A stretch of 64,000 nucleotides of DNA from positions 1-64,000 of the forward strand of contig NZ_JAMXOD010000010.1 in assembly GCF_024721305.1 (NCBI RefSeq), read 5' to 3'. Shown here piece by piece: positions 1 to 64,000 of the stretch. The position numbers were made by a program, and so were the translations under genes. The DNA is from Aequitasia blattaphilus (GTDB lineage Bacteria; Bacillota; Clostridia; Lachnospirales; Lachnospiraceae). Positions within the stretch are counted from its first letter, which is position 1. Each line of letters starts with the position of its first letter. The notes beneath the pieces were generated by a model. It saw only the letters and a program-made list of their open reading frames with translations, was not told the DNA's origin and made no database searches.

Positions 1-627
1 ACAAACCGTAGGGCATACGGGGATAGCCTGCAGATACTTATTCCATTGGGAATATTGAACAGGAAGCCCCCACTTCAGAATGATAGCATTCAAGTGGTGG
101 GAGCATGTCACGAACGACAAAGATTTGGTTCGTTTCACTTGGAATCGCCAGAGGTATACCTAATTTTTCCAGACCGTTGGTAAGATGAGAGGCCATTTGA
201 AGAGCATTTTCTCCTAATTTATAATAAAGGTTATTGGTAAAAAGAGTTAAGAACTGAATTCCGAGGAGGCGTCCCTTTGCAAGGAGGCCTCCTTTTTGTT
301 TGAGGATATGACGGAAATCTTCCTGAAGGAGAGGATTTCGAATCACTAATGCTTCTCCAAATAAGGCGCCAATCTTGGTGCCGCCAATATAAAAGCATCA
401 CAAATTTGGGCAAGGAAGGGAAGATCAAAGTCGCAAGATGGAGATGCCAAACCATAGCCCAGCCTTGCTCCGTCAATATAGAAAAGCAAGTGGTATTTTT
501 TGCAGACTGCGGACAAGTCTAAAAGCTCCTTGCGGGAATACAGGGAACCCAGCTCAGTAGGCTCAGATAAATAAAGCATTTTTGGCTGTACAATATGTTC
601 AATCTCCTTTCTATTTGGAGAGTATTA
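1..627 (-). pseudogene. Decayed low-specificity L-threonine aldolase (frameshifted, N-terminus missing)
   Basis: The minus strand encodes the PLP-fold core of a threonine aldolase (GARLGYGLASP near 436-470), but not in one frame. Reading starts after an in-frame stop at 625-627, so about the first third of the usual ~340-residue protein is absent. A run of four A at about 391-394 is one base short: adding one base turns ILAAPRLAPY into YIGGTKIGAL, which holds the expected PLP-lysine motif and joins the next frame (LFGEALVIRNP). Near 37-60 the frame breaks again, since WNK appears in one frame and ALRFV in another, while the family has them in one chain. Several independent lesions argue for a true pseudogene rather than one sequencing error. 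The gene runs off the left edge. Confidence 0.8.
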
Positions 628-684
628 TCTCATATATTGGTTAGCCTGTCTAAAAAATCCTGGTTTTTTTGTTTAGCCGTTCCA

Positions 685-713
685 TTGTGAAGAAAAAGGA
701 AGTATTTTATACT
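685..713 (+). promoter_or_regulatory. Sigma-A promoter of the sugar ABC ATPase gene
   Basis: TTGTGA (685-690) and TATACT (708-713) are 17 bp apart. An AAAGGAG ribosome site follows at 744-750 before the ATG at 758. Confidence 0.7.
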
Positions 714-757
714 AAAACAAGAAAACAAATGAGTGAGCGAAATAAAGGAGAATTGAA

Positions 758-1870
758 ATGGCAAATTTATCACTAAAAGGAATTGATAAGAAATACCCAA
801 ATGGATTTCACGCAGTAAAGGATTTTAACCTTGAGATTGAAGACAAAGAATTTATTATCTTTGTTGGACCTTCCGGTTGTGGAAAATCAACAACCCTTCG
901 TATGATTGCAGGTTTGGAAGATATTTCTGGAGGAACATTAGAGATTGACGGAAAAGTAGTAAATGATGTTGAACCAAAGGATAGAGATATTGCGATGGTA
1001 TTCCAGAACTATGCGCTTTATCCTCATATGACCGTATATGATAACATGGCATTTGGTTTAAAGCTTCGTAAAGTGCCAAAAGCAGAAATTGACCAAAAGG
1101 TAAAAGAAGCAGCAAGAATCTTAGATTTGGAATCTTTGTTAGATCGTAAGCCGAAAGCGTTATCAGGTGGACAAAGACAGAGAGTTGCAATGGGTAGAGC
1201 AATTGTAAGAAATCCAAAAGTTTTCCTAATGGATGAGCCTCTATCAAATCTTGATGCAAAGCTTCGTGTACAGATGAGAATTGAGATTTCCAAGCTACAT
1301 GAGAATTTGGGAGCTACTATGATTTATGTAACCCATGACCAGACAGAGGCAATGACATTAGGAACCAGAATTGTTGTTATGAAAGATGGTGTGGTACAGC
1401 AAGTGGATACACCTCAGAACCTATACAATCACCCACAGAACTTGTTTGTTGCAGGATTTATCGGATCTCCTCACATGAACTTCCAAGATGCGGTAGTAAG
1501 TGTAAAAGGTACCGACGTATTCTTGAAGATTGGAGAGAGTGAGCTTAAGCTTCCAGTTGCAAAGGCAAAGAAATTAATCGATGGAAACTACGATGGAAAA
1601 ACTGTTGTATTGGGTATCCGTCCTGAAGATGTACATGATGAAGAAAGCTTTATCAACAGTTTCCCAGAGAGCGTTATTAAATCAGAAATTAAGGTTTACG
1701 AATTACTAGGTGCAGAGGTTTATCTATACTTTGATGTTGAAGGTGAGCAAATGACAGCAAGAGTGAATCCTCGTACGACTCTTCGCACAGGAGACACAGG
1801 TGTATTTGCACTTGATATGGAAAAAGTTCATGTTTTTGACAAGGAAAGTGAGTTGACTATCACAAACTAA
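758..1870 (+). CDS. msmK: ABC transporter ATPase, MsmK/UgpC type (carbohydrate import)
   Basis: This is the ATP-hydrolysing subunit of CUT1-family sugar importers. At 370 residues it has the family length: Walker [10 protein letters not shown] (37-45), signature LSGGQ (135-139), Walker B ending in DEP (about 155-161), then a C-terminal OB/TOBE regulatory region ending in a typical VHVFD stretch. No permease or binding-protein gene is near, which fits the known role of MsmK as a shared ATPase that powers several sugar importers encoded elsewhere. It has its own promoter and a strong terminator, so it is monocistronic. MsmK, UgpC and MalK cannot be told apart from sequence alone, and the substrate is not set by this subunit. 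Confidence 0.9.
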
Positions 1871-1897
1871 TCCTCTACAATTTAAGTTAGAAGTTCA

Positions 1898-1933
1898 GGT
1901 TGTTACAAAAGCCAGCTTTTGTAACAACCTTTT
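1898..1933 (+). terminator. Intrinsic terminator after the sugar ABC ATPase
   Basis: Perfect inverted repeat GGTTGTTACAAAAGC / GCTTTTGTAACAACC with a two-base centre, followed by TTTT. Confidence 0.85.
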
Positions 1934-1960
1934 CCATTCTTGTTTATAAGGAGGATGATT

Positions 1961-2863
1961 ATGGGTGATAAGGAAAAGCTGAAACGTTCCCTTCGAAATC
2001 TTGAAAAGATTACAGGTCTTTCCATGGAAATAGATTGGAATCAAGAATTAGATGTTGATTTCGCTGTTGCACAAATAGATGGAATGATAGGTGCTTATAA
2101 GGAAAAGTATAACACTTCTTATTTTCTGCAAAATCTTATAACAGGAAATCTTGAACAGGGAAATATTGTGGAAGGAGCCGCGAAGCTTCATATTTCATTA
2201 GAGGAAAAGCGGACTTTATTTTTAATTGAGATTGCAAGCAAAAACTATTCCATGACAGAAACTTTGCTAAAGCAGTTGTTTCATGATAAGAGGAATACAT
2301 ATCTGGTAAAAATTTCAAAGAATAGACTTGCGGTTCTTTATCCCATAAAGGAACAAGAAGATTTATTTGATCTTGGAAATACGATTGTGGATACCATTAA
2401 TATGGAGCTCTATGTAAACGCAAAGCTTTCTTTTAGTCAGACATTTGATAGTTTGCTGGATTTAGAAGGAGCCTATAAGAAAGCACATATGACAATGGAA
2501 ATCGGTAAGATATTCCAGTTCGGTAAGAACGTATTTCCTTACAATGATTTGGGAATTGGACAGATGATTCGGGAAGTTCCATATGATGTGTGCAGAAACT
2601 TTTTGTTGGAGGTATTTAAGGGTGAGATACCGGATTTCTTAGACGAAGAGTATTTGATTATGGTACATACCTTTTTTACCAACAACTTAAATATTGCAGA
2701 AACAGCAAGAGGACTTCATATGCATCGAAACACGTTGATTTATCGGATTGAGCAGCTGGAAAAAAAGACGGGAATGGATATCCGAAAGTTTGAAGATGCA
2801 TTGGTATTTAAGGTGGCGCTGATGGTGGTTAATTATTTGAAGATAGAGAGGGTTTTAATATGA
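1961..2863 (+). CDS. PucR/CdaR-type helix-turn-helix transcriptional regulator
   Basis: About 300 residues. The C-terminal ~60 residues form the PucR/CdaR HTH_30 domain (NLNIAETARGLHMHRNTLIYRIEQ region), which in this family binds DNA. The middle holds a GGDEF-like or CdaR sensory fold (SFSQTFDSLLDLEGAYKKAHMTMEIG). AAGGAGG at 1948-1954 sits 6 nt before the ATG at 1961; the ATG at 1955 touches the ribosome site and is less likely. The next gene overlaps by 4 nt, so the two are translated together. Family members often respond to sugars or nitrogen compounds, so control of the adjacent sugar ATPase is possible but is inference only. Confidence 0.8.
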   Translation: MGDKEKLKRSLRNLEKITGLSMEIDWNQELDVDFAVAQIDGMIGAYKEKYNTSYFLQNLITGNLEQGNIVEGAAKLHISLEEKRTLFLIEIASKNYSMTETLLKQLFHDKRNTYLVKISKNRLAVLYPIKEQEDLFDLGNTIVDTINMELYVNAKLSFSQTFDSLLDLEGAYKKAHMTMEIGKIFQFGKNVFPYNDLGIGQMIREVPYDVCRNFLLEVFKGEIPDFLDEEYLIMVHTFFTNNLNIAETARGLHMHRNTLIYRIEQLEKKTGMDIRKFEDALVFKVALMVVNYLKIERVLI

Positions 2864-3354
2864 ATGATGCATATTATGAACAACTGGTTCCTGCAAAGGC
2901 AAGGAACAAAGACAGACTGATATTTGTAGGATTATGGATAGTGGCAGCAGTGTGCTTACTGGGATCGATGTTCTCATCTATATTTTTACTGCTATTTCTG
3001 GCAGCAGTCATTGTAAACGTAATTCTATTTATGCCAAGAATGCAGCTAGAGTATGAGTATGTACTGGTAAATTCAGAACTGGAGATTGATGCTATCTATA
3101 AAAAATCGAATCGTAAGAAGCTGTTCTCGATGGACATCAAGGACGCAGAGATGATTCGGCCAGCGAAATCCTCAGCTGTAAATACCAGCCAGCTTACAAA
3201 GCTGGAAGACTTTTCTTCCAGAGAAGAGAATTTGAAAAAATTTATTGTTTTATCAAAGGATCAGACAGGAAGCAAGGGAATTATTCTTTCCCCTGATGAA
3301 AAATTATTGAAGCAGTTGAAGTCTTATGCAGGAGTAAGGTTTCAAGAGTTCTAG
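2860..3354 (+). CDS. Small membrane protein, DUF6106-like, unknown function
   Basis: 164 residues. A hydrophilic start (MNDAYYEQLVPAKARNKDR) is followed by two close membrane segments (about 20-62), then a soluble basic tail that looks like a PH-like or bPH2 fold (YEYVLVNSELEIDAIYKKSNRKKLFSMDIK). The protein resembles a family common next to PucR-like regulators in Lachnospiraceae, but I know of no function. The ATG overlaps the stop of the regulator gene as ATGA, which supports translational coupling. A terminator-like hairpin follows at 3406-3447. Confidence 0.7.
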   Translation: MNDAYYEQLVPAKARNKDRLIFVGLWIVAAVCLLGSMFSSIFLLLFLAAVIVNVILFMPRMQLEYEYVLVNSELEIDAIYKKSNRKKLFSMDIKDAEMIRPAKSSAVNTSQLTKLEDFSSREENLKKFIVLSKDQTGSKGIILSPDEKLLKQLKSYAGVRFQEF

Positions 3355-3405
3355 AGCATAATAGCGTTGCTGACTTTTGTTTATATGATAAGTCATTAGA
3401 CGCAG

Positions 3406-3447
3406 AAAAACCACCCGATAAATGTCCTGACCGACAGGGTGGTTTTT
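3406..3447. terminator. Bidirectional hairpin terminator
   Basis: AAAAACCACCC (3406-3416) and GGGTGGTTTTT (3437-3447) form an 11-bp stem with A and T flanks, between a plus-strand unit and the minus-strand zinc operon. A second, weak GCAA/TTGC hairpin with a T9 run lies at about 3470-3495. Confidence 0.75.
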
Positions 3448-3535
3448 CATAACTCGTTTAAAGGTCAATCGCAAACACGGTTGCTCTTTTTTTTTCTATT
3501 ATACACGAAATTAGCATTGTGTGCAAATTCTATTT

Positions 3536-3970
3536 TCACATGGCATGTACCCGATAGAATACATCTTCACCTTCCGTATATTTTTCAAAGGTACCACTTA
3601 CCTCAACAGGGGTTCCGTCCTGGGGATAAGAAGTATCGTCATTGTAGATAAATTCTAAGCCTTGCTGACAACAGGAAGTGGCATCCTGAATTACAACAAA
3701 ATGATAAGTTGTATTCGTTTCATCAATATGGTTCGTATAATGAAGTCCTTCCATAACAATCGTTTTTCCCAGATAATCATCAGGATTTGAAACGATATTA
3801 AAGACCTCAGCATAAACCATAGTGCTATTCAAAACTGTTAAATCTATGACCTCGTTTTCAGAGGAATCTGTTGAGATTTCTTTTTCGATATCTGTAGGTT
3901 CTTCTGCCTTCTTACATCCGATTAAAGAAAAAAGGAAGAGAAAACAGAGAATTATTAGCGTCTTTTTCAT
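3536..3970 (-). CDS. Small lipoprotein at the end of the zinc uptake operon
   Basis: 144 residues with a lipoprotein signal (MKKTLIILCFLFLFSLIGC, lipobox cysteine at 19). After an acidic linker comes a ~80-residue domain with the look of an OB fold (DYLGKTIVMEGLHY, FVVIQDATSCCQQG, VEVSGTFEKY), close to the DUF1980/YcgQ C-terminal type. It carries an adjacent Cys-Cys pair and His residues that might bind metal. It overlaps the permease gene by 4 nt, so it belongs to the zinc operon and probably sits on the outer face of the membrane near the transporter. No exact function is known to me; a metal chaperone or accessory role is inference. Confidence 0.7.
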   Translation of the reverse strand: MKKTLIILCFLFLFSLIGCKKAEEPTDIEKEISTDSSENEVIDLTVLNSTMVYAEVFNIVSNPDDYLGKTIVMEGLHYTNHIDETNTTYHFVVIQDATSCCQQGLEFIYNDDTSYPQDGTPVEVSGTFEKYTEGEDVFYRVHAM

Positions 3971-4803
3971 CTTGCCACCTTCAAAAGCTTTCCAATAAAT
4001 GAAAACAGAATAAAACCAGTAATATCAACGGCAACAATTGTAGAGCCAACAGGGGTGCCTCCAATAATAGAAATAAGAATACCGATGGTTGTGCACACGA
4101 CGGAAAACAAGGCAGAGCATATGATTACCTGTTGAAAACTTTTAAAAATACGCATTGCAGAAAGTGCCGGGAAGATAATCAGTGCGGAAATTAACAGAGA
4201 TCCCACTAAATTCATAGCCAGTACAATAATCATAGCAACAACAGTTGCAATAAGCATATTATAGGCACTGGTCTGTACTCCAGTAGCTTTTGCAAAATTT
4301 TCGTCGAAGGTGATACTAAAAAGCTTATTGTAGAAGAAGATAAACATCAAAATGACAATAATCGACATGATAATACAAACCCACACATCAGTAATAGTTA
4401 AAGTTAATATTGAAGTGGAACCGAAAAGAGTGGCACACACATCTCCGCCTAAATTGGATGAGGTATTAAAAATATTCATCAAGAGATAACCAAGTCCAAG
4501 AGAACCAACGGAGAGCATGGCAATCATAGCATCTCCCTTTATCTTTCGCTTTTCTCCAACGCCCATTAATAAAATAGCAAACAGAATGGTAATGGGGGCT
4601 ACTAAAATCATATCGTTGGATACCTTCATAACCGTTGCAAGAGCAATGGCTCCGAATGCAACGTGAGATAGCCCATCTCCGATGAAAGAGAGTCTCTTTA
4701 ATACTAAGGTGACACCTAAAAGAGAGGAGCATAGTGCAATCAATATTCCTACAACCAGTGCGTAACGCACAAAAGGATAAGAAAAATATTCTATTAAGGT
4801 CAT
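3967..4803 (-). CDS. znuB: Zinc/manganese ABC transporter permease (ZnuB type)
   Basis: 278 residues with about eight hydrophobic segments and the ABC-3 family pattern (VLKRLSFIGDGLSHVAFGAIAL near 35-55, LGYLLMNIFN, FIGKLL end). It forms the membrane channel that takes metal ions from the lipoprotein receptor. It overlaps both the ATPase gene upstream (4 nt) and the lipoprotein gene downstream (4 nt), as expected for a tight operon. ABC-3 permeases carry Zn or Mn; zinc is preferred here because of the receptor with an acidic/His loop. Metal choice is not proven by sequence. Confidence 0.88.
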   Translation of the reverse strand: MTLIEYFSYPFVRYALVVGILIALCSSLLGVTLVLKRLSFIGDGLSHVAFGAIALATVMKVSNDMILVAPITILFAILLMGVGEKRKIKGDAMIAMLSVGSLGLGYLLMNIFNTSSNLGGDVCATLFGSTSILTLTITDVWVCIIMSIIVILMFIFFYNKLFSITFDENFAKATGVQTSAYNMLIATVVAMIIVLAMNLVGSLLISALIIFPALSAMRIFKSFQQVIICSALFSVVCTTIGILISIIGGTPVGSTIVAVDITGFILFSFIGKLLKVAR

Positions 4804-5513
4804 GATACACCTCCTTGCATATGCACATAGAGCTTGCCAATATCACTTTCCAAATAATCCTTTGTTTCACCGAAAAATAGTGGTTGGCTGTTTCCGATAT
4901 GGAGAATGTGGGAAGCGTATTGGGTAGCAGCAGTGATATCATGAGAAATCATAATAATAGTAAGACCCTCATTATTGAGTTTTTCGATTAAGGAGTACAT
5001 ATCCAAAGTGGCCTTTGGGTCGAGACCGGCAACAGGCTCGTCTAATATCAACAGCTTTCGTGTTGCACAAAGAGCTCTTGCAAGAAGAACTCGTTGTTGC
5101 TGGCCGCCAGATAAATCACGGTAAGAATGTTTTGCCAGATCGGGAATGTCCATTCGTTCCATACTTTTAAGAGCTAGTTTTTTTTCTTCTTTACGATAAA
5201 AAGGACGAAGTCCTAGACGGTTGACACAGCCAGATAATACGACCTCCCATACCGATGCAGGGAAATCTTTTTGTACAATGGTCTGTTGAGGCAGATAGCC
5301 AACTTCGTTTTGCTGGACACCGTCACCAAAATGAATCCTTCCGCTAATGGGTGGAATCAGGTGAAGCATGGTTTTCAGTAAGGTACTTTTACCAGAACCA
5401 TTTTCACCTACAATACACAAATAATTACCGGACTTAACTTCAAAAGTTAAGTCCGATACAATTGTATCTCCATCATAGCCTAAAGCGATATTTTCGCAGC
5501 TAAGTAATGCCAT
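4800..5513 (-). CDS. znuC: Zinc/manganese ABC transporter ATPase (ZnuC type)
   Basis: 237 residues, a standard single ABC domain: Walker A GENGSGKST (36-44), signature LSGGQ (134-138), Walker B LLILDEP (154-160) and the H-loop in MISHD. It powers the adjacent ABC-3 permease. The start lies 12 nt after the receptor gene and the end overlaps the permease gene by 4 nt. Length and motifs are complete, so the importer should be functional. Confidence 0.9.
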   Translation of the reverse strand: MALLSCENIALGYDGDTIVSDLTFEVKSGNYLCIVGENGSGKSTLLKTMLHLIPPISGRIHFGDGVQQNEVGYLPQQTIVQKDFPASVWEVVLSGCVNRLGLRPFYRKEEKKLALKSMERMDIPDLAKHSYRDLSGGQQQRVLLARALCATRKLLILDEPVAGLDPKATLDMYSLIEKLNNEGLTIIMISHDITAATQYASHILHIGNSQPLFFGETKDYLESDIGKLYVHMQGGVS

Positions 5514-5525
5514 TGTAATGCCTCC

Positions 5526-6497
5526 TTATTTCTGGTTAAGTGTCTCATTTAAAATATTTAAATTGTCTTCCATTATACCATAATAAGTAACACCTGATTC
5601 GGCGTCAGAGGAAGTAACCTTTTGCATGGAATCCAGAACCCTGACTTCCTGATTCTTTTCCTCCGTGTTTTCAATTATGGTTTTGGCAATGGACTGATCG
5701 GATGTTTCGATTACAAGCACCGTATGCAGTTTTAACTCATCAATCTTATTGGCTAAAAAAACAACGGTTTCGAAGCTGGCTTCGGTTTCGGCAGAGCAGC
5801 CTGAAAATGCTGCAAAGTAATCTAATCCATAGTCATCTACCAGATAACGGAAGGGGAAGCGGTCTCCAAATAGAAGGGTTTTGACTGTTCCATTATCCAC
5901 AGTTTTTTGGTAGTTATTATTTAAGGAAGAAAGCTTTTCAACATAGGTTTCTGTATTTTGCTGATAAGCAGCTGCATTTTTTTGATCCAGCTTCTGTAAG
6001 GCTTCTGATATAGAATCACAAATTACTTTGGCATTCTTTAGAGAAAGCCAAACGTGTTCGTCCATTTCTGGCTCATGTTCTTCGCCCTCATGGATTTCCA
6101 TCCCTTCTTTTGCCTCCTCTTCTTTTATGCTGTCACCCAGCACATCCATCATATTTATAACAACCATGTCTTTATTCTTGGCTGTAGCAAGAGCGTCCTC
6201 TACCCATTCATCGGATTCGCCTCCGACATAGATAAAGAGATCACAAGTGGATATTTTTACAATATCTTCCGTTGTAGGCTGGAAACTGTGAAGGTCTACT
6301 CCCTTATCTAATAAAAAGCTTAAATCTACATTGTCAGTGCAGTCGCCTAGAATCTCTTTGGCCCAGTCATACTGGGGAAATATAGTGGTAACAATTTTTA
6401 GTTTTTTTTCTTCTGTCTTTTCAGTTGTTTTTGTGCAGCCAATCAGTAGCATTCCTATTAATGAAACTACTATTAAGTAAGTAATTGATTTTTTCAT
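5526..6497 (-). CDS. znuA: Metal-binding lipoprotein of the zinc ABC importer (ZnuA/AdcA type)
   Basis: About 323 residues from the ATG at 6497, which has GGAGG 7 nt before it; the ATG 12 nt further out lacks a ribosome site. A lipoprotein signal ends in LLIGC. The cluster A-I receptor fold shows VDLHSFQPT (first His ligand), an acidic loop with several His (IHEGEEHEPEMDEH) that ends in the second ligand (HVWLS), and ETSDQS near the C-terminus. Where classical ZnuA has HDAF, this protein has GDRFPFRYL, so the third ligand may differ. It binds metal outside the membrane and delivers it to the permease. Zinc is the best guess; manganese cannot be excluded. Confidence 0.87.
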   Translation of the reverse strand: MKKSITYLIVVSLIGMLLIGCTKTTEKTEEKKLKIVTTIFPQYDWAKEILGDCTDNVDLSFLLDKGVDLHSFQPTTEDIVKISTCDLFIYVGGESDEWVEDALATAKNKDMVVINMMDVLGDSIKEEEAKEGMEIHEGEEHEPEMDEHVWLSLKNAKVICDSISEALQKLDQKNAAAYQQNTETYVEKLSSLNNNYQKTVDNGTVKTLLFGDRFPFRYLVDDYGLDYFAAFSGCSAETEASFETVVFLANKIDELKLHTVLVIETSDQSIAKTIIENTEEKNQEVRVLDSMQKVTSSDAESGVTYYGIMEDNLNILNETLNQK

Positions 6498-6545
6498 GTT
6501 CTCCTCCATTTGAAATTAAATCGTTATCAAGAATTCATGAAAGCT

Positions 6546-6842
6546 TCAATTTGAAAGCTTGACTTTTAAGGAGACCAGAGTCATAAAAGGTAAGAACTCA
6601 CGTAAGTTCCTCTTTGAAATGGAATTGAGTGAGAGCAGGAATAGAGCGGTACCAACGAATACCAAAGCTAAAAAGCTGGTTAATAGTGTGGAACAAAGAG
6701 CAATTTCCTGACACACTTCACAATGACTGGTATGACACTGAATTTCATGAGAGGTTTCACTACTAATATAAGAAGAAGATAGAATTAAGAATACAAATAG
6801 AAATACAACAGATGCCAAAGATGTAATTTTGTTTCTTTTCAT
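6546..6842 (-). CDS. Small Cys/His-containing membrane protein, first gene of the zinc operon
   Basis: 98 residues from the ATG at 6842, chosen because GGGAG lies 7 nt upstream and the longer frame to 7007 would run back through the promoter. Two membrane segments (about 10-28 and 52-72) flank a short loop with a Cys/His cluster (CHTSHCEVCQEIALC) that looks able to bind a metal ion. The gene is 48 nt upstream of the zinc receptor and shares its promoter. I do not recognise the family. The context suggests a metal-related role, for example sensing or handing over zinc at the membrane, but that is inference. Confidence 0.65.
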   Translation of the reverse strand: MKRNKITSLASVVFLFVFLILSSSYISSETSHEIQCHTSHCEVCQEIALCSTLLTSFLALVFVGTALFLLSLNSISKRNLREFLPFMTLVSLKVKLSN

Positions 6843-6856
6843 AACAATTCTCCCTT

Positions 6857-6872
6857 CAATTTTATAAAATTG
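6857..6872. promoter_or_regulatory. Perfect 16-bp palindrome, candidate Zur/Fur-type operator
   Basis: CAATTTTATAAAATTG is fully self-complementary and lies between the -10 and the ribosome site of the zinc operon, where a repressor would block transcription. The operon content makes a zinc-responsive repressor the likely partner. This is inference from position and symmetry. Confidence 0.5.
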
Positions 6873-6882
6873 GTCGAATGAT

Positions 6883-6911
6883 AGTATAGCATTCTTAAAG
6901 GGAAGTGTCAA
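6883..6911 (-). promoter_or_regulatory. Strong sigma-A promoter of the zinc operon
   Basis: On the minus strand TTGACA (6906-6911) and TATACT (6883-6888) are 17 bp apart, a near-consensus promoter reading toward the small membrane protein gene. Confidence 0.8.
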
Positions 6912-6915
6912 AATA

Positions 6916-6955
6916 AGAGAGAGGCGCAAATGCACCTCTCTCTCTTGCAAAATCA
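6916..6955 (-). terminator. Terminator of the ammonium transporter gene
   Basis: AAGAGAGAGG and CCTCTCTCTT arms around a short loop, followed on the minus strand by ATTTTG. It lies directly after the amt stop codon and just before the zinc operon promoter. Confidence 0.75.
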
Positions 6956-6963
6956 ATATTATT

Positions 6964-8658
6964 TTAACTAGCGTCGGCGTCAATAAGAGCTGCTTTTCCT
7001 GTTTCACCGGTACGTACTTTTACAACGTTTTGAACATCATATACGAAGATTTTACCATCTCCATACTCTCCAGTTTGAAGAACGGATTCAGCAGTTTCAA
7101 TTACTAAAGAGGCAGGAACATTCCCAACTACAATTTCCAGTTTTACTTTTGGAAGAAGACGCATTTCCATTTCTGCACCTCGATAATAGTTTTTCTGGCC
7201 TTTTTGCTGACCACATCCCATTACTTTGGTAATGGTTACTCCGGTAATATTAATTGAGTTCAATGCAACCAGGAGCTCGTCTAATAGATTTGGACGAGTA
7301 ACGATGGATATTTTAGTAATCTCATCCTCATTTTGGAGAGTCCTCTCAGACATAGCAACTACCTTTTTCTCAGGAGACGGTGTTACAGAACCACCGGCAC
7401 CATCCTCTGTGATAAAGTCAGCATATGAGCTTACAAGATTATGCTCGTGATAATCCAAACCTTCTAGTTCTACTTCTTTCTCTACACGGAGTCCAATTGT
7501 TTTCTTGATTGCAACAAAGGCAATTGTCATTGTCACAGCTACCCAACCAATGACACATACAACTCCCAGTGCCTGAATACCAAGGAGAGAAGCACCACCA
7601 CCGAGAAGAAGACCAGGAGTTGCAGTTCCGGTTCCATCAGAGAAAAGACCGACACAAATCGTACCAAAAGCACCACATGCTCCATGTACTGCAACAGCAC
7701 CGACAGGATCATCGATTTTCAGGACACGGTCAATGAATTCAACAACCAGAACAACTAAGATACCGGAAAGGCCACCGATAATAGCGGCAGACAAAGGAGA
7801 AACGGTATCGCATCCAGCAGTGATTGCTACAAGACCGGCCAATGCTCCGTTTAAAGACATCGATACATCAGGCTTCTTATAACGCAACCAAGTAAAGAAC
7901 ATTGTGGTAAGAGCAGCAACTGCAGCACTTAAATTCGTGGTTACAAAAATTTTGCCGGCAAGAGAGATTGCCTCTCCTTCCATTGAAACGGTAGAACAGC
8001 CATTAAATCCAAACCAACAGAACCAAAGGATAAAGCATCCGAGGGCTGCAAGGGTTAGATTGTGACCAGGAATTGCTCGTGGAGTTCCATTTTTCCGATA
8101 CTTTCCAATACGGGGTCCTAATATTTTGGCTCCTACCAAGGCGGCTACACCACCTACCATATGAACAGCTGTGGAACCAGCAAAATCATGAAATCCTAGC
8201 TGGGCAAGGAAACCACCACCCCAAATCCAGTGCCCTGAAATAGGATAGACAACAAGGCTGATAATAAAGCTGTAAATGCAATAAGAAGAAAACTTTGTTC
8301 TCTCTGCCATTGCACCTGATACAATGGTTGCAGCTGTTGCACAAAATACTGTTTGGAAAATAAAAAATGCATAAAAAGGAACACCTTCTGGCAGCATGCC
8401 AGTTCCATAAGTGGCCTCTGAGGCCATACCCTTTATACTACCAATAATTGGGTTGTCTGAACCAAACATCAGGCCGAAACCAACCAGCCAAAACACGGGG
8501 GTACCGAGACAAAAATCAATTAGATTTTTCATGATAATATTTCCGGCATTTTTTGCTCTTGTAAGCCCGGATTCAACCATAGCAAAGCCTGCCTGCATAA
8601 AGAAAACCATTGCGGCTCCAAGTAAAACCCATAACGTATTTACTGAACTAAAATCCAT
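6964..8658 (-). CDS. amt: Ammonium channel fused to a C-terminal PII (GlnK/GlnB) domain
   Basis: 564 residues, against ~400 for a plain Amt. Residues 1 to about 405 form the 11-helix Amt/MEP/Rh channel, with the twin pore histidines in DFAGSTAVHMVGG and VAVHGACG. A linker of about 45 residues leads to a complete PII domain (about 448-560) with the T-loop GCGQQKGQKNYYRGAEM, the B-loop TGEYGDGKIF and VRTGE. The tyrosine that GlnD uridylylates in E. coli PII (Tyr51 in RGAEY) is Met497 here, so control must come from ATP/ADP/2-oxoglutarate binding only. Usually GlnK is a separate protein that plugs the channel; here it is tethered. Start: GGAGG 8 nt before the ATG. Confidence 0.92.
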   Translation of the reverse strand: MDFSSVNTLWVLLGAAMVFFMQAGFAMVESGLTRAKNAGNIIMKNLIDFCLGTPVFWLVGFGLMFGSDNPIIGSIKGMASEATYGTGMLPEGVPFYAFFIFQTVFCATAATIVSGAMAERTKFSSYCIYSFIISLVVYPISGHWIWGGGFLAQLGFHDFAGSTAVHMVGGVAALVGAKILGPRIGKYRKNGTPRAIPGHNLTLAALGCFILWFCWFGFNGCSTVSMEGEAISLAGKIFVTTNLSAAVAALTTMFFTWLRYKKPDVSMSLNGALAGLVAITAGCDTVSPLSAAIIGGLSGILVVLVVEFIDRVLKIDDPVGAVAVHGACGAFGTICVGLFSDGTGTATPGLLLGGGASLLGIQALGVVCVIGWVAVTMTIAFVAIKKTIGLRVEKEVELEGLDYHEHNLVSSYADFITEDGAGGSVTPSPEKKVVAMSERTLQNEDEITKISIVTRPNLLDELLVALNSINITGVTITKVMGCGQQKGQKNYYRGAEMEMRLLPKVKLEIVVGNVPASLVIETAESVLQTGEYGDGKIFVYDVQNVVKVRTGETGKAALIDADAS

Positions 8659-8701
8659 AAAAATTCCTCCTTTTACTCATTCGCTTTTAAGAATACAAAA
8701 A

Positions 8702-8730
8702 GCGCCAAACGAGATGTTCTCGTCGGCGCC
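8702..8730 (-). promoter_or_regulatory. Hairpin in the amt leader, possible attenuator
   Basis: On the minus strand GGCGCC-GACGAG-AACAT-CTCGTT-TGGCGC is followed by TTTTT, which has the form of an intrinsic terminator, placed between the promoter and the ribosome site of amt. It could terminate transcription early unless melted by a factor, or only protect the 5' end. No clear ANTAR double-hexaloop motif was found before it. Confidence 0.5.
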
Positions 8731-8743
8731 TTTGCTTGTCTGC

Positions 8744-8773
8744 ATTGTACGCTCAATTGCAAAAAGAAGTCAA
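8744..8773 (-). promoter_or_regulatory. Promoter of the amt-PII gene
   Basis: Minus-strand TTGACT (8768-8773) and TACAAT (8744-8749), 18 bp apart. Transcription would begin just before the leader hairpin. The rest of the 302-bp gap to the next gene (8774-8884) is AT-rich with nothing else recognised. Confidence 0.7.
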
Positions 8774-8884
8774 CAGAAAAATAGAAAATACAGAAAAATT
8801 TGGGAAATTAGTCATAAAAGAATGAAAAATAAAAAAAATATTGTTAAAAATTTATTTTCATAGCCTTAACTTTAGTAGGAGTCA

Positions 8885-8913
8885 TTGTTATTTTAAAAAT
8901 TTCTTGCTATAAT
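8885..8913 (+). promoter_or_regulatory. Promoter of the diguanylate cyclase gene
   Basis: TTGTTA (8885-8890) and a consensus TATAAT (8908-8913) at 17 bp spacing, 48 nt before the ATG at 8961. Confidence 0.7.
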
Positions 8914-8960
8914 TCGATTATGTGCTTTATTTAAAGAAGAAATGATTATGAGGTATAAAG

Positions 8961-10688
8961 ATGATTCAGAGTGAATTGAGACAATTTTATGGAAATATAA
9001 ATAAATCTGTTGTTGTAATACAGGATTATTCCAACCCTGTTATAGTATACGAGAATAAGAAAGCCTTGTTTTGGCTTAATCCATTTTGGAATATGGAGCA
9101 GGATTCCATAGATTTCTTTGAGTTCTTAGAAATGCCCCAAGATGAATATGATACATTTATAGAAATTCTCCAGAAAAGTGGAATGGTAGAAGATTTTCTT
9201 TCTAAAGTTACTGTGCAAGGGGAAAAGCAGGTACCAGTCGTAATTTCCGCTTCAGAAATTGAGCTGTCAGGCCAAAAGTATGGGGCACTTTTTTTTGATA
9301 CGGTTCATGATAAGAAAAGCGAGGAAGAGAGTAATGCCAAAGCGTTGCTTACAATCTCCAGTCTTTCTTATAAGTCGGAAAATATTGAAGAAGCCATTGA
9401 TAATGTTTTGGCTTTTTCCGGAAATTATGTGGATGTGGACCGGGCATACATATTTGAATCTGTCTCGGAAATATCAACATCAAATACGTATGAATGGTGT
9501 TCGGTGGGAACAAAGCCATCTATTTCCGAATTGAAAAATCTTCCAAAAGACGAATACAGTTATGAACAGATTGTTTGGGGAGGAATGGCAATTACCGATG
9601 ATATCCGTACCATGTCTGAAGAGGACCGTGCAATTTTAGAACCTCAAGGGATTAAGGCGTTGGCTATTATTCCAATGTTCTCAGCAGGAAAACCATTGGG
9701 CTACGTAGGCTTTGATGATTGCCATAAGTACCGGAAATGGACACAGAGTGAAATTGACTTTCTAAATGAATTATCAAGTATGCTTGCCTCTATGCTGGTA
9801 CAAAGAGACCTGCAAAAAAGCTTGATATTTAGCAGGGATATATTTGAAACTGTTACGGATAGCACAGATACCTTGATATATGTTTCCGATATTGATACCC
9901 ATGAGCTTTTATTTGTTAACAGCAATATGGCATCTTCTGTAGGAATAGAAAAAGATAAGTTGATTGGAATGAAATGCTGGGAAGTTCTTCAAGCAGGAAG
10001 TAAGGGACCTTGCAGTTTTTGCCCTCTTAAGAAAATGTATGACGAAGAGGGAAATCAAATTAAAGACTATTACCGTTGGGAATTTAGAAATACGATTAAC
10101 GGGAAATGGTATTTAATCCGAGATCAAATTATAAAGTGGACAGATGGAAGAGATGTGCATATTGAGACGGCTACAGAGATTACGAACCGTAAAGAGTATG
10201 AAAGCCATCTGGAATACATTGCATCTACGGATATTATGACGGGTGCTTATACAAGAGAATGGGGAAGAAAAATCCTGGAAAACATCTTGAGTGTGAAAGA
10301 CAGAGCCCAGGAAAATTCTCTTATTTTCATTGACCTTGATGGATTAAAGACAATCAATGACCGCTATGGACATACAGACGGTGATTTTATGATTATTAAA
10401 ACCTTGGAGATTATAAAAAGCAACATCAGAAAAAGCGATTTAATATGCAGATGGGGCGGAGACGAATTCATAATGATTATTCGTGGCGGAATTCAAGAAT
10501 GTGAAATTGTTATGCAGAAGATTAAAGAGTCTCTAAAAGAATATAATGAAAAGCGTGAAATTCCATTTCATTTAGATTTTAGCTATGGAATTGAAGAAAT
10601 TAACTCTGCTACCAATGTTACGATTGATGAGTTAATAAAAAATGCGGATCAAAAAATGTACGAGCAAAAAAACAAAAAACAGAAATAA
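8961..10688 (+). CDS. Diguanylate cyclase with GAF and PAS sensor domains
   Basis: 575 residues, no membrane segment, so a cytoplasmic sensor. The order is an N-terminal PAS-like region (1-110), a GAF domain (about 125-275, ending in LASMLVQRDLQ), a PAS domain (about 285-405) with a Cys-rich stretch GPCSFCPL, then a GGDEF domain (about 410-572). The catalytic GGDEF is intact at 499-503 and an RxxD inhibitory site (RKSD) lies five residues before it, so it should make c-di-GMP with product feedback. The next gene, a phosphodiesterase-type protein, starts 23 nt later. Making and degrading enzymes in one operon suggests balanced local c-di-GMP control. Confidence 0.9.
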   Translation: MIQSELRQFYGNINKSVVVIQDYSNPVIVYENKKALFWLNPFWNMEQDSIDFFEFLEMPQDEYDTFIEILQKSGMVEDFLSKVTVQGEKQVPVVISASEIELSGQKYGALFFDTVHDKKSEEESNAKALLTISSLSYKSENIEEAIDNVLAFSGNYVDVDRAYIFESVSEISTSNTYEWCSVGTKPSISELKNLPKDEYSYEQIVWGGMAITDDIRTMSEEDRAILEPQGIKALAIIPMFSAGKPLGYVGFDDCHKYRKWTQSEIDFLNELSSMLASMLVQRDLQKSLIFSRDIFETVTDSTDTLIYVSDIDTHELLFVNSNMASSVGIEKDKLIGMKCWEVLQAGSKGPCSFCPLKKMYDEEGNQIKDYYRWEFRNTINGKWYLIRDQIIKWTDGRDVHIETATEITNRKEYESHLEYIASTDIMTGAYTREWGRKILENILSVKDRAQENSLIFIDLDGLKTINDRYGHTDGDFMIIKTLEIIKSNIRKSDLICRWGGDEFIMIIRGGIQECEIVMQKIKESLKEYNEKREIPFHLDFSYGIEEINSATNVTIDELIKNADQKMYEQKNKKQK

Positions 10689-10711
10689 AAAATGCTTTAT
10701 CGGGGGATAGA

Positions 10712-12757
10712 ATGAAAGATAGAATTAACGTTCTGGCAAAGGCAATAAAAGTGGAGAATATCCAGAAGCTACAAGATACATTTATTACACTTTTTCAGGT
10801 ACCCATTACTCTTTTGGATGTAAAGGGCACCTCAATCACAGAGAATACCATCGAGGAAATTGTACCGAAAAAAGAAGTGCTTGAGCTGGTGAACCGTAAT
10901 CAGAAAACTCTTTTAGAGGCGAGAAAAGAATTGCCGGAAAGAGGCATTGTAACGGAGACATTACCGCTTATTTTAAAAAATCATCTTTTAGGGAGCTGGG
11001 CCTTCGTATATCCTATGCATGATAATAAAAGAGAAGATTTTATACAGTATTTAAGGTCGGCAAATCAAGTATTGGAAGTGACCTTGGAAAACAATAAAAA
11101 TATTTATGATATTTTCGATGATTTCATTAATCTAACCAACGCAAACATGGTTTTAACGGACTATGAAAGCGGTAAGATTATTATGTGCAATGATCAGTAC
11201 AGAGAAAGTTTGCAAAACTATGAAAAGATATCCGTATCGGAGAACACTTCAATCTATGATTTTGAGATTGAGTTTATACCGAAAGAAATACGGGAGGCAT
11301 TACGTGGGGAAGAGGAGCAGAACAAACAATCATATACATGGGAAATCTATGTAGAGAGATTGAGTAAATGGTTTGAGTTTGTCAGCAGGTCAATTAACTG
11401 GATGGACGGACGTCTTGCAATTCTCACGACCTTTGCTGACATTACAGAAAAGAAAAATGAAGAAGAGCGGATACACTACTTAGCATATAATGATAAAAGA
11501 CTTGGAATACCAAATGGTATTAAGCTTTTTGAAGACATTCAAAATTTAGGAATCAATTCTCACTATATGATATGCTTTAACGTACAAGGCCTTCGTAAAG
11601 TAAATAACCTGTACGGCAGGGAGTCAGGGGATAAGCTGCTGAAAAACATTGTAACATGGATTTCTAAGGTTCTAAACTTCAGATATCCGATTTACCGTAT
11701 TGAGAAGGACGACTTTGTTGTTTTTGCCGACAATTCATCAGAGCTTGAGACGATGAATGTAGCAAGATTTTTACATAACCGTTTTGAACAGCCCTGGGAC
11801 ATTGACTTAGACGAGGTTTTTCAGGAAATATTTGTAGGTGTTCATATGGGTGTAATCGAAGTGGATAATTCCATGGAAAGCTATGAACGTATGCAAAATG
11901 TAATTGATAAGGTGATGACTTATGCAAGAAAAGAAAATCGCCTGATTCTTTTTGATGAAAGAATTAATGAAGAGCTGAAAGAGCTTTTGAAATTTGAAGA
12001 AGATTTGAAATTTTGTGTCTTAAACAACATGAATGGATTTTCCTTGAACTTTCAACCGATTGTAGAGGCAGCGACAGGTCGTTGGATAGGATGTGAAGCC
12101 TTATGTCGTTGGAATCGCCCCGAATTTGGGCCGGTACGCCCAGACTTATTCATTCTTGAAGCGGAAAAGCTAGGTTTGATTAATATTCTGACAAAATGGG
12201 TGTTAACAGAAGCGATTCGAAATGTAAAAGAGTGGGAGTTGGATAAGTGTGAACGTTTTATGCTTGACGTAAACCTTTCACCGATTCAGCTTAGAGACAG
12301 GGAGCTGGTAGGCTTAATTCGGGAAGTATTGAATTACTATAATTATCCGGCAGAAAAGCTGAGTCTTGAAATTACGGAAAGTGCAGAGGTTCATTTTGAT
12401 GAGAAGACGTTAAAACAACTGGATTATATACGGGAAACGGGAATTTCTCTTTCTCTGGATGATTTTGGAATTGGATATGCAACATTTTCAAATTTACGGG
12501 TTCTTCCAGTTGATGTGTTGAAAACAGACCGGTCTTTCATGATGGGAATTGAGGAAGATGAATATCTGCAATACATGATGAAGGTTATGGTCGAGTTTGC
12601 ACATGCAGCGGATATAGAAGTCATTGCAGAAGGTGTAGAGACGGAGGAGCAGCTAAATATTCTAAAAGAAAATGGGGTTGGTATGATTCAGGGATATTAT
12701 TTTTCCAGACCATTGCCTACGGATCTCATGGAAGAGAATTTACATAAGTTTCAATAA
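10712..12757 (+). CDS. c-di-GMP phosphodiesterase (degenerate GGDEF plus EAL) with PocR-like sensor domain
   Basis: 681 residues. The N-terminal ~130 residues look like a PocR-type ligand-binding domain (IQKLQDTFITLFQVPITLLD), followed by a PAS domain (about 135-250), a GGDEF-fold domain (about 255-420) and an EAL domain (about 430-678). The GGDEF signature is replaced by EKDDF, so cyclase activity is unlikely; such domains often bind GTP as regulators. The EAL domain keeps its catalytic set: EAL at 462-464, NLSP, EITE, DDFG, KTDRS, AEGVE and QGYYF. It should therefore cut c-di-GMP. Transcribed with the cyclase upstream and ended by the hairpin at 12765. Confidence 0.9.
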   Translation: MKDRINVLAKAIKVENIQKLQDTFITLFQVPITLLDVKGTSITENTIEEIVPKKEVLELVNRNQKTLLEARKELPERGIVTETLPLILKNHLLGSWAFVYPMHDNKREDFIQYLRSANQVLEVTLENNKNIYDIFDDFINLTNANMVLTDYESGKIIMCNDQYRESLQNYEKISVSENTSIYDFEIEFIPKEIREALRGEEEQNKQSYTWEIYVERLSKWFEFVSRSINWMDGRLAILTTFADITEKKNEEERIHYLAYNDKRLGIPNGIKLFEDIQNLGINSHYMICFNVQGLRKVNNLYGRESGDKLLKNIVTWISKVLNFRYPIYRIEKDDFVVFADNSSELETMNVARFLHNRFEQPWDIDLDEVFQEIFVGVHMGVIEVDNSMESYERMQNVIDKVMTYARKENRLILFDERINEELKELLKFEEDLKFCVLNNMNGFSLNFQPIVEAATGRWIGCEALCRWNRPEFGPVRPDLFILEAEKLGLINILTKWVLTEAIRNVKEWELDKCERFMLDVNLSPIQLRDRELVGLIREVLNYYNYPAEKLSLEITESAEVHFDEKTLKQLDYIRETGISLSLDDFGIGYATFSNLRVLPVDVLKTDRSFMMGIEEDEYLQYMMKVMVEFAHAADIEVIAEGVETEEQLNILKENGVGMIQGYYFSRPLPTDLMEENLHKFQ

Positions 12758-12764
12758 AAAAAGT

Positions 12765-12812
12765 GGTTGTCGCATTAGCTAAAATAAATTTAGTTAGGCG
12801 ACAGCCTCTTTT
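12765..12812. terminator. Bidirectional terminator between the c-di-GMP genes and the pilus-like operon
   Basis: GGTTGTCGC / GCGACAGCC outer stem with an inner TAGCTAAA / TTTAGTTA stem, A-rich on one side and TCTTTT on the other, between convergent genes. Confidence 0.8.
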
Positions 12813-13866
12813 ATAGTTTTCGTGAAATCATATCTGGGTTTGTAGAATACTTTATTGCATTTTCTTTTGTAATAATGCCTGACTGATAAAGCTTTAGCAG
12901 GCTATTATCCATAGATATTAAATCACCACTTGTGGAAGAATAAATCAACCCATCGATTTGTGGAATCTTATTTTCCCGAATCATATTTCGAATAGCAGGT
13001 GTTACGGTCATTACTTCAAAGGCAGGAATCATACGGTTATCAACAGTAGGAACCAATTGCTGGGTAATGACACCTTGAAGTACCATGGAAAGTTGAACTG
13101 CAATTTGCCTTTGCTGACTGGATGGAAATACATCGATGATACGATCGATTGTATTTGCACTCCCAAGAGTATGTAAGGTGGAGAAAATCAGATGACCTGT
13201 TTCGGCAGCAGTCATAGCCACTTGTATGGTTTCATAATCTCGCATTTCTCCAAGAAGAATAACATCAGGACTTTGACGAAGAGAAGCACGAAGAGCGGTT
13301 ACATAGCTCTCTGTATCATCATGGATTTCCCTTTGACTTACAATACTTTTATTGTGACGATGCAGATATTCCAAAGGATCTTCAAGGGTAATGATGTGTT
13401 TCTCTTTTGTCTTATTGATATCATCAATCATACATGCTAATGTGGTGGATTTCCCACTTCCAGCAGGTCCAGTCACAAGAACAAGCCCTTTGGAAAACTG
13501 ATCCATTTTCATAACAAAATCCGGTATTGCAAGGTCAGATGGACTGGGCAGTGAAAAGGAAATTGCCCGAATGACAGCAGATACGGCACCTCTTTGTTTA
13601 TAAGTGTTTACGCGAAAACGAGACAGACCGCGAATTGCAAAGGAGAAGTCATCATCTCCTTTGCCGTAGAGTCTTGAGCTGTCGCGATTACCTGCGGCAT
13701 CATAAATCTGGTGAATCAATTCCTTTGTATCCTCAGAGGATAAGAAGTCCTCTCCTAATTTGCGTAGGGTATTATTTACTCGAATCGAAGGAGGAAGTCC
13801 TGCGACAATAAATAAATCACTGGCCTCCTGACGAATCATTTCTTCAAATAATGTCTGTACATTCAT
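12811..13866 (-). CDS. pilT: Type IV pilus retraction-type ATPase PilT
   Basis: 351 residues, the usual PilT length. Walker A GPAGSGKST (133-141), Asp box ITLEDPLEY (159-167), Walker B DVILLGEMRD (201-210), His box TGHLIFSTLHT (223-233), and the C-terminal AIRNMIRE helix known from PilT retraction motors. It would use ATP to pull pilin subunits back into the membrane. It is the last gene of a six- to seven-gene minus-strand run with pilin-like proteins and a PilC/GspF platform. No PilB extension ATPase or PilD peptidase is in the window, so either they lie elsewhere or this ATPase is the only motor of a reduced system. Confidence 0.9.
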   Translation of the reverse strand: MNVQTLFEEMIRQEASDLFIVAGLPPSIRVNNTLRKLGEDFLSSEDTKELIHQIYDAAGNRDSSRLYGKGDDDFSFAIRGLSRFRVNTYKQRGAVSAVIRAISFSLPSPSDLAIPDFVMKMDQFSKGLVLVTGPAGSGKSTTLACMIDDINKTKEKHIITLEDPLEYLHRHNKSIVSQREIHDDTESYVTALRASLRQSPDVILLGEMRDYETIQVAMTAAETGHLIFSTLHTLGSANTIDRIIDVFPSSQQRQIAVQLSMVLQGVITQQLVPTVDNRMIPAFEVMTVTPAIRNMIRENKIPQIDGLIYSSTSGDLISMDNSLLKLYQSGIITKENAIKYSTNPDMISRKL

Positions 13867-13881
13867 TGTGTTGTTATCCTC

Positions 13882-14319
13882 CTATAGCAGGTCATAAGTA
13901 TCATCCCCGGCCCATTCTTCTGTTGGGGTCTCTTCCCAGCTGGTTATTTTGCAGATTTGATTTTTAATCGTAATGGAAACAGATAAATCATTTTCAGGGT
14001 TTATTTTTTGGGTGAAGCTTACATAAATAGTTTCGGAATCTGTTTCAAGTAATAAGTCCTCTATTGAAGAAAGTTGAGTCACCGTTTCTTTGAAAGAGTT
14101 ATTTTTTGCAATATTATTAATGTTTTTTAATTGTTCGTTCACCTTCATGCTAGCCGTATAATAGGCTTGATTGTGTTGGGCTACTTTTTTACTTAAGGTA
14201 TGATCCCTGGAAGCGGTAGCCAGAGAAAGAGTCGAAAGTATGACGAGACACAATACAATAAAAATCATGAGCAAAGATACGGTTCCAATATTGGTGATAG
14301 GTCCATTTTTCTTTCGCAT
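13882..14319 (-). CDS. Pilus-operon membrane-anchored protein, unknown
   Basis: 145 residues. A short basic start is followed by one membrane helix (about 13-33, VSLLMIFIVLCLVILSTLSLA) and an extracytoplasmic tail rich in Ser, Asn and Gln. The helix-then-coil plan (KKVAQHNQAYYTASMKVNEQL) is that of a minor pseudopilin, although no clear prepilin peptidase site (G-FxxxE) is seen. The gene lies 15 nt before pilT and 13 nt after the previous pilin-like gene, so it is part of the operon. Function unknown. Confidence 0.65.
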   Translation of the reverse strand: MRKKNGPITNIGTVSLLMIFIVLCLVILSTLSLATASRDHTLSKKVAQHNQAYYTASMKVNEQLKNINNIAKNNSFKETVTQLSSIEDLLLETDSETIYVSFTQKINPENDLSVSITIKNQICKITSWEETPTEEWAGDDTYDLL

Positions 14320-14332
14320 AGGTCATTTCCTT

Positions 14333-14761
14333 TCACATGGTAAGAGGGTTTGTGGAGACTGTCACTTCATAGAGCGGTGATACGGAGTCTTCCCTCGTAA
14401 ATACAATTGTGAATAAGCCTTCCTGTTTTTGGTCTTCACGGATGAGCACTCGGTAGTAATAATCCTCTTTATCACAGAGGTTGTGCTCTTCATCAAAGTA
14501 TATCATATAGTTCTCTTTTTCTTGGACAAGAGTCTCATAATAAGGAGAAAGAGCCTCTGAAACATTGGAATTTTCAGAGAGCAAATCTGCAATAGAGGAG
14601 ACTTGTGTGACTGCATAATCCAAAGCCTGACTTGTTTGACTAATGGTATAGGCCTTTACAAAGAGCTGTATACAAATAGCAGATGAAAGAGCAAAAAAAG
14701 TAAAGGATATTATAATCTCCATCAAAAGAATCAGGGATCGAGAGGTATAGGTTTTTTTCAT
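14333..14761 (-). CDS. Pilin-like (minor pseudopilin) protein
   Basis: 142 residues. The N-terminus SRSLILLMEIIISFTFFALSS has the form of a type IV pilin helix, with the acidic residue (Glu15) inside the hydrophobic stretch and a following coil (KAYTISQTSQALDYAVTQ). The rest is a small soluble head with a FTREDS/VSTNPL end. The glycine usually found before the cleavage point is not obvious, so processing by a prepilin peptidase is uncertain. It overlaps the upstream gene by 4 nt. Confidence 0.65.
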   Translation of the reverse strand: MKKTYTSRSLILLMEIIISFTFFALSSAICIQLFVKAYTISQTSQALDYAVTQVSSIADLLSENSNVSEALSPYYETLVQEKENYMIYFDEEHNLCDKEDYYYRVLIREDQKQEGLFTIVFTREDSVSPLYEVTVSTNPLTM

Positions 14762-15240
14762 CGCTCGCTCCTTTCTGATACAATCAGAGAGGATTTTACA
14801 CCTCTTTTATCCGTTGCAGTAAATTGAAATAAAGAGGAGCTGAGTTTTTTGATTTCAAAATTCTCCATCTGAATAATATTTGTTCCATCATCTAAACTAA
14901 AATCAGTACCATCTACAAGGAATAATTCTTTCATATAGTCTTCGTGATAGTAGATATAGGTTACTGTTTGAGGTGTCGTGTCCTTGTGCTCAATGGTGAG
15001 ACAGGAGATTCCGTCGATTTCTTGTACGGATACAGCACCAGAAGAATCATTGTGACGGATTTTTGTTTGTATGTAAGACAATGAAGTTCTGCTGGTATCC
15101 CGGGATTGAATTTTTGTGTTTGTTCTTTGGTAAAAATCAGATGAAATCAAAAGAATTACGACACAAGAAGCTACAAAACCAAAAAGTAAAGCCAAAGGAA
15201 ATATAAAATCAATAACGTGACGATTAAATTTTCTGCTCAT
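14758..15240 (-). CDS. Pilin-like membrane protein, DUF4860-like
   Basis: 160 residues with one N-terminal membrane helix (about 10-33) and a C-terminal beta-rich domain (SYIQTKIRHNDSSGAVSVQEIDGISCLTIE, YIYYHEDYMKELF). This matches what I recall of the clostridial DUF4860 family, which is found in pilus-like operons. The domain probably packs outside the membrane as a minor pilin. It overlaps the next pilin-like gene by 4 nt. Exact role unknown. Confidence 0.65.
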   Translation of the reverse strand: MSRKFNRHVIDFIFPLALLFGFVASCVVILLISSDFYQRTNTKIQSRDTSRTSLSYIQTKIRHNDSSGAVSVQEIDGISCLTIEHKDTTPQTVTYIYYHEDYMKELFLVDGTDFSLDDGTNIIQMENFEIKKLSSSLFQFTATDKRGVKSSLIVSERSER

Positions 15241-15241
15241 A

Positions 15242-15577
15242 TTACTCTACCTCCTTGGTCAATACTGTGATTTTAGGTAGAATATTTTGAGCCATCACCT
15301 GATAGTGGACAACAAAACGGCTCTCATCATAGGTGATGTTATATTGATCTTTCAGGTATTGGAGATCCTGTGGATAAGAACCCTCAATCGCGTAACACTG
15401 TGTGGTGGCACGAGAAATAGCCTGATAAAGTGTATCCAGTTCTTCTGTTGAACTACGAGAAGAAGCAGAGCTAATCAGGTAAATAAATCCTCCTGTAATC
15501 ATTATAAATAGAAGGAGAGAGATTATGAGATTGCGATACGAATTTGTGGTCTTTTCTGAAACAAATCTCTGGGTCAT
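15242..15577 (-). CDS. Small pilin-like protein of the pilus operon
   Basis: 111 residues. After a polar start comes one membrane helix (about 15-34, LIISLLLFIMITGGFIYLIS). The tail has AISRATTQCYAIEGSYPQDLQYLKDQY, a pattern close to the start of type II secretion pseudopilin heads (ALLQCYALEGSYP), which supports assignment as the main or a minor pilin. It sits between the PilC-like gene (18 nt gap) and the DUF4860-like gene (1 nt gap). Confidence 0.65.
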   Translation of the reverse strand: MTQRFVSEKTTNSYRNLIISLLLFIMITGGFIYLISSASSRSSTEELDTLYQAISRATTQCYAIEGSYPQDLQYLKDQYNITYDESRFVVHYQVMAQNILPKITVLTKEVE

Positions 15578-15595
15578 TTTAAGCCTTTCCTTATC

Positions 15596-16642
15596 TTAAA
15601 TACTGGATAGAATCCCTAAAAGCGGTAACATAACAGAAAGTAAAATCACGCCTACAATTAGAGAGAGAACAATAACAAGGCTTGGTTCAATTGCAGCGAT
15701 TAAGCCGGTAAGCTTTACATCGACTTCGTCATTGTACTTTTCTGCCACATCATTCATGGTGTCATCTAAAGAACCGGTTTTTGATGCGATGGATGTCATT
15801 TTTGCATACAGGCCGGTGAATATATGGGAGCTGAGAAGGGCTTTTGAGAGCTCTTCTCCGTTTTTTACACGTTGGATACAGTCTGCTATTTTCTTTGAAA
15901 AATCAGGATTTTCCATCAGTTTTTCTGTCATCTCAAGAGATTCCTCCGGGCTTAATCCACTGCTTAAAGTTAAATACATACCACTTGCAAAACGTCCTGC
16001 AGCAATTTGATTTGAGATGTTTTTGAAAAAGGGAAGCTTGCGGGTGAGAGTACGAATCGACTGTTGTCCTTTTTGGGTTTTTGCAAAATAAAGAATCACT
16101 AAAACGAGGAGGATAACAATGCCAATTAGTACAAAGCCGTAACGATTAATCCCAAGGCCTAAATCTAGAAAAGCCTTGGATATACCGGTTAGTTCACTGC
16201 CCAACTGTTTGAAAACCTGATTGAATATGGGCATTACTTTTGTAATTAACAATAGAATTACTACAGTGAGCATCACGACCATAATCAAGGGATAAGTAAT
16301 TGCGTGGCGAATCGATAATGTGAGAGAGGCTTCACGCTCATAATGCTTGCCAAGTGCTCCAAATACACTGTCAAGGGTACCGGTCATTTCACCGATTTCA
16401 ACCATTTGCAACATATAATGAGGAAAAGCTTTCGTACTCTTTAGAGCTGTATAAAGGCTGCCGCTTTCTTCTAAATTTTTTTGAATGTGTAAGAGAAGAG
16501 GCTTCTCAGAGGGATGGGCACTTTCTTCTAATAAAAGAGATATTCCCTCAATGCTGGAAATTCCAGCACCTAAGATCATACTCATCTGAGAACAAAATGC
16601 GGATAACTCCATATTTGATAATGGGACAAGCTGTTGCTTCAT
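15596..16642 (-). CDS. pilC: PilC/GspF inner-membrane platform protein
   Basis: 348 residues with two repeated T2SSF domains (about 10-130 and 210-335), each with the LGxG / ExxGxL pattern (FCSQMSMILGAGISSIEGISLL and VEIGEMTGTLDSVF; ASKTGSLDDTMNDVAEKY) and three membrane segments (about 110-135, 165-187, 320-345). The platform recruits the ATPase and guides pilin into the fibre. It is slightly shorter than typical PilC (~400), mostly at the N-terminus. Co-transcribed with pilin-like genes and pilT. Confidence 0.85.
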   Translation of the reverse strand: MKQQLVPLSNMELSAFCSQMSMILGAGISSIEGISLLLEESAHPSEKPLLLHIQKNLEESGSLYTALKSTKAFPHYMLQMVEIGEMTGTLDSVFGALGKHYEREASLTLSIRHAITYPLIMVVMLTVVILLLITKVMPIFNQVFKQLGSELTGISKAFLDLGLGINRYGFVLIGIVILLVLVILYFAKTQKGQQSIRTLTRKLPFFKNISNQIAAGRFASGMYLTLSSGLSPEESLEMTEKLMENPDFSKKIADCIQRVKNGEELSKALLSSHIFTGLYAKMTSIASKTGSLDDTMNDVAEKYNDEVDVKLTGLIAAIEPSLVIVLSLIVGVILLSVMLPLLGILSSI

Positions 16643-16656
16643 AATAGCTCCTTTCG

Positions 16657-17610
16657 CTAGTAGATATATTCCGTATTGTAATTACTACTGTCACCGATAT
16701 ATTTTTTTAAGCTTTCGTTCTTACTGTTGGCGGCAAAGGTAGGATCCATCATGGTCCAAGACTGACCATCAAATTCAATGATTTTATCGATCCATCCTAC
16801 ATCTGTTATATAGGTGCTAATCCATGCATGGTAAACGGTACTGGCATATCCTGTTTCTAATTTTGTGGGAATACCTTGTGTACGTAGCATTGCTGCCATA
16901 AGGGCGGCATAGTCAAAACAGATCCCTTTTTTTGTTGTTAATGTATCATCAAGATTTGGTAAGTATCCATAGACTACAGATTCAGCCTTCTGTTTATCAT
17001 AGTCAATATTTTTAATGATGTAATGGTAAACGGCAGCAACTGCATCCAAATCATTTTTTGCACTGGAAACTTCCTTTTTTGCAACCTCGACTGCTTGTGT
17101 TTCCGCGGTGAAGTTTACATACTGGCTTGGATAGAGAAAGGGGAGAAACTCGTCTGCAAGGGTAACTTCAATGTCTTGTACGAAAGATATTGCATAGGTT
17201 TTCCCTTCAATGTTTTCCAAGAGCTTTAATTTATAGGCACCATTTCCGTCAGGTAAGGGAAAGGCTTCATATACGTTTTTATTTTGTATTGCATAAGTAT
17301 AGACAAGACCAGAGGGGGTTTCAACCTGCATTCTTACCGTATCATTGTCACCTCTGTACTCTAACATAAAGTAGCCCTGATCGGTGTGAGAGACATCAAA
17401 GGTGAGAATGTCGTTGCCGTAAACAACTTCTCCGCTGGCGCTGGTTTGTAGTACCTTTGGTGTGGAATCACGTAAGGCTGCATTTTCATCAGGTGCTTTT
17501 TCTTTTGTTGCTTTTGTTTCCTTTGCAACACTTTCTTCTTCGCCACAACCAGAAAAAAAGGCACAACAAAACACAATCAATAGAACGGATATTATTGATT
17601 TTATATGCAT
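16657..17610 (-). CDS. Transglutaminase-like lipoprotein
   Basis: 317 residues from the ATG at 17610, with GGAGG 7 nt before it; a GTG three bases upstream is the alternative. Signal peptide with a lipobox (AFFSGC). The C-terminal half is a transglutaminase/cysteine protease fold with the triad Cys in GICFDYAALMAAML, His in YHAWIST and Asp in MMDPTF. The N-terminal half (about 45-165) is a beta domain. These proteins may cut or crosslink surface proteins or peptidoglycan peptides. It heads the pilus-like operon (14 nt before pilC), so it may act on the fibre or cell wall; that is inference. Confidence 0.8.
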   Translation of the reverse strand: MHIKSIISVLLIVFCCAFFSGCGEEESVAKETKATKEKAPDENAALRDSTPKVLQTSASGEVVYGNDILTFDVSHTDQGYFMLEYRGDNDTVRMQVETPSGLVYTYAIQNKNVYEAFPLPDGNGAYKLKLLENIEGKTYAISFVQDIEVTLADEFLPFLYPSQYVNFTAETQAVEVAKKEVSSAKNDLDAVAAVYHYIIKNIDYDKQKAESVVYGYLPNLDDTLTTKKGICFDYAALMAAMLRTQGIPTKLETGYASTVYHAWISTYITDVGWIDKIIEFDGQSWTMMDPTFAANSKNESLKKYIGDSSNYNTEYIY

Positions 17611-17647
17611 CACTGTACCTCCTTATTAGTTCCCCATTTTGCTTATC

Positions 17648-17676
17648 TTGTATAATTCAAGTAAATCAATTATAAT
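17648..17676 (+). promoter_or_regulatory. Promoter of the D-Ala-D-Ala carboxypeptidase gene
   Basis: TTGTAT (17648-17653) and consensus TATAAT (17671-17676), 17 bp apart, 43 nt before the ATG, in the divergent gap with the pilus-like operon. Confidence 0.7.
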
Positions 17677-17719
17677 ATCTCATGTTATATGAAGTCAAGG
17701 TTTACTAAAAGGAGATACA

Positions 17720-19078
17720 ATGTTTCGAACTATAAAAAAAGTAGGAATTTTTCTTTTGGCTGCGTCTTTCTTTGTGATGCCCGTAAATGCTCAGGTATTA
17801 GATGGAGAAACGGAAGAAGGAACTTTAGAAGAATTGATGGAGAAGGGAAAAAAGATTCCCATAGAAACAAACGAGCTGAAAGAGTGGCCTAAGGCTCCAG
17901 AGACAAATGGACGAGCAGCAATTGTAATGGAAGCGGGAACAGGGGCGATTCTATATGCCAAAAATATCAATGAACAACTTTATCCAGCTAGTATTACAAA
18001 GGTATTGACGGCACTGGTGGCCTTTGAAAACAGTTCTTTAACGGATGAGGTTGAAGTTTCAGCGGATAGTGTGTCTTGTGTAGAAGCAGGCTATGCCCAC
18101 ATTGGATTAAAAGAAGGCAATAAGATTACGGTAGAACAAGCTCTTTATGCAACTCTTCTGGCATCGGCAAACGAGGCGGCTTATAGTGTTGCAGAGTCCA
18201 TAGGAAAAGAAAAGGGCTATGATTATGAATGGTTTATTGAGCAGATGAATGGAAAGTGCAAGGAAATTGGAGCCAATGACAGTAACTTTGTTAATCCTAA
18301 CGGCATCCAGGATCCAGAGCATTACACAACGGCAAAAGATATGGCGTTAATAGGAAGAGAGCTATTTGCCTACCCAGAGTTTTTTAAAATCTGCCAGACC
18401 TTGAATTATAAGATTCCGGCGTCTGATACTGTAGAGGAGCATGTTTTTCAACAAATGGATGCCATGCTAATCCCGGAGGCAGAACAGTATTATGATAAAG
18501 TGATTGCTGGAAAAACAGGCTATACGGATAGCTCCAGAAGTACTCTTGTGACGATGGCAACAGACGGAGAAATGGATTTGGTATGTGTGGTTCTTCATAC
18601 CTACGGAGTAAATAGTCAGAGTGATACGAAAAATATATTGGAGTATGTGTTTTCAAACTTTGAGAAAGTGGAGACTTCAGAATTTGACCAAAGTAAGGAC
18701 TATGATGCACTTCTAGAGGAAGACAAAGGCTATGTGGTAGTTCCGAAGAATTTTGATGTCTCGAAGTTGAACAGCACAATCATTCAGGACAAAGAGAACC
18801 CGGGGCAAGCAAGTGTAAGCTACACCTACAAAGATAATCCAGTAGGTTCAGTAGGCGTTTCTCTCAGCAAGGAGTATACGAAGCGTCAGAGACATTTGGA
18901 AGAGAGTGGACAAGAGAAAAGTGATATTGTAACACTTCTCAAGGAGAAGAAAAAAGCATTGCCAATTCCTTATATGATTGCAGGAGGAGTAATCGTTCTT
19001 GGTCTTATTTTGTATTTTGGGATTTTAAATAAAAGGAAGAGGCAAAGGAAAAGGCTGAGACGCAGAAGGCGTAGGTAA
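17720..19078 (+). CDS. dacF: D-alanyl-D-alanine carboxypeptidase (DacF/PBP5 family)
   Basis: 452 residues. Signal peptide (1-24, ending VNA), then the penicillin-binding catalytic domain with SITK (91-94), SAN (149-151) and KTG (265-267). A PBP5-type C-terminal beta domain follows (about 305-390), then a membrane helix (about 412-432) and a very basic tail (RKRQRKRLRRRRRR). It trims the terminal D-Ala from peptidoglycan peptides outside the membrane. Most relatives anchor by an amphipathic helix; this one has a true membrane span. RBS AAGGAGA before ATG. Good family match; paralog number (dacA or dacF) is not certain. Confidence 0.9.
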   Translation: MFRTIKKVGIFLLAASFFVMPVNAQVLDGETEEGTLEELMEKGKKIPIETNELKEWPKAPETNGRAAIVMEAGTGAILYAKNINEQLYPASITKVLTALVAFENSSLTDEVEVSADSVSCVEAGYAHIGLKEGNKITVEQALYATLLASANEAAYSVAESIGKEKGYDYEWFIEQMNGKCKEIGANDSNFVNPNGIQDPEHYTTAKDMALIGRELFAYPEFFKICQTLNYKIPASDTVEEHVFQQMDAMLIPEAEQYYDKVIAGKTGYTDSSRSTLVTMATDGEMDLVCVVLHTYGVNSQSDTKNILEYVFSNFEKVETSEFDQSKDYDALLEEDKGYVVVPKNFDVSKLNSTIIQDKENPGQASVSYTYKDNPVGSVGVSLSKEYTKRQRHLEESGQEKSDIVTLLKEKKKALPIPYMIAGGVIVLGLILYFGILNKRKRQRKRLRRRRRR

Positions 19079-19081
19079 AAC

Positions 19082-19110
19082 TTGACGAAACGGGATTTTG
19101 TTACTATAAT
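19082..19110 (+). promoter_or_regulatory. Promoter of the ileS T-box transcript
   Basis: TTGACG (19082-19087) and TATAAT (19105-19110) with a 17-bp spacer, directly after the dacF stop. Confidence 0.8.
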
Positions 19111-19117
19111 TGGAGTA

Positions 19118-19353
19118 ATATGAAAAGACGATGACGAAGACAGTAGATTGGTATGGAAAGTTTAAGCGAGTCAGGGGTGGTGGAAGCCTGATATCAGTAA
19201 ATACCAATTGAAAATCACTTCTGAAGTTGCAGTGGATGAAATAATAGTAAGCACTGACGGAGCTTCACCGTTATAAGAAGGACATATGATAGTGTGTTAG
19301 GTGGTAATAATCGGAAGTTTGCTTTCGTCCTAAATGGACGGAAGCTTTTTTTA
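19118..19353 (+). promoter_or_regulatory. T-box riboswitch (isoleucine) controlling ileS
   Basis: Leader of about 240 nt. Stem I is visible as GATTGGTAT (about 19146) pairing with ATACCAATT (about 19201). The specifier reads ATC (Ile) at 19193-19195, followed by AGTAA. The T-box sequence AGGTGGTAA is at 19299-19307. The terminator is GCTTTCGTCC / GGACGGAAGC at 19321-19345 with a T-run. Uncharged tRNA-Ile would stabilise the antiterminator and allow read-through into ileS. The T-box core (AGGTGG rather than AGGGTGG) is slightly non-standard. Confidence 0.88.
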
Positions 19354-19373
19354 CATTATAGGAGGAAGTTTAG

Positions 19374-22300
19374 ATGTATAAGAAAGTATCAACAGACTTG
19401 AATTTTGTTGAAAGAGAAAAAGAAGTTGAAAAGTTCTGGAAAGACAATGAGATTTTTGAAAAAAGTGTGGAAGAGCGAAAGGGAAATAAGACATATATGT
19501 TTTATGACGGTCCTCCTACTGCCAATGGAAAACCTCATATTGGGCATGTGCTGACAAGAGTTATTAAAGATATGATTCCAAGATACCGCACGATGAAGGG
19601 ATATGAAGTTCCACGAAAGGCAGGATGGGATACGCATGGATTACCAGTTGAGTTAGAAGTGGAAAAAGAACTTGGCTTAGACGGTAAGGAACAGATTGAG
19701 GAATTTGGACTGGAACCTTTTATCAAGAAATGTAAAGAAAGCGTTTGGCGTTATAAAGGTATGTGGGAAGACTTCTCAGCTACCGTAGGATTCTGGGCGG
19801 ATATGGAAAACCCATACGTTACTTATGACAATAATTTTATTGAATCAGAGTGGTGGGCGCTCAAGAAAATATGGGAAAAAGAACTCCTTTATAAAGGTTT
19901 TAAGATTGTGCCATACTGTCCAAGATGTGGGACACCTCTTTCTACCCAGGAAGTGGCTCAGGGATATAAAGATGTGAAAGAAAAATCAGCGATTGTCCGC
20001 TTTAAGTTAAAAGAGGAAGATGCTTATGTGTTAGTTTGGACTACAACACCATGGACGCTGCCATCGAATCTGGGACTTTGCGTGAATCCGGAAGAAAACT
20101 ATGTGAAGGTAAAGGCAATAGATGGATATACTTATTACGTAGCAGAGGCACTTTGTGACAGTGTGCTATCCATCCTTGTAAAGAAGGATGAATGTCAGAA
20201 ACCTTATGAAGTTTTAGAAACTTATGTTGGAAAAGACTTGGAGCACAAAGAGTATGAGCCACTTTACATGGCTGCAAAAGAGGAAGCAGATAAACAGAAG
20301 AAAAAAGCTTTCTTTATTACCTGTGATACGTATGTTACTTTGACGGATGGTACGGGTATCGTACATATTGCACCTGCATTTGGTGAAGATGATGCCAAGG
20401 TAGGAAAGAAATATGATCTTCCATTTGTTCAGTTGGTAAATGGAAAGGGAGAAATGAGTGAGAATGCACCTTTTGCAGGAATGTTTGTAAAAAAGGCAGA
20501 TCCTCATATTTTAGAAGACTTAAAAAATAGAGGTCTTCTATTCGATGCACCGAAGTTTGAGCATAGTTATCCTCACTGTTGGAGATGTGATACACCTTTG
20601 ATTTATTACGCAAGAGAATCATGGTTTATTAAAATGACAGCAGTAAAGGAGGATTTAATCGCAAACAATAACACGATTAATTGGATACCGGAAAGCATAG
20701 GAAAGGGCAGATTTGGTGACTGGATTGAAAATGTTCAAGACTGGGGAATCAGTCGTGACCGTTATTGGGGAACACCTTTAAATATATGGGAATGTTCTTG
20801 CGGACACAGACATGCGGTAGGGAGCATTGAAGAACTAAAGGCTATGTCGGACAATTGTCCGGAAGACATTGAACTTCACAGACCTTATATTGACGATGTG
20901 AAAATCAAGTGTCCCGAATGTGCAGGTGAAATGACAAGAGTAAAAGAGGTAATTGACTGTTGGTTTGATAGTGGAGCTATGCCGTTTGCACAGTATCACT
21001 ATCCATTTGAAAATCAGGAGTTGTTTAAATCTCAGTTTCCAGCAGATTTTATTTCGGAAGCAGTGGATCAGACAAGAGGATGGTTTTACTCACTTCTTGC
21101 AATTTCAACACTTTTGTTTAATGAAGCACCTTATAAAAATGTAATTGTTCTTGGTCATGTTCAGGATGAAAAAGGACAAAAAATGAGTAAGTCAAAAGGG
21201 AATGCAGTGGATCCTTTTGAGGCTCTTGAAACTTATGGGGCAGATGCAATTCGTTGGTATTTCTACGTAAACAGTGCACCATGGCTTCCAAACAAATTCC
21301 ATGGCAAGGCAGTAATGGAAGGACAGCGGAAATTTATGGGTACTCTTTGGAACACCTATGCGTTCTTTGTACTATATGCTAATATTGATGAATTTAATGC
21401 CAAGGATCATACCATGGATTTAGACAGCTTAACGGTTATGGACAAATGGCTGTTGTCAAAGCTTAATTCTCTTGTAAAAGATGTAGATGATGATCTTGCA
21501 AACTATAAAATACCAGAGGCAGCAAGAGCTTTACAGTCTTTTGTAGATGATATGAGTAACTGGTATGTAAGAAGAAGCAGAGAAAGATTTTGGGCAAAGG
21601 GAATGGAGCAGGACAAGATCAATGCTTATATGACTCTTTACACAGCTTTGGTTACGGTTTCAAAAGTGGCAGCTCCGATGATTCCTTTTATGACAGAAGA
21701 AATTTACCAAAACTTAGTAAGAAGCCTGGATCAGGATGCGCCGGAAAGTATACATTTGGTTGAATATCCAAAATATGATGCATCTCTCGTAGATCAGGAT
21801 TTGGAAAGCAATATGGACGAGGTATTAAAACTGGTTGTAATGGGACGTGCTTGCCGAAACACTGCGAACATCAAGAATCGCCAGCCAATCAGCCTTCTAT
21901 ACTATAAGACAAAAGAAGTACTTCCTTCTTTTTATGAGGACATTATTAAGGAAGAGCTGAATGTAAAAAAGGTTGAATTTGCTGAAAACGTTGGGGAATT
22001 TACTTCTTATAGCTTTAAACCACAGCTTAAAACAGTGGGTCCAAAGTATGGAAAGCTATTAAATGGAATTCGCGAAGCATTGAATACAATTGATGGAAGT
22101 CAGGCGATGAAGGATTTAGAAGAGTCTGAAGCAATCCGCTTTGAGGTTAATGGACAAGAGGTAGTACTGACAAAAGAGGATCTTCTAATTGAGAATGCAC
22201 AGGCAGAAGGATACGTATCGGAAACAGATAATAATATGGCGGTTGTACTAAATACAACTTTAACAGAAGAACTTTTGGAAGAAGGTTTTGTAAGGGAGAT

Positions 22301-22529
22301 TATCAGTAAAATACAAACCATGAGGAAAGAAGCCGGTTTTGAGGTTATGGATAAGATTTCATTAACTTACGAAGCAGAGGAGAAGGTCATAAAGATATTT
22401 GAAAGAAATATTGAAGAAATCAAGTCGGAAACCTTGTCTGTAAATGCAAACCAAGAGCCTGGAACAGGTTATACTAAGAAATGGAAAATAAATGGGGAAG
22501 AAGTGGAACTGGGAGTAGAAAGGCAATAA
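19374..22529 (+). CDS. ileS: Isoleucyl-tRNA synthetase
   Basis: 1051 residues. It charges tRNA-Ile with isoleucine in the cytoplasm. Class I motifs are HIGH at 55-58 (GKPHIGH) and KMSKS at 603-607; the editing (CP1) domain lies between, with WTTTPWTLPSNLG and GTGIVHIAPAFGEDD. The length and the YDGPPTANGKPHIGH start fit the IleS2-type (eukaryote-like) enzymes, a class that often tolerates mupirocin; that inference needs a tree. RBS GGAGG before ATG. Regulated by the T-box upstream and followed after 19 nt by glycogen phosphorylase. Confidence 0.95.
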   Translation: MYKKVSTDLNFVEREKEVEKFWKDNEIFEKSVEERKGNKTYMFYDGPPTANGKPHIGHVLTRVIKDMIPRYRTMKGYEVPRKAGWDTHGLPVELEVEKELGLDGKEQIEEFGLEPFIKKCKESVWRYKGMWEDFSATVGFWADMENPYVTYDNNFIESEWWALKKIWEKELLYKGFKIVPYCPRCGTPLSTQEVAQGYKDVKEKSAIVRFKLKEEDAYVLVWTTTPWTLPSNLGLCVNPEENYVKVKAIDGYTYYVAEALCDSVLSILVKKDECQKPYEVLETYVGKDLEHKEYEPLYMAAKEEADKQKKKAFFITCDTYVTLTDGTGIVHIAPAFGEDDAKVGKKYDLPFVQLVNGKGEMSENAPFAGMFVKKADPHILEDLKNRGLLFDAPKFEHSYPHCWRCDTPLIYYARESWFIKMTAVKEDLIANNNTINWIPESIGKGRFGDWIENVQDWGISRDRYWGTPLNIWECSCGHRHAVGSIEELKAMSDNCPEDIELHRPYIDDVKIKCPECAGEMTRVKEVIDCWFDSGAMPFAQYHYPFENQELFKSQFPADFISEAVDQTRGWFYSLLAISTLLFNEAPYKNVIVLGHVQDEKGQKMSKSKGNAVDPFEALETYGADAIRWYFYVNSAPWLPNKFHGKAVMEGQRKFMGTLWNTYAFFVLYANIDEFNAKDHTMDLDSLTVMDKWLLSKLNSLVKDVDDDLANYKIPEAARALQSFVDDMSNWYVRRSRERFWAKGMEQDKINAYMTLYTALVTVSKVAAPMIPFMTEEIYQNLVRSLDQDAPESIHLVEYPKYDASLVDQDLESNMDEVLKLVVMGRACRNTANIKNRQPISLLYYKTKEVLPSFYEDIIKEELNVKKVEFAENVGEFTSYSFKPQLKTVGPKYGKLLNGIREALNTIDGSQAMKDLEESEAIRFEVNGQEVVLTKEDLLIENAQAEGYVSETDNNMAVVLNTTLTEELLEEGFVREIISKIQTMRKEAGFEVMDKISLTYEAEEKVIKIFERNIEEIKSETLSVNANQEPGTGYTKKWKINGEEVELGVERQ

Positions 22530-22548
22530 TTAATAGGAGGACACTGAA

Positions 22549-25014
22549 ATGTTTGATACGAGATTTGACAAAAAGAAGTTCCAAACTGAAATTCAAGAGA
22601 ACCTTAAGAATTTATTCCGTAAGTCGGTAGAAGATGCTTCTTCACAGGAATTGTTCCAAGCTGTTTCATTTGCTGTAAAAGAAGTGATTATGGATGACTG
22701 GATGAAAACCAAAAAGACGGAGAAAAAAGAAGAGTCGAAGGTTGTTGTTTACTTGTCAATGGAGTTTTTGGTAGGACGCGCTCTTGGTAATAATCTGATT
22801 AATATGAAGAACTACAAAATGGTGGAAGAAGCATTGGATGAACTGGGGGTAGACTTAAACGCTCTTGAGGATGAAGAAAGAGATCCTGCTTTGGGGAATG
22901 GTGGTTTGGGAAGACTTGCAGCCTGTTTTCTAGATTCTCTTGCCACTTTAGGATATCCGGCATATGGATGTGGAATTCGTTATCGATATGGGATGTTTCG
23001 ACAGAAGATAGAAGAGGGCTATCAAAAGGAAATTCCAGATGATTGGTTAATGAATGGTTATCCTTTCGAGCTTCGAAGACCAGAGTATACACAAGAGGTT
23101 CGTTTTGGAGGAAATATACGTGTTGAGCATGATGAGTTCAATAATGCTAAGTTTATACAGGAAAACTACCAGTCAGTAAATGCAGTGCTTTATGAAATTC
23201 CGATTATTGGATACAATAATCATATGGTAAATTCTCTGTGTGTATGGGATGCAGAGCCGATTGTTAATTTCCGTTTGGATTCTTTTGACAGCGGAGATTA
23301 TTACAAGGCAGTTGAGCAAGAAAATGTAGCGAGAAATATTGTCGATGTACTTTATCCAAATGATAACCACTATGCAGGAAAGGAATTGCGGCTCAAGCAG
23401 CAATACTTCTTTATTTCTGCCAGTTTACAGTCTGCATTGAAAGCTTTAAAGGAAAGAGGATATGCTGTAAAAGAGATGGATAAAAAGATTATCTTCCAGA
23501 TGAATGACACCCATCCTACGGTTGCGGTTGCAGAGCTGATGCGGCTGTTGGTAGATGAAGAAGGGTTAAGCTGGGAAGAGGCTTGGGGTATTACAAGCAA
23601 ATGCTGTGCCTATACGAACCACACCATCATGTCAGAAGCTTTAGAAAAATGGCCAATTGATCTTTTCTCCAGATTGCTTCCAAGAATCTATCAAATCATT
23701 CAGGAAATAGATAGGAGATTTGTAGAACAGATTCATCAAAGATATCCAGGGAATGAAGAAAAAGTTCGTAGAATGAGTATTCTTTGTGATGGACAGGTGC
23801 GGATGGCTCATTTAGCGATTGCTGCGGCGTTTTCTGTCAATGGAGTGGCACGACTCCACACAGAGATATTAAAGCATCAGGAGCTGAAGGATTTTTACGA
23901 AATGATGCCGGAGAAGTTTAATAATAAAACCAATGGTGTCACTCAAAGAAGATTTTTGCTTCATGCTAATCCAGAGCTTTCAAATTGGATTACAGATAAG
24001 CTTGGAACAGAAGATTTTGCAACAAATCTGGAGCTTTTAGAGAACTTAAAGCCTTTGGCGGATAATGATAATGCCCTAAGTGAATTCATGGGAATTAAAA
24101 GGAAAAACAAGGAACGTCTTGCAGCTTATATTAAAAAGCATAATAATATAGAGGTAGATGTAGATTCTATTTTCGATGTTCAGGTAAAGCGGCTCCATGA
24201 ATATAAGAGACAACTTCTCAACATTTTACATGTTATGTATGTATATAATCAGATGAAGGAACATCCAGAGAAGAGCTATTACAAAAGAACGTATATATTT
24301 GGAGCAAAGGCATCAGCAGGATATACGAGAGCAAAAGAGATTATTAAGCTAATTAATTCTGTGGCGGAGGTTGTAAATAATGACCGTAGTATCAACGGAA
24401 AGCTTAAAGTAGTATTTATTGAAGACTACAGGGTGTCTAATGCTGAGATTATTTTTGCAGCAGCAGATGTAAGTGAGCAGATTTCAACAGCATCAAAGGA
24501 AGCATCTGGAACAGGAAATATGAAGTTTATGATGAATGGTGCAGTTACATTAGGTACCATGGATGGTGCAAATGTTGAAATTGTAGAAGAGGTCGGAAGA
24601 GAAAATGCTTTTATTTTCGGTCTTAGCTCAGAGGAAGTTATTCACTTTGAGAAAAATGGTGGATACAATCCTTGGGATATCTACAATCAGGATCAAGACA
24701 TTCGAAAGGTATTAGATCAGTTAGTTGATGGAACGTATGGCAACGGAGATAAGGAACTTTATCGAAATATATATGATTCACTTTTATCTCCAAAAGATGG
24801 AAGCATGGCAGATATGTATTTTATATTAAAAGATTTTGCATCTTACCGCGATGCCCAGGAACAGGTGGACGCAGCATATCGTGATCAGAAGAGATGGGCT
24901 AAAATGGCACTTCTTAATACGGCAAGCTGTGGGAAGTTTTCATCCGATAGAACAATTGAAGAATATGTAGCAGACATATGGCATTCTAAAAAGATAAAGG
25001 TAGGTGAAGAGTAA
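22549..25014 (+). CDS. glgP: Glycogen/alpha-glucan phosphorylase
   Basis: 821 residues, full family length. It releases glucose-1-phosphate from alpha-1,4-glucan. The PLP-binding motif EASGTGNMKFMMNGA is present with Lys659; other family blocks are GNGGLGRLAACFLDS, NDTHP, KRLHEYKRQLLN and GAKASAGY. RBS AGGAGG before ATG. It is 19 nt after ileS and overlaps the next gene by one base (TAATG), which is an unusual pairing of tRNA charging and glycogen use. No glgBCA genes are in the window. Confidence 0.95.
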   Translation: MFDTRFDKKKFQTEIQENLKNLFRKSVEDASSQELFQAVSFAVKEVIMDDWMKTKKTEKKEESKVVVYLSMEFLVGRALGNNLINMKNYKMVEEALDELGVDLNALEDEERDPALGNGGLGRLAACFLDSLATLGYPAYGCGIRYRYGMFRQKIEEGYQKEIPDDWLMNGYPFELRRPEYTQEVRFGGNIRVEHDEFNNAKFIQENYQSVNAVLYEIPIIGYNNHMVNSLCVWDAEPIVNFRLDSFDSGDYYKAVEQENVARNIVDVLYPNDNHYAGKELRLKQQYFFISASLQSALKALKERGYAVKEMDKKIIFQMNDTHPTVAVAELMRLLVDEEGLSWEEAWGITSKCCAYTNHTIMSEALEKWPIDLFSRLLPRIYQIIQEIDRRFVEQIHQRYPGNEEKVRRMSILCDGQVRMAHLAIAAAFSVNGVARLHTEILKHQELKDFYEMMPEKFNNKTNGVTQRRFLLHANPELSNWITDKLGTEDFATNLELLENLKPLADNDNALSEFMGIKRKNKERLAAYIKKHNNIEVDVDSIFDVQVKRLHEYKRQLLNILHVMYVYNQMKEHPEKSYYKRTYIFGAKASAGYTRAKEIIKLINSVAEVVNNDRSINGKLKVVFIEDYRVSNAEIIFAAADVSEQISTASKEASGTGNMKFMMNGAVTLGTMDGANVEIVEEVGRENAFIFGLSSEEVIHFEKNGGYNPWDIYNQDQDIRKVLDQLVDGTYGNGDKELYRNIYDSLLSPKDGSMADMYFILKDFASYRDAQEQVDAAYRDQKRWAKMALLNTASCGKFSSDRTIEEYVADIWHSKKIKVGEE

Positions 25015-25661
25015 TGTATCAAACAGAAACGGATCAAGTTCTCATAACAGTTTTATTGATTTACTTAGGAGTTATTTTCTTTGCTTTAATTATAGGATTG
25101 GCATCCTATCTTTTCAAATCCATCGGGATGTATACGATGGGAAAAAGAAAAGGAATACAAAATGCCTGGCTTGCATTTATTCCCTATGGAAGAACGTATT
25201 TCTTAGGTGAGTTATCAGGGCCAATTCATCTGAAGAGAAAGACGATTACAAATCCAGGTATTTGGCTGATATTAGTACCTATTATTTCTTCGGTGATTTC
25301 CAGCATTTTTATGGGGCTGTTCTATGCATCCTTTTTTGCAAAGATGATTGGAATGACATCTGCGCTGTCCAACCATGCAAGTGAGGAGGCGGTTCTTCGC
25401 AGCTTATTTGGAGGTCCGGGAGGATTCTTTATGATTATGGCATTGATACTTTTTGTTTTAGCCAGTATCTTTTTGACGGCAGTACAAAATGTACTTATTG
25501 TACTGATAAATAAGCAGATTTATGCCCAGTATACGGAAGATAATATGGCCATTGTTCATACGATTTTGGGATTATTTATTCCGCTATACACATCCATATA
25601 TTTCTTCGTTATCAGAAATAATGAACCGATTTTTATACAAAAGGGTGGAGAAGGATATTAA
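25014..25661 (+). CDS. Integral membrane protein, unknown function
   Basis: 215 residues with about four hydrophobic segments (10-35, 85-115, 140-165, 180-200) and the motif SIGMYTMGKRKGIQNAWLAFIPYGRTYFLGEL, which recurs in clostridial membrane proteins of unknown role. The gene start overlaps the glgP stop by one base and the stop overlaps the next start, so all three are probably co-translated. I cannot assign a function. Confidence 0.7.
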   Translation: MYQTETDQVLITVLLIYLGVIFFALIIGLASYLFKSIGMYTMGKRKGIQNAWLAFIPYGRTYFLGELSGPIHLKRKTITNPGIWLILVPIISSVISSIFMGLFYASFFAKMIGMTSALSNHASEEAVLRSLFGGPGGFFMIMALILFVLASIFLTAVQNVLIVLINKQIYAQYTEDNMAIVHTILGLFIPLYTSIYFFVIRNNEPIFIQKGGEGY

Positions 25662-25900
25662 TGAATTATATCTATGTACTAGAGTGTAAGGATGGTTCCT
25701 ACTACACTGGATGGACGACAGATGTGCAGAAACGTCTAAAGGCTCATCAAGAGGGTTCAGGTGCGAAATATACGAGAGGACGGGGACCTTTAAAACTGGT
25801 TTATCAAGAATCCTTTGAAACAAAAGAGGAAGCGATGAAGCGGGAATATGAGATTAAGCAAATGAGTCGAAGAGACAAAGAGAAATTAATAAATGGGTAA
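25661..25900 (+). CDS. GIY-YIG nuclease domain protein (YhbQ/UPF0213 type)
   Basis: 79 residues, a complete single GIY-YIG domain: YIYVLECKDGSYYTGWT at the start, R in KRLKAH, and GPLKLVYQESFETKEEAMKREYEIKQMSR, where the Glu of EAMKRE is the metal-binding residue. Such short proteins are probably DNA nucleases of repair, but the real role of the family is poorly known. It is last in the ileS-glgP run and is followed by a hairpin terminator. Confidence 0.85.
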   Translation: MNYIYVLECKDGSYYTGWTTDVQKRLKAHQEGSGAKYTRGRGPLKLVYQESFETKEEAMKREYEIKQMSRRDKEKLING

Positions 25901-25903
25901 AGT

Positions 25904-25951
25904 AAAAAAAGAACTACGCAAGCATAAGACAGCCTGCGTAGTTCTTTTTTT
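25904..25951. terminator. Bidirectional terminator
   Basis: AAGAACTACGCA / TGCGTAGTTCTT stem with A-run on the left and T-run on the right, between the convergent GIY-YIG and carbonic anhydrase genes; it overlaps the carbonic anhydrase stop codon. Confidence 0.85.
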
Positions 25952-26492
25952 AGATTAAAGGAGAAAGCTCTCCAGTATCTATGTCCATCAGGTAGCCTTG
26001 GATACAGATATCCTTTGGCATGAGGGGGTGGTTTTTAAGCAGTTTTACAGTTTGAATTACTTCTTCTTCCACATTAGAAAAGCCGGAAAACCAGTGCTCA
26101 AATGCGGGACATTGACCGGCGAATTCTTGACATGAGCTTGGAGAAATACCACGAGAATAGAGTTTGTCAATTAAGGAAGCAGAACTTATTTTACTGACAC
26201 CGCAATCCGTATGACCAATAACATCCAGATAGGATATGTCAAACTCAAGAATGGCAACCAAGAGGCTTCGAATGGTAGTATCATACTCGTCTAAAAGGGT
26301 CCCACCAGCGTTGCGGATAATTTTAGCATCGCCATCTTTAATACCTAAAGCAGCAGTTAAAAGATGAGTTAATCGTGTATCCATACAAGTGAGAATCGCT
26401 GTTCTTCTAGCAGGTTTACTGGAAGCGAAATAAGAAGTATGTAGTTGATTTTTCACGAAATAACGGTTGTATTCCAACATGTTTTTTTGCAT
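25950..26492 (-). CDS. Beta-class carbonic anhydrase
   Basis: 180 residues. Zinc ligands are Cys36 of CMDTR (with the Asp38-Arg40 dyad), His94 and Cys97 in GHTDCG; NAGG (61-64) is also conserved. It interconverts CO2 and bicarbonate in the cytoplasm. It is short, like other small clostridial beta enzymes, and lacks long N-terminal extensions. It is transcribed away from the citrate lyase operon. Bicarbonate/CO2 balance could matter for carboxylation reactions, but no direct link is shown. Confidence 0.88.
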   Translation of the reverse strand: MQKNMLEYNRYFVKNQLHTSYFASSKPARRTAILTCMDTRLTHLLTAALGIKDGDAKIIRNAGGTLLDEYDTTIRSLLVAILEFDISYLDVIGHTDCGVSKISSASLIDKLYSRGISPSSCQEFAGQCPAFEHWFSGFSNVEEEVIQTVKLLKNHPLMPKDICIQGYLMDIDTGELSPLI

Positions 26493-26559
26493 TTTAATCC
26501 TCCTTTTTTCTTGTGGACTTATTGTAACAAGGGAAAATTAATGGAGAATGGAACTTTCA

Positions 26560-26612
26560 TTAACAATTATTAAGGTAAGAAAATGCCCTATGTAAGGTTT
26601 GTCAAATACAAT
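26560..26612 (+). promoter_or_regulatory. Putative citrate-regulator operator and -10 of the citrate lyase operon
   Basis: TTAACAATTATTAA at 26560-26573 and TACAAT at 26607-26612; no good -35 lies between them, which fits an activator-dependent promoter. The motif matches TTAACAGGTGTTAA upstream of the citrate transporter at 11 of 14 positions, with almost the same distance to the -10 (about 40.5 against 41.5 bp from motif centre). Confidence 0.5.
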
Positions 26613-26642
26613 AATGGAAAGATGAAGGAGGAGGTAATCATT

Positions 26643-26933
26643 ATGAAGATACAAAAACCGGCTATGGCAGGAACTTTGGAATCCAGTGACTGTCAGGTAA
26701 CAGTCGAAAAAGGGCAAGGAACAGTCGAGCTGGAGCTAAGTAGTAGTGTAATCAATCAGTATGGAGAGCAAATAAGGAGAGTTATACAAGAAACTCTTAC
26801 AAAGCTTGAAGTAGAGGATGTCAAAATAGTAGTAGTTGATAAGGGGGCATTGGACTGCACCATCAGAGCGAGAGTAGAGTGTGCAGTCTACCGGGCAAAT
26901 GAGGAAACAGGACCATGGAGGGAATTGGCATGA
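26643..26933 (+). CDS. citD: Citrate lyase acyl-carrier protein (gamma subunit)
   Basis: 96 residues from the ATG at 26643, which has AGGAGG upstream; a longer frame back to 26583 has no ribosome site. It carries the phosphoribosyl-dephospho-CoA arm on Ser14 (AGTLESSD), which matches the known attachment site. It passes the acetyl/citryl group between the lyase subunits. It opens the citDEFXGC operon and overlaps citE by 4 nt. Confidence 0.93.
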   Translation: MKIQKPAMAGTLESSDCQVTVEKGQGTVELELSSSVINQYGEQIRRVIQETLTKLEVEDVKIVVVDKGALDCTIRARVECAVYRANEETGPWRELA

Positions 26934-27817
26934 ATCAAAATAAAAAGAGATTAAGAAGAACAATGATGTTTTTAAATGCTCAAAAGCCGGGTCTTATAAA
27001 AGATGCTTATATTTATCAACCAGATTCCATTATGTTTGATCTTGAGGATGCAGTAGCAGAGAATCAAAAGGATGCTGCAAGATACTCACTCTATCATGGA
27101 CTTAAGACCATCGACTATCGAGGATGTGAGAAGATTGTTCGAATTAATGGACTAGATACGCCTTATTGGCGAGAAGATGTAAGATGTGCTGTGGCCGGTG
27201 GATGTGATGGGATTAGAGTACCAAAGACAGAGAGTGCAAGTCAGATCAAGCTGGTAGAAGGAGAAATTGTGAAAGCTGAAAGGGCTTATGAAGTAGAGGC
27301 GGGCAAGGTTCTGATTATGGCAGCAGTAGAGTCTGCAAGAGGAGTTATGAAGGCCATGGATGTATGCGAGGCTTCAGAAAGAATGTTTGGAATTGCTCTT
27401 TCAGGAGGTGATTATACGAGAGACTTGCAAACACATATCACCGGAACAGGCGTGGAGCTGATGGGAGCTAGACAGCAATTGATTATTGCGGCTCGAGCAG
27501 CAAAAGTGCAGTGCTTTGACACCGTTTATACGGATTTAGATAATATGGAGGGGTTCCGTAAAGAGGTGGAGACCATTCATCTTATGGGATTTGATGGAAA
27601 ATCGATTGTGAATCCACGGCAGATAAGAGTGGTTCATGATATTTTTACTCCATCTCCCAAGGATATTTCTTTCTCAGAAAAAGTGGTACGGGAAATCGAT
27701 GAAAAGAAAGAGAAAGGCATTGGAGTTTTCACAGTAGACGGAAAGATGATAGACATTGCTTTCTATGACGGAGCAAAGAGAATTTTGGATATGGCGAAAG
27801 CCTCAGGAGTTTACTAG
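26930..27817 (+). CDS. citE: Citrate lyase beta subunit (citryl-ACP lyase)
   Basis: 295 residues from the ATG at 26930 (ATGA overlap with citD; GGAGGG upstream). HpcH/HpaI-like TIM barrel with FDLEDAVAENQKDAAR, RINGLDT, and AAVESARGVMKAMD with the metal-binding Glu. It splits citryl-ACP to oxaloacetate and acetyl-ACP. It sits in the middle of a complete citrate lyase operon, which separates it from CitE-like proteins of other pathways. Confidence 0.93.
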   Translation: MNQNKKRLRRTMMFLNAQKPGLIKDAYIYQPDSIMFDLEDAVAENQKDAARYSLYHGLKTIDYRGCEKIVRINGLDTPYWREDVRCAVAGGCDGIRVPKTESASQIKLVEGEIVKAERAYEVEAGKVLIMAAVESARGVMKAMDVCEASERMFGIALSGGDYTRDLQTHITGTGVELMGARQQLIIAARAAKVQCFDTVYTDLDNMEGFRKEVETIHLMGFDGKSIVNPRQIRVVHDIFTPSPKDISFSEKVVREIDEKKEKGIGVFTVDGKMIDIAFYDGAKRILDMAKASGVY

Positions 27818-27828
27818 GAGGGATGAAA

Positions 27829-29373
27829 ATGTTGAATGCAGTTGGAAGAGACATACCGGAAGAAGTGGTGAAAAATACCAATAAGGAAATTTTTAAGGGG
27901 GTACATTATTATGATGGGTACACATATGAAAAAAAAGGACCGAAAACGAAGTGTGTTAACCGCTCCGGTGGAGATAAGCTGGTTGATAGTATTCGTGACG
28001 TATTGTTTAAATGTGGGATCAAAGATGGTATGACACTCAGTTTTCATCATCATTTTCGAGATGGTGACTATATCGTAAATATGGTGATGAAGGAAGTTCA
28101 TACACTAGGGATTAAGGATATCACAATTTGTGCAAGTTCTTTGGGAAAGGCTCATGATCTATTGTGTGACTATATTGAAGATGGAACAATTACGGATATT
28201 CAATCCTCAGGAGTAAGAGGAAGGGTCGGACAGGCAATTTCAAGAGGGAAATTAAAGGGATATGCTATTATGCGTTCCCACGGAGGCCGAGTTCGGGCGA
28301 TAGAATCTGGAGAAGTAAAAATTGATATTGCATTTATCGGAGCACCGACTTGTGATGATTATGGAAACTGCCGGGGGATTGGAGGCGTATCAAACTGTGG
28401 AGTTCTTTCTTATTCTATGGTAGATGCAGATTATGCAGATAAAGTTGTGGCAATTACAGATTGTTTGGTGCCTTTTCCGAATTTTCCGGCACATATATCT
28501 ATGACGAAAGTGGATTATGTTGTGGAAGTGGATGAAATCGGTAATCCAGAAAAAATAGCAACCGGTGCAGCAAAACCAACGACGGACATGCGAAAGCTGA
28601 TGATGGCTGATTACTGTACTCAATTTGTAATTAATACGCCTTATTTTAAAGACGGATTTTCCTACCAGACTGGTGTAGGAGGGGCGTCTATTGCTTCTAC
28701 CATATCCTTAGCTAAGGTGATGAAAGAAAGAGATATCCGTATGGGATTTGGTGTTGGAGGTCTGACGAAACCAATGTGTGATTTGTTGATTAATGGTCAA
28801 GTGGACTGCCTGCTAGATACTCAGGATTTTGATTTGGATGCGGTAAAATCCGTTGAAAATATGAAGCATTTTCGTATTTCTGCATCAGAATATGCAAATC
28901 CTTTTAATAAAGGTGCAATTGTCAATAAATTAGATTTTGTGATTTTAGCGACTTTGGAAGTGGATGTCAACTTTAATTGTAATGTTGTTGTTGGATCGGA
29001 TGGTGTAATTACTGGAGCACAAGGAGGTCATCCGGATACTGCAGCAGGTGCGAAGTGTACCGTGGTTTTGACTCCATTATTACAGGGAAGAACTCCGGCA
29101 GTATGCAATGAGGTTACTACAGTAACGACTCCAGGGGAATCGATTGATGTGGTCATTACAGAATATGGAATTGCTATTAATCCTGCAAGGCAAGACTTGA
29201 TAGATTGTATGAAGGATGTAAAGCTTCCCTTTATGACGATAGAGGAATTGCGGGATATTGCTTATTCTATTGCTGGGGAGCCACAAAAGGTTGCCTTTGA
29301 TGAACGAGTAGTAGGAATTATAGAAGGTCGAGATGGAACAATTATGGATGTGGTTCGTCAGGTGAAAATATGA
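27829..29373 (+). CDS. citF: Citrate lyase alpha subunit (citrate:acetyl-ACP transferase)
   Basis: 514 residues from the ATG at 27829, 7 nt after AGGAGG; the ATG at 27823 is too close. CoA-transferase fold with conserved blocks GVGGASIASTISLAKVM, GAQGGHPDTAAGAKC and IDVVITEYGIAINPAR. It exchanges acetyl for citrate on the acyl carrier protein. Length is as for CitF of Klebsiella. It overlaps citX by 4 nt. Confidence 0.93.
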   Translation: MLNAVGRDIPEEVVKNTNKEIFKGVHYYDGYTYEKKGPKTKCVNRSGGDKLVDSIRDVLFKCGIKDGMTLSFHHHFRDGDYIVNMVMKEVHTLGIKDITICASSLGKAHDLLCDYIEDGTITDIQSSGVRGRVGQAISRGKLKGYAIMRSHGGRVRAIESGEVKIDIAFIGAPTCDDYGNCRGIGGVSNCGVLSYSMVDADYADKVVAITDCLVPFPNFPAHISMTKVDYVVEVDEIGNPEKIATGAAKPTTDMRKLMMADYCTQFVINTPYFKDGFSYQTGVGGASIASTISLAKVMKERDIRMGFGVGGLTKPMCDLLINGQVDCLLDTQDFDLDAVKSVENMKHFRISASEYANPFNKGAIVNKLDFVILATLEVDVNFNCNVVVGSDGVITGAQGGHPDTAAGAKCTVVLTPLLQGRTPAVCNEVTTVTTPGESIDVVITEYGIAINPARQDLIDCMKDVKLPFMTIEELRDIAYSIAGEPQKVAFDERVVGIIEGRDGTIMDVVRQVKI

Positions 29374-29906
29374 TAGAGACAATTCGAGAAGTAACAATGA
29401 CAGAGGTAATGGCTTTTCGTGAAGAAAAGGCAGCAATTTGGAAGTTATTATCTAAAGAATATGAGAAGGAAACAATTATTAGTTTTGGACTTAATATTCC
29501 AGGGTCAATAAAGGTGACGGAGCAAATAATACAGGCCTTTGTTTATGGGATGAAATATATCGAAGCTGTCTTTCATGATATGGAAGTGGTGATTTATCGT
29601 AAAAAAGAGCAAAGGAGCTTTGCTGGATATAGTGTATCTTATGCATTGGCAGGAAGTAATGCCAGAGAATTAAAGAAGAAAATGGTGGAAATTGAGGAGA
29701 ATCATCCTTTGGGAAGAATTTTTGACATTGATGTAATGGGAAAAGAAGGAAGCATTTCACGAAGAGAGGTGGGCGGGCTTCCCAGAAAATGTTTGCTCTG
29801 TGAGGAGGAAGCGAAGATCTGTAGTCGAAGCGTAGCTCATTCTCAGGAGGCGGTGCGTCAGAAAATGGAGAAGATGATTCATCAATATATAAGAAAAGGA
29901 GTGTGA
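29370..29906 (+). CDS. citX: Holo-citrate lyase ACP synthase
   Basis: 178 residues. CitX transfers the phosphoribosyl-dephospho-CoA group to CitD. Family signatures are GRIFDIDVMGKEG, SRREVGG and the Cys-rich RKCLLCEEEAKICSRSVAHS. Its start overlaps the citF stop as ATGA. The gene is separate here, whereas some bacteria have a fused CitXG. Confidence 0.92.
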   Translation: MIETIREVTMTEVMAFREEKAAIWKLLSKEYEKETIISFGLNIPGSIKVTEQIIQAFVYGMKYIEAVFHDMEVVIYRKKEQRSFAGYSVSYALAGSNARELKKKMVEIEENHPLGRIFDIDVMGKEGSISRREVGGLPRKCLLCEEEAKICSRSVAHSQEAVRQKMEKMIHQYIRKGV

Positions 29907-29910
29907 CAAA

Positions 29911-30768
29911 ATGAAGGCACTTAGTTCTCAAACTATTCATGGAGCATGTAACAGAGTTGGAATACTTGCGTGGAAGTCTTTGTTAGAAGAGGTGTATACA
30001 ACACTAAAACCAGGATTGGTTGACTGCTATTCGAACGGAGCCCATAAGGATATGAATGTGGCATTGTTTGAGCTAAGTGCACGAGTGATTTATCCTTACT
30101 TTTCAAGAATGACTTATGTGGGAAGGGTTATGGAAGGTAGTTATGAAGAAGTTTTCAAAGTAGTTAGAGAATGGGGAGTAGCGGCAGAAAGGGCAATGTT
30201 TAAAGGAACAAAAGGTGTCAATACTCATAAAGGTTTGATTTTTTCTATGGGCATTTTTTGTGCTGCATATGGTTTGTGCCGAAAGCATCATCATCAGATA
30301 AATTTGGACAACTTAATACAAGAGCAAACAGAGCTGGTAAGGACTACTCTTATGAAGGAGATTGGCGATATTGTAAAACTTAAGAGAGGACTTGGAGCCC
30401 GAGGAGAGGCTCTGAGCGGATACGCTTCTCTGCAAAAACTTGGCCTGCCCAAGCTGCAGCAAGGAATTCGAGAAGGTAGAAATTTTAATCAAGTCAAGAT
30501 AGAAACACTTTTTTCTCTCATGACCCAAGTGGAAGATGCTAATGTTTTATCTCGTACAAATCCTGAGACTTTAAAAGAAATGCAGGAAATAGCGATTCAC
30601 TTTATAGAGAATGGTGGGATGGGACAAGACAACGCATTTTTGAAATTGAAAAGATTGGATTCTTATTTTATTGGAAAAAATATTAGTCCGGGTGGATGTG
30701 CTGATTTGTTGGCACTAACAATCTTTATCAATAGTTTGTTAGGAGATGACGGACATGGAATACAATAA
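29911..30768 (+). CDS. citG: Triphosphoribosyl-dephospho-CoA synthase
   Basis: 285 residues. It makes the CoA-derived precursor of the CitD arm from ATP and dephospho-CoA. Motifs KPGLVDCYSNGAHKDM (near 30-46) and NTHKGLIFSMG (near 107-117) are typical; RGLGARGEALSGYASL is another family block. GGAG-type ribosome site; 4 nt after citX. Its end overlaps the citC start. Confidence 0.9.
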   Translation: MKALSSQTIHGACNRVGILAWKSLLEEVYTTLKPGLVDCYSNGAHKDMNVALFELSARVIYPYFSRMTYVGRVMEGSYEEVFKVVREWGVAAERAMFKGTKGVNTHKGLIFSMGIFCAAYGLCRKHHHQINLDNLIQEQTELVRTTLMKEIGDIVKLKRGLGARGEALSGYASLQKLGLPKLQQGIREGRNFNQVKIETLFSLMTQVEDANVLSRTNPETLKEMQEIAIHFIENGGMGQDNAFLKLKRLDSYFIGKNISPGGCADLLALTIFINSLLGDDGHGIQ

Positions 30769-31747
30769 GATTACAGGAGAACCCTTCACAGAGGATAGGC
30801 GAGAAATGCTGATTTCATTTCTTAAAGAAAATCAAATTGATTATGACAGTGGTATTCAGTATAGTGTATTGCTCCTAAATGAGGATGACCAGGTGCTTGG
30901 TACGGGATCAATAGAGGACAACGTTCTCAAATGCTTTGCAATCAGCCAGGAAGCAAGAGGGATGGGTCTTATGGGAGTGCTTATCTCGGAGCTGACCCAA
31001 TATGCTTATGAAAGAGGGCGCACCAATTTATTTGTTTATACCAAACCGGAAAATAGTGAGCTGTTTGAACAGTTGGGATTCTATTCTATTTTGGAAACAA
31101 AAGAGGTGCTTTTGATGGAAAATAGCCGAAGTAATTTCCAGGAGTTTAAGGGAAAGCTTGGAGGCTATAGTCAAAGGCCTTTCGCAGGTGCAGTGGTTAT
31201 GAACTGTGATCCATTTACCTGGGGGCATAGATATTTGGTGGAGGAGGGGCTTAAGCACTGTGAGTTTCTTCACATTTTTGTCTTGGGAGATCATCGAAGC
31301 TTTTTTACGCCTAAACAACGATACGAAATGGTGCAAAAGGGAGTTAAGAATTTTGAACCAGTTAAGGTGCACATGGGTAATAATTACATGGTCTCTGCAG
31401 CAACTTTCCCAACATATTTTCGTAAAAATAAAGATCAAGCGTTACGAGCTAATTGCCGGCTTGATCTTCATCTGTTTGGTCAGGAAATAGCACCGGTGTT
31501 AGGCATAAAAAAGCGTCTAATAGGTACTGAGCCAAACTGTAAAATTACGAATCAGTACAATGCTGAAATGAAAAAAATATTGCCCCAATATGGTATTGAA
31601 GTAGTCGAAATACCGAGGAAACAGTGGAAAGATGAGGTGATTAGTGCTTCTCGGGTACGCACCTATTACCAAGAAGGGCAATGGGATAAAATAAAAAGCC
31701 TAGTGCCAAAGTCGACACTAGACCATCTTTTAAGCCTTAGGGAATAA
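30755..31747 (+). CDS. citC: [Citrate (pro-3S)-lyase] ligase
   Basis: 330 residues. The ATG at 30755 is placed 9 nt after AGGAG, whereas the ATG at 30746 touches it. It acetylates the CitD arm with acetate and ATP to switch the lyase on. The N-terminal third is a GNAT-like domain (LKCFAISQEARGMGLMGVLI); the rest is a nucleotidyltransferase (CDPFTWGHRYLVEEG; late ISASRVR motif). In Klebsiella citC is first; here it is last. Its 3' end overlaps the convergent response regulator gene by 11 bp. Confidence 0.92.
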   Translation: MEYNKITGEPFTEDRREMLISFLKENQIDYDSGIQYSVLLLNEDDQVLGTGSIEDNVLKCFAISQEARGMGLMGVLISELTQYAYERGRTNLFVYTKPENSELFEQLGFYSILETKEVLLMENSRSNFQEFKGKLGGYSQRPFAGAVVMNCDPFTWGHRYLVEEGLKHCEFLHIFVLGDHRSFFTPKQRYEMVQKGVKNFEPVKVHMGNNYMVSAATFPTYFRKNKDQALRANCRLDLHLFGQEIAPVLGIKKRLIGTEPNCKITNQYNAEMKKILPQYGIEVVEIPRKQWKDEVISASRVRTYYQEGQWDKIKSLVPKSTLDHLLSLRE

Positions 31748-32423
31748 AGCGATATCCTATACCACGAACGGTAACAATGTGGGTGGGTTTTTTGCTGTCA
31801 TCTTCAATTTTACCTCGTAGGCGATTGATATAGACCATGATAGCATTATCATCTACGGCTACATCCGTTCCCCAAATTTGTTCGTAAATCATATCTTTTG
31901 TGAATATTTGATTTGGATGGTGGAGAAACATTGAGAATAAAGCACTTTCCTTATAGGAAAGGATAATTTCTTCACCATTCTTATAAAAACGCATCGTCGT
32001 GGTATCAAGAGTAAATTCACCTCTTTCAATCACCGTCTTTTGTTCTTCCTCCAGCTGCTTATTTCGTCGTAAGATTGCTTTTACCTTTGCACCGACAACT
32101 ACGGGACGAAAAGGTTTTGTAATATAATCATCTGCACCCAATGAAAGCCCATACAAGGAGTCAAAATCTTCATTTCTTCCACTAATTACCATGACAGGGG
32201 TGGTTATTCCCTGAGCACGCATATGCTGGATTATCTCAAAGCCTTCCATATCACCCAGAGAAATATCAAGGAGTACAATATCGAAGGTGTGGTTTTTAAG
32301 CATGGTGAGAGCGGTAGCTCCATTTTCAGCAAGGGTACAGCTTAAATCATTGCTTTGCATTACTTTTTCTAATAACTTTCGGATCGCTGGATCATCGTCA
32401 ACGATTAATACTCTATTTGCCAT
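31737..32423 (-). CDS. OmpR-family response regulator, candidate citrate regulator
   Basis: 228 residues from the ATG at 32423, 6 nt after GGAG; an upstream GTG is less likely. Receiver domain with the acidic pocket DDD (9-11), phospho-acceptor Asp53 (LLDISLGD), and Lys in TKPF; then an OmpR winged helix (HHPNQIFTKDMIYEQIWG, MVYINRLRGKIED, VRGIGYRF). It is divergent from the hybrid kinase gene and lies between citC and the citrate transporter. Citrate use is more often controlled by CitA/CitB-type proteins, so an OmpR-type partner is unusual. The link to citrate is by location and by the shared operator-like motif. Confidence 0.88.
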   Translation of the reverse strand: MANRVLIVDDDPAIRKLLEKVMQSNDLSCTLAENGATALTMLKNHTFDIVLLDISLGDMEGFEIIQHMRAQGITTPVMVISGRNEDFDSLYGLSLGADDYITKPFRPVVVGAKVKAILRRNKQLEEEQKTVIERGEFTLDTTTMRFYKNGEEIILSYKESALFSMFLHHPNQIFTKDMIYEQIWGTDVAVDDNAIMVYINRLRGKIEDDSKKPTHIVTVRGIGYRFIP

Positions 32424-32510
32424 GTTCTTCTCCACAAGTTCTGTTAGTTGTTATATAATTATTATTATAAGGGGAGCTACGTATCAAGTCAATAAAGGGC
32501 AGGGTGTAAT

Positions 32511-34685
32511 ATGAAAAAAAAGAAAAGCCGTCGTGCGTTCATAAAAGTAGGAATTCTTTCCGGTGCAGCTTTGATTTTTGCGATTTTTATCTATATGGGT
32601 TATAGTATCTGGACGGATTATAAGAATCAAATTATTCAAGGACAAAAAGATCAGATGCTTTTGACTGCAAAATCCATTGCTGATGGAATGGAGGCAAATC
32701 TCACATCTTATGAGTATGATTTGGATTATTTATGTGAAATACAGAAGAATGATTTTTCCACTAAAGAAGCGTGGGAAGGTATAGCTTCGTATGTTAAGGT
32801 GCATAAGATGTTTGTTTATGATGTTCTTTTAGAAGATATTAAAGAAAACCAAATGCGAAGTGTTTCCGGCTTTACTATTAAGGAGGTCTTTTCAGATTCT
32901 CCTATTAATCATGAGACATCCATTCAATTTGTTGCCCTAACAAATGAGGAGAAATACATTGCAATCCGGCGTAAATTATCGGAAGTAGAATATTTGTCCA
33001 TTCTTTTAGATGGAAAGAAGTACTACCAATCTATAATGGCTAATGTTCAAATGGGAAGCAATGGTTATGTGGTGATTAAGGACAGTGATGGGGTTATTCT
33101 TATGTATCCTACGGATGACCAGTTGGGGATTAATGTAATTGAAGGGAGAATGGAATTATATCCCCAGGCAGATTACACAAGCTTAAAAAGCATGATTGAG
33201 AAGCAAAAGGAGGGAAAGCAAGGTGTCAGCGAGTATTATTCCTACTGGTGGGAAAAATTAAAGAATCAGGATGAAAAGTCTGCACGGGTGAAGAAAATTA
33301 GTGCTTATGTACCAGCGTACTTAGGGGAATCTTTTTTGATTGTTAGTACGGTTATTGATTATGATGATATTTATGTGCCTATTGCTGAGGGATATATGAA
33401 GCTTTTTTTACTCTTTATTGCTGTATTGGTAATTATTCTATTTGTATTAATCTATAGTGGGCGGTTACTCATTCAGAGACAGAAGGATACCGAAAAGATA
33501 GAATATTTAACGGATTTAAATCATATTCTGGAAGAGATGCAAAAGAGTGAGGAAAATATTTCCCATAGCCAGCGTCTGCAGATTATGGGAACGATGACGG
33601 GAGGGATTGCCCATGAGTTTAACAACTTATTGACTCCTATTCTGGGCTATGCGGATTTGCTTCTATTAGAGTTGGAACATCAGCCAGAAGAGCATGAACA
33701 GGTGCAAGAAATTCAAGAGGCAGCATTAAAAGCGAAGGATATTATTCAACAACTTTCTTCCATGAGCCGTAAAAATATAGAAACTGTATTCAACAAGCTA
33801 TCGGTTCTTGAGGTAATGCAGCGTTCACTGAAAATGGTACAGTCAATTTGTCCGGATAATATTAAGGTTGTTACGAAGATTTCAGATGAGGAGGTCTATG
33901 TTTTAGGAAACAGAACACAAATCAGTCAAGTACTTTTAAATATTACATTAAATGCAGTTCAAGCAATGGGGGCAGAGCCAGGAACCATCTGTATACACTG
34001 TGATAAGATTAAATGGATAGAATCTGATGAGTTGCCATCTTCTGAATTAGAGTTTGAGAAAGAGTATGTAAAAATAGAGATAGAAGATACTGGGCCGGGG
34101 ATGAGTGAGGATATTATAAAACAAATTTTCACGCCCTTTTTTACCACGAAAAAAGGAGGAGCTGGAACGGGTCTTGGGCTTGCTTTGGTGGATCAGATTA
34201 TTCGTTCTCATAAAGGTAGTGTGGTAGTCAATAGTGAAATTGGTTGTGGCAGTACTTTTACCATCTATTTACCAGTGGTGTCAGAAATGTATATAGAAGA
34301 ATCTCGTATTCAGCGGCGTAACAGTGGGGAATATGTTTTAGTTGTAGATGACAATCAAAAAGTGCTATCAATGTTAACGAAAAATCTTGCCAAGGTGGGA
34401 ATTACTGTATTAGGGGCAGATACATATCAGAAAGCCAGCGAAATGCTTACGGATCAAATTGGAATTGTTATTTTGGATCAAAGTATTTCTGGACAAAGTG
34501 CCATTCCAGTTGCAATGTCATTAAAGGCTCGGTTTCCGAACTTGATTCGATTAGTTGCGGTAGATGTAGTAGATCGAGAGATTCTCGAAGCAAAAAAACG
34601 AGAAATCATAGATGATTACCTTGAAAAACCTTTATCTGATATTGAGATTCTTAGAAAGGCCAGAACGGCGGCACAAAAACGCTAG
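32511..34685 (+). CDS. Hybrid sensor histidine kinase with C-terminal receiver
   Basis: 724 residues. Two membrane helices (about 11-31 and 295-318) bracket a ~260-residue extracytoplasmic sensor with the Cache/PDC look (GSNGYVVIKDSDGVILMYP). Inside are a HisKA region with His368 in GGIAHEFNNLL, an HATPase_c domain (NITLNAVQAMG, DTGPGMS, GAGTGLGLALV), and a receiver (about 610-724) with Asp656 in VILDQS. HEFNN-type kinases with a final receiver are often phosphatase-regulated. Cache domains bind small carboxylates or amino acids, so citrate is a reasonable ligand; this is inference from context. Confidence 0.87.
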   Translation: MKKKKSRRAFIKVGILSGAALIFAIFIYMGYSIWTDYKNQIIQGQKDQMLLTAKSIADGMEANLTSYEYDLDYLCEIQKNDFSTKEAWEGIASYVKVHKMFVYDVLLEDIKENQMRSVSGFTIKEVFSDSPINHETSIQFVALTNEEKYIAIRRKLSEVEYLSILLDGKKYYQSIMANVQMGSNGYVVIKDSDGVILMYPTDDQLGINVIEGRMELYPQADYTSLKSMIEKQKEGKQGVSEYYSYWWEKLKNQDEKSARVKKISAYVPAYLGESFLIVSTVIDYDDIYVPIAEGYMKLFLLFIAVLVIILFVLIYSGRLLIQRQKDTEKIEYLTDLNHILEEMQKSEENISHSQRLQIMGTMTGGIAHEFNNLLTPILGYADLLLLELEHQPEEHEQVQEIQEAALKAKDIIQQLSSMSRKNIETVFNKLSVLEVMQRSLKMVQSICPDNIKVVTKISDEEVYVLGNRTQISQVLLNITLNAVQAMGAEPGTICIHCDKIKWIESDELPSSELEFEKEYVKIEIEDTGPGMSEDIIKQIFTPFFTTKKGGAGTGLGLALVDQIIRSHKGSVVVNSEIGCGSTFTIYLPVVSEMYIEESRIQRRNSGEYVLVVDDNQKVLSMLTKNLAKVGITVLGADTYQKASEMLTDQIGIVILDQSISGQSAIPVAMSLKARFPNLIRLVAVDVVDREILEAKKREIIDDYLEKPLSDIEILRKARTAAQKR

Positions 34686-34699
34686 TGATACAGTAAATC

Positions 34700-34753
34700 T
34701 TAACAGGTGTTAATCCAATTCTTAATATGAAATAAGAGTAGGAGTTCAATACT
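34700..34753 (+). promoter_or_regulatory. Putative operator and -10 of the citrate transporter gene
   Basis: TTAACA-GG-TGTTAA at 34700-34713 is a clean inverted repeat. A weak -10 AATACT lies at 34748-34753. The citD promoter has the same arrangement, which suggests one regulator for both. Confidence 0.5.
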
Positions 34754-34810
34754 GTAAGGTTGAGCATTTATACTTCTATTATAAAATCAATTATTATAGG
34801 AGGAAAGATT

Positions 34811-36148
34811 ATGAGTGAAGTAATGCTTGCAGTGTTAGGGTTTGCTGCCATAATAATGGTGATTACCTTGTTGCTGAGAAATGTAACGATTCCATCGATT
34901 GCTTTTATCGGTGTAGGTTTGCTGACTTCGGTGGTTTTAGTGGTTACAAGAACCTTTAGCATCAATGAAATGGGAGAATTTGTAAAAGAGGGAGTAGCAG
35001 ATGTTCATGGTACGGCAGCACTATTTATTTTTTCAGTATTATTCTTTGGAATTATGAATGATGTAGGAATGTTTGATCGTATTATCAATGCGCTGGTTAA
35101 AAAAGTAGGAGATAATGTTATTGGCGTAACCTTGATGACTTGCTTGATTGCAATGATAGGACATTTAGATGGAGGTGGAGCTTCCACATTTTTAATTACG
35201 ATTCCAGCAATGCTGCCAATTTATAAGAAGCTGAAAATGCGTCCCACAACACTTCTATTGATTTGTGTAACTGCTATGGGTGTAATGAATTTACTTCCTT
35301 GGGGTGGACCAACAATGCGTGCCGCTACTGTCTTAGGAATCGAGGCAAATGCTTTGTGGATGAAACTTATTCCTATGCAGATTGCAGGTATAGTTATTGC
35401 AATTGGAACAGCATTATTCTGGGGATATGTAGAGAAGAAGCGTGGAGCAGGTATTAATAGTACATTAGAAATTGAAGATTACTCCGAGCTTGAAGAAACT
35501 TCAAAAGAGGAAAGTGAAGAATTGGCAAGGCCTAAGTTATTTGTTTTTAATGTAATTCTTACTCTCTGTGTAATTGTTTCTTTGATTGCACTTTCAGATT
35601 TGCCAGCGTATTTCATTTTTATGGTCGGTTGTGCCATAGCGTTATTGGTTAATTATTCTGGTTCTAAATTACAGAACAAACGAATTAAGGCTCATGCAAG
35701 TTCAGCTCTGATGATGGCTTCAACGATTTTAGCAGCAGGAGTATTTTTAGGAGTATTAGAAAGTTCTGGTATTATGAACAACATGGCAACTGCAATTGCA
35801 GGCTTAATGCCGGCAGCAATGGGAAGATTTTTACCAATCATCATAGGTGTTCTATCGGTTCCGCTGTCGATGATGTTTTGTACGGATGCATATTTCTTTG
35901 GTTTATTGCCAGTGTTGATTACGGTGGGTAATGCTTTCGGTGTAAATCCAGTACACACAGCAATTGCAATGGTTGTTTGTCGCAACTGTGCAACCTTTAT
36001 CAGTCCTGTTGTACCAGCAACATATTTAGGAATTGGATTGGCTGGAGTGGATATTAAGGCTCATATTAAAAGATGTTTCGGCTGGATGTGGAACGTTAGT
36101 GTCGCATGTCTGATTGTAGGAATTTTTACAGGTGTGATAAAATTTTAG
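34811..36148 (+). CDS. citM: Citrate transporter, CitMHS family
   Basis: 445 residues from the ATG at 34811 (AGGAGG upstream), with about 12 membrane segments. Blocks such as MIGHLDGGGASTFLITIPAMLPIYKKLKMRP, NLLPWGGPT and MFCTDAYFFGLLPVL are typical of the CitMHS citrate-metal:proton symporters, which bring in citrate bound to Mg or Ca. A cytoplasmic acidic loop (about 215-250) splits the two halves. It follows the sensor kinase by 125 nt and is likely to feed the citrate lyase upstream. The metal preference cannot be read from sequence. Confidence 0.85.
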   Translation: MSEVMLAVLGFAAIIMVITLLLRNVTIPSIAFIGVGLLTSVVLVVTRTFSINEMGEFVKEGVADVHGTAALFIFSVLFFGIMNDVGMFDRIINALVKKVGDNVIGVTLMTCLIAMIGHLDGGGASTFLITIPAMLPIYKKLKMRPTTLLLICVTAMGVMNLLPWGGPTMRAATVLGIEANALWMKLIPMQIAGIVIAIGTALFWGYVEKKRGAGINSTLEIEDYSELEETSKEESEELARPKLFVFNVILTLCVIVSLIALSDLPAYFIFMVGCAIALLVNYSGSKLQNKRIKAHASSALMMASTILAAGVFLGVLESSGIMNNMATAIAGLMPAAMGRFLPIIIGVLSVPLSMMFCTDAYFFGLLPVLITVGNAFGVNPVHTAIAMVVCRNCATFISPVVPATYLGIGLAGVDIKAHIKRCFGWMWNVSVACLIVGIFTGVIKF

Positions 36149-36156
36149 ATATAAAA

Positions 36157-36185
36157 GGGAACTGCCTGCTCGGCAGTTCCTTTTT
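36157..36185. terminator. Bidirectional terminator between the citrate transporter and the hemolysin III-like gene
   Basis: GGAACTGCC / GGCAGTTCC stem with a 5-nt loop, AAAA before and TTTTT after. Confidence 0.88.
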
Positions 36186-36846
36186 ATAGGATGTAAGAGT
36201 AGATAAAGATAAAATGGCAGATACTTCCCCCCATTACAAACAGGTGGAAGATTTCATGACTCCCGAAGTATTTATGCCTTCCATTGAAAATAGGAAGCTT
36301 TAAAGCGTAAATGATACCTCCTATTGTATAAATAATACCTCCGATTAATAACCACATAAAAGCGGCAGTACTTAAAGTATTCAATAATTTTGTGAAAGCC
36401 AGAACACAGGTCCAGCCCATGGCAATATAAAGAACACTGGATATCCATTTTGGACAGTAAATCCAAAGTGCCTTCAGGACAATACCAAAGATGGCAATTC
36501 CCCATACGATACTTAGTAAGATAATTCCGGTTCGGCCTTTTAATACCAGAAGACATACAGGGGTATAGGTTCCAGCAATTAGAATGCTGATCATCATGTG
36601 ATCAAATTTTTTTAAAATACGGTTTATACGTTCAGAGCGGTTGAAAGTATGATAAGTTGTACTTGCGAAATAAAGCAAGATTAAGCTGATAGCGTATATT
36701 GTAACAGCAACAAGTGATATTGGATCCGGATTATGGTATGCTTTTATAATAAGGGGGATTGCCGCAAATATTGCCATAAGCATTCCGATAAAATGTGTAA
36801 TTGCACTACCTGGATCTTTGATTTTTTCTTTGATTATTTTTGACAT
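36184..36846 (-). CDS. Hemolysin III / YqfA family membrane protein (PAQR superfamily)
   Basis: 220 residues from the ATG at 36846 (GGAGGT upstream). Seven membrane helices; family residues are DPGSAITHFIGM, LYFASTTYHTF, KKFDHMMISILIAGTYTP and a final FGSHEIFHLFVMGGS, with conserved Ser, His and Asp that bind a metal ion in PAQR hydrolases. Despite the name, most such proteins are probably lipid or membrane-homeostasis enzymes, not toxins. It is alone in its unit, with a strong palindrome just upstream that may be its operator. Confidence 0.85.
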   Translation of the reverse strand: MSKIIKEKIKDPGSAITHFIGMLMAIFAAIPLIIKAYHNPDPISLVAVTIYAISLILLYFASTTYHTFNRSERINRILKKFDHMMISILIAGTYTPVCLLVLKGRTGIILLSIVWGIAIFGIVLKALWIYCPKWISSVLYIAMGWTCVLAFTKLLNTLSTAAFMWLLIGGIIYTIGGIIYALKLPIFNGRHKYFGSHEIFHLFVMGGSICHFIFIYSYIL

Positions 36847-36863
36847 AAGCACCTCCATCACGA

Positions 36864-36886
36864 CATGTAGTTTTGAAAACTACATG
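36864..36886. promoter_or_regulatory. 23-bp palindrome upstream of the hemolysin III-like gene, candidate operator
   Basis: CATGTAGTTTT and AAAACTACATG flank a single central G: two perfect 11-bp arms. It lies 17 nt before the start codon, over the expected -10/+1 region, as a dimeric repressor site would. No nearby gene encodes an obvious partner. Confidence 0.5.
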
Positions 36887-36927
36887 AAGCATATACAAAT
36901 ACTACAACTCTTGTGTGGAAATGTCAA

Positions 36928-36957
36928 TAGGGGAATCACATAAATGTGATTCCCCTA
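36928..36957. terminator. Hairpin after the rubrerythrin gene
   Basis: TAGGGGAATCACAT / ATGTGATTCCCCTA, 14-bp arms with an AA loop. T-runs are poor for the minus strand (ATTGAC), so it may end transcripts only partly or act as RNA 3' protection. Confidence 0.6.
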
Positions 36958-36989
36958 AAAAATATCTGCAGCTAAGGCAAATTTTGATT

Positions 36990-37526
36990 TTAGTAGTTTA
37001 CAACAGCTCTTTCGAAGTAGGCTTGTGGATGTGCACATACAGGACAGACATCTGGAGCATCTTCTGCATTATGAATGTATCCGCAGTTTCCACATTTCCA
37101 TCCCAAAGGAGCATCTCCCTTAAAGGTAGTACCATTGTTATAAGCTTCTAGCAATTTACGATAGCGTTTTTCATGTGTTGCTTCAACAGCAGCAACTCCA
37201 TCAAATTTCTTTGCTAAGTCTTCAAAGCCTTCTTCTCTGGCTTCTTCTGCCATTCTCTTATACATGTCAGTCCATTCATAGTTCTCACCAGCAGCAGCAT
37301 CTTCCAGGTTTGCTGCAACATCACCGATACCGTGATATTCTTTAAACCACATTTTCGCATGTTCTTTTTCATTGATTGCAGTTTCCATAAAGATATTCTG
37401 CATTTGTACAAACCCTGCTTTTTTTGCAGCAGATGCGTAATAGTCATACTTATTACGAGCCATTGATTCCCCTGCAAATGCTTCCATTAAGTTTTTCTCG
37501 GTTTTTGTTCCATCATATTTTGACAT
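36990..37526 (-). CDS. rbr: Rubrerythrin
   Basis: 178 residues in classical order: a diiron four-helix domain ([29 protein letters not shown]) followed by a C-terminal rubredoxin domain with CGNCGY and CPVCAHP. It reduces hydrogen peroxide with electrons from rubredoxin or NADH enzymes. It is 43 nt after the reverse rubrerythrin gene and has its own GGAGG site. Together with PerR upstream this is an oxidative-stress defence set of strict anaerobes. Confidence 0.94.
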
Positions 37527-37569
37527 TGATATTACCTCCTTATCGTAATTGTTAATGTTGTTACCTTGT

Positions 37570-38112
37570 TTAGCTGAAATATCTTTTTAATAGACCTTCA
37601 AAAGCTTTACCGTGTCTTGCTTCGTCTTTAGCCATTTCGTGAACCGTATCATGAATTGCATCCAGATTTTGTTCTTTTGCTCTTTTTGCAAGATCAAATT
37701 TACCAGCAGTTGCTCCATTTTCAGCATCTACACGCATTTCCAGATTTTTCTTAGTACTGTCTGTTACAACTTCTCCTAAGAGCTCTGCGAATTTTGCTGC
37801 ATGTTCTGCTTCCTCATAAGCAGCCTTTTCCCAATAAAGACCAATTTCAGGATAGCCTTCTCTATGTGCGACTCTTGACATTGCCAGATACATACCAACC
37901 TCTGTGCATTCCCCTTCAAAATTAGCTCTTAGATCCATTAAAATATCTTCACTGACCCCTTTTGCAATTCCAACGATGTGCTCAGCAGCCCATTCTTTTT
38001 CCCCAGATTGTTCCTTGAATTTTTCGGCAGGAGCTTTACATTGTGGACACTGCTCTGGTGGTGTTTCACCTTCATATACATAACCACAAACTCCACATAC
38101 CCATTTTTTCAT
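37570..38112 (-). CDS. Reverse rubrerythrin (rubredoxin domain first)
   Basis: 180 residues from the ATG at 38112 (GAGGAGGT 8 nt before). The rubredoxin domain comes first (CGVCGY at 5-10, CPQCKAP at 23-29) and the diiron domain follows ([29 protein letters not shown]). This swapped order is known as reverse rubrerythrin in clostridia, where it is a strongly induced peroxide and oxygen reductase. A PerR-like box lies just upstream, which predicts peroxide induction. Confidence 0.93.
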
Positions 38113-38142
38113 TTTATAGTACCTCCTCAATATATTTTATAA

Positions 38143-38161
38143 AATAGTAATAGTTACTATT
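38143..38161. promoter_or_regulatory. PerR-like box before the reverse rubrerythrin gene
   Basis: AATAGTAAT-A-GTTACTATT: 9-bp arms, eight of nine symmetric. Its core is like the known PerR consensus TTATAAT-N-ATTATAA in type and 1-base centre. Confidence 0.6.
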
Positions 38162-38177
38162 ATTATAATCAAGATTA

Positions 38178-38588
38178 TCATGGATTTTCAGATTTGTCAA
38201 CTCTCAAACAATCTTCACAAACTCCATAAAAGACAACTGCATGTGTATTTATTTCACCACTATAGGATTTAGAAGCTTTTTTATCTAATTCATCAAAATC
38301 CTTTTGTGTCAACATCAAGTCATCTACTTTTCCACATTTTGTACAGATAACGTGATAATGGGGAACGCTGACCTTGTCAAAACGTACGCCTCCGTTTTCT
38401 GTAGTGATTTTTATGATTTCTCCCATGTCAGCAAGTAGATTTAAATTCCTATAGACAGTTCCTAAACTAATATTGGGAAATTGTTTTCTCATATGTAAAT
38501 ACACAGTATCTGCGGTGGGATGTTCTTCGGTTTGCATTAGGTACTCTTTTATATATGCACGTTGTTTACTATATTTTAACTTCTGCAT
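38178..38588 (-). CDS. perR: Fur-family repressor, PerR type
   Basis: 136 residues from the ATG at 38588 (AAAGGTGG 7 nt upstream); earlier in-frame starts would read through the control region. Winged helix (HPTADTVYLHMRKQFPNISLGTVYRNLNLLADMGEI) then a dimerisation domain with two CxxC zinc pairs (CTKCG, CEDC) and the PHYHVIC motif. FDKVSVPHYH with no extra His fits PerR better than Fur or Zur. It probably represses the two rubrerythrin genes and its own gene, since similar boxes lie before both. Confidence 0.85.
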   Translation of the reverse strand: MQKLKYSKQRAYIKEYLMQTEEHPTADTVYLHMRKQFPNISLGTVYRNLNLLADMGEIIKITTENGGVRFDKVSVPHYHVICTKCGKVDDLMLTQKDFDELDKKASKSYSGEINTHAVVFYGVCEDCLRVDKSENP

Positions 38589-38606
38589 GCAAAAACCACC
38601 TTTCAA

Positions 38607-38625
38607 AATAGTAATAATTATCGTT
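38607..38625. promoter_or_regulatory. PerR-like box before perR
   Basis: AATAGTAAT-A-ATTATCGTT: the first ten bases equal the box before reverse rubrerythrin; the second arm is less symmetric (six of nine). Suggests autoregulation. Confidence 0.5.
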
Positions 38626-38776
38626 AAAATCATCATAGTACAGGAGCTATTTAAAGTCAATTCAACTGATTGAAGTTTTCGTTATTGTTTATGAATCTTT
38701 ATTTTTATTTTACAAAGGATTGAATTATACAAAGTGACAAAAAAAAAATAGTACTTGCCAAGTTTTGAGAAAGTAG

Positions 38777-38856
38777 TTATCCAAGTTATCCACATTAAAA
38801 AATGCGAAAAACGTGGAAAAAAGAGGATTTATGACTTTTTATCCACATTATCCACA
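38777..38856 (+). other. DnaA-box cluster in a 495-bp intergenic region
   Basis: Three perfect DnaA boxes TTATCCACA (38786-38794, 38839-38847, 38848-38856) and one near match TTATCCAAG (38777-38785), all in one orientation and arranged as two tandem pairs with no gap. A weak opposite box CGTGGAAAA is at 38812-38820. The rest of 38589-39083 is AT-rich; besides the perR box and the promoter at 39026 nothing else was recognised. No dnaA or dnaN is near, so this may be a DnaA-titration or regulatory site rather than oriC. Confidence 0.7.
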
Positions 38857-39025
38857 CAAAAAAGGATGATTTTGGGGGATTACTTACCTCAAAAAAAGAA
38901 CGAACGTTTTGTTGAGTTTTGATAAAAACACGCCTTTTTATAAAAAAATATGAATCGGCATTGACATTTAAAGTGTCACACATAAAGAAAAAATGAGAGG
39001 AATAGTGTGAAAATAAATAGTCGTA

Positions 39026-39054
39026 TTTACTTTAGCAGTTTTTAGTTCTATAAT
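39026..39054 (+). promoter_or_regulatory. Promoter of the DUF1858 protein gene
   Basis: TTTACT (39026-39031) and TATAAT (39049-39054), 17-bp spacer; AAGGAGG follows before the ATG at 39084. Confidence 0.7.
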
Positions 39055-39083
39055 AAGAGGACAAGTAAAAAGGAGGCATAGTT

Positions 39084-39287
39084 ATGGCGAATATTACAAA
39101 AGATATGACGATTGGTGAGCTATTAAGTATAAATGCAGGTGTTGCGCCAATTTTGATGGAAGTGGGAATGCATTGTTTGGGATGCCCTTCAGCACAGGGA
39201 GAAACCTTGGAAGAGGCGGCAATGGTTCACGGAATGGATGCAGACTTATTAGTCGCTAAAATTAATGCATTTGTTGATGCAAAATAA
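39084..39287 (+). CDS. DUF1858 small redox-disulfide protein
   Basis: 67 residues. It matches the short family often called hybrid-cluster-protein-associated redox disulfide domain: [39 protein letters not shown], with the Cys pair of HCLGC as a likely redox or metal site. Function is unproven; partners such as the hybrid cluster protein are not in the window. Own promoter and terminator, so monocistronic. Its closeness to the PerR/rubrerythrin genes fits a redox role. Confidence 0.88.
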
Positions 39288-39300
39288 TGGTTACAAATTA

Positions 39301-39336
39301 AAAGATACCAGAGGGTTCATTCTCTGGTATCTTTAT
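39301..39336. terminator. Bidirectional terminator
   Basis: AAAGATACCAGAG / CTCTGGTATCTTT stem with an 8-nt loop, between the DUF1858 gene and the convergent mecA. Confidence 0.85.
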
Positions 39337-39349
39337 TTCTAGTATTCAA

Positions 39350-40066
39350 TTATAATGATGCAAGTTTTTGTATTGCATCTGCTGAAATAATAATTTCACA
39401 GTGTTCTTCCAAATATGCAAGAGTAGCACTGGAGGCCTTTTCATTAGAACCGTATTCTGAAAGCATATTGCATATGCGGTTAAAAGCATTTGTTGTCATT
39501 TCAGACTGGGTAATTGCAAGGATATACATATCCTCTTTCCCATCCTTATATAAGGTATTGGATCCACTATACATACTATTTAAGAGGTTAGCCACCTCAA
39601 TGACTTGATCCATTGTAGTGAAAGAAAATAAGTGCAAACCTGCATTAACCGCTGTACCTGTTTTGGCGGGGACTGGGTTTTGTGCAGTTTTATCCTTAAC
39701 CTTTCCAATATAATCCATATAATTATCAGCTCCCTCGAGTTTATCTACTGTGTCTAGGTCTGATTCAACTTCGACTTTTGGTTGTGGTGAAAATCGTGAA
39801 AATCTAGCGTCTAGTTCTTCGGGATTTTCTACTTTTGTAATAATCAATACGATGGAGTCTGCTGCAGGGATTGCCTCTATCATAAGAGGAATATCTTCTG
39901 CTTCAAAGCCAAACTCGAATGCTGCTTGTTGCATCATATCTTGGAAAAGTGATTTTGCTTTTTCGGTTCCATAGGCCAGTTCGCTAAGTTGTAGTTGCCT
40001 AGAGGCCAAATCGGCTCTGGTCAATGTGCAGCGAATCTGATGGTCATTAATTTTTTCAATCTTCAT
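39350..40066 (-). CDS. mecA: Adaptor protein MecA
   Basis: 238 residues. The N-terminal domain MKIEKINDHQIRCTLTRADLASRQLQLSELAYGTEKAKSLF binds substrates; an acidic linker (about 85-125) leads to the C-terminal domain (FSFTTMDQVIEVANLL, LYKDGKEDMYILAI) that docks on ClpC. In Bacillus it delivers ComK and other proteins for degradation. In clostridia targets are unknown. Monocistronic, with a minus-strand promoter at 40087-40116. Confidence 0.88.
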   Translation of the reverse strand: MKIEKINDHQIRCTLTRADLASRQLQLSELAYGTEKAKSLFQDMMQQAAFEFGFEAEDIPLMIEAIPAADSIVLIITKVENPEELDARFSRFSPQPKVEVESDLDTVDKLEGADNYMDYIGKVKDKTAQNPVPAKTGTAVNAGLHLFSFTTMDQVIEVANLLNSMYSGSNTLYKDGKEDMYILAITQSEMTTNAFNRICNMLSEYGSNEKASSATLAYLEEHCEIIISADAIQKLASL

Positions 40067-40086
40067 AATATCACTTCCTTTTCCAT

Positions 40087-40116
40087 ATTATAGCATACAG
40101 ATGTTCCCATATTCAA
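40087..40116 (-). promoter_or_regulatory. Promoter of mecA
   Basis: Minus-strand TTGAAT (40111-40116) and TATAAT (40087-40092), 18 bp apart. Confidence 0.65.
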
Positions 40117-40157
40117 TTAAATATGTATAAAGATAATAATAGAGGGATAAAATGTGC

Positions 40158-40186
40158 TTGCTATATCTTCATTTGTTTATTATAAT
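40158..40186 (+). promoter_or_regulatory. Promoter of the split small gene
   Basis: TTGCTA (40158-40163) and TATAAT (40181-40186), 17-bp spacer, reading into the two overlapping small frames at 40216-40600. Confidence 0.65.
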
Positions 40187-40215
40187 GAGACAAAGAGACT
40201 GAACTGAATTGCAAA

Positions 40216-40380
40216 TTGTCTAATAAAGAAATCATAAGGTTTGTTCAAGCCAATTTCCCGGAAATTAATCAGAAGAAAGTAAATAAGTTTAGTGTGTTGC
40301 ACTTGTATCACAAAAATAAGTATTACATACGCGTTTGCTATTCAAGTTTTGGTCGGAAAGGAGGATCTATTGAGAAGTGA
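40216..40380 (+). pseudogene. N-terminal half of a small gene, in a different frame from its C-terminal half (possible frameshift)
   Basis: Open frame of 54 codons from TTG at 40216 (no ribosome site seen; the frame is open from 40186). It encodes a protein-like sequence with KEIIRFVQANFPEINQKKVNKF and YYIRVCYSSFG, ending in GRKGGSIEK. The frame at 40370 is one base over and continues with RSDANDLDEFLKELIG, as if both were one ~125-residue protein. One surplus base (or two missing) near 40351-40362 would join them. It could instead be a separate small gene overlapping the next. No start codon of good quality is seen, which favours decay. Confidence 0.5.
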
Positions 40381-40600
40381 TGCCAACGATCTGGATGAGT
40401 TTCTTAAAGAGCTTATAGGATATGAAAGGCAGGGGGTATACATTTATATGGAGGATACACCAACAAGTGCCTTTGATGTTGTTGAAGCACATATGGTCAA
40501 AGAAAAAGGCAGCTATATGAGAGAGTACATCTTAGATGAAAGTGGCAAAATTTTGGAATTGTATTTTCATTATGTAGGAAAATGCGAACACGAAGTATAG
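40370..40600 (+). CDS. Small hypothetical protein (C-terminal part of a possibly frameshifted gene)
   Basis: 76 residues if it begins at TTG 40370, which has a perfect AAAGGAGG 5 nt upstream. The sequence (RSDANDLDEFLKELIGYERQGVYIYMEDTPTSAFDVVEAHMVKEKGSYMREYILDESGKILELYFHYVG in short blocks) is acidic, soluble and looks like a folded alpha/beta protein. The start overlaps the end of the preceding small frame by 11 nt, which would allow translational coupling. I do not recognise the family. Whether this is a real independent protein or a fragment needs comparison with relatives. Confidence 0.55.
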   Translation: MRSDANDLDEFLKELIGYERQGVYIYMEDTPTSAFDVVEAHMVKEKGSYMREYILDESGKILELYFHYVGKCEHEV

Positions 40601-40707
40601 GAAGCTGTAAGTACCCTCTAAATACCTATAAAATGTCGAAAACTGTGTAAATAATTAATGACGGGGTTTTAATTTATTGCTATAATGGGTAAGGTAGGAG
40701 GTGGCAA

Positions 40708-42522
40708 ATGGAAGAAAGACGAAAAAGGCCGGTACAATCCAGTAGAAGAAAAAGAACAAGGAAGCCACAGAACAAGAGAAGAAGAGAGCGTAGTCTTGCA
40801 TTTAAGGCGATTTTTTCGGGTCTTGGAATTATTGGAATTTTTATTGCGGCATTCTTATGGAATCGATACAGTCCTTCAGAAGATGAAGTGAATTTAAATG
40901 AATATTATGGGATTGAAAATGAAGGACAAGTAGCATTGGTAATCAATAATGAAGTGGTGGAGTCCAAAGGGAAGATTGAAGAAGGAAAAACCTATATTCA
41001 ATATGAGACTTTAAGGGATAAAATTAATAGTAGATTTTACTGGGATCCAAATGAGAATTTACTTCTCTATACCTTACCCAATGATATTGTAACAGTGCCT
41101 GTTGGCAGTAAAGATTATACGGTCTCTAAGGAGAAAAATTCAGAAGATTATACGATATTGAAAACAGAAGGAAGTACGGCATATATTGCTCTTGATTTTA
41201 TCAAGAAATACACCAATATGGCGTATGAGATTTATAAGGATCCAGACCGGGCAGTGATTGAAACAGACTGGTCAAATCAAATGGCAAAGGCTAAAAAGGA
41301 TACGCAGATTCGTTATCAGGCAGGAATAAAAAGTCCTGTACTTTCTCAGGTAAAAAAATCATCTAAAGTAGTTCTGATTGAGGAGGAAGGTGATTGGGAG
41401 AAGGTAAAGACTGAAGATGGGTTTATCGGGTATATCAAACAAAGCCAGCTTTCCAAGGGAGAGGATCAGGCAGCTCCGGAGGGTTACCTGGAACCGGAAT
41501 ATACAAGTATCAGTAAGGATTATACCATCAACATGGCATGGCACAATGTAACCAATGAGGTTGCAAATGGAAATGTACTGGAAACAATTGCCAGCACAAA
41601 GGGACTTAATACCATATCCCCAACATGGTTTCATGTAGGAGATGTATCAGGAACACTGCAGTCCATAGCATCCAGCCAGTATGTGAACTATTGCCATCAA
41701 TCCGGTATAGAAGTGTGGGCTGCTATTCGAGATTTTGATGGAGGAATCAACTCTTATGAAGAAAGCTTTGAGCTTTTACGCTACACATCTAGAAGAGAGA
41801 ACTTGATTAGTCAATTAATCGGTGCGGCACTTCAAAGTGGAATTGATGGAATCAATCTGGATTTCGAAAAGATTAGTGAAGAATGCGGAGAGCATTATAT
41901 CCAATTTGTTCGGGAACTTTCTGTAAGATGCCGACAAAATGGACTGGTTTTTTCAATCGATAATTATGTGCCGAAGGGATTTAATGCTCATTATAATAGA
42001 AAAGAGCAGGGAGTTTTTGCGGACTATGTTGTGATTATGGGGTATGATGAACATTGGGGAGGCTCTCCAGAAGCTGGAAGTGTGGCCTCGTACTCTTTTG
42101 TAAAAGATGGAATTGAAGAAACAATGAAAGAGGTACCCGCAGAAAAAATCATCAGTGGTATGCCCTTCTTTACAAGGCTTTGGTCGGAGACACCAAAAAC
42201 AGCAGAGGAAATATCGGCTGGAAAGGGAACAGATGGGGAGAACTATTCTGTGAATGTAACCAGTGAAGCATTAGGTATGGTTGCTGCGCAAAGTGTTCTG
42301 ACACAAAATGGAATTGAAGCAGCCTGGGATGATGAGATGAAGCAATACTATGCTAGCTGGACAATCGAAAATACAACGTATAGAATCTGGATGGAAAACG
42401 AAGCTTCATTAGAAGAAAAGCTTAAGCTAATGAAGGAAAATAATTTGGCAGGTTGTGCTTTTTGGGCGCTTGGCCAAGAGGATTCTAATATATGGAATCT
42501 CGTAGTTAAATATGTAAATTAA
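40708..42522 (+). CDS. GH18-family cell-wall glycosidase with SH3b domain
   Basis: 604 residues. A very basic cytoplasmic start (1-30) and one membrane helix (about 31-52) anchor the protein. Outside follow a copper-amine-oxidase-N-like region (about 70-185), an SH3b domain (about 195-250, RYQAGIKSPVLSQVKKSSKVVLIEE) that may bind peptidoglycan, and a GH18 barrel (about 265-600). The catalytic motif is DGINLDFEKI, with the proton-donor Glu. The barrel is like spore-cortex SleL/YaaH enzymes, so it may be an N-acetylglucosaminidase acting on the cell wall or spore. AGGAGGT ribosome site. Target polymer not proven. Confidence 0.85.
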   Translation: MEERRKRPVQSSRRKRTRKPQNKRRRERSLAFKAIFSGLGIIGIFIAAFLWNRYSPSEDEVNLNEYYGIENEGQVALVINNEVVESKGKIEEGKTYIQYETLRDKINSRFYWDPNENLLLYTLPNDIVTVPVGSKDYTVSKEKNSEDYTILKTEGSTAYIALDFIKKYTNMAYEIYKDPDRAVIETDWSNQMAKAKKDTQIRYQAGIKSPVLSQVKKSSKVVLIEEEGDWEKVKTEDGFIGYIKQSQLSKGEDQAAPEGYLEPEYTSISKDYTINMAWHNVTNEVANGNVLETIASTKGLNTISPTWFHVGDVSGTLQSIASSQYVNYCHQSGIEVWAAIRDFDGGINSYEESFELLRYTSRRENLISQLIGAALQSGIDGINLDFEKISEECGEHYIQFVRELSVRCRQNGLVFSIDNYVPKGFNAHYNRKEQGVFADYVVIMGYDEHWGGSPEAGSVASYSFVKDGIEETMKEVPAEKIISGMPFFTRLWSETPKTAEEISAGKGTDGENYSVNVTSEALGMVAAQSVLTQNGIEAAWDDEMKQYYASWTIENTTYRIWMENEASLEEKLKLMKENNLAGCAFWALGQEDSNIWNLVVKYVN

Positions 42523-42530
42523 TAAAGAGA

Positions 42531-42572
42531 AGCATCTCCAATGATTGCGGTAAAATCAAAGGAGATGTTTTC
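42531..42572 (+). terminator. Terminator after the GH18 gene
   Basis: AGCATCTCC / GGAGATGTT stem (42531-42539, 42561-42569) followed by TTTCT. Confidence 0.65.
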
Positions 42573-42574
42573 TA

Positions 42575-42603
42575 TTGTGCAAGAATAGAAGGGGTAGTAT
42601 AAT
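42575..42603 (+). promoter_or_regulatory. Promoter of the Sua5 gene, predicting a leaderless mRNA
   Basis: TTGTGC (42575-42580) and consensus TATAAT (42598-42603), 17-bp spacer. The ATG of the gene begins at 42611, only 7 nt after the -10, so transcription should start at or within a base or two of the start codon. Confidence 0.6.
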
Positions 42604-42610
42604 AGAATTT

Positions 42611-43672
42611 ATGAAAACAAAAGTCTTGCAAATAAATGAAAATGAGATCGGCCAGGAGGCTGAGATAAAGAAAATAGAAGAAGCCGGAGAAATATTAAGA
42701 TCCGGCGGTCTTGTTGCGTTTCCCACCGAAACGGTTTATGGATTGGGGGGAGATGCGCTTCACAAAGAAGGGGCAAAGAAAATTTATAAAGCGAAGGGGC
42801 GACCTTCGGATAACCCCTTGATTATTCATATTATCAGGCTTGAGGATTTGAGTCGGATTGTAACGGGAGTGACTCCGATTATTGAAAAGCTATTAGACAG
42901 GTTCTGGCCGGGACCCTTGACAATTATTCTGAAGAAAACAGAAGAGGTGCCCTATGAGACTAGTGGGGGATTAGATACAGTAGCGATTCGTATGCCTGAT
43001 CATAAGATTGCAAGAGCAATTATAGATTCTGGTGGAGGGTTTATTGCGGCACCCAGTGCAAATACGTCGGGGAAGCCAAGTCCTACGAGTGCAGCTCATG
43101 TAGTGGATGATTTATCAGGAAGAATTGATATGGTGGTAGATGGTGGAGAGGTAGAGATTGGTGTAGAGTCTACTATATTGGATTTGACAGTGGAGCCACC
43201 GATGATTCTTAGACCTGGTGCAATAACAAAAGAAATGCTTGAAGAAATTCTTCCAAAAGTAGTAGATGATCCAGGATTTCAAAAGGAGAATGAAAGACAA
43301 TCTCCGAAAGCACCAGGAATGAAGTATCGTCATTATGCCCCAAAGGCAACTCTTTATATTGTGAGTGGAAAAAGTGATGAGGCGGTTGATAAAATCAATC
43401 AACTTGCAGCGGCAGACACAAAAAGGGGATTGAAGGTTGGAATCATTGGGACCAAAGAGAATATGGAGCAGTATTCGGAAGGTGTTATAAAGTGTATTGG
43501 CAGTCGTAAAAGTGGTATTGACATTGCCAGACATTTATATAAAGTATTAAGAGAGTTTGATACAGAAGAAGTAGATGTGATTTACAGTGAGTCATTTGAG
43601 GAGTCGGGGATAGGGAAAGCAATTATGAACCGTCTTTTAAAAGCAGCGAGTCATCAAATTATTAATTCATAA
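42611..43672 (+). CDS. Threonylcarbamoyl-AMP synthase (Sua5/TsaC family)
   Basis: 353 residues. The YrdC domain (about 20-205) has [17 protein letters not shown] and [13 protein letters not shown]; a C-terminal Sua5 domain follows (about 235-350). It makes threonylcarbamoyl-AMP for the t6A base of tRNA. The ATG at 42611 matches the usual MKTK start of relatives; a TTG at 42575 lies in the promoter and its ribosome-like site is part of the terminator stem, so it was rejected. The mRNA seems leaderless. The next gene, upp, starts 16 nt later. Confidence 0.9.
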
Positions 43673-43688
43673 GAGGAGGAAGACAGTA

Positions 43689-44318
43689 ATGTCAAAGGTA
43701 CATGTTATGGATCATCCATTGATTCAGCACAAAATTACTTATATTAGAAGAAAGGAAACCGGATCAAAGGATTTTCGAAATATGGTGGGAGAAATTGCGG
43801 CGCTGATGTGCTACGAAGCAACGAGGGACCTGAAGCTAAAGGATGTGGAAATAGAAACACCGATGGGCAAGATGGTTGGAAAAGAGTTAAGTGGTAAGAA
43901 GCTGGCAATTGTTCCGATTTTAAGAGCGGGGCTTGGAATGGTGGATGGAATGCTGAATATGATTCCAGCGGCAAAGGTTGGTCATATTGGGTTATACCGT
44001 GATCCGGAAACCCTAAAGCCAGTTGAATATTACTGTAAGCTTCCGGCAGACAGCAGCGAAAGAGAAGTATTTGTTGTGGATCCAATGCTTGCAACTGGGG
44101 GATCCAGTGTGGCAGCGATTCAGATGCTAAAAGATAAGGGAGTGACAAACATTCGTTTTATGTGTGTTATCGCAGCACCAGAAGGGGTGGCACTTATGCA
44201 AAAGGAACATCCAGATGTAGATATTTATATTGGGGCATTAGATGAAAAGCTTAATGATCATGCATATATTGTTCCAGGACTTGGAGATGCAGGAGATCGT
44301 ATCTTTGGAACGAAGTAA
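43689..44318 (+). CDS. upp: Uracil phosphoribosyltransferase
   Basis: 209 residues. It makes UMP from uracil and PRPP. The PRPP-binding loop [14 protein letters not shown] is present, as are [12 protein letters not shown] and the uracil-binding [17 protein letters not shown] end. GAGGAGG ribosome site. It is in a row with Sua5 and dCMP deaminase, an arrangement seen in other clostridia. Confidence 0.95.
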
Positions 44319-44333
44319 GAGTGGGAGCGGCCT

Positions 44334-44822
44334 ATGACAAGTAAAAGAAAAGACTATTTAAGCTGGGACGAATATTTTATGAGTGTAGCTTTTTTATCCG
44401 GTATGCGTTCCAAGGATCCAAACACCCAAGTAGGGTGTTGCATTGTAGACCAGGAAAACAAGATTTTATCTATGGGATATAACGGTCTCCCTAAAGGATG
44501 CTCTGACGATGAATTTCCTTGGGTGAGAGAAGGTGAAGATCCTCTGGAGACCAAATATGTGTATACGGTGCATAGTGAGCTGAATGCAATTTTAAATTAC
44601 AAAGGAGGCAGTTTGGACGATAGCAAGATATATGTATCTTTGTTCCCTTGTAATGAATGTGCAAAAGCGATTATTCAATCTGGTATCAAGGAAGTGATTT
44701 ATGGTGATAATAAGTATGAAGACTCTACAGCAGTCAAGGCTTCTATGCGAATGTTTGATGCGGCAGGAGTACGCTATCATCCTTATCACTGGACTGGAAG
44801 GGAAATAAAATTCAAGATATAG
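44334..44822 (+). CDS. comEB: Deoxycytidylate (dCMP) deaminase
   Basis: 162 residues. Zinc-dependent cytidine-deaminase fold: HSELNAIL supplies the zinc His and the catalytic Glu, PCNECAKAI supplies the two Cys ligands. It converts dCMP to dUMP for thymidylate synthesis. GNGLPKGCSDDE-type loop near 50 is typical of ComEB-like dCMP deaminases. 15 nt after upp. Convergent with the YolD gene, which ends 7 nt later. Confidence 0.92.
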   Translation: MTSKRKDYLSWDEYFMSVAFLSGMRSKDPNTQVGCCIVDQENKILSMGYNGLPKGCSDDEFPWVREGEDPLETKYVYTVHSELNAILNYKGGSLDDSKIYVSLFPCNECAKAIIQSGIKEVIYGDNKYEDSTAVKASMRMFDAAGVRYHPYHWTGREIKFKI

Positions 44823-44829
44823 GGAAAAA

Positions 44830-45231
44830 TTAATAGTCTATAGTCAGAATATCTTGAATTGGAATTTTTTCCCCGGATTCTAAAATCAGGAGTTTTTCAA
44901 AATCATCAATCTTTTTAATGATATTTGAGGTGGTAATGTACTTACCACCTTTTTTTGTGCCATCCGGCTGAAAATAAGTGATGGAAATCTCAGGACGTTT
45001 GGAAAGCATCTCAATGAGCTGGCCAAGTTTTTGGTCCAATGAGGAGAGTTCATGTTCATCCAGTTGAATACGCCGGATCGTGATTCTTGCTGTGTCTTTT
45101 ATGGCTTCTTCATATCCAGTCAGTGCTGCAAATGGGGAAAACTGTGCTGCACGGTTTTCAATGGGCATGGGTGGATGAGAAGTGGAAATGGGGCGAGGCA
45201 AGTGAAGAATATCATGATATGATCCAGTCAT
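44830..45231 (-). CDS. YolD-like protein
   Basis: 133 residues with the YolD signature: YHDILHLPRPISTSHPPMPIENRAAQFSPFAALTGYEEAIKDTARIT, followed by a beta-rich half (ISITYFQPDGTKKGGKY). The family is known next to Y-family polymerases of the UvrX type and is thought to act with them. The start overlaps the polymerase stop by 4 nt, so both are co-translated. Molecular role unknown; probably an SOS accessory factor. Confidence 0.88.
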   Translation of the reverse strand: MTGSYHDILHLPRPISTSHPPMPIENRAAQFSPFAALTGYEEAIKDTARITIRRIQLDEHELSSLDQKLGQLIEMLSKRPEISITYFQPDGTKKGGKYITTSNIIKKIDDFEKLLILESGEKIPIQDILTIDY

Positions 45232-46664
45232 GCTTTGTGTCCTCCAATCTGATTGTTTCGTTCCTTGGTTGTTGCACCCTCTTCGAGATTCATCCCTTTT
45301 AAGAGTGCATTTTTACCATACTTTTTCGTAATCTCTAAGACAGCCTTTTGTCTCTTCTTTTCTTTTTCAAGCTCGGCTTCTTCTTTCTTCCGTTTGGACT
45401 GAATGGCTTCATAATCTGTAAATAAATCCAGTTGTTCAAATGCATCTTCCCTTGAGACAGAGGACTCGGTTATCACATGATTCGCAGCCATATTTACTCG
45501 TCGGACTAATAAGCTTTTATCAACGATACGGTCAAATAGTTCCGATACAGCAGTCAGAATTTGTTTGGTTGAAGAAGTATGTTTTTCAAGATTCACTGTT
45601 CCGTGAGCGTGTTTTGGAATTTGTCGTCCATAATGGTCTGTGGTAATGGGGCCATGGTATTTCTTCCTTCGGACAGGGTCTTTAAGATTGTCGATATCAT
45701 AGCCAACGGTTAAGACAATCTGATTCGTTACCAGTCCTTTATCCACCAAATCTAACACTAATAAATCCACCATTTCCCGCACGATTAAGCGGGCTTTCTC
45801 AAAGGGATAGGGCTCATGTAATACTTGTCCGGAGCCCATGCTATTTGTATCTGGTTTGTATGCTTTAACATCTGAAATTCTACAGGGTTCATAACCCCAT
45901 GCATGATCAATGAGAAGCTCGGCATTTACTCCGAAGAGTTTATATAATAACTCTTCATTGTGAAAAGCACCGGGATTTCCAATCGAACAACGAGCAATAT
46001 CCCCCATCGTAAAGAGTCCGTTTGCCTCTAATTTTTTTGCATATCCTCTTCCCACACGCCAAAAGTCTGTGAGAGGGCGATGAGACCAAAGGGAACGACG
46101 GTAGGACATTTCATCCAATTCAGCAATTCGGACACCATTTTCATCCGGTTCTATGTGTTTTGCCTCAATATCCATAGCAATTTTGCTAAGATAGAGATTC
46201 GTGCCAATTCCTGCAGTGGCAGTAATACCAGTTGAGCTTAAGACATCAAGGACAATTTTCATAGCGAGTTCACGGGGGGTAAGTCCGTAAGTATGTAAGT
46301 AGTCGGTGACATCCATAAAGACTTCATCAATGGAGTAGACATGGATATCCTCTGGAGCAATATAGTTCAAATAAATATTGTAAATTTTGGTACTACATTC
46401 TATATAGTGAGACATTTGAGGAGGAGCAGTGATGAATTCAAAAGAGAATTCTTTGGCTTTTTGAGTCACCTCAAATAGCCTTGCTCTTCCGGAGATGCCA
46501 AAAGCTTTTAGCGAGGGGGAGACGGCAAGACATATTGTTTTTTGGGTACGGCTTGGGTCAGCGACTACAAGGTTCGTAGTCATTGGATCAAGGCCACGTT
46601 CTATACATTCAACTGAGGCGTAAAATGATTTAAGATCAATTGCGATATAAGTTCGATTTTCCAT
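45228..46664 (-). CDS. Y-family DNA polymerase (UvrX/UmuC-like)
   Basis: 478 residues. It copies damaged DNA. Palm residues are AIDLKSFYASVEC (first Asp) and YSIDEVFMDVT (Asp-Glu pair), with the finger region GRARLFEV, helix-hairpin-helix ANGLFTMGDIARC, and little-finger domain after about 300. The long polar C-terminus (EAELEKEKKRQKAVLEITKKYGKNALLKGMNL) is typical of the UvrX branch, which is often on plasmids or prophages but also chromosomal. A LexA box in the promoter predicts DNA-damage induction. It may come from horizontal transfer, but no mobile element is seen. Confidence 0.9.
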   Translation of the reverse strand: MENRTYIAIDLKSFYASVECIERGLDPMTTNLVVADPSRTQKTICLAVSPSLKAFGISGRARLFEVTQKAKEFSFEFITAPPQMSHYIECSTKIYNIYLNYIAPEDIHVYSIDEVFMDVTDYLHTYGLTPRELAMKIVLDVLSSTGITATAGIGTNLYLSKIAMDIEAKHIEPDENGVRIAELDEMSYRRSLWSHRPLTDFWRVGRGYAKKLEANGLFTMGDIARCSIGNPGAFHNEELLYKLFGVNAELLIDHAWGYEPCRISDVKAYKPDTNSMGSGQVLHEPYPFEKARLIVREMVDLLVLDLVDKGLVTNQIVLTVGYDIDNLKDPVRRKKYHGPITTDHYGRQIPKHAHGTVNLEKHTSSTKQILTAVSELFDRIVDKSLLVRRVNMAANHVITESSVSREDAFEQLDLFTDYEAIQSKRKKEEAELEKEKKRQKAVLEITKKYGKNALLKGMNLEEGATTKERNNQIGGHKA

Positions 46665-46691
46665 GCTTTAACGGTCTCCTTTCTTTGTTAT

Positions 46692-46728
46692 AGTATACAC
46701 TATTACCATAAAAAAGAACAGGAGTTCG
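46692..46728 (-). promoter_or_regulatory. Promoter with LexA box of the Y-family polymerase operon
   Basis: On the minus strand CGAACTCCTGTTCT (46715-46728) matches the Gram-positive LexA box CGAAC-N4-GTTCG except for the last base. Its right half is also the -35 (TGTTCT, 46715-46720), 17 bp before TATACT (46692-46697). LexA binding would cover the -35. Confidence 0.75.
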
Positions 46729-46730
46729 AA

Positions 46731-46778
46731 AGCAAAAGCACTTATATCACATTTTTATGCGTTATAAGTGCTTTTGCT
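46731..46778 (-). terminator. Terminator of the purine cluster left arm
   Basis: Perfect 16-bp arms AGCAAAAGCACTTATA and TATAAGTGCTTTTGCT, overlapping the last base of the permease gene. Confidence 0.85.
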
Positions 46779-48121
46779 TATTCGTTGAGAGCTTCATTAG
46801 GAGCTGTTTTAGGTAAAACTTGATTCAGTATAATTGCAGCAATGGTAGCAAGTACGGTTGGAGATTTCCCAAACACCGTTGTGACCCATGTGGGGAATTC
46901 ACCAAAGCAGCCGACTACTTGCGTAACACCCATCCCCAAAGCAACGGAAAGCCCAACAATAGAGGTGTTCCGATAACTGAGCTCTTCTTGTGTAATTAGT
47001 TTGATACCGGTCATTGCGATGGAAGCGAATACAGAAATTGTTGCCCCTCCCAATACACAAGAAGGAATTGTCGTTAGTGCAGCAGAGAATTTAGGAACAA
47101 GCCCAGCAATCAAAATCAGTCCGCCTGCTAACCCAAAGACGCCTCGATTAATGACCTTCGTAGTTGCAACGATCCCTACATTTTGGCTATAGGTAGCAGT
47201 AGGCAATCCGCCAAAGAACGGGGAGATAATATTACATAGGCCGTATCCGACAACGCCGTTTTGAAGCTCTTTTCCAGTAGGCTGTCGGTCCATTCCTCCG
47301 CTGGTTGTTGCGGAAAAGTCTCCAATCGCTTGGATAGAGTTGATAGCAAATAAGAGCCCTAGTGCGATACAAGAAGAGGGTTCAAATGTGATACCAAAGT
47401 GCATAAATTGGGGAAGTTGAAAGAGACCTGCGGCAGCAATCCCAGAGAAATCAATCATTCCCATACAGAGGGCAATCACATAACCTACACCCATACCGAT
47501 AAGGATAGAGGCAAGTTTTAAAAAACCTTTCCCAAAATGATTCAAAGTGGTAACCACGGCAAGGGTAATTAGACCGATCAGCCAGTTTTGCCACGAGCCA
47601 AAGGGAACTGCTGTATCGGAACCGCCGGCTATATAGCGTACCGCAGTGGGATAAAGTGACAAGCCGATTGTAAATACTACTGTACCAGCAATTAAAGGTG
47701 GAAATAATATTTGTATTTTTTGCATAAAAAGTCCAACAATGACTGCAATAACTCCTCCGACAATCATGGCACCAAAAATGGAGGAAATGCTGCTGCCTTC
47801 TGCAATGGCCTGCATGCTGGGAAGATAAGCAAAGCTGATTCCCATAATCATAGGAAGCCCAGACCCAAGTCGGAAACCATTTTTCTTTCCAATAGGAAAT
47901 AATTGAAGGAAGGTGGTTAAGGCAGACATTGTCATACCAGCCTGTATTAATATGATGCGGTCGCCATCTGATAAACCAGCAACAGAAGCAATGATAATAG
48001 AAGGTGTGACACATCCTACAATCATTGCAATAACATGCTGAAGGGCAAGAGGAAATGCTTCACCAAATTTCGGGGTACCGTTTAACTCAAATACAGATGC
48101 GTATTGTTTTTGTTTGTTCAT
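46778..48121 (-). CDS. NCS2-family purine (xanthine/urate) permease
   Basis: 447 residues with about 12-14 membrane segments. NCS2 blocks: GSGLPMIMGISFAYLPSM, INSIQAIGDFSATT, and FFGGLPTATYSQNVGIVATTKVINR, where the QNVG motif is found in xanthine and urate carriers (uracil carriers usually differ). It brings in the purine by proton symport. It is the last gene of the left arm, 17 nt after arcC, so substrate supply and breakdown are in one transcript. Whether it prefers xanthine or urate cannot be read. Confidence 0.85.
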   Translation of the reverse strand: MNKQKQYASVFELNGTPKFGEAFPLALQHVIAMIVGCVTPSIIIASVAGLSDGDRIILIQAGMTMSALTTFLQLFPIGKKNGFRLGSGLPMIMGISFAYLPSMQAIAEGSSISSIFGAMIVGGVIAVIVGLFMQKIQILFPPLIAGTVVFTIGLSLYPTAVRYIAGGSDTAVPFGSWQNWLIGLITLAVVTTLNHFGKGFLKLASILIGMGVGYVIALCMGMIDFSGIAAAGLFQLPQFMHFGITFEPSSCIALGLLFAINSIQAIGDFSATTSGGMDRQPTGKELQNGVVGYGLCNIISPFFGGLPTATYSQNVGIVATTKVINRGVFGLAGGLILIAGLVPKFSAALTTIPSCVLGGATISVFASIAMTGIKLITQEELSYRNTSIVGLSVALGMGVTQVVGCFGEFPTWVTTVFGKSPTVLATIAAIILNQVLPKTAPNEALNE

Positions 48122-48138
48122 GGTAAAGATCCTCCTCT

Positions 48139-49083
48139 TTATTTTCGGATGTGTGTTCCGGTATCGCCCTTAATCCCCTCACGGGCTTTTTCCAACAAGG
48201 TAATAATCGCTTCACGACCATCTTTTGATTCTACAAATTGAATGGCAGCTTCAACCTTCGGGAGCATGGAGCCAGGGGCAAATTGGTCTTCACCGATATA
48301 TTTTTTTGCCTCCGAGACAGACATATGGTCAATCCATGCCTGGTTTGGTTTTCCGAAATTAACGGCAACCTTTTCAACAGCTGTTAAGATGATCAGGCAA
48401 TCAGCATTTAGCTCTTGCGCCAATAGACAGGCGGCAAAATCTTTGTCAATCACAGCGCTGGCACCTTTTAAATATTTGCCCTTGGAAATAACTGGAATAC
48501 CACCACCGCCACAAGCAATAACGAGTTGTCCATCATCTACTAAAGAACGTATAGCCCGCAATTCTATAATTTCAACTGGTTTTGGAGATGCAACGACCCG
48601 GCGATATCCTCTGCCGGAGTCCTCAATCATATCATAACCGTATTTTTCTGCAGCATTATCAGCCTCTTCCTTAGTCATAAAATGTCCAATAGGTTTGGTA
48701 GGAGTTTTAAATGCGGGAGAGTTGGCATCTACTCTCATCTGGGTAATCATAGTTGTAACAGGGATGTTTTCTATGCCTCTAATTTCCATTTCTTCTCGTA
48801 ATGCATTCTGTAAATCATAGCCAATATAGGCTTGGCTCATGGCAACACATACAGAAAGAGGAGTATTGGGATGAGAGGGATCTTCACGGGTAAGAGCTCC
48901 CATGGCATTGTTAATCATACCTACTTGTGGACCATTTCCGTGTACGATAATCACCTCGCAATTTTCTTCTAAAAGATCAACGATTGCTTTAGCAGTTGTT
49001 TTTACTGCCTGCATTTGCTCTGGAAGGTTGTTTCCAAGAGCGTTACCACCTAAGGCAAGAACGATACGTTTTTTCTTTCCCAT
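48139..49083 (-). CDS. arcC: Carbamate kinase
   Basis: 314 residues with the full fold: LALGGNALG at the start, VHGNGPQVG, GGGGIPVI (near 196-203) and the KDFAACLLA region. It turns carbamoyl phosphate and ADP into ATP, CO2 and NH3. E. coli has the paralog yqeA at the matching place of its purine cluster. Here it probably provides the energy yield of purine breakdown, working with YgeW. Only 3 nt separate it from ridA, and the permease gene starts 17 nt later. Confidence 0.93.
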   Translation of the reverse strand: MGKKKRIVLALGGNALGNNLPEQMQAVKTTAKAIVDLLEENCEVIIVHGNGPQVGMINNAMGALTREDPSHPNTPLSVCVAMSQAYIGYDLQNALREEMEIRGIENIPVTTMITQMRVDANSPAFKTPTKPIGHFMTKEEADNAAEKYGYDMIEDSGRGYRRVVASPKPVEIIELRAIRSLVDDGQLVIACGGGGIPVISKGKYLKGASAVIDKDFAACLLAQELNADCLIILTAVEKVAVNFGKPNQAWIDHMSVSEAKKYIGEDQFAPGSMLPKVEAAIQFVESKDGREAIITLLEKAREGIKGDTGTHIRK

Positions 49084-49086
49084 AAA

Positions 49087-49470
49087 TTAGTCCTCCTTTA
49101 TAAAAGCAATAGCTTCAACTTCGCAGAGGACACCTTTGGGAAGGGTTTTGACTGCGACACAGGAGCGTGCAGGGTTGCCGGTAAAATACTTTCCATAGAT
49201 TTCGTTAAATGAGGCGAAATCATTCATATCTGTTAGAAAGCAGGTGGTCTTAATGACATTTTGCAAGGATATACCTTGACTTTCTAGAACTGCTTTCATG
49301 TTTAATAGAACCTGCTCTGCCTGTTTTTCAATGGAGTCACCTACAATCTCCCCTGTTTCGGGAGAAAGTGGGATTTGTCCGGAGGTGAATAGAAAATTTC
49401 CGCAAATGATTGCCTGAGAATAAGGTCCAATGGCAGCAGGTGCTTTCTGGGTATTTACATATTTCAACAT
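49087..49470 (-). CDS. ridA: RidA-family enamine/imine deaminase
   Basis: 127 residues with the RidA pattern IGPYSQAIICGNFLFTSGQIPL, the conserved Arg in GNPARSCVAVKTLPKG and final CEVEAIA with the catalytic Glu. RidA hydrolyses 2-aminoacrylate to pyruvate and ammonia. It lies between arcC and ygeW. Because YgeX splits diaminopropionate through 2-aminoacrylate, a RidA in the same transcript makes biochemical sense: it removes a toxic intermediate and speeds pyruvate formation. That link is inference. Confidence 0.92.
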   Translation of the reverse strand: MLKYVNTQKAPAAIGPYSQAIICGNFLFTSGQIPLSPETGEIVGDSIEKQAEQVLLNMKAVLESQGISLQNVIKTTCFLTDMNDFASFNEIYGKYFTGNPARSCVAVKTLPKGVLCEVEAIAFIKED

Positions 49471-49491
49471 ATAGTACCTCCTTTTTGAGGG

Positions 49492-50685
49492 TTATTCGAA
49501 AATTCGTGAAATGCCTTTTTCTTCCAGCTTTTTCAAGATTTCAGTTGGATTTTCAAATTTAGCTAAGAAAATCATTGCAGCAATAATGTATGGTTTATAG
49601 CTTGCTTCCTTATAAAGTGGATCACGGTAGCGATCAAATACGGAAGCATCTACTTCGCCTTCTTTGCAGCTTAAGCCAGTAATGTCAGCAGGGAGACAGT
49701 GCATGTAAAGTGCTTTTCCGTCTTTTGTGGTTTTCATCAATTCTTCTGTACAAGTCCAATCTTTATGCTCTGCATTTTGTTTTAAAAGCTCTTTTTCCAG
49801 AGCGTCAATGCCTGCACTATCGCCTTGCGCATATAAATCAGTTCGTTTTTCCATAGCAGCAAAAGGAGCCCAGCTTTTTGGATATACAATATCTGCATCC
49901 TTAAAGGCCTCAGCCATGTCGTTTGTTTTGGTGAAGGAACCACCAGTTTTCTTTGCATTTTCTTTTGCCACTTCTTCTACTTCTTCAAAAATTTCATAAC
50001 CTTCAGGATGAGCCAAGACTACATCCATACCAAAACGAGTCATCAGACCAACGATTCCTTGAGGAACGGAAAGGGGTTTTCCGTAAGAAGGAGAGTAGGC
50101 CCATGTCATAGCCAGTTTTTTGCCTTTTAGATTTTCAACACCACCAAATTCATGAATGATATGAAGCATATCGGCCATTGCTTGTGTGGGGTGGTCAATA
50201 TCGCATTGCAGATTCACTAAAGTGGGTTTTTGTTCTAAGATTCCGTTATTTTTTCCTTCTGTTACAGCGTCTACAACTTCGTGCATGTACTTGTTTCCTT
50301 TTCCAATGTACATATCATCACGGATGCCGATTACATCTGCCATAAAGGAAATCATATTCGCTGTTTCACGAACAGTTTCGCCATGAGCAATTTGAGATTT
50401 TCCTTCGTCTAAATCCTGCACCTCTAACCCAAGAAGGTTACAGGCAGAAGCAAAGGAAAAACGTGTACGGGTAGAGTTATCACGGAAGAGGGAAATTCCA
50501 AGACCGCTTTCAAATACCTTTGTTGAAATATTCTGTTCCCGCATATAGCGAAGAGCATCTGCAACCAAGAAAACGGCTTCAATGGAGTCATCAGACTTTT
50601 CCCATGTGAGAAAGAAATCCTTGTTGTACATTTCTTTAAAGTTTAATGCATTTAATTTGTCAATATAGGTTTGTAAAGTTTTCAT
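49492..50685 (-). CDS. ygeW: YgeW knotted carbamoyltransferase
   Basis: 397 residues, as E. coli YgeW. Carbamoyl-phosphate site FRDNSTRTRFSF (STRTR at 71-75), later QIAHGETVRETANM, CDIDHPTQAMADML and the catalytic MHCLPADITG near 335. The family is a knotted ornithine-carbamoyltransferase relative. The enzyme is thought to move a carbamoyl group from a purine breakdown product to phosphate, feeding ArcC; the exact substrate is still debated. 21 nt before ridA. Confidence 0.93.
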   Translation of the reverse strand: MKTLQTYIDKLNALNFKEMYNKDFFLTWEKSDDSIEAVFLVADALRYMREQNISTKVFESGLGISLFRDNSTRTRFSFASACNLLGLEVQDLDEGKSQIAHGETVRETANMISFMADVIGIRDDMYIGKGNKYMHEVVDAVTEGKNNGILEQKPTLVNLQCDIDHPTQAMADMLHIIHEFGGVENLKGKKLAMTWAYSPSYGKPLSVPQGIVGLMTRFGMDVVLAHPEGYEIFEEVEEVAKENAKKTGGSFTKTNDMAEAFKDADIVYPKSWAPFAAMEKRTDLYAQGDSAGIDALEKELLKQNAEHKDWTCTEELMKTTKDGKALYMHCLPADITGLSCKEGEVDASVFDRYRDPLYKEASYKPYIIAAMIFLAKFENPTEILKKLEEKGISRIFE

Positions 50686-50762
50686 ATAAATTAATCCTCC
50701 TGAATAATATTTGTGTTTGTATTCTTACAGGTTATATCATTATTAAATAAGTAAGATAGATA

Positions 50763-52022
50763 CTATTTGAAATATAAGGTTGGAACGCAGGCATATACAG
50801 CGGCACATTGTACTAAATCTGCTTTCCAGGTTTTTTCGTTTGGAGCATGTGCCTCTTCTTCTTTACCAGGGCCAAGTCCAATACAAGGAATTCCTTCACG
50901 ACCCATAATGGAGACGCCATTTGTTGAGAAGGTCCATTTATCAATCTCAGGATTTCCATAAACGCTGTCAAATGCTTCTGCTACTGCCTGACAAGCGGGG
51001 TGATCTTCCGGAATAACCCATGTGGGGAAGTAGCATTCTGTTTCATATACGAGACCGGTATAAGAGGGACGGTCGTATTTATACATGCTTACTTTGGCAC
51101 CGTATTTTTTTGCGGCAGGAAGCTGACGAATTTCTTCCAGGCAGCTTTCCCATGTTTCACCAGCGGTCATGCGGCGATCCAAAGAAACAGAGCAGGAGTC
51201 GGCAACGGCACAACGACTTGGTGATGAGAAGAAAATCTCAGAGGTTGTAACGGTTCCGCGACCTAAGAAATTGGCTTCTCTCCACTGAGAATTATATTTT
51301 TGGTCGAGCATTTTCACGAGACCTTTTATCTCCGTGTTATCATTGGCGTCATTTTCATTTAATGCCTGTACTTGAAGAAGAATTTCTGCCATCTTATAAA
51401 TGGCATTTTCTCCACGTTCTGGTGCAGAACCGTGGCAGGAAATACCATCTACATCAACGCGGATTTCCATACGTCCACGGTGTCCACGGTAGATTTTATT
51501 GTTTGTGGGTTCGGTAATAACAACAAATTCTGGGCGGACTTTATCTTCGTTGATGATGTATTGCCAGCAGAGACCATCACAGTCTTCCTCCTGAACGGTA
51601 CCGGTAACCATGATTTTGCAATCTTCCGGAATTAATCCGAAGTCCTTCATGATTTTAGCACCATAAACAGAAGACACCAGACCACCACATTGATCGGAGA
51701 CACCGCGGCCTCCTATTTCTGTGTCGTTTTCATATCCTTCATAAGGGTCAAACTTCCAGTTGGCAGGGTTTCCAATGCCAACAGTATCGATGTGGGCATC
51801 GTAGGCAATGATGCGGCTGCCGGTTCCCATATAGCCGATTACGTTTCCTTGTGGATCAATTAGTACTTCATCAAAGTTTAGCTTTTTCATTTCCGCAGCA
51901 ATGGTGTCGATGTGAGCCTTCTCATCACAGCTTTCACCAGGGTTGCGGACAATTGCACGTAGAAATGCAGTCATATCTTTTTCATAACCTTCAGCAGCTT
52001 GTTTTATTTTTTCAAAATTCAT
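50763..52022 (-). CDS. ygeY: YgeY-type M20 metallohydrolase
   Basis: 419 residues from the ATG at 52022 (AAGGAGG upstream). Peptidase M20/ArgE fold: metal ligands in [29 protein letters not shown] (Glu pair), and [13 protein letters not shown] near the end. Known in clusters with ygeW and ygeX, where it probably cleaves an acyl, formyl or carbamoyl group from a diaminopropionate-like compound so that YgeX can act. The precise reaction is not fixed by sequence. 20 nt after ygeX. Confidence 0.92.
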
Positions 52023-52042
52023 AACGAATTCCTCCTTAAATT

Positions 52043-53251
52043 TTATAGTGAATTTACACCATCCCATACAACGGAACGGTAGCGATTTGGATCCGTGTCA
52101 CCTTCGGTTGAGAAGAGCAGTACACTGGAATTTTTATTAAGTTCTAGTTTTTCACGTAAATCTTTATATTTATCATCTGTCATAATTGTATAAAGAAGCC
52201 CCATGGTCACGGCACCTGATTCGCCGGCTGTAACAGGAATATCCCCTTTTATAGGTGCTGCAAGTGCACGCATCCCTTTTGCAGTGACCCAATCTGGGCA
52301 GGCAACGAAGGTATTTACATGGTTGCGAAGGATGTCCCAGGCAATGGTACTAGGTTCTCCACAAGCCAGTCCGTTCATTAGCGTCAGCATATCTCCACCA
52401 ACCATGCGAACATCACCATCGCCGGCAAGAGCACCTTCATAAAGACAAGCAGCTACCAGAGCTTCTACAACGATTACTTTTGGTTCATTTTCAGGATAGC
52501 GGTTTGCGAAATAACCTTGTACAGCACCTGCCAGTGAGCCAACACCGGCTTGAACGAATACATGGGTTGGACGGTCGCATCCATGTTGAGAAAGCTGTTG
52601 ATCTGCTTCATAGGCCATGGTTCCATAGCCCTGCATAATCCAAGTTGGAATTTCTTCATAGCCATCCCATGCAGTATCTTGGATAATGACGCCGTTTTCT
52701 GTATTTTCAGCCGCGGCAGCTGCCTTACGTACACAATCATCGTAGTTTAGATTTTCAATCGTAGCTTCTGCATTTTCCCGCAACACGTGATCCAAACGTG
52801 TTTGGGTGGTGCCAATAGGCATGTAGACTACACATTTTTGCCCCAGTTTATTTGCGGCCCATGCAACGCCTCGGCCGTGATTTCCGTCTGTGGCGGTGAA
52901 AAAAGTACCTTGCCCGAATTCTTCACGAAGTGCATCAGATGTTAGCACATTGTAAGGAAGTTCTGAGATATTCTTTCCAAGTTTTCCGGCTATATATTTG
53001 GCAATCGCGTAAGAACCACCCAGTACTTTAAAGGCATTTAGTCCGAAACGATAAGATTCGTCTTTCACAAAAAGTTGTTTCAACCCTAGGTGTTTTGCCA
53101 TTTGCTTGAGGTTTGCCAAAGGTGTTTCACTGTACTGCGGGAAACTCTCATGGAAGGCTTTTACTTCCTGGGCATGTTCAATTGATAGCAGAGATAAATT
53201 TTTATCATCTGTTTTGGGCAGTGTATTTACGGTCCATTTGATATTATTCAC
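52043..53251 (-). CDS. ygeX: 2,3-Diaminopropionate ammonia-lyase
   Basis: 402 residues from GTG at 53251, 8 nt after AAGGAGG; a longer ATG frame to 53317 has no ribosome site and exceeds the ~398 residues of E. coli YgeX. PLP enzyme of fold type II: Lys75 in [12 protein letters not shown], Asp/Gly loop [11 protein letters not shown], and [11 protein letters not shown] phosphate-binding loop. It converts diaminopropionate to pyruvate and two ammonia. It is the first gene of the left arm, divergent from ssnA. Confidence 0.93.
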
Positions 53252-53542
53252 CTGTAAATCCTCCTTATATTTTTGTAGTGTATAGAATTCTGGCCAATCA
53301 ATTCTTAAGTTCATCATAGCACAGGAGATTTATTTTGCAATAGAAAATCTAAAAAAAATTTAGATGATATGAAAAAAAATAAGAAAAATAGGTCGAAACA
53401 CTTGATTTTTGATATACATAAGGTTAATATGTGTATATCAATAGTGAATATTCATAAAAACATCGGCAAAACGTCGAAGAAAATGTGCAAAATATTCAAA
53501 TGAAGTCAAGTAAAGATTACAAGGAAAGGAAGGTAAAGCAAC
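53252..53542. promoter_or_regulatory. Divergent control region of the purine cluster
   Basis: 291 bp between ygeX and ssnA. It holds an inverted repeat TGATATACA (53410-53418) / TGTATATCA (53432-53440) with 13-bp spacing, over a plus-strand promoter TTGATT-16-TAATAT (53403-53430). A minus-strand TTGATA (53436-53441) could serve the left arm. A second inverted repeat ATCTAAA / TTTAGAT is at 53347-53365. One regulator could thus switch both arms. No sigma-54 -24/-12 site was found, unlike E. coli where YgeV is a sigma-54 activator. Confidence 0.6.
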
Positions 53543-54877
53543 ATGTTAGTAATTGGGAATGGCAGAATGATTACCAGAGATTTAGAGAATCCATTCGTAG
53601 AGGATGGAGCCGTTGCTGTTGAAGGCAATACAATTTTAAAAACGGGAGTGACAAAAGAGATAAAAGAGTTGTATCCGGAAGCAGAATTTATTGATGCAAA
53701 AGGTGGAGTAATTATGCCGGCATTTATTAATACTCACGAGCATATCTATAGCTCCTTTGCCAGAGGATTGTCCATTAATGGATATAATCCAAAAGGATTT
53801 TTGGATATATTAGATGGGATGTGGTGGACATTAGACCGACATCTTACATTAGAGCAAATTAAATTGAGTGCCATGGCAACATATGTTGATTCAATTAAGA
53901 ATGGGGTAACGACAGTTTTTGATCATCATGCAAGTTTCGGTGCAATTACCGATTCCTTGTTTAAAATTGAAGAAGCGGCTAAAGCGGCTGGAATTCGGTC
54001 CTGCCTATGCTATGAGGTGTCAGATCGGGATGGAAAAGAGAAGGCAAAAGAAGGAATTATGGAGAATGCTGCATTTATCCGACATGCACGAAAGGATGAT
54101 CGTGACATGATTGCGGGAATGATGGGAATGCATGCATCTTTTACAATTTCAGATGAGACCATGGAATTGTGCGCAGAGCACAAACCCTCAGAAGTAGGTT
54201 ATCATATTCATGTAGCGGAAGGAATTGAAGATTTACACCAATGTCTTCATGTACATGGAAAAAGGATTATTGATCGATTGATGGATTGTAATGTATTAGG
54301 TGAAAAGACGATTGCTGCACACTGCATTTATGTGAACAAGCACGAAATTGAGCTGCTGAAGAACACCAATACTATGGTGGTGCATAATCCAGAATCAAAT
54401 ATGGGAAATGCTTGTGGATGCCCGCCAACCATGGAAATTGTAAAAGCAGGAGTGCTGACAGGTTTAGGAACAGATGGATACACTCATGATATGCTGGAAA
54501 GCTACAAGGTGGCAAATATACTCCACAAGCATCACTTGTGTGATGCTAATGCAGCGTGGGGAGAAGTACCACAAATGCTATTTGAGGGAAATGCAAAGAT
54601 TGCGAACCGTTATTTCAAAAAAACCTTGGGAATACTGAAAGAAGGGGCAGCAGCCGACATTATTGTAACGGACTATAATCCATTGACACCAATGACAAAA
54701 GACAATGTGAACGGTCATATTCTGTTTGGTATGACGGGACGCAGTGTGGTTACAACGATTGGGAATGGACAGGTATTGATGAAGGATCGTGAATTAATGC
54801 AAATAGATGAGGAAAAGGTGCTGGCAGATTGTCGCCAGGCAGCAGCAGAATTAGCCACATCTATCAATAAAAGATAG
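53543..54877 (+). CDS. ssnA: SsnA aminohydrolase
   Basis: 444 residues. Amidohydrolase barrel with the metal pair His65 and His67 (NTHEHIYSSF), VGYHIHVAEG, AAHCIYVNKHE and GLGTDGYTHDM, all as in cytosine/guanine deaminase relatives. The family is called putative selenium metabolism protein and belongs to purine clusters, where it is expected to deaminate or open a purine-derived ring. First gene of the right arm; AGGAAAGG ribosome site; 20 nt before ygfK. Confidence 0.93.
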   Translation: MLVIGNGRMITRDLENPFVEDGAVAVEGNTILKTGVTKEIKELYPEAEFIDAKGGVIMPAFINTHEHIYSSFARGLSINGYNPKGFLDILDGMWWTLDRHLTLEQIKLSAMATYVDSIKNGVTTVFDHHASFGAITDSLFKIEEAAKAAGIRSCLCYEVSDRDGKEKAKEGIMENAAFIRHARKDDRDMIAGMMGMHASFTISDETMELCAEHKPSEVGYHIHVAEGIEDLHQCLHVHGKRIIDRLMDCNVLGEKTIAAHCIYVNKHEIELLKNTNTMVVHNPESNMGNACGCPPTMEIVKAGVLTGLGTDGYTHDMLESYKVANILHKHHLCDANAAWGEVPQMLFEGNAKIANRYFKKTLGILKEGAAADIIVTDYNPLTPMTKDNVNGHILFGMTGRSVVTTIGNGQVLMKDRELMQIDEEKVLADCRQAAAELATSINKR

Positions 54878-54897
54878 AGGGAAGAGGAGGATGAAAC

Positions 54898-57894
54898 ATG
54901 AGTGATAGAATGACGCCAATGCCGATTTCACAGTTGGTTGAATGGGCAGTAGAAGAAAAGAAAAAATATGGTACTGTATTCGGTGTTTATCGACCATATA
55001 AGGCAGAAGGAAGCTACAACCGAACAATTTTTGGGAGGAATTTAGAGACACCAATTGGGCCAGCAGCAGGGCCTCATACTCAACTGGCTCAGAATATCAT
55101 AGCTGCATATTATGCAGGCTGCCGTTTCTTTGAGTTAAAGACGGTACAGATTATGGATGGAGATGAGTTGTCGGCCTGTGTAAGTAAGCCATGTATCAAT
55201 GCAGATGACGAGTGCTACAACGTGGAGTGGTCAACAGAGCTTTACGTACCTCAAGCGATGGAGGAATATATTAAGGCATGGTTTGTATTAAGTATAATAG
55301 CAAAGGAATATGAGTTGGGGGCTTCTGATGGATTCCAGTTTAATATGAGTGTTGGATATGACTTGGCAGGGATTCAGTCTGAGAAGGTAAATACTTTTAT
55401 TGATAGTATGATAGAAGCCAAAGACACAAAAATTTTCCAAGAATGCAAAAGATATTTAAAAGAGAATATCAATTTATTTACCAGTATTACGGAAGAAGAC
55501 ATTGAGGGGATTTCTTCCCGAATATGTAATTCTGTGACACTTTCTACTTTGCACGGTTGTCCGCCTCAGGAAATAGAGAAAATTGCAAATCATCTGATTG
55601 ATGAAAAGGGATTACATACGTTTATCAAGTGCAATCCTACACTTTTAGGTTATGAATACGCAAGAAAGACTATGGATGAAATGGGGTACGGGTATGTTGC
55701 TTTTGGAGAATTTCATTTCTTGGACGATCTTCAATATAAGGATGCTATACCCATGCTTCACCGATTAATGGAAAAAAGTAAGGAAAAAGGTGTTGAATTT
55801 GGCGTGAAAATAACCAATACTTTTCCAGTAGATATTAAGCAAAATGAGCTTCCGGGAGACGAAATGTATATGTCTGGAAAGTCTTTATATCCATTGTCAA
55901 TGTCTGTTGCAGCAAGACTAACAAAGGACTTTGATGGAAAGCTTCGTATTTCGTATTCCGGAGGTGCTGAAGCTCACAATATTGAAGGAATCATAGATGC
56001 TGGAATATGGCCGGTTACTGTGGCAACGACTCTGCTCAAACCAGGTGGCTATCAGCGCGGGCTGCAATTAGCGGAAAAGGTACAAGGTATAAACTTAACA
56101 TTTGATAAGGTTTCGGTAGAAAAAACGGAAAAACTTGTTGAGGAAGCGAAAAAGGATCCGCATCATGTGAAAGCAGTAAAACCATTACCGATAAGAAAAG
56201 TAAAGGAACAAGTTCCACTTATTGACTGCTTTATGGCACCTTGCCGTGAAGGCTGCCCGATTAACCAGGATATTACCAGATATATTGAGCTTACAAGGCA
56301 AGGGCAGTATGAAGAAGCATTGAAGGTGATTATGGAAAAGAACCCACTTCCCTTTACCACTGGAACAATTTGCCCTCATAAGTGTATGAGTAAATGTACC
56401 CGTAATTTCTATGAGGAACCGGTACAGATACGTGGGGTGAAATTAATTGCAGCGGAAAAGGGTTACGAAGCTGTCTTAAAGAATCTGCCGATACCGGAAT
56501 ATTCTGCCGGAAAGAAGGCTGCAATCGTAGGTGGTGGACCGGCTGGACTTGCAGCAGCTTATTTTTTGGCGAAAGGCGGAGTGAAGGTAACAATTTATGA
56601 GAAACGTGGCAGTCTTGGAGGTGTAGTGGGGCATGTTATACCAGAATTCAGAATTGCTCATGCTTCGTTGGAAAAGGATATTGCCTTGATTATAGCCTTA
56701 GGAGTAGAAGTAAAAGTAAATACGGAGATTAAAAATATTCAGGAATTAAAGGATGCTGGATATGACACTGTAATTTTGGCAATTGGCTCCGGTACAGTTG
56801 GAAAACTTGAGCTTGAAGGGGGAGAAACCCGCAATGCGCTTCGGTTTCTGGAACAATTTAAAAAGCAATCGTCTGAGCTGGAAGTAGGCAAATCGGTTGT
56901 GGTAGTTGGCGGCGGAAATACAGCAATGGACACTGCCCGTGCAGCAAAAAGAATCAAGGGTGTTGAAAAGGTATCTGTGGTATACCGACGAACAAGACGG
57001 TATATGCCGGCAGATGAAGAAGAATTAGTGATGGCATTGAAAGATGGCGTAGAATTTCATGAATTGTTAATACCCAAAAAGCGAGAAGGTGGAAATCTTT
57101 TCTGTACTGTGATGGAGCTTAGCGGATTTGATGCATACGGCAGAAGAGATGTAAAGGCAACTGATAAAGAGGTTATTGTGCCAGCAGATACAGTCATTGC
57201 GGCTGTGGGAGAACAGATATCCAGTGAATTCCTTGAATCAAACGGAATAAAGTTGGATGCAAAGAAGCGTGCCTTAGTGAATGAAGAGACTCTTGAAAGC
57301 AGTGTTGGTGGAGTTTATGTGATTGGAGATGGACTTTTAGGTCCTTCTACAGTAGTATCAGGAATTCGTGATGCCAGAAAGGCGACAGATGCCATTTTAA
57401 AGGTAAGAGACACAGGAGAGTCAACGGAATCGTTAGAGCTGAATCAATATTATGAAAAAAGAGGAATTTTGGAGCAACACACAAGAGAAGACGAAGTAGA
57501 TAATCGTTGTTTGGGATGTGCAAGTGTCTGTGAAAACTGTGCAGAAGTCTGTCCAAACCGGGCCAATATTGCAATTCAGGTGCCCGGGCTTCTGAAACAT
57601 CAGATTGTTCATGTGGATTCTATGTGTAATGAGTGTGGAAACTGTAGAAGCTTCTGCCCTTATGACAGTGCTCCTTATTTGGACAAGTTTACTCTTTTTG
57701 CTAATGCAAAAGACATGGAAGATAGCACAAACCAGGGATTCACAGTCTTAGATAAGCATGATATTATTTGTCAGGTTAGATATTTGGGAAATACGGTAAT
57801 ATGGAAGAAAGGTGAAGGAAAGACCTCTTTACCAAAAGAGCTTTGTATGGTGATGGAAACGGTTTGCCGGGATTATCCATATTTATGGGAATAA
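54898..57894 (+). CDS. ygfK: YgfK flavin/iron-sulfur oxidoreductase
   Basis: 998 residues (E. coli YgfK ~1030). Residues 1 to about 425 resemble a dihydropyrimidine/dihydroorotate dehydrogenase barrel (GPAAGPHTQLAQNI, STLHGCPPQEIEKI). Then a Cys-rich dicluster domain (CREGCPINQD, TICPHKCMSKC, about 445-520), an FAD site VGGGPAGLAAAYF (about 543), an NAD(P)H site VVGGGNTAMDTARA (about 668), and two [4Fe-4S] sets near 869-884 and 910-921. This is the plan of NADPH-driven glutamate-synthase-type flavoproteins plus a substrate barrel. Once named selenate reductase; now linked with reduction of purine intermediates. Confidence 0.92.
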   Translation: MSDRMTPMPISQLVEWAVEEKKKYGTVFGVYRPYKAEGSYNRTIFGRNLETPIGPAAGPHTQLAQNIIAAYYAGCRFFELKTVQIMDGDELSACVSKPCINADDECYNVEWSTELYVPQAMEEYIKAWFVLSIIAKEYELGASDGFQFNMSVGYDLAGIQSEKVNTFIDSMIEAKDTKIFQECKRYLKENINLFTSITEEDIEGISSRICNSVTLSTLHGCPPQEIEKIANHLIDEKGLHTFIKCNPTLLGYEYARKTMDEMGYGYVAFGEFHFLDDLQYKDAIPMLHRLMEKSKEKGVEFGVKITNTFPVDIKQNELPGDEMYMSGKSLYPLSMSVAARLTKDFDGKLRISYSGGAEAHNIEGIIDAGIWPVTVATTLLKPGGYQRGLQLAEKVQGINLTFDKVSVEKTEKLVEEAKKDPHHVKAVKPLPIRKVKEQVPLIDCFMAPCREGCPINQDITRYIELTRQGQYEEALKVIMEKNPLPFTTGTICPHKCMSKCTRNFYEEPVQIRGVKLIAAEKGYEAVLKNLPIPEYSAGKKAAIVGGGPAGLAAAYFLAKGGVKVTIYEKRGSLGGVVGHVIPEFRIAHASLEKDIALIIALGVEVKVNTEIKNIQELKDAGYDTVILAIGSGTVGKLELEGGETRNALRFLEQFKKQSSELEVGKSVVVVGGGNTAMDTARAAKRIKGVEKVSVVYRRTRRYMPADEEELVMALKDGVEFHELLIPKKREGGNLFCTVMELSGFDAYGRRDVKATDKEVIVPADTVIAAVGEQISSEFLESNGIKLDAKKRALVNEETLESSVGGVYVIGDGLLGPSTVVSGIRDARKATDAILKVRDTGESTESLELNQYYEKRGILEQHTREDEVDNRCLGCASVCENCAEVCPNRANIAIQVPGLLKHQIVHVDSMCNECGNCRSFCPYDSAPYLDKFTLFANAKDMEDSTNQGFTVLDKHDIICQVRYLGNTVIWKKGEGKTSLPKELCMVMETVCRDYPYLWE

Positions 57895-57907
57895 GGAGGT
57901 GAGAAAT

Positions 57908-60460
57908 GTGTATAGTTTACTTGTAAACGGACAGATAATTGAAGCTGTTGAAGATAAAAAGCTGATGGTATTTCTCAGAGAGGATTGTAACCTTAAATCT
58001 GTAAAAGACGGTTGCAGTGAAGGTGCCTGCGGAACGTGTACGATATTAGTAGATGGAAAGCCAATAAAGGCTTGTGTACAGAAGATATCCCGGTTTGAAG
58101 GGAAGTCTATTATCACGGTAGAAGGTTTATCAGAGAGAGAAAAGGAAATCTATACATATGCTTTTGGAGAAGCAGGAGCTGTGCAATGCGGCTTCTGCAT
58201 TCCAGGCATGATTATGTGTGCGAAGGGGTTGCTGGATCAAAATCCTAATCCCGATAGACATGAGATTGCAAAGGCGATTAAGAATAATATATGTCGCTGT
58301 ACTGGTTATAAGAAAATTATTGACGGAATCGAGCTGGCTGGAAAGCTTTTAAAAGAAGAGAAAATACCAGAAGCAGAAGGTGTGCTGGGAGTTGGCAAGG
58401 CGGCACATCGGATTGACGTAAGAGAAAAGGTTCTGGGGTATGGTGAATATGTAGACGACATGGTCTTAGAAGGTATGATTTATGGAAGTGCAGTTCGTTC
58501 AGCTTATCCTCGGGCTAAGGTGCTGTCTATCGATATAAGCCGTGCACAGAAGTTGCCGGGAATACGAGGAGTGGTTACAGCAGAGGATATACCGGGAACG
58601 AACCAGATTGGTCACGTTAAAAAGGATTGGGATACCTTGATTCCAGTCGGTGGTATAACACGTTATCTGGGGGATGCAGTTTGCTTGGTGGCAGGTGATA
58701 CGCCGGAGATTGTAGAAGAAGCGAAGAAATTAATCGAAGTAAAATATGAAGAGCTGCCAGCAGTTTTTAGTCCTGAAGAGGCTATGAAACCGGATGCACC
58801 AAAAGTTCATTCAGGCGGAAATATTTTGGCTCATGAACATATTAAAAGAGGAGATGCAGACCGAGCAATTCGGGAGTCGGCTCATGTTGTGACAAAAAGT
58901 TATGAAACCCCTTTCACGGAGCATGCATTTTTAGAACCGGAATGTGCAATTGCAATAGTGAATCGAGAAGATGGAGAAGCCATTATCTATTCCACAGATC
59001 AAAGTGCTTATTCTACGCAGCATGAATGTGCAGACATGTTAGGTTATCCCCACGAAAAAGTGCATGTGATGAACAAACTGGTTGGTGGTGGATTCGGTGG
59101 GAAAGAAGATATGTCCGTTCAGCATCATGGGTTGTTATTGTCATGGTATACCGGAAAACCGGTGAAGGTGAAGTTAAGTCGTAGTGAAAGTATTTTAATA
59201 CACCCCAAACGCCATGCGGCAAAGATGGAATTTACTACGGCTTGTGATGCCCAGGGCAAATTAACAGGAATGAAAGCAACTTTGATTACTGACACGGGGG
59301 CCTATGCCTCTTTGGGGGGACCAGTACTTCAGCGAGCCTGTACTCATGCAGCGGGACCTTATAATTATCAAAATATTGATATGGAAGGAACTGCTGTTTA
59401 TACAAATAATCCACCAGCCGGAGCATTTCGTGGATTTGGGGTAACTCAAACGTGTTTTGCCACAGAATGCAATCTGAATTTACTTGCAGAGATGGTAGGG
59501 ATTTCGCCGTGGGAAATTCGTTACCGAAATGCAATTCGCCCAGGCCAGGAATTACCCAACGGACAATTAGCAGCGCCAGGAACAGCACTTGTGGAAACTT
59601 TGGAGGCAGTAAAGCCGATATTTGAAAACCATGACCGAGCGGGAATTGCTTGTGCAATGAAGAATGCAGGTGTAGGTGTCGGCTTGCCTGATTATGGAAG
59701 ATGCCGGATTACGGTGGAGGATGGTAAGATGCATATCCGAACGGGAGCGACTTGTATCGGACAAGGTTTGGGAACTGTTTTGGTACAGATGTGCCATGAG
59801 GCGACAGGTATTGATGCAGAGAGGATTGTGTATCATGCATCGGAGACGAATCGTGCACCGGATTCAGGGGTAACATCTGGTTCAAGACAGACTCTTGTAA
59901 CAGGGGAAGCAACAAGGAGAGCTTGTGTAGAATTGGTAAAAGATTTAAAGAATCAAGCATTAGAAGCACTAAATGGGAAAGAATATTTTGGGGAATATTT
60001 AGCAGCTACGGATCCTATGGGAAGTCCGAAAAAGAATCCAGTTTCTCATGTGGCGTATGGATATGCGACGCAAGTAGTTTTGCTGGATGAGACAGGACGA
60101 GTGGAGAGTGTTGCTGCAGCTCATGATGTGGGAAGAGCCATCAATCCATTATCTGTAGAGGGACAGATTGAGGGTGGTGTGGTTATGTCATTGGGATATG
60201 CGTTAACGGAAGATTATCCTTTGAAGGAAGGGAAACCAACAGCTAAGTTTGGTACCTTAGGATTATTCCGTGCAGACAAGACACCAGACGTAAAAAGTAT
60301 TATAATAGAGAAAAACAAAGATTCTCTGGCCTTTGGGGCAATTGGAATTGGTGAGATTACATCTATTCCAACTGCACCGGCAGTGCAGGGGGCTTACTAC
60401 AAATATGATGGAGTATTCCGCACGAAGCTTCCTTTGGAAGGGACTGCATATAGAAAGTAA
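57908..60460 (+). CDS. xdh: Selenium-type molybdenum hydroxylase (xanthine dehydrogenase), single chain
   Basis: 850 residues from GTG at 57908, 8 nt after AGGAGG; the GTG at 57899 touches the ribosome site. N-terminal [2Fe-2S] domain (Cys36, 41, 44, 56), a second [2Fe-2S] domain (CGFCIPGM, CRCTGY), then the molybdopterin domain (about 165-845: GGGFGGKED, RGFGVTQ, GSRQT, GAIGIGE with the catalytic Glu). There is no FAD domain and no FAD subunit in the cluster. The association with yqeB and yqeC marks the selenium-dependent branch, which carries labile Se on Mo, not selenocysteine. It likely oxidises xanthine/hypoxanthine to urate or the reverse. Confidence 0.9.
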   Translation: MYSLLVNGQIIEAVEDKKLMVFLREDCNLKSVKDGCSEGACGTCTILVDGKPIKACVQKISRFEGKSIITVEGLSEREKEIYTYAFGEAGAVQCGFCIPGMIMCAKGLLDQNPNPDRHEIAKAIKNNICRCTGYKKIIDGIELAGKLLKEEKIPEAEGVLGVGKAAHRIDVREKVLGYGEYVDDMVLEGMIYGSAVRSAYPRAKVLSIDISRAQKLPGIRGVVTAEDIPGTNQIGHVKKDWDTLIPVGGITRYLGDAVCLVAGDTPEIVEEAKKLIEVKYEELPAVFSPEEAMKPDAPKVHSGGNILAHEHIKRGDADRAIRESAHVVTKSYETPFTEHAFLEPECAIAIVNREDGEAIIYSTDQSAYSTQHECADMLGYPHEKVHVMNKLVGGGFGGKEDMSVQHHGLLLSWYTGKPVKVKLSRSESILIHPKRHAAKMEFTTACDAQGKLTGMKATLITDTGAYASLGGPVLQRACTHAAGPYNYQNIDMEGTAVYTNNPPAGAFRGFGVTQTCFATECNLNLLAEMVGISPWEIRYRNAIRPGQELPNGQLAAPGTALVETLEAVKPIFENHDRAGIACAMKNAGVGVGLPDYGRCRITVEDGKMHIRTGATCIGQGLGTVLVQMCHEATGIDAERIVYHASETNRAPDSGVTSGSRQTLVTGEATRRACVELVKDLKNQALEALNGKEYFGEYLAATDPMGSPKKNPVSHVAYGYATQVVLLDETGRVESVAAAHDVGRAINPLSVEGQIEGGVVMSLGYALTEDYPLKEGKPTAKFGTLGLFRADKTPDVKSIIIEKNKDSLAFGAIGIGEITSIPTAPAVQGAYYKYDGVFRTKLPLEGTAYRK

Positions 60461-60470
60461 GGATGATTGT

Positions 60471-61856
60471 ATGAAAAGGTTATTTCAAGGTGGCTGGGTT
60501 GTGGACGGAAATGGAAGAACCCGGAAGGACATTTTAGTTGAGGGAGAAAAAATTATAAAAGTAGAGTTGGGAATTCGAGATGAGGAGGCAGAAGTTATCA
60601 ATGTAAGGGGAAAACTTTTGTTTCCGGGCTTCATAGATCCACATACTCATTTTGATTTGGAAGTGTCCCAGACGATAACGGTGGATGATTTTGCTTCTGG
60701 AACTCGAGCCGCAATTGTAGGGGGAACTACAACGATTTTAGATTTTGCAACTCAGAACCGGGGAGAGACGTTAAAAGCAGCTTTAGATAACTGGAATCGG
60801 AAGGCATCGGGGAATTGTTCTTGTGATTATGGTTACCATATGGCAATTTCAGAGTGGAATGAGTCAATTTCTGAGGAGATTGCAGATATGGTTGAATGGG
60901 GGATTACATCTTTTAAACTCTATATGATTTATGATGCGATGTACCTGGACGATGGAGCGATTTATCAAGCTTTATCCAGGTTAAAAGAGGTTGGCGGACT
61001 TGCAGGAGTACATTGCGAAAACCGGGATTTGATTGCTGCCTTAGTGGAGGAGGAAAAGGGAAAGGGAAATCTGTATCCACAAATACATCCGAGAACCAGA
61101 CCAGTTCAGGCTGAGGCAGAAGCAATCAACAGGCTGCTGGAAATTGCCTCATTGGCAGATGCACCGGTTATGGTGGTGCACCTAAGTACTGCACGGGGAT
61201 ATCAGGTTATCCAGGAGGCTAGAAAACGAGGGCAATGTGTATACGTGGAGACTTGTCCGCAGTATCTTCTTCTGGATGACGAAAAATATAATTTGCAAGG
61301 GTTTGAAAGTGCAAAATATGTAATCTCTCCACCACTTCGAAGCAGGAAGGACAGGGATGCCCTATGGACAGCGTTGAAGAAGCAGGAAATCCAAACTGTG
61401 GCAACGGATCATTGCAGTTTTACAATGGAGCAAAAAAGAATGGGAAAGAAGGATTTTACGAAGATACCTTGTGGTATGCCGGGAGTTGAAACAAGACCTT
61501 CTCTTCTTTATACTTATGGAGTGAAATCAGGAAAGATAACAGAAGCACAGATGTGTAGGTATCTGTCTGAGGATGTGGCAAAGCTTTACGGTATGTATCC
61601 TCAAAAGGGGGCTATCCAACCGGGAAGTGACGGTGATATTGTGGTGTGGAATCCAGAGGGGAAGCAGGTTCTAAACTGGAGAAACCAATATTCAAGCTGT
61701 GACTACAACCCATACGAAGGAATGGAAGTATGGGGAAGGGCAGAACAGGTATATTTACGAGGTGAATTAGTGGCCAGGGATGGAGAGGTGATTTGTGTTG
61801 GGAAAGGAAAATATATACATCGATCCAGATCAGGGGGAAAAGAACAGTCTGTATAA
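60471..61856 (+). CDS. hydA: Dihydropyrimidinase/hydantoinase-type amidohydrolase
   Basis: 461 residues from the ATG at 60471 (AAGGATG site); 10 nt after xdh. Cyclic amidohydrolase with His58/His60 (DPHTHFD), the carbamylated Lys149 (GITSFKLYMIYD), VHCENRD, VVHLSTARG and TDHCSF for the metal centre. It opens cyclic ureides or imides. In E. coli hyuA has the same place in the purine cluster. Substrate could be a ring-reduced urate product; sequence does not decide. The next gene starts inside its 3' end. Confidence 0.92.
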   Translation: MKRLFQGGWVVDGNGRTRKDILVEGEKIIKVELGIRDEEAEVINVRGKLLFPGFIDPHTHFDLEVSQTITVDDFASGTRAAIVGGTTTILDFATQNRGETLKAALDNWNRKASGNCSCDYGYHMAISEWNESISEEIADMVEWGITSFKLYMIYDAMYLDDGAIYQALSRLKEVGGLAGVHCENRDLIAALVEEEKGKGNLYPQIHPRTRPVQAEAEAINRLLEIASLADAPVMVVHLSTARGYQVIQEARKRGQCVYVETCPQYLLLDDEKYNLQGFESAKYVISPPLRSRKDRDALWTALKKQEIQTVATDHCSFTMEQKRMGKKDFTKIPCGMPGVETRPSLLYTYGVKSGKITEAQMCRYLSEDVAKLYGMYPQKGAIQPGSDGDIVVWNPEGKQVLNWRNQYSSCDYNPYEGMEVWGRAEQVYLRGELVARDGEVICVGKGKYIHRSRSGGKEQSV

Positions 61857-62568
61857 GGCTCTGGATATTAGAGCGGAGGAGTTGACGTCGATTACTGGAG
61901 CGGGAGGAAAGACTACCTGCTTATATCGCTTGGGAAAAGAGCTAAAAGATAACCGGGTGCTGCTGACGACAACGACAAAGATGAAATATCCGGAAGGGAA
62001 TGAAGTAGACAACATTAAAGTAGCACCTCAGATGGAGGAAATAGTATTGGGAACAGGGAGAACTTTTGTCTGTGGAAAACTTTCCGGGAAAGGGAAGTGT
62101 ACAAGTATTGCCCCTGAAATCTTAAGCCGTTGGTGGCGGAAATATGATTATACAATTGTAGAAGCAGATGGTTCTTGTGGGTTTCCACTTAAGGGCTACA
62201 AAATAGATGAACCTTGCATCCCTGCAGAAGCTGCGTGTAACATAGGTATTGTAACACTGAAGGGATTGGGATTCCCAGCAGATGAACGAACAGTATTTCG
62301 GCTGGAAAGGTTCTGTGAAATGGTGGGAATTCGAAAAGGTGAAATTATTAAAGAAATACATCTTGCAAGGTGGATTGTACATCCATGTGGAATGTGGAAA
62401 GGGGGATTGGGAAGACGGATTCTCTTTTTTAATCAAGTTGAAAGCAGGGATGAAATGGGACGAGTAAAAGATGTGATGGGATATTTCCCGATGGAGTTTA
62501 TGAGTGAAACAAATAGAATTGTTGCTGGCTCTATGAGAGATGAGAAATATGAAGTACTCCGCAAATGA
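61795..62568 (+). CDS. yqeC: YqeC, selenium-dependent hydroxylase accessory protein
   Basis: 257 residues from GTG 61795 (GGAGAGG upstream); TTG 61798 is the alternative. P-loop GAGGKTT (35-41) and VEADGSCGFPLKGY are the family motifs. YqeC proteins occur only with selenium-dependent molybdenum hydroxylases and are thought to help insert or handle the selenium-containing Mo centre. The start overlaps the hydA end by 62 bp, an unusually long overlap; 4-nt region before yqeB shows tight packing. Confidence 0.9.
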   Translation: MLGKENIYIDPDQGEKNSLYKALDIRAEELTSITGAGGKTTCLYRLGKELKDNRVLLTTTTKMKYPEGNEVDNIKVAPQMEEIVLGTGRTFVCGKLSGKGKCTSIAPEILSRWWRKYDYTIVEADGSCGFPLKGYKIDEPCIPAEAACNIGIVTLKGLGFPADERTVFRLERFCEMVGIRKGEIIKEIHLARWIVHPCGMWKGGLGRRILFFNQVESRDEMGRVKDVMGYFPMEFMSETNRIVAGSMRDEKYEVLRK

Positions 62569-62585
62569 GAAGGAGGGTTCAGAAC

Positions 62586-63404
62586 ATGAGGATTGAGAAA
62601 AAGATTATATGTGTTCGAGGGGCAGGGGATTTGGCAACTGGTGTAATACAGAAATTGGTTCGAAGTGGATATCAGGTGTATGCACTGGAGATAGAAAGAC
62701 CAACGGCAATCCGCAGGCAGGTAGCTCTTTCTACAGCCATAACAGAAGGACACTTTAAGGTGGAAGACATTGTTGCAGAGAGAGTGGAGTGTACCATGAG
62801 AGAGCTGGAGCGCTGCTGGTCTTGTGGACATGTTCCAATTGTTGTGGATAGTGAGGCAAGAAGTGTTTATGAAATTGAACCGATTGCAGTAATTGATGGG
62901 ATTTTGGCAAAGAAAAACCTAGGAACAGGACACTCTATGGCACCTATTACGATTGGATTAGGACCTGGGTTTTCAGCTCCTGAAGATGTGGATGCAGTGA
63001 TTGAAACAGTGCGGGGACATTCCCTGGGGCGCCTTATTTTAGCAGGTAAGGCAAAGGAAGATACAGGAGTACCAGGTGAAATAGGAGGACGAAGTCAACA
63101 AAGGGTGCTTCATGCGCCGAGGGAAGGGACAGTAAAGCATCTGTCTGGGATTGGGGACTGGATTTTAGAGGGAGAACCGATATTTAAGGTGGATAATACG
63201 ATTGTAAAAGCACCTTTTTCGGGAACTCTTAGAGGTCTTATTGGGGAAAATATGTATGTAAAGAAGGGTATGAAATCTGCCGACATTGATCCCCGCAGAC
63301 TTACTCCAGAAGAAGTGTATGGGATATCGGATAAGGCAAGATGCATTGGTGGAGCTGTGCTGGAAGCATGCTTATACCTAGCAAAAGAGAAATCCACCTC
63401 ATAG
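62586..63404 (+). CDS. yqeB: YqeB, selenium-dependent molybdenum hydroxylase maturation protein
   Basis: 272 residues from the ATG at 62586 (AAGGAGGG 8 nt before). Rossmann-like start VRGAGDLATGVIQKLVRSGYQVYALE, then ERPTAIRRQVALSTAI, and a C-terminal half with a biotinyl/lipoyl-like fold (APREGTVKHLSGIGDWILEGEPI, APFSGTLRGLI) that suggests a carrier role. With yqeC it is the marker pair of the selenium-dependent hydroxylases. Last gene of the right arm, followed by a bidirectional terminator. Confidence 0.92.
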   Translation: MRIEKKIICVRGAGDLATGVIQKLVRSGYQVYALEIERPTAIRRQVALSTAITEGHFKVEDIVAERVECTMRELERCWSCGHVPIVVDSEARSVYEIEPIAVIDGILAKKNLGTGHSMAPITIGLGPGFSAPEDVDAVIETVRGHSLGRLILAGKAKEDTGVPGEIGGRSQQRVLHAPREGTVKHLSGIGDWILEGEPIFKVDNTIVKAPFSGTLRGLIGENMYVKKGMKSADIDPRRLTPEEVYGISDKARCIGGAVLEACLYLAKEKSTS

Positions 63405-63430
63405 TTGTTTGAACTATGAGGTGGATTTCT
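63389..63430. terminator. Bidirectional terminator after the purine cluster
   Basis: AGAAATCCACCTCATAGTT / AACTATGAGGTGGATTTCT, 19-bp arms, small loop; it overlaps the yqeB stop region and serves the convergent membrane protein gene too. Confidence 0.88.
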
Positions 63431-63433
63431 CTG

Positions 63434-64000
63434 TTAGAGTTTCCCGTTGTTTACGCTCATTTTTTTGAAGAAATCAGCGATTAACTGTATGCATGGACCA
63501 GCGCAACAGGCTGTGAGAATTGTAATAACTCCAAACCTACCACCTAATATGATACCTACTGTAATCATAAAAAAATCAAAGCCGATTTTAACGTATACAA
63601 ATTTCTTCTTCCACTTATCTTTAATTACCATCACAATTCCTGTAAAAGGATCCAGACCAATATCAGTGGTTATATATATCGCGACTCCCACATAAACCAT
63701 AAGACATCCTAGTACAGCACCAATGATGCGACCAGTTAGTGATGAAGTAGTGAAAACAAGATTGAATAATTTATATCCAATATCTACAGCAAATCCATAA
63801 GGAAGAATGTAGATGATGGTGCCTATATTTACGTAATGTCGATCTGCTATAAATACAATTGCAACAAGAGCTACGTTTACAATGTTAGATGCAATGCCTA
63901 ATTGAGAGGCTGAGAGGTTTGCAATATTTCTCATGCCATCATATACAATGGCGATGGGGTCATTGCCCAGTGCTGCATTTGCATTAAAAGCAACTCCGAT
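63434..64000 (-). CDS. YczE/YitT-like integral membrane protein, 5' end outside the window
   Basis: At least 188 residues; the frame stays open to the right edge, and an internal ATG at 63934 is probably not the start. Five hydrophobic segments are seen. The N-terminal piece IGVAFNANAALGNDPIAIVYDGMRNIANLS and the repeat DIGLDPFTGIVMVIKD match the YczE/YitT type, which has the AxLGxDPxxV repeat. Function is unknown; some relatives are linked with transport or antibiotic clusters. Convergent with yqeB, so probably not part of the purine unit. Confidence 0.75.
   Translation of the reverse strand: MGVAFNANAALGNDPIAIVYDGMRNIANLSASQLGIASNIVNVALVAIVFIADRHYVNIGTIIYILPYGFAVDIGYKLFNLVFTTSSLTGRIIGAVLGCLMVYVGVAIYITTDIGLDPFTGIVMVIKDKWKKKFVYVKIGFDFFMITVGIILGGRFGVITILTACCAGPCIQLIADFFKKMSVNNGKL

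Follow-up and report, generated by a model that had tools for sequence, protein, structure and literature searches.

A probable Lachnospiraceae-type gene cluster for reductive uric-acid degradation in Aequitasia blattaphilus, with a candidate regulator and operator

Introduction

Twelve adjacent purine genes in Aequitasia blattaphilus raise the question of which pathway they serve and how they may be switched on. The window analyzed here is the whole stretch of 64,000 nucleotides that opens contig NZ_JAMXOD010000010.1. A reductive uric-acid pathway was established in 2025 in E. coli, C. difficile and C. sporogenes (PMC12507026, PMC12990295), and it leads from urate through yanthine, reduced yanthine, ureidomethylhydantoin, diureidopropionate and diaminopropionate to pyruvate (Li et al. 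2025, PMC12507026). The twelve genes are the set of this pathway, so the kind of cluster is already known and the substrate order, which the original prediction had called unsolved, is largely solved; a commentary (PMC12990295) lists as still open which ureido cleavage comes first, what donates electrons to XdhAC, the stereochemistry and the kinetics. We consider it highly probable that the cluster is a Lachnospiraceae-type member of this pathway, the chemistry assigned to its enzymes being that of published homologues in other organisms.

Gene content and predicted pathway

All twelve genes named earlier were recovered as open reading frames in two divergent arms (46778..63404), and their families were assigned by NCBIfam profile models with bit scores compared to the curated cut-offs. 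These family matches support the earlier reading as an anaerobic purine/urate cluster having selenium-hydroxylase markers, a permease, ring-opening enzymes, an ammonia-lyase, a Rid protein and a carbamate kinase that would yield ATP.

Urate or xanthine would be brought in by an NCS2 permease of the xanthine/urate type, pbuX-like (46778..48121, minus strand; TIGR00801 315 bits, cut-off 292), which scores 382 bits, below the cut-off of 414, with the xanthine-permease model TIGR03173 (pbuX). Reduction of urate to yanthine is assigned to the XdhAC-type selenium-dependent molybdenum hydroxylase (57899..60460, plus strand; TIGR03311 1385 bits over the whole chain, cut-off 830), in which 2Fe-2S and Mo domains lie within a single chain. 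YgfK, an Fe-S flavoprotein of reductive dearomatisation (54898..57894, plus strand; TIGR03315 1336 bits, cut-off 835) with 41-44% identity to E. coli YgfK, would reduce the ring with NAD(P)H; its gene adjoins that of the ring-opening amidohydrolase SsnA (53543..54877, plus strand; NF005540 683 bits, cut-off 444), and the two proteins together act on yanthine in vitro (PMC12507026). SsnA together with the hydantoinase/dihydropyrimidinase HyuA (60471..61856, plus strand; TIGR02033 567 bits, cut-off 393; start corrected from 60333 to the ATG at 60471) is predicted to open the ring to diureidopropionate.

The two ureido groups would be taken off by the carbamoyltransferase YgeW (49492..50685, minus strand; TIGR03316 793 bits, cut-off 500) and the M20 hydrolase YgeY (50763..52067, minus strand; TIGR03526 651 bits, cut-off 322), and carbamoyl phosphate from YgeW would pass to the carbamate kinase ArcC (48139..49083, minus strand; TIGR00746 366 bits, cut-off 358) with formation of ATP. 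The 2,3-diaminopropionate ammonia-lyase YgeX (52043..53251, minus strand; TIGR03528 616 bits, cut-off 532) would convert diaminopropionate to pyruvate and ammonia; its start was moved from 53317 to the most likely GTG at 53251, which is preceded by AAGGAGG, and the model match begins at residue 25 of the longer reading frame. The Rid family deaminase (49087..49470, minus strand; TIGR00004 172 bits, cut-off 106) would clear the aminoacrylate intermediate, which we take to be 2-aminoacrylate produced by YgeX. The plus-strand arm ends with yqeC (61795..62568, start uncertain; TIGR03172 148 bits, cut-off 73), for a selenium cofactor accessory protein, and yqeB (62565..63404; TIGR03309 329 bits, cut-off 220), for maturation of the selenium-dependent molybdenum cofactor.

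The unit does not stop at 63404 but extends as far as contig position 69398. Its further part includes a regulator gene, the genes xdhABC of a second xanthine dehydrogenase, and mocA, which had been missed earlier because they lie outside the window. In contig positions, a gene for a YczE-like membrane protein (63434..64054, minus strand, crossing the window end at 64000; below its model's cut-off) is followed by the regulator gene (64145-64837, minus strand), xdhA (65100-67436), xdhB (67452-68339), xdhC (68332-68808) and mocA (68805-69398, minus strand; MocA/YgfJ model TIGR03310 166 bits, E 8.9e-49, cut-off 186). XdhABC would oxidise xanthine to urate and supply reducing power. A tyrosine recombinase gene lies just past mocA.

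Distribution and comparison with known systems

In same-family loci the two-arm layout is ordinary. The genes ygeX, ygeW, ssnA and ygfK occur together in 30 of 40 such loci, and 27 of these 30 have two arms, with the regulator between the arms in 25 of the 27. Among 80 named loci the corresponding counts are 35 with the four core genes, 24 with two arms and 18 with the regulator between them, some organisms being represented in both sets. Faecalicatena orotica, Mediterraneibacter, [Clostridium] clostridioforme, Dorea and other Lachnospiraceae have two arms with the regulator between, whereas here the regulator gene and yczE lie beside xdhABC.

The E. coli system (ygeW-ygeX-ygeY-hyuA-yqeA and ygfK-ssnA-ygfM-xdhD) shares all downstream enzymes, YqeB, YqeC and MocA, a relative of the carbamate kinase, and XdhABC within the block. 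Its genes had been described as scattered, which is wrong since in K-12 they form a single contiguous 32-kb block (NC_000913.3:3000345-3032815), though in another order than here. It pairs XdhD with the FAD protein YgfM where XdhAC here has no FAD subunit, and its block holds the sigma-54 regulator YgeV in place of the PAS_6/HTH_22 regulator. The C. difficile and Clostridium clusters have SsnA, HyuA, YgeY and YgeX as here (PMC12507026), but in C. difficile UacX and UacY stand in for YgfK and YgeW; growth on xanthine and urate requires selD and yqeB (PMC11448449), and the Clostridium-type regulon is assigned to the sigma-54 activator DioR (PMC6615313). The selD/SDMH locus of Enterococcus faecalis (EF_2563-EF_2582; Haft and Self 2008) has nearly the same gene set, including the hydroxylase EF_2570, and it includes selD, which here is on another contig.

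XdhAC, its partner and selenium

XdhAC shares only 26% identity with E. coli XdhD, and in this low-identity alignment Glu606 of XdhD falls in a stretch that XdhAC lacks. Assignment of the urate-to-yanthine step therefore depends on the published XdhAC of C. sporogenes, which carries out this reduction with an artificial donor (PMC12990295, commentary). The low identity, the TIGR03311 family name (selenium-dependent xanthine dehydrogenase) and four matches to the XDH a/b-hammerhead domain in this genome would also suit an oxidative XdhAC that turns xanthine into urate, with another Mo enzyme feeding urate into the YgfK/SsnA route. We regard this as unlikely, given the C. sporogenes activity, the conventional XdhABC that adjoins XdhAC and shares the operator-like site, and the distribution of the genes. 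Of 299 same-family genomes, 48 have YgfK over its cut-off; XdhAC (E <= 1e-150) is present in 47 of these 48 and in 4 of the other 251, a co-occurrence far beyond chance; for YqeB the counts are 46 of 48 against 41 of 251.

The older names of YgfK and SsnA would make the cluster a selenate reductase or selenium detoxification system, and NCBIfam still calls YgfK a "putative selenate reductase subunit". Haft and Self 2008 favoured instead an accessory-gene role in molybdenum hydroxylase maturation, yanthine is an in vitro substrate of YgfK with SsnA (PMC12507026) and the cluster includes ring-opening and diaminopropionate enzymes, all of which make the selenate reading very improbable beside uric-acid degradation.

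The twelve-gene unit contains no FAD_binding_5 protein, and the E. coli-subtype feature of an XdhD partner with YgfM beside ssnA is absent. At E <= 1e-8 the genome has only two such proteins, xdhB (C2:67464, on the cluster contig) and one on contig C44. Some FAD_binding_5 protein is carried by 49 of 51 XdhAC genomes at this threshold; the other two, G282 and G288 (93 and 94% complete), gave no match, so XdhAC may not strictly need an XdhB-type partner. This genome has a complete set of selenium supply genes (selD, which has an in-frame TGA, yedF, selA, selB and tRNA-Sec), and YqeB, YqeC and SelD, which are marks of selenium-dependent molybdenum hydroxylases (SDMH), are all over their cut-offs. 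The Mo centre of XdhAC probably carries selenium, which SelD, YqeB, YqeC and MocA would help to place there.

Regulator and candidate operator

The regulator has a PAS_6 domain (PF08348, 118 bits) and a C-terminal HTH_22 domain (PF13309, 70 bits), both over cut-off and YheO-like, and the predicted structure of its F. orotica relative has a PAS domain and C-terminal helices (pLDDT 87.5). Between the two arms lies a candidate operator, CAATA-N6-CTAAA-N5-TTTAG (53338..53363, unstranded), whose dyad occupies 53349-53363. It is flanked by two candidate promoters read from the sequence, a leftward one for the ygeX arm (53313..53340, minus strand; -35 TTGCAA, 16 bp, -10 TATGAT) and a rightward one for the ssnA arm (53402..53430, plus strand; -35 TTGATT, 17 bp, -10 TAATAT). 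An arrangement similar to that of the ygeX-arm promoter precedes the regulator gene, where a second candidate operator (contig 64858-64883) lies between regulator and xdhA, and is seen in relatives too. With fewer than two mismatches the dyad occurs in this genome only at ygeX|ssnA and regulator|xdhA; a matrix made from sites of 19 relatives, with the window excluded, scores these at 20.1 and 17.6, whereas 550 simulated regions reach no more than 14.0.

Among 110 regions upstream of ssnA in relatives, 22 contain CTAAA-N5-TTTAG where 0.1 was expected, and the clusters of F. orotica and Mediterraneibacter carry it. Of the same-family loci 29 of 40 contain the regulator, as do 42 of the 80 named loci; by a stricter rule it lies directly beside ssnA in only 57 of 116. 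The strict dyad occurs in only 11 of the 48 YgfK-bearing genomes. What is new is the regulator gene between the arms in relatives and the dyad beside the -35 region.

We judge it reasonably likely that the PAS_6/HTH_22 protein is a dedicated uricolysis switch in Lachnospiraceae and related gut Firmicutes, which would sense a purine such as urate or xanthine, or an intermediate or product of the pathway, and activate both arms, and here xdhABC as well, through the dyad that stands 6 bp ahead of TATTG in the -35 region. It would fill the role that sigma-54 activators have in E. coli and Clostridium; in Oscillospiraceae-type loci the ssnA leader carries the Rfam ssnA RNA, which would be a further or alternative control. 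The function, operator and ligand of the regulator are what we infer from these patterns. Scanning for -24/-12 (sigma-54) sites gave none here, a weak test as none was found in the E. coli block either at <=1 mismatch. Open-licence PMC literature showed, among the matches listed, no PAS-type regulator of uricolysis, and a literature search on ssnA RNA gave nothing useful.

The dyad may instead be an A+T-rich element of the promoter, form an RNA hairpin or serve a different regulator, which we hold to be a less probable alternative. Its operator role is that of a candidate from sequence, the ssnA side of the window has no second copy, and G296, where the motif is about 340 bp ahead of ygeX, shows no regulator gene in the 19 kb examined. 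G001, of the same genus and with the cluster, has only degraded sites: no match at <=1 mismatch in two promoter-bearing stretches, and best scores of 7.0 and 10.9, below the simulated maximum, in ygeX|ssnA and regulator|hyuA. Against this alternative, 13 of the 14 exact matches in 299 same-family genomes are at ygeX/ssnA promoters of such clusters, the reversed pattern giving 6 matches whose places were not listed. The dyad keeps its 6-bp spacing from TATTG, often in both directions, in loci nearly all chosen around cluster genes and with some organisms in both sets; and where the regulator gene has been relocated, a copy stands between it and xdhA.

Ancestry of the cluster

G001 is the only other genome of the genus with YgfK over cut-off, and trees reject its pairing with the window copy for XdhAC (p ~1e-44), YgfK (2.5e-5) and SsnA (0.012), these being quick trees without bootstraps from which some rows had been removed by hand. 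In identity alone, by contrast, the closest counterparts of YqeB and the regulator are those of G001 (63% and 73%). This contrast speaks for mixed ancestry, transfer or hidden paralogues. A mobile island was considered and is not supported, because the cluster does not stand out in G+C from the right flank and the two ends examined share no exact 14-base repeat.

Value of the findings

The cluster is one more carrier of a widely distributed gene set. Removal of host urate by gut bacteria depends on when these genes switch on, and their regulation is poorly understood across diverse gut bacteria (PMC12507026). The candidate regulator and its 15-bp dyad offer a testable handle on induction, and the dyad may serve as a DNA tag by which part of the regulon can be spotted in genome sequences.

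Composition and extent of the cluster

The twelve open reading frames were confirmed at 46778..63404 in the two divergent arms originally predicted, and all twelve match their families, each above a curated family cut-off; the permease is above the cut-off of the broad NCS2 models and below that of the xanthine-permease model. The start of hyuA was corrected to the ATG at 60471, and that of ygeX is probably the GTG at 53251. The unit is truncated by the window and goes on along the same contig to position 69,398, where yqeB is followed in order by genes for a YczE-like membrane protein and a PAS_6/HTH_22 regulator, by xdhA, xdhB and xdhC, and by a MocA-type cytidylyltransferase gene whose product scores below the cut-off of its model. 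A tyrosine recombinase (XerA/XerD-like) lies right after mocA (L006 9635-10507, that is contig C2 69634-70506), and flanking repeats were sought near it and none was found. Genes for upp and a ComEB-like deaminase are located near the cluster at 43689-44822 of the window, a proximity which may be due to chance; PMC11448449 places upp and comEB2 on the flanks of yqeB in Clostridioides difficile.

The genes correspond to those of the reductive uric-acid pathway. As outlined in PMC12507026 and PMC12990295, urate is first converted to yanthine by XdhD or XdhAC, YgfK reduces the ring, SsnA and HyuA open it, YgeW and YgeY take off the ureido groups and YgeX yields pyruvate. The reading of the cluster as an anaerobic purine degradation unit was correct in outline but not new, since the pathway is already published, and the families described as scattered in E. 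coli form one block of about 32 kb in K-12. Most of the set is already listed for E. coli and E. faecalis, and linked to selenium, by Haft and Self 2008. PMC11448449 reports for C. difficile that mutation of selD or of yqeB impairs growth on xanthine and urate, and that mutation of yqeC causes no obvious phenotype. Contig 7 of the A. blattaphilus genome carries the full selenium supply set (selD, yedF, selA, selB and tRNA-Sec) along with a selenium-associated LysR regulator; selD (G000:C7:34201-35121) has one in-frame TGA, so its product is probably itself a selenoprotein.

Distribution among related genomes

The survey covered 299 same-family genomes from 298 genera, and YgfK was above cut-off in 48 of them, XdhAC in 50 (51 at E <= 1e-150) and YqeB in 86 (87 at E <= 1e-20). 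On the wider E-value sets, XdhAC was present in 47 of the 48 YgfK genomes against 4 of the 251 without YgfK, and YqeB in 46/48 against 41/251. The scan of named genomes gave at least 578 stretches coding for a relative of YgfK, and the 80 best of these were retained; among the matches listed, the closest relatives are from Faecalicatena orotica and Mediterraneibacter (64-66%).

The layout was looked for in other Lachnospiraceae, as had been proposed, and it recurs: 40 of the 48 same-family loci were fetched, ygeX, ygeW, ssnA and ygfK occur together in 30 of them, and the arms are divergent in 27 of these 30. Among the best 80 of 578 named loci, many of which end early at contig ends and a few of which duplicate genomes of the same-family set, the four core genes were found in 35 and divergent arms in 24 of those. 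A further uricolytic cluster adjoins xdhABC in L244 (G114:C197), its ygfK matched in two frames close to the contig end, and G114 also has YgfK on contig C207. Two PLP-enzyme-like proteins of about 410 and 495 aa, with Pfam PALP matches (the longer below the PALP cut-off), are paired in the uricolytic loci L090, L099, L104, L109 and L110, and the shorter is also present in L075. Because no YgeX was seen within the fetched stretch of L109 and L110, it is possible that the pair replaces the last step there.

Regulator and candidate operator

The PAS_6/HTH_22 gene stands between the arms in 25 of the 27 two-arm same-family loci and in 18 of the 24 two-arm loci among the best 80 named. Anywhere in the stretch it was found in 29/40 same-family and 42/80 named loci (best 80 of 578), and by the stricter rule of being directly divergent from ssnA in 57/116. 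In A. blattaphilus it is relocated beside xdhABC. The same-genus genome G001 shows a third position of this gene (G001:C17, L230 1895-2703), divergent from hyuA with a weak dyad copy between them. A structure model of the F. orotica relative of the regulator shows a PAS domain followed by C-terminal helices (pLDDT 87.5, pTM 0.72).

The ygeX-ssnA and regulator-xdhA intergenic regions of A. blattaphilus align locally with a score of 165 (maximum 65 in 200 shuffles), and both contain CAATA-N6-CTAAA-N5-TTTAG; the regulator-xdhA copy deviates at one position. By a matrix built from the sites of 19 relatives these two sites score 20.1 and 17.6, against a maximum of 14.0 in 550 simulated regions. Over the whole genome the 28-base form of the motif occurs with fewer than two mismatches only in these two regions and with two mismatches at one further place; a reversed control pattern gave six matches at <=2 mismatches. 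A second dyad was sought on the ssnA side in the window and was absent.

Over 110 ssnA upstream regions, the window excluded, CTAAA-N5-TTTAG ranks first of the dyads (22 against 0.1 expected). A set of loci totalling 2.39 Mb, almost all of them selected around these very genes, has 35 matches at <=1 mismatch, 34 before ssnA and one before xdhA. The 299 whole genomes hold 14 exact matches against 6 for the reversed pattern: 11 are at known ssnA promoters, one is between the regulator and ssnA of the further cluster of G114, one is in G296, about 340 bp upstream of ygeX, though no regulator gene was found in the 19 kb fetched there, and one is elsewhere in G057. Exact matches occur in only 11 of the 48 YgfK-bearing genomes, and the promoter-bearing stretches of G001 have none at <=1 mismatch, their best-scoring places (7.0 and 10.9, in the ygeX-ssnA and regulator-hyuA regions) being below the simulated maximum.

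Several relatives carry two oppositely oriented dyads, and a spacing of 6 bp separates each of them from a TATTG (or TGTTG) located at the -35 region of one divergent promoter; since the dyad stands upstream of the -35, this suggests that the candidate operator may serve an activator. The pairing of regulator and dyad is a bioinformatic prediction, and no description of it was found among the open-licence papers listed.

Other layers of control

The Rfam ssnA RNA (RF03031) was found in the ssnA leader of six loci from Flavonifractor, Subdoligranulum, Intestinimonas, Christensenella and one further bacterium (L171 8228-8276, L174 8455-8503, L181 8495-8542, L183 8579-8626, L205 5924-5971 and L218 8504-8551), most of them chosen after the leader sequences had been viewed. 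These uricolytic loci are of Oscillospiraceae and Christensenella type; the RNA was absent from the window and from all six Lachnospiraceae-type loci searched. A rough pattern count over 110 upstream regions gave the RNA core in 21, the dyad in 23 and both in none, a count which fails to catch L205 and L218, and in L218 the RNA occurs together with a one-mismatch dyad. This RNA is not known to bind a ligand, and compounds of the uric-acid pathway are an obvious candidate class. Clostridium regulons have been attributed to the sigma-54 activator DioR in PMC6615313, and E. coli has YgeV within its uric-acid block.

Ancestry and meaning of the cluster

In the tree tests XdhAC, YgfK and SsnA of the window (53543-60460) fail to pair with the G001:C17 copies (L041, L134, L230), whereas the closest matches by identity of yqeB and the regulator are in G001; this speaks for mixed ancestry, transfer or hidden paralogues. 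It is well supported that the A. blattaphilus cluster is a fresh carrier of an already known type of pathway.
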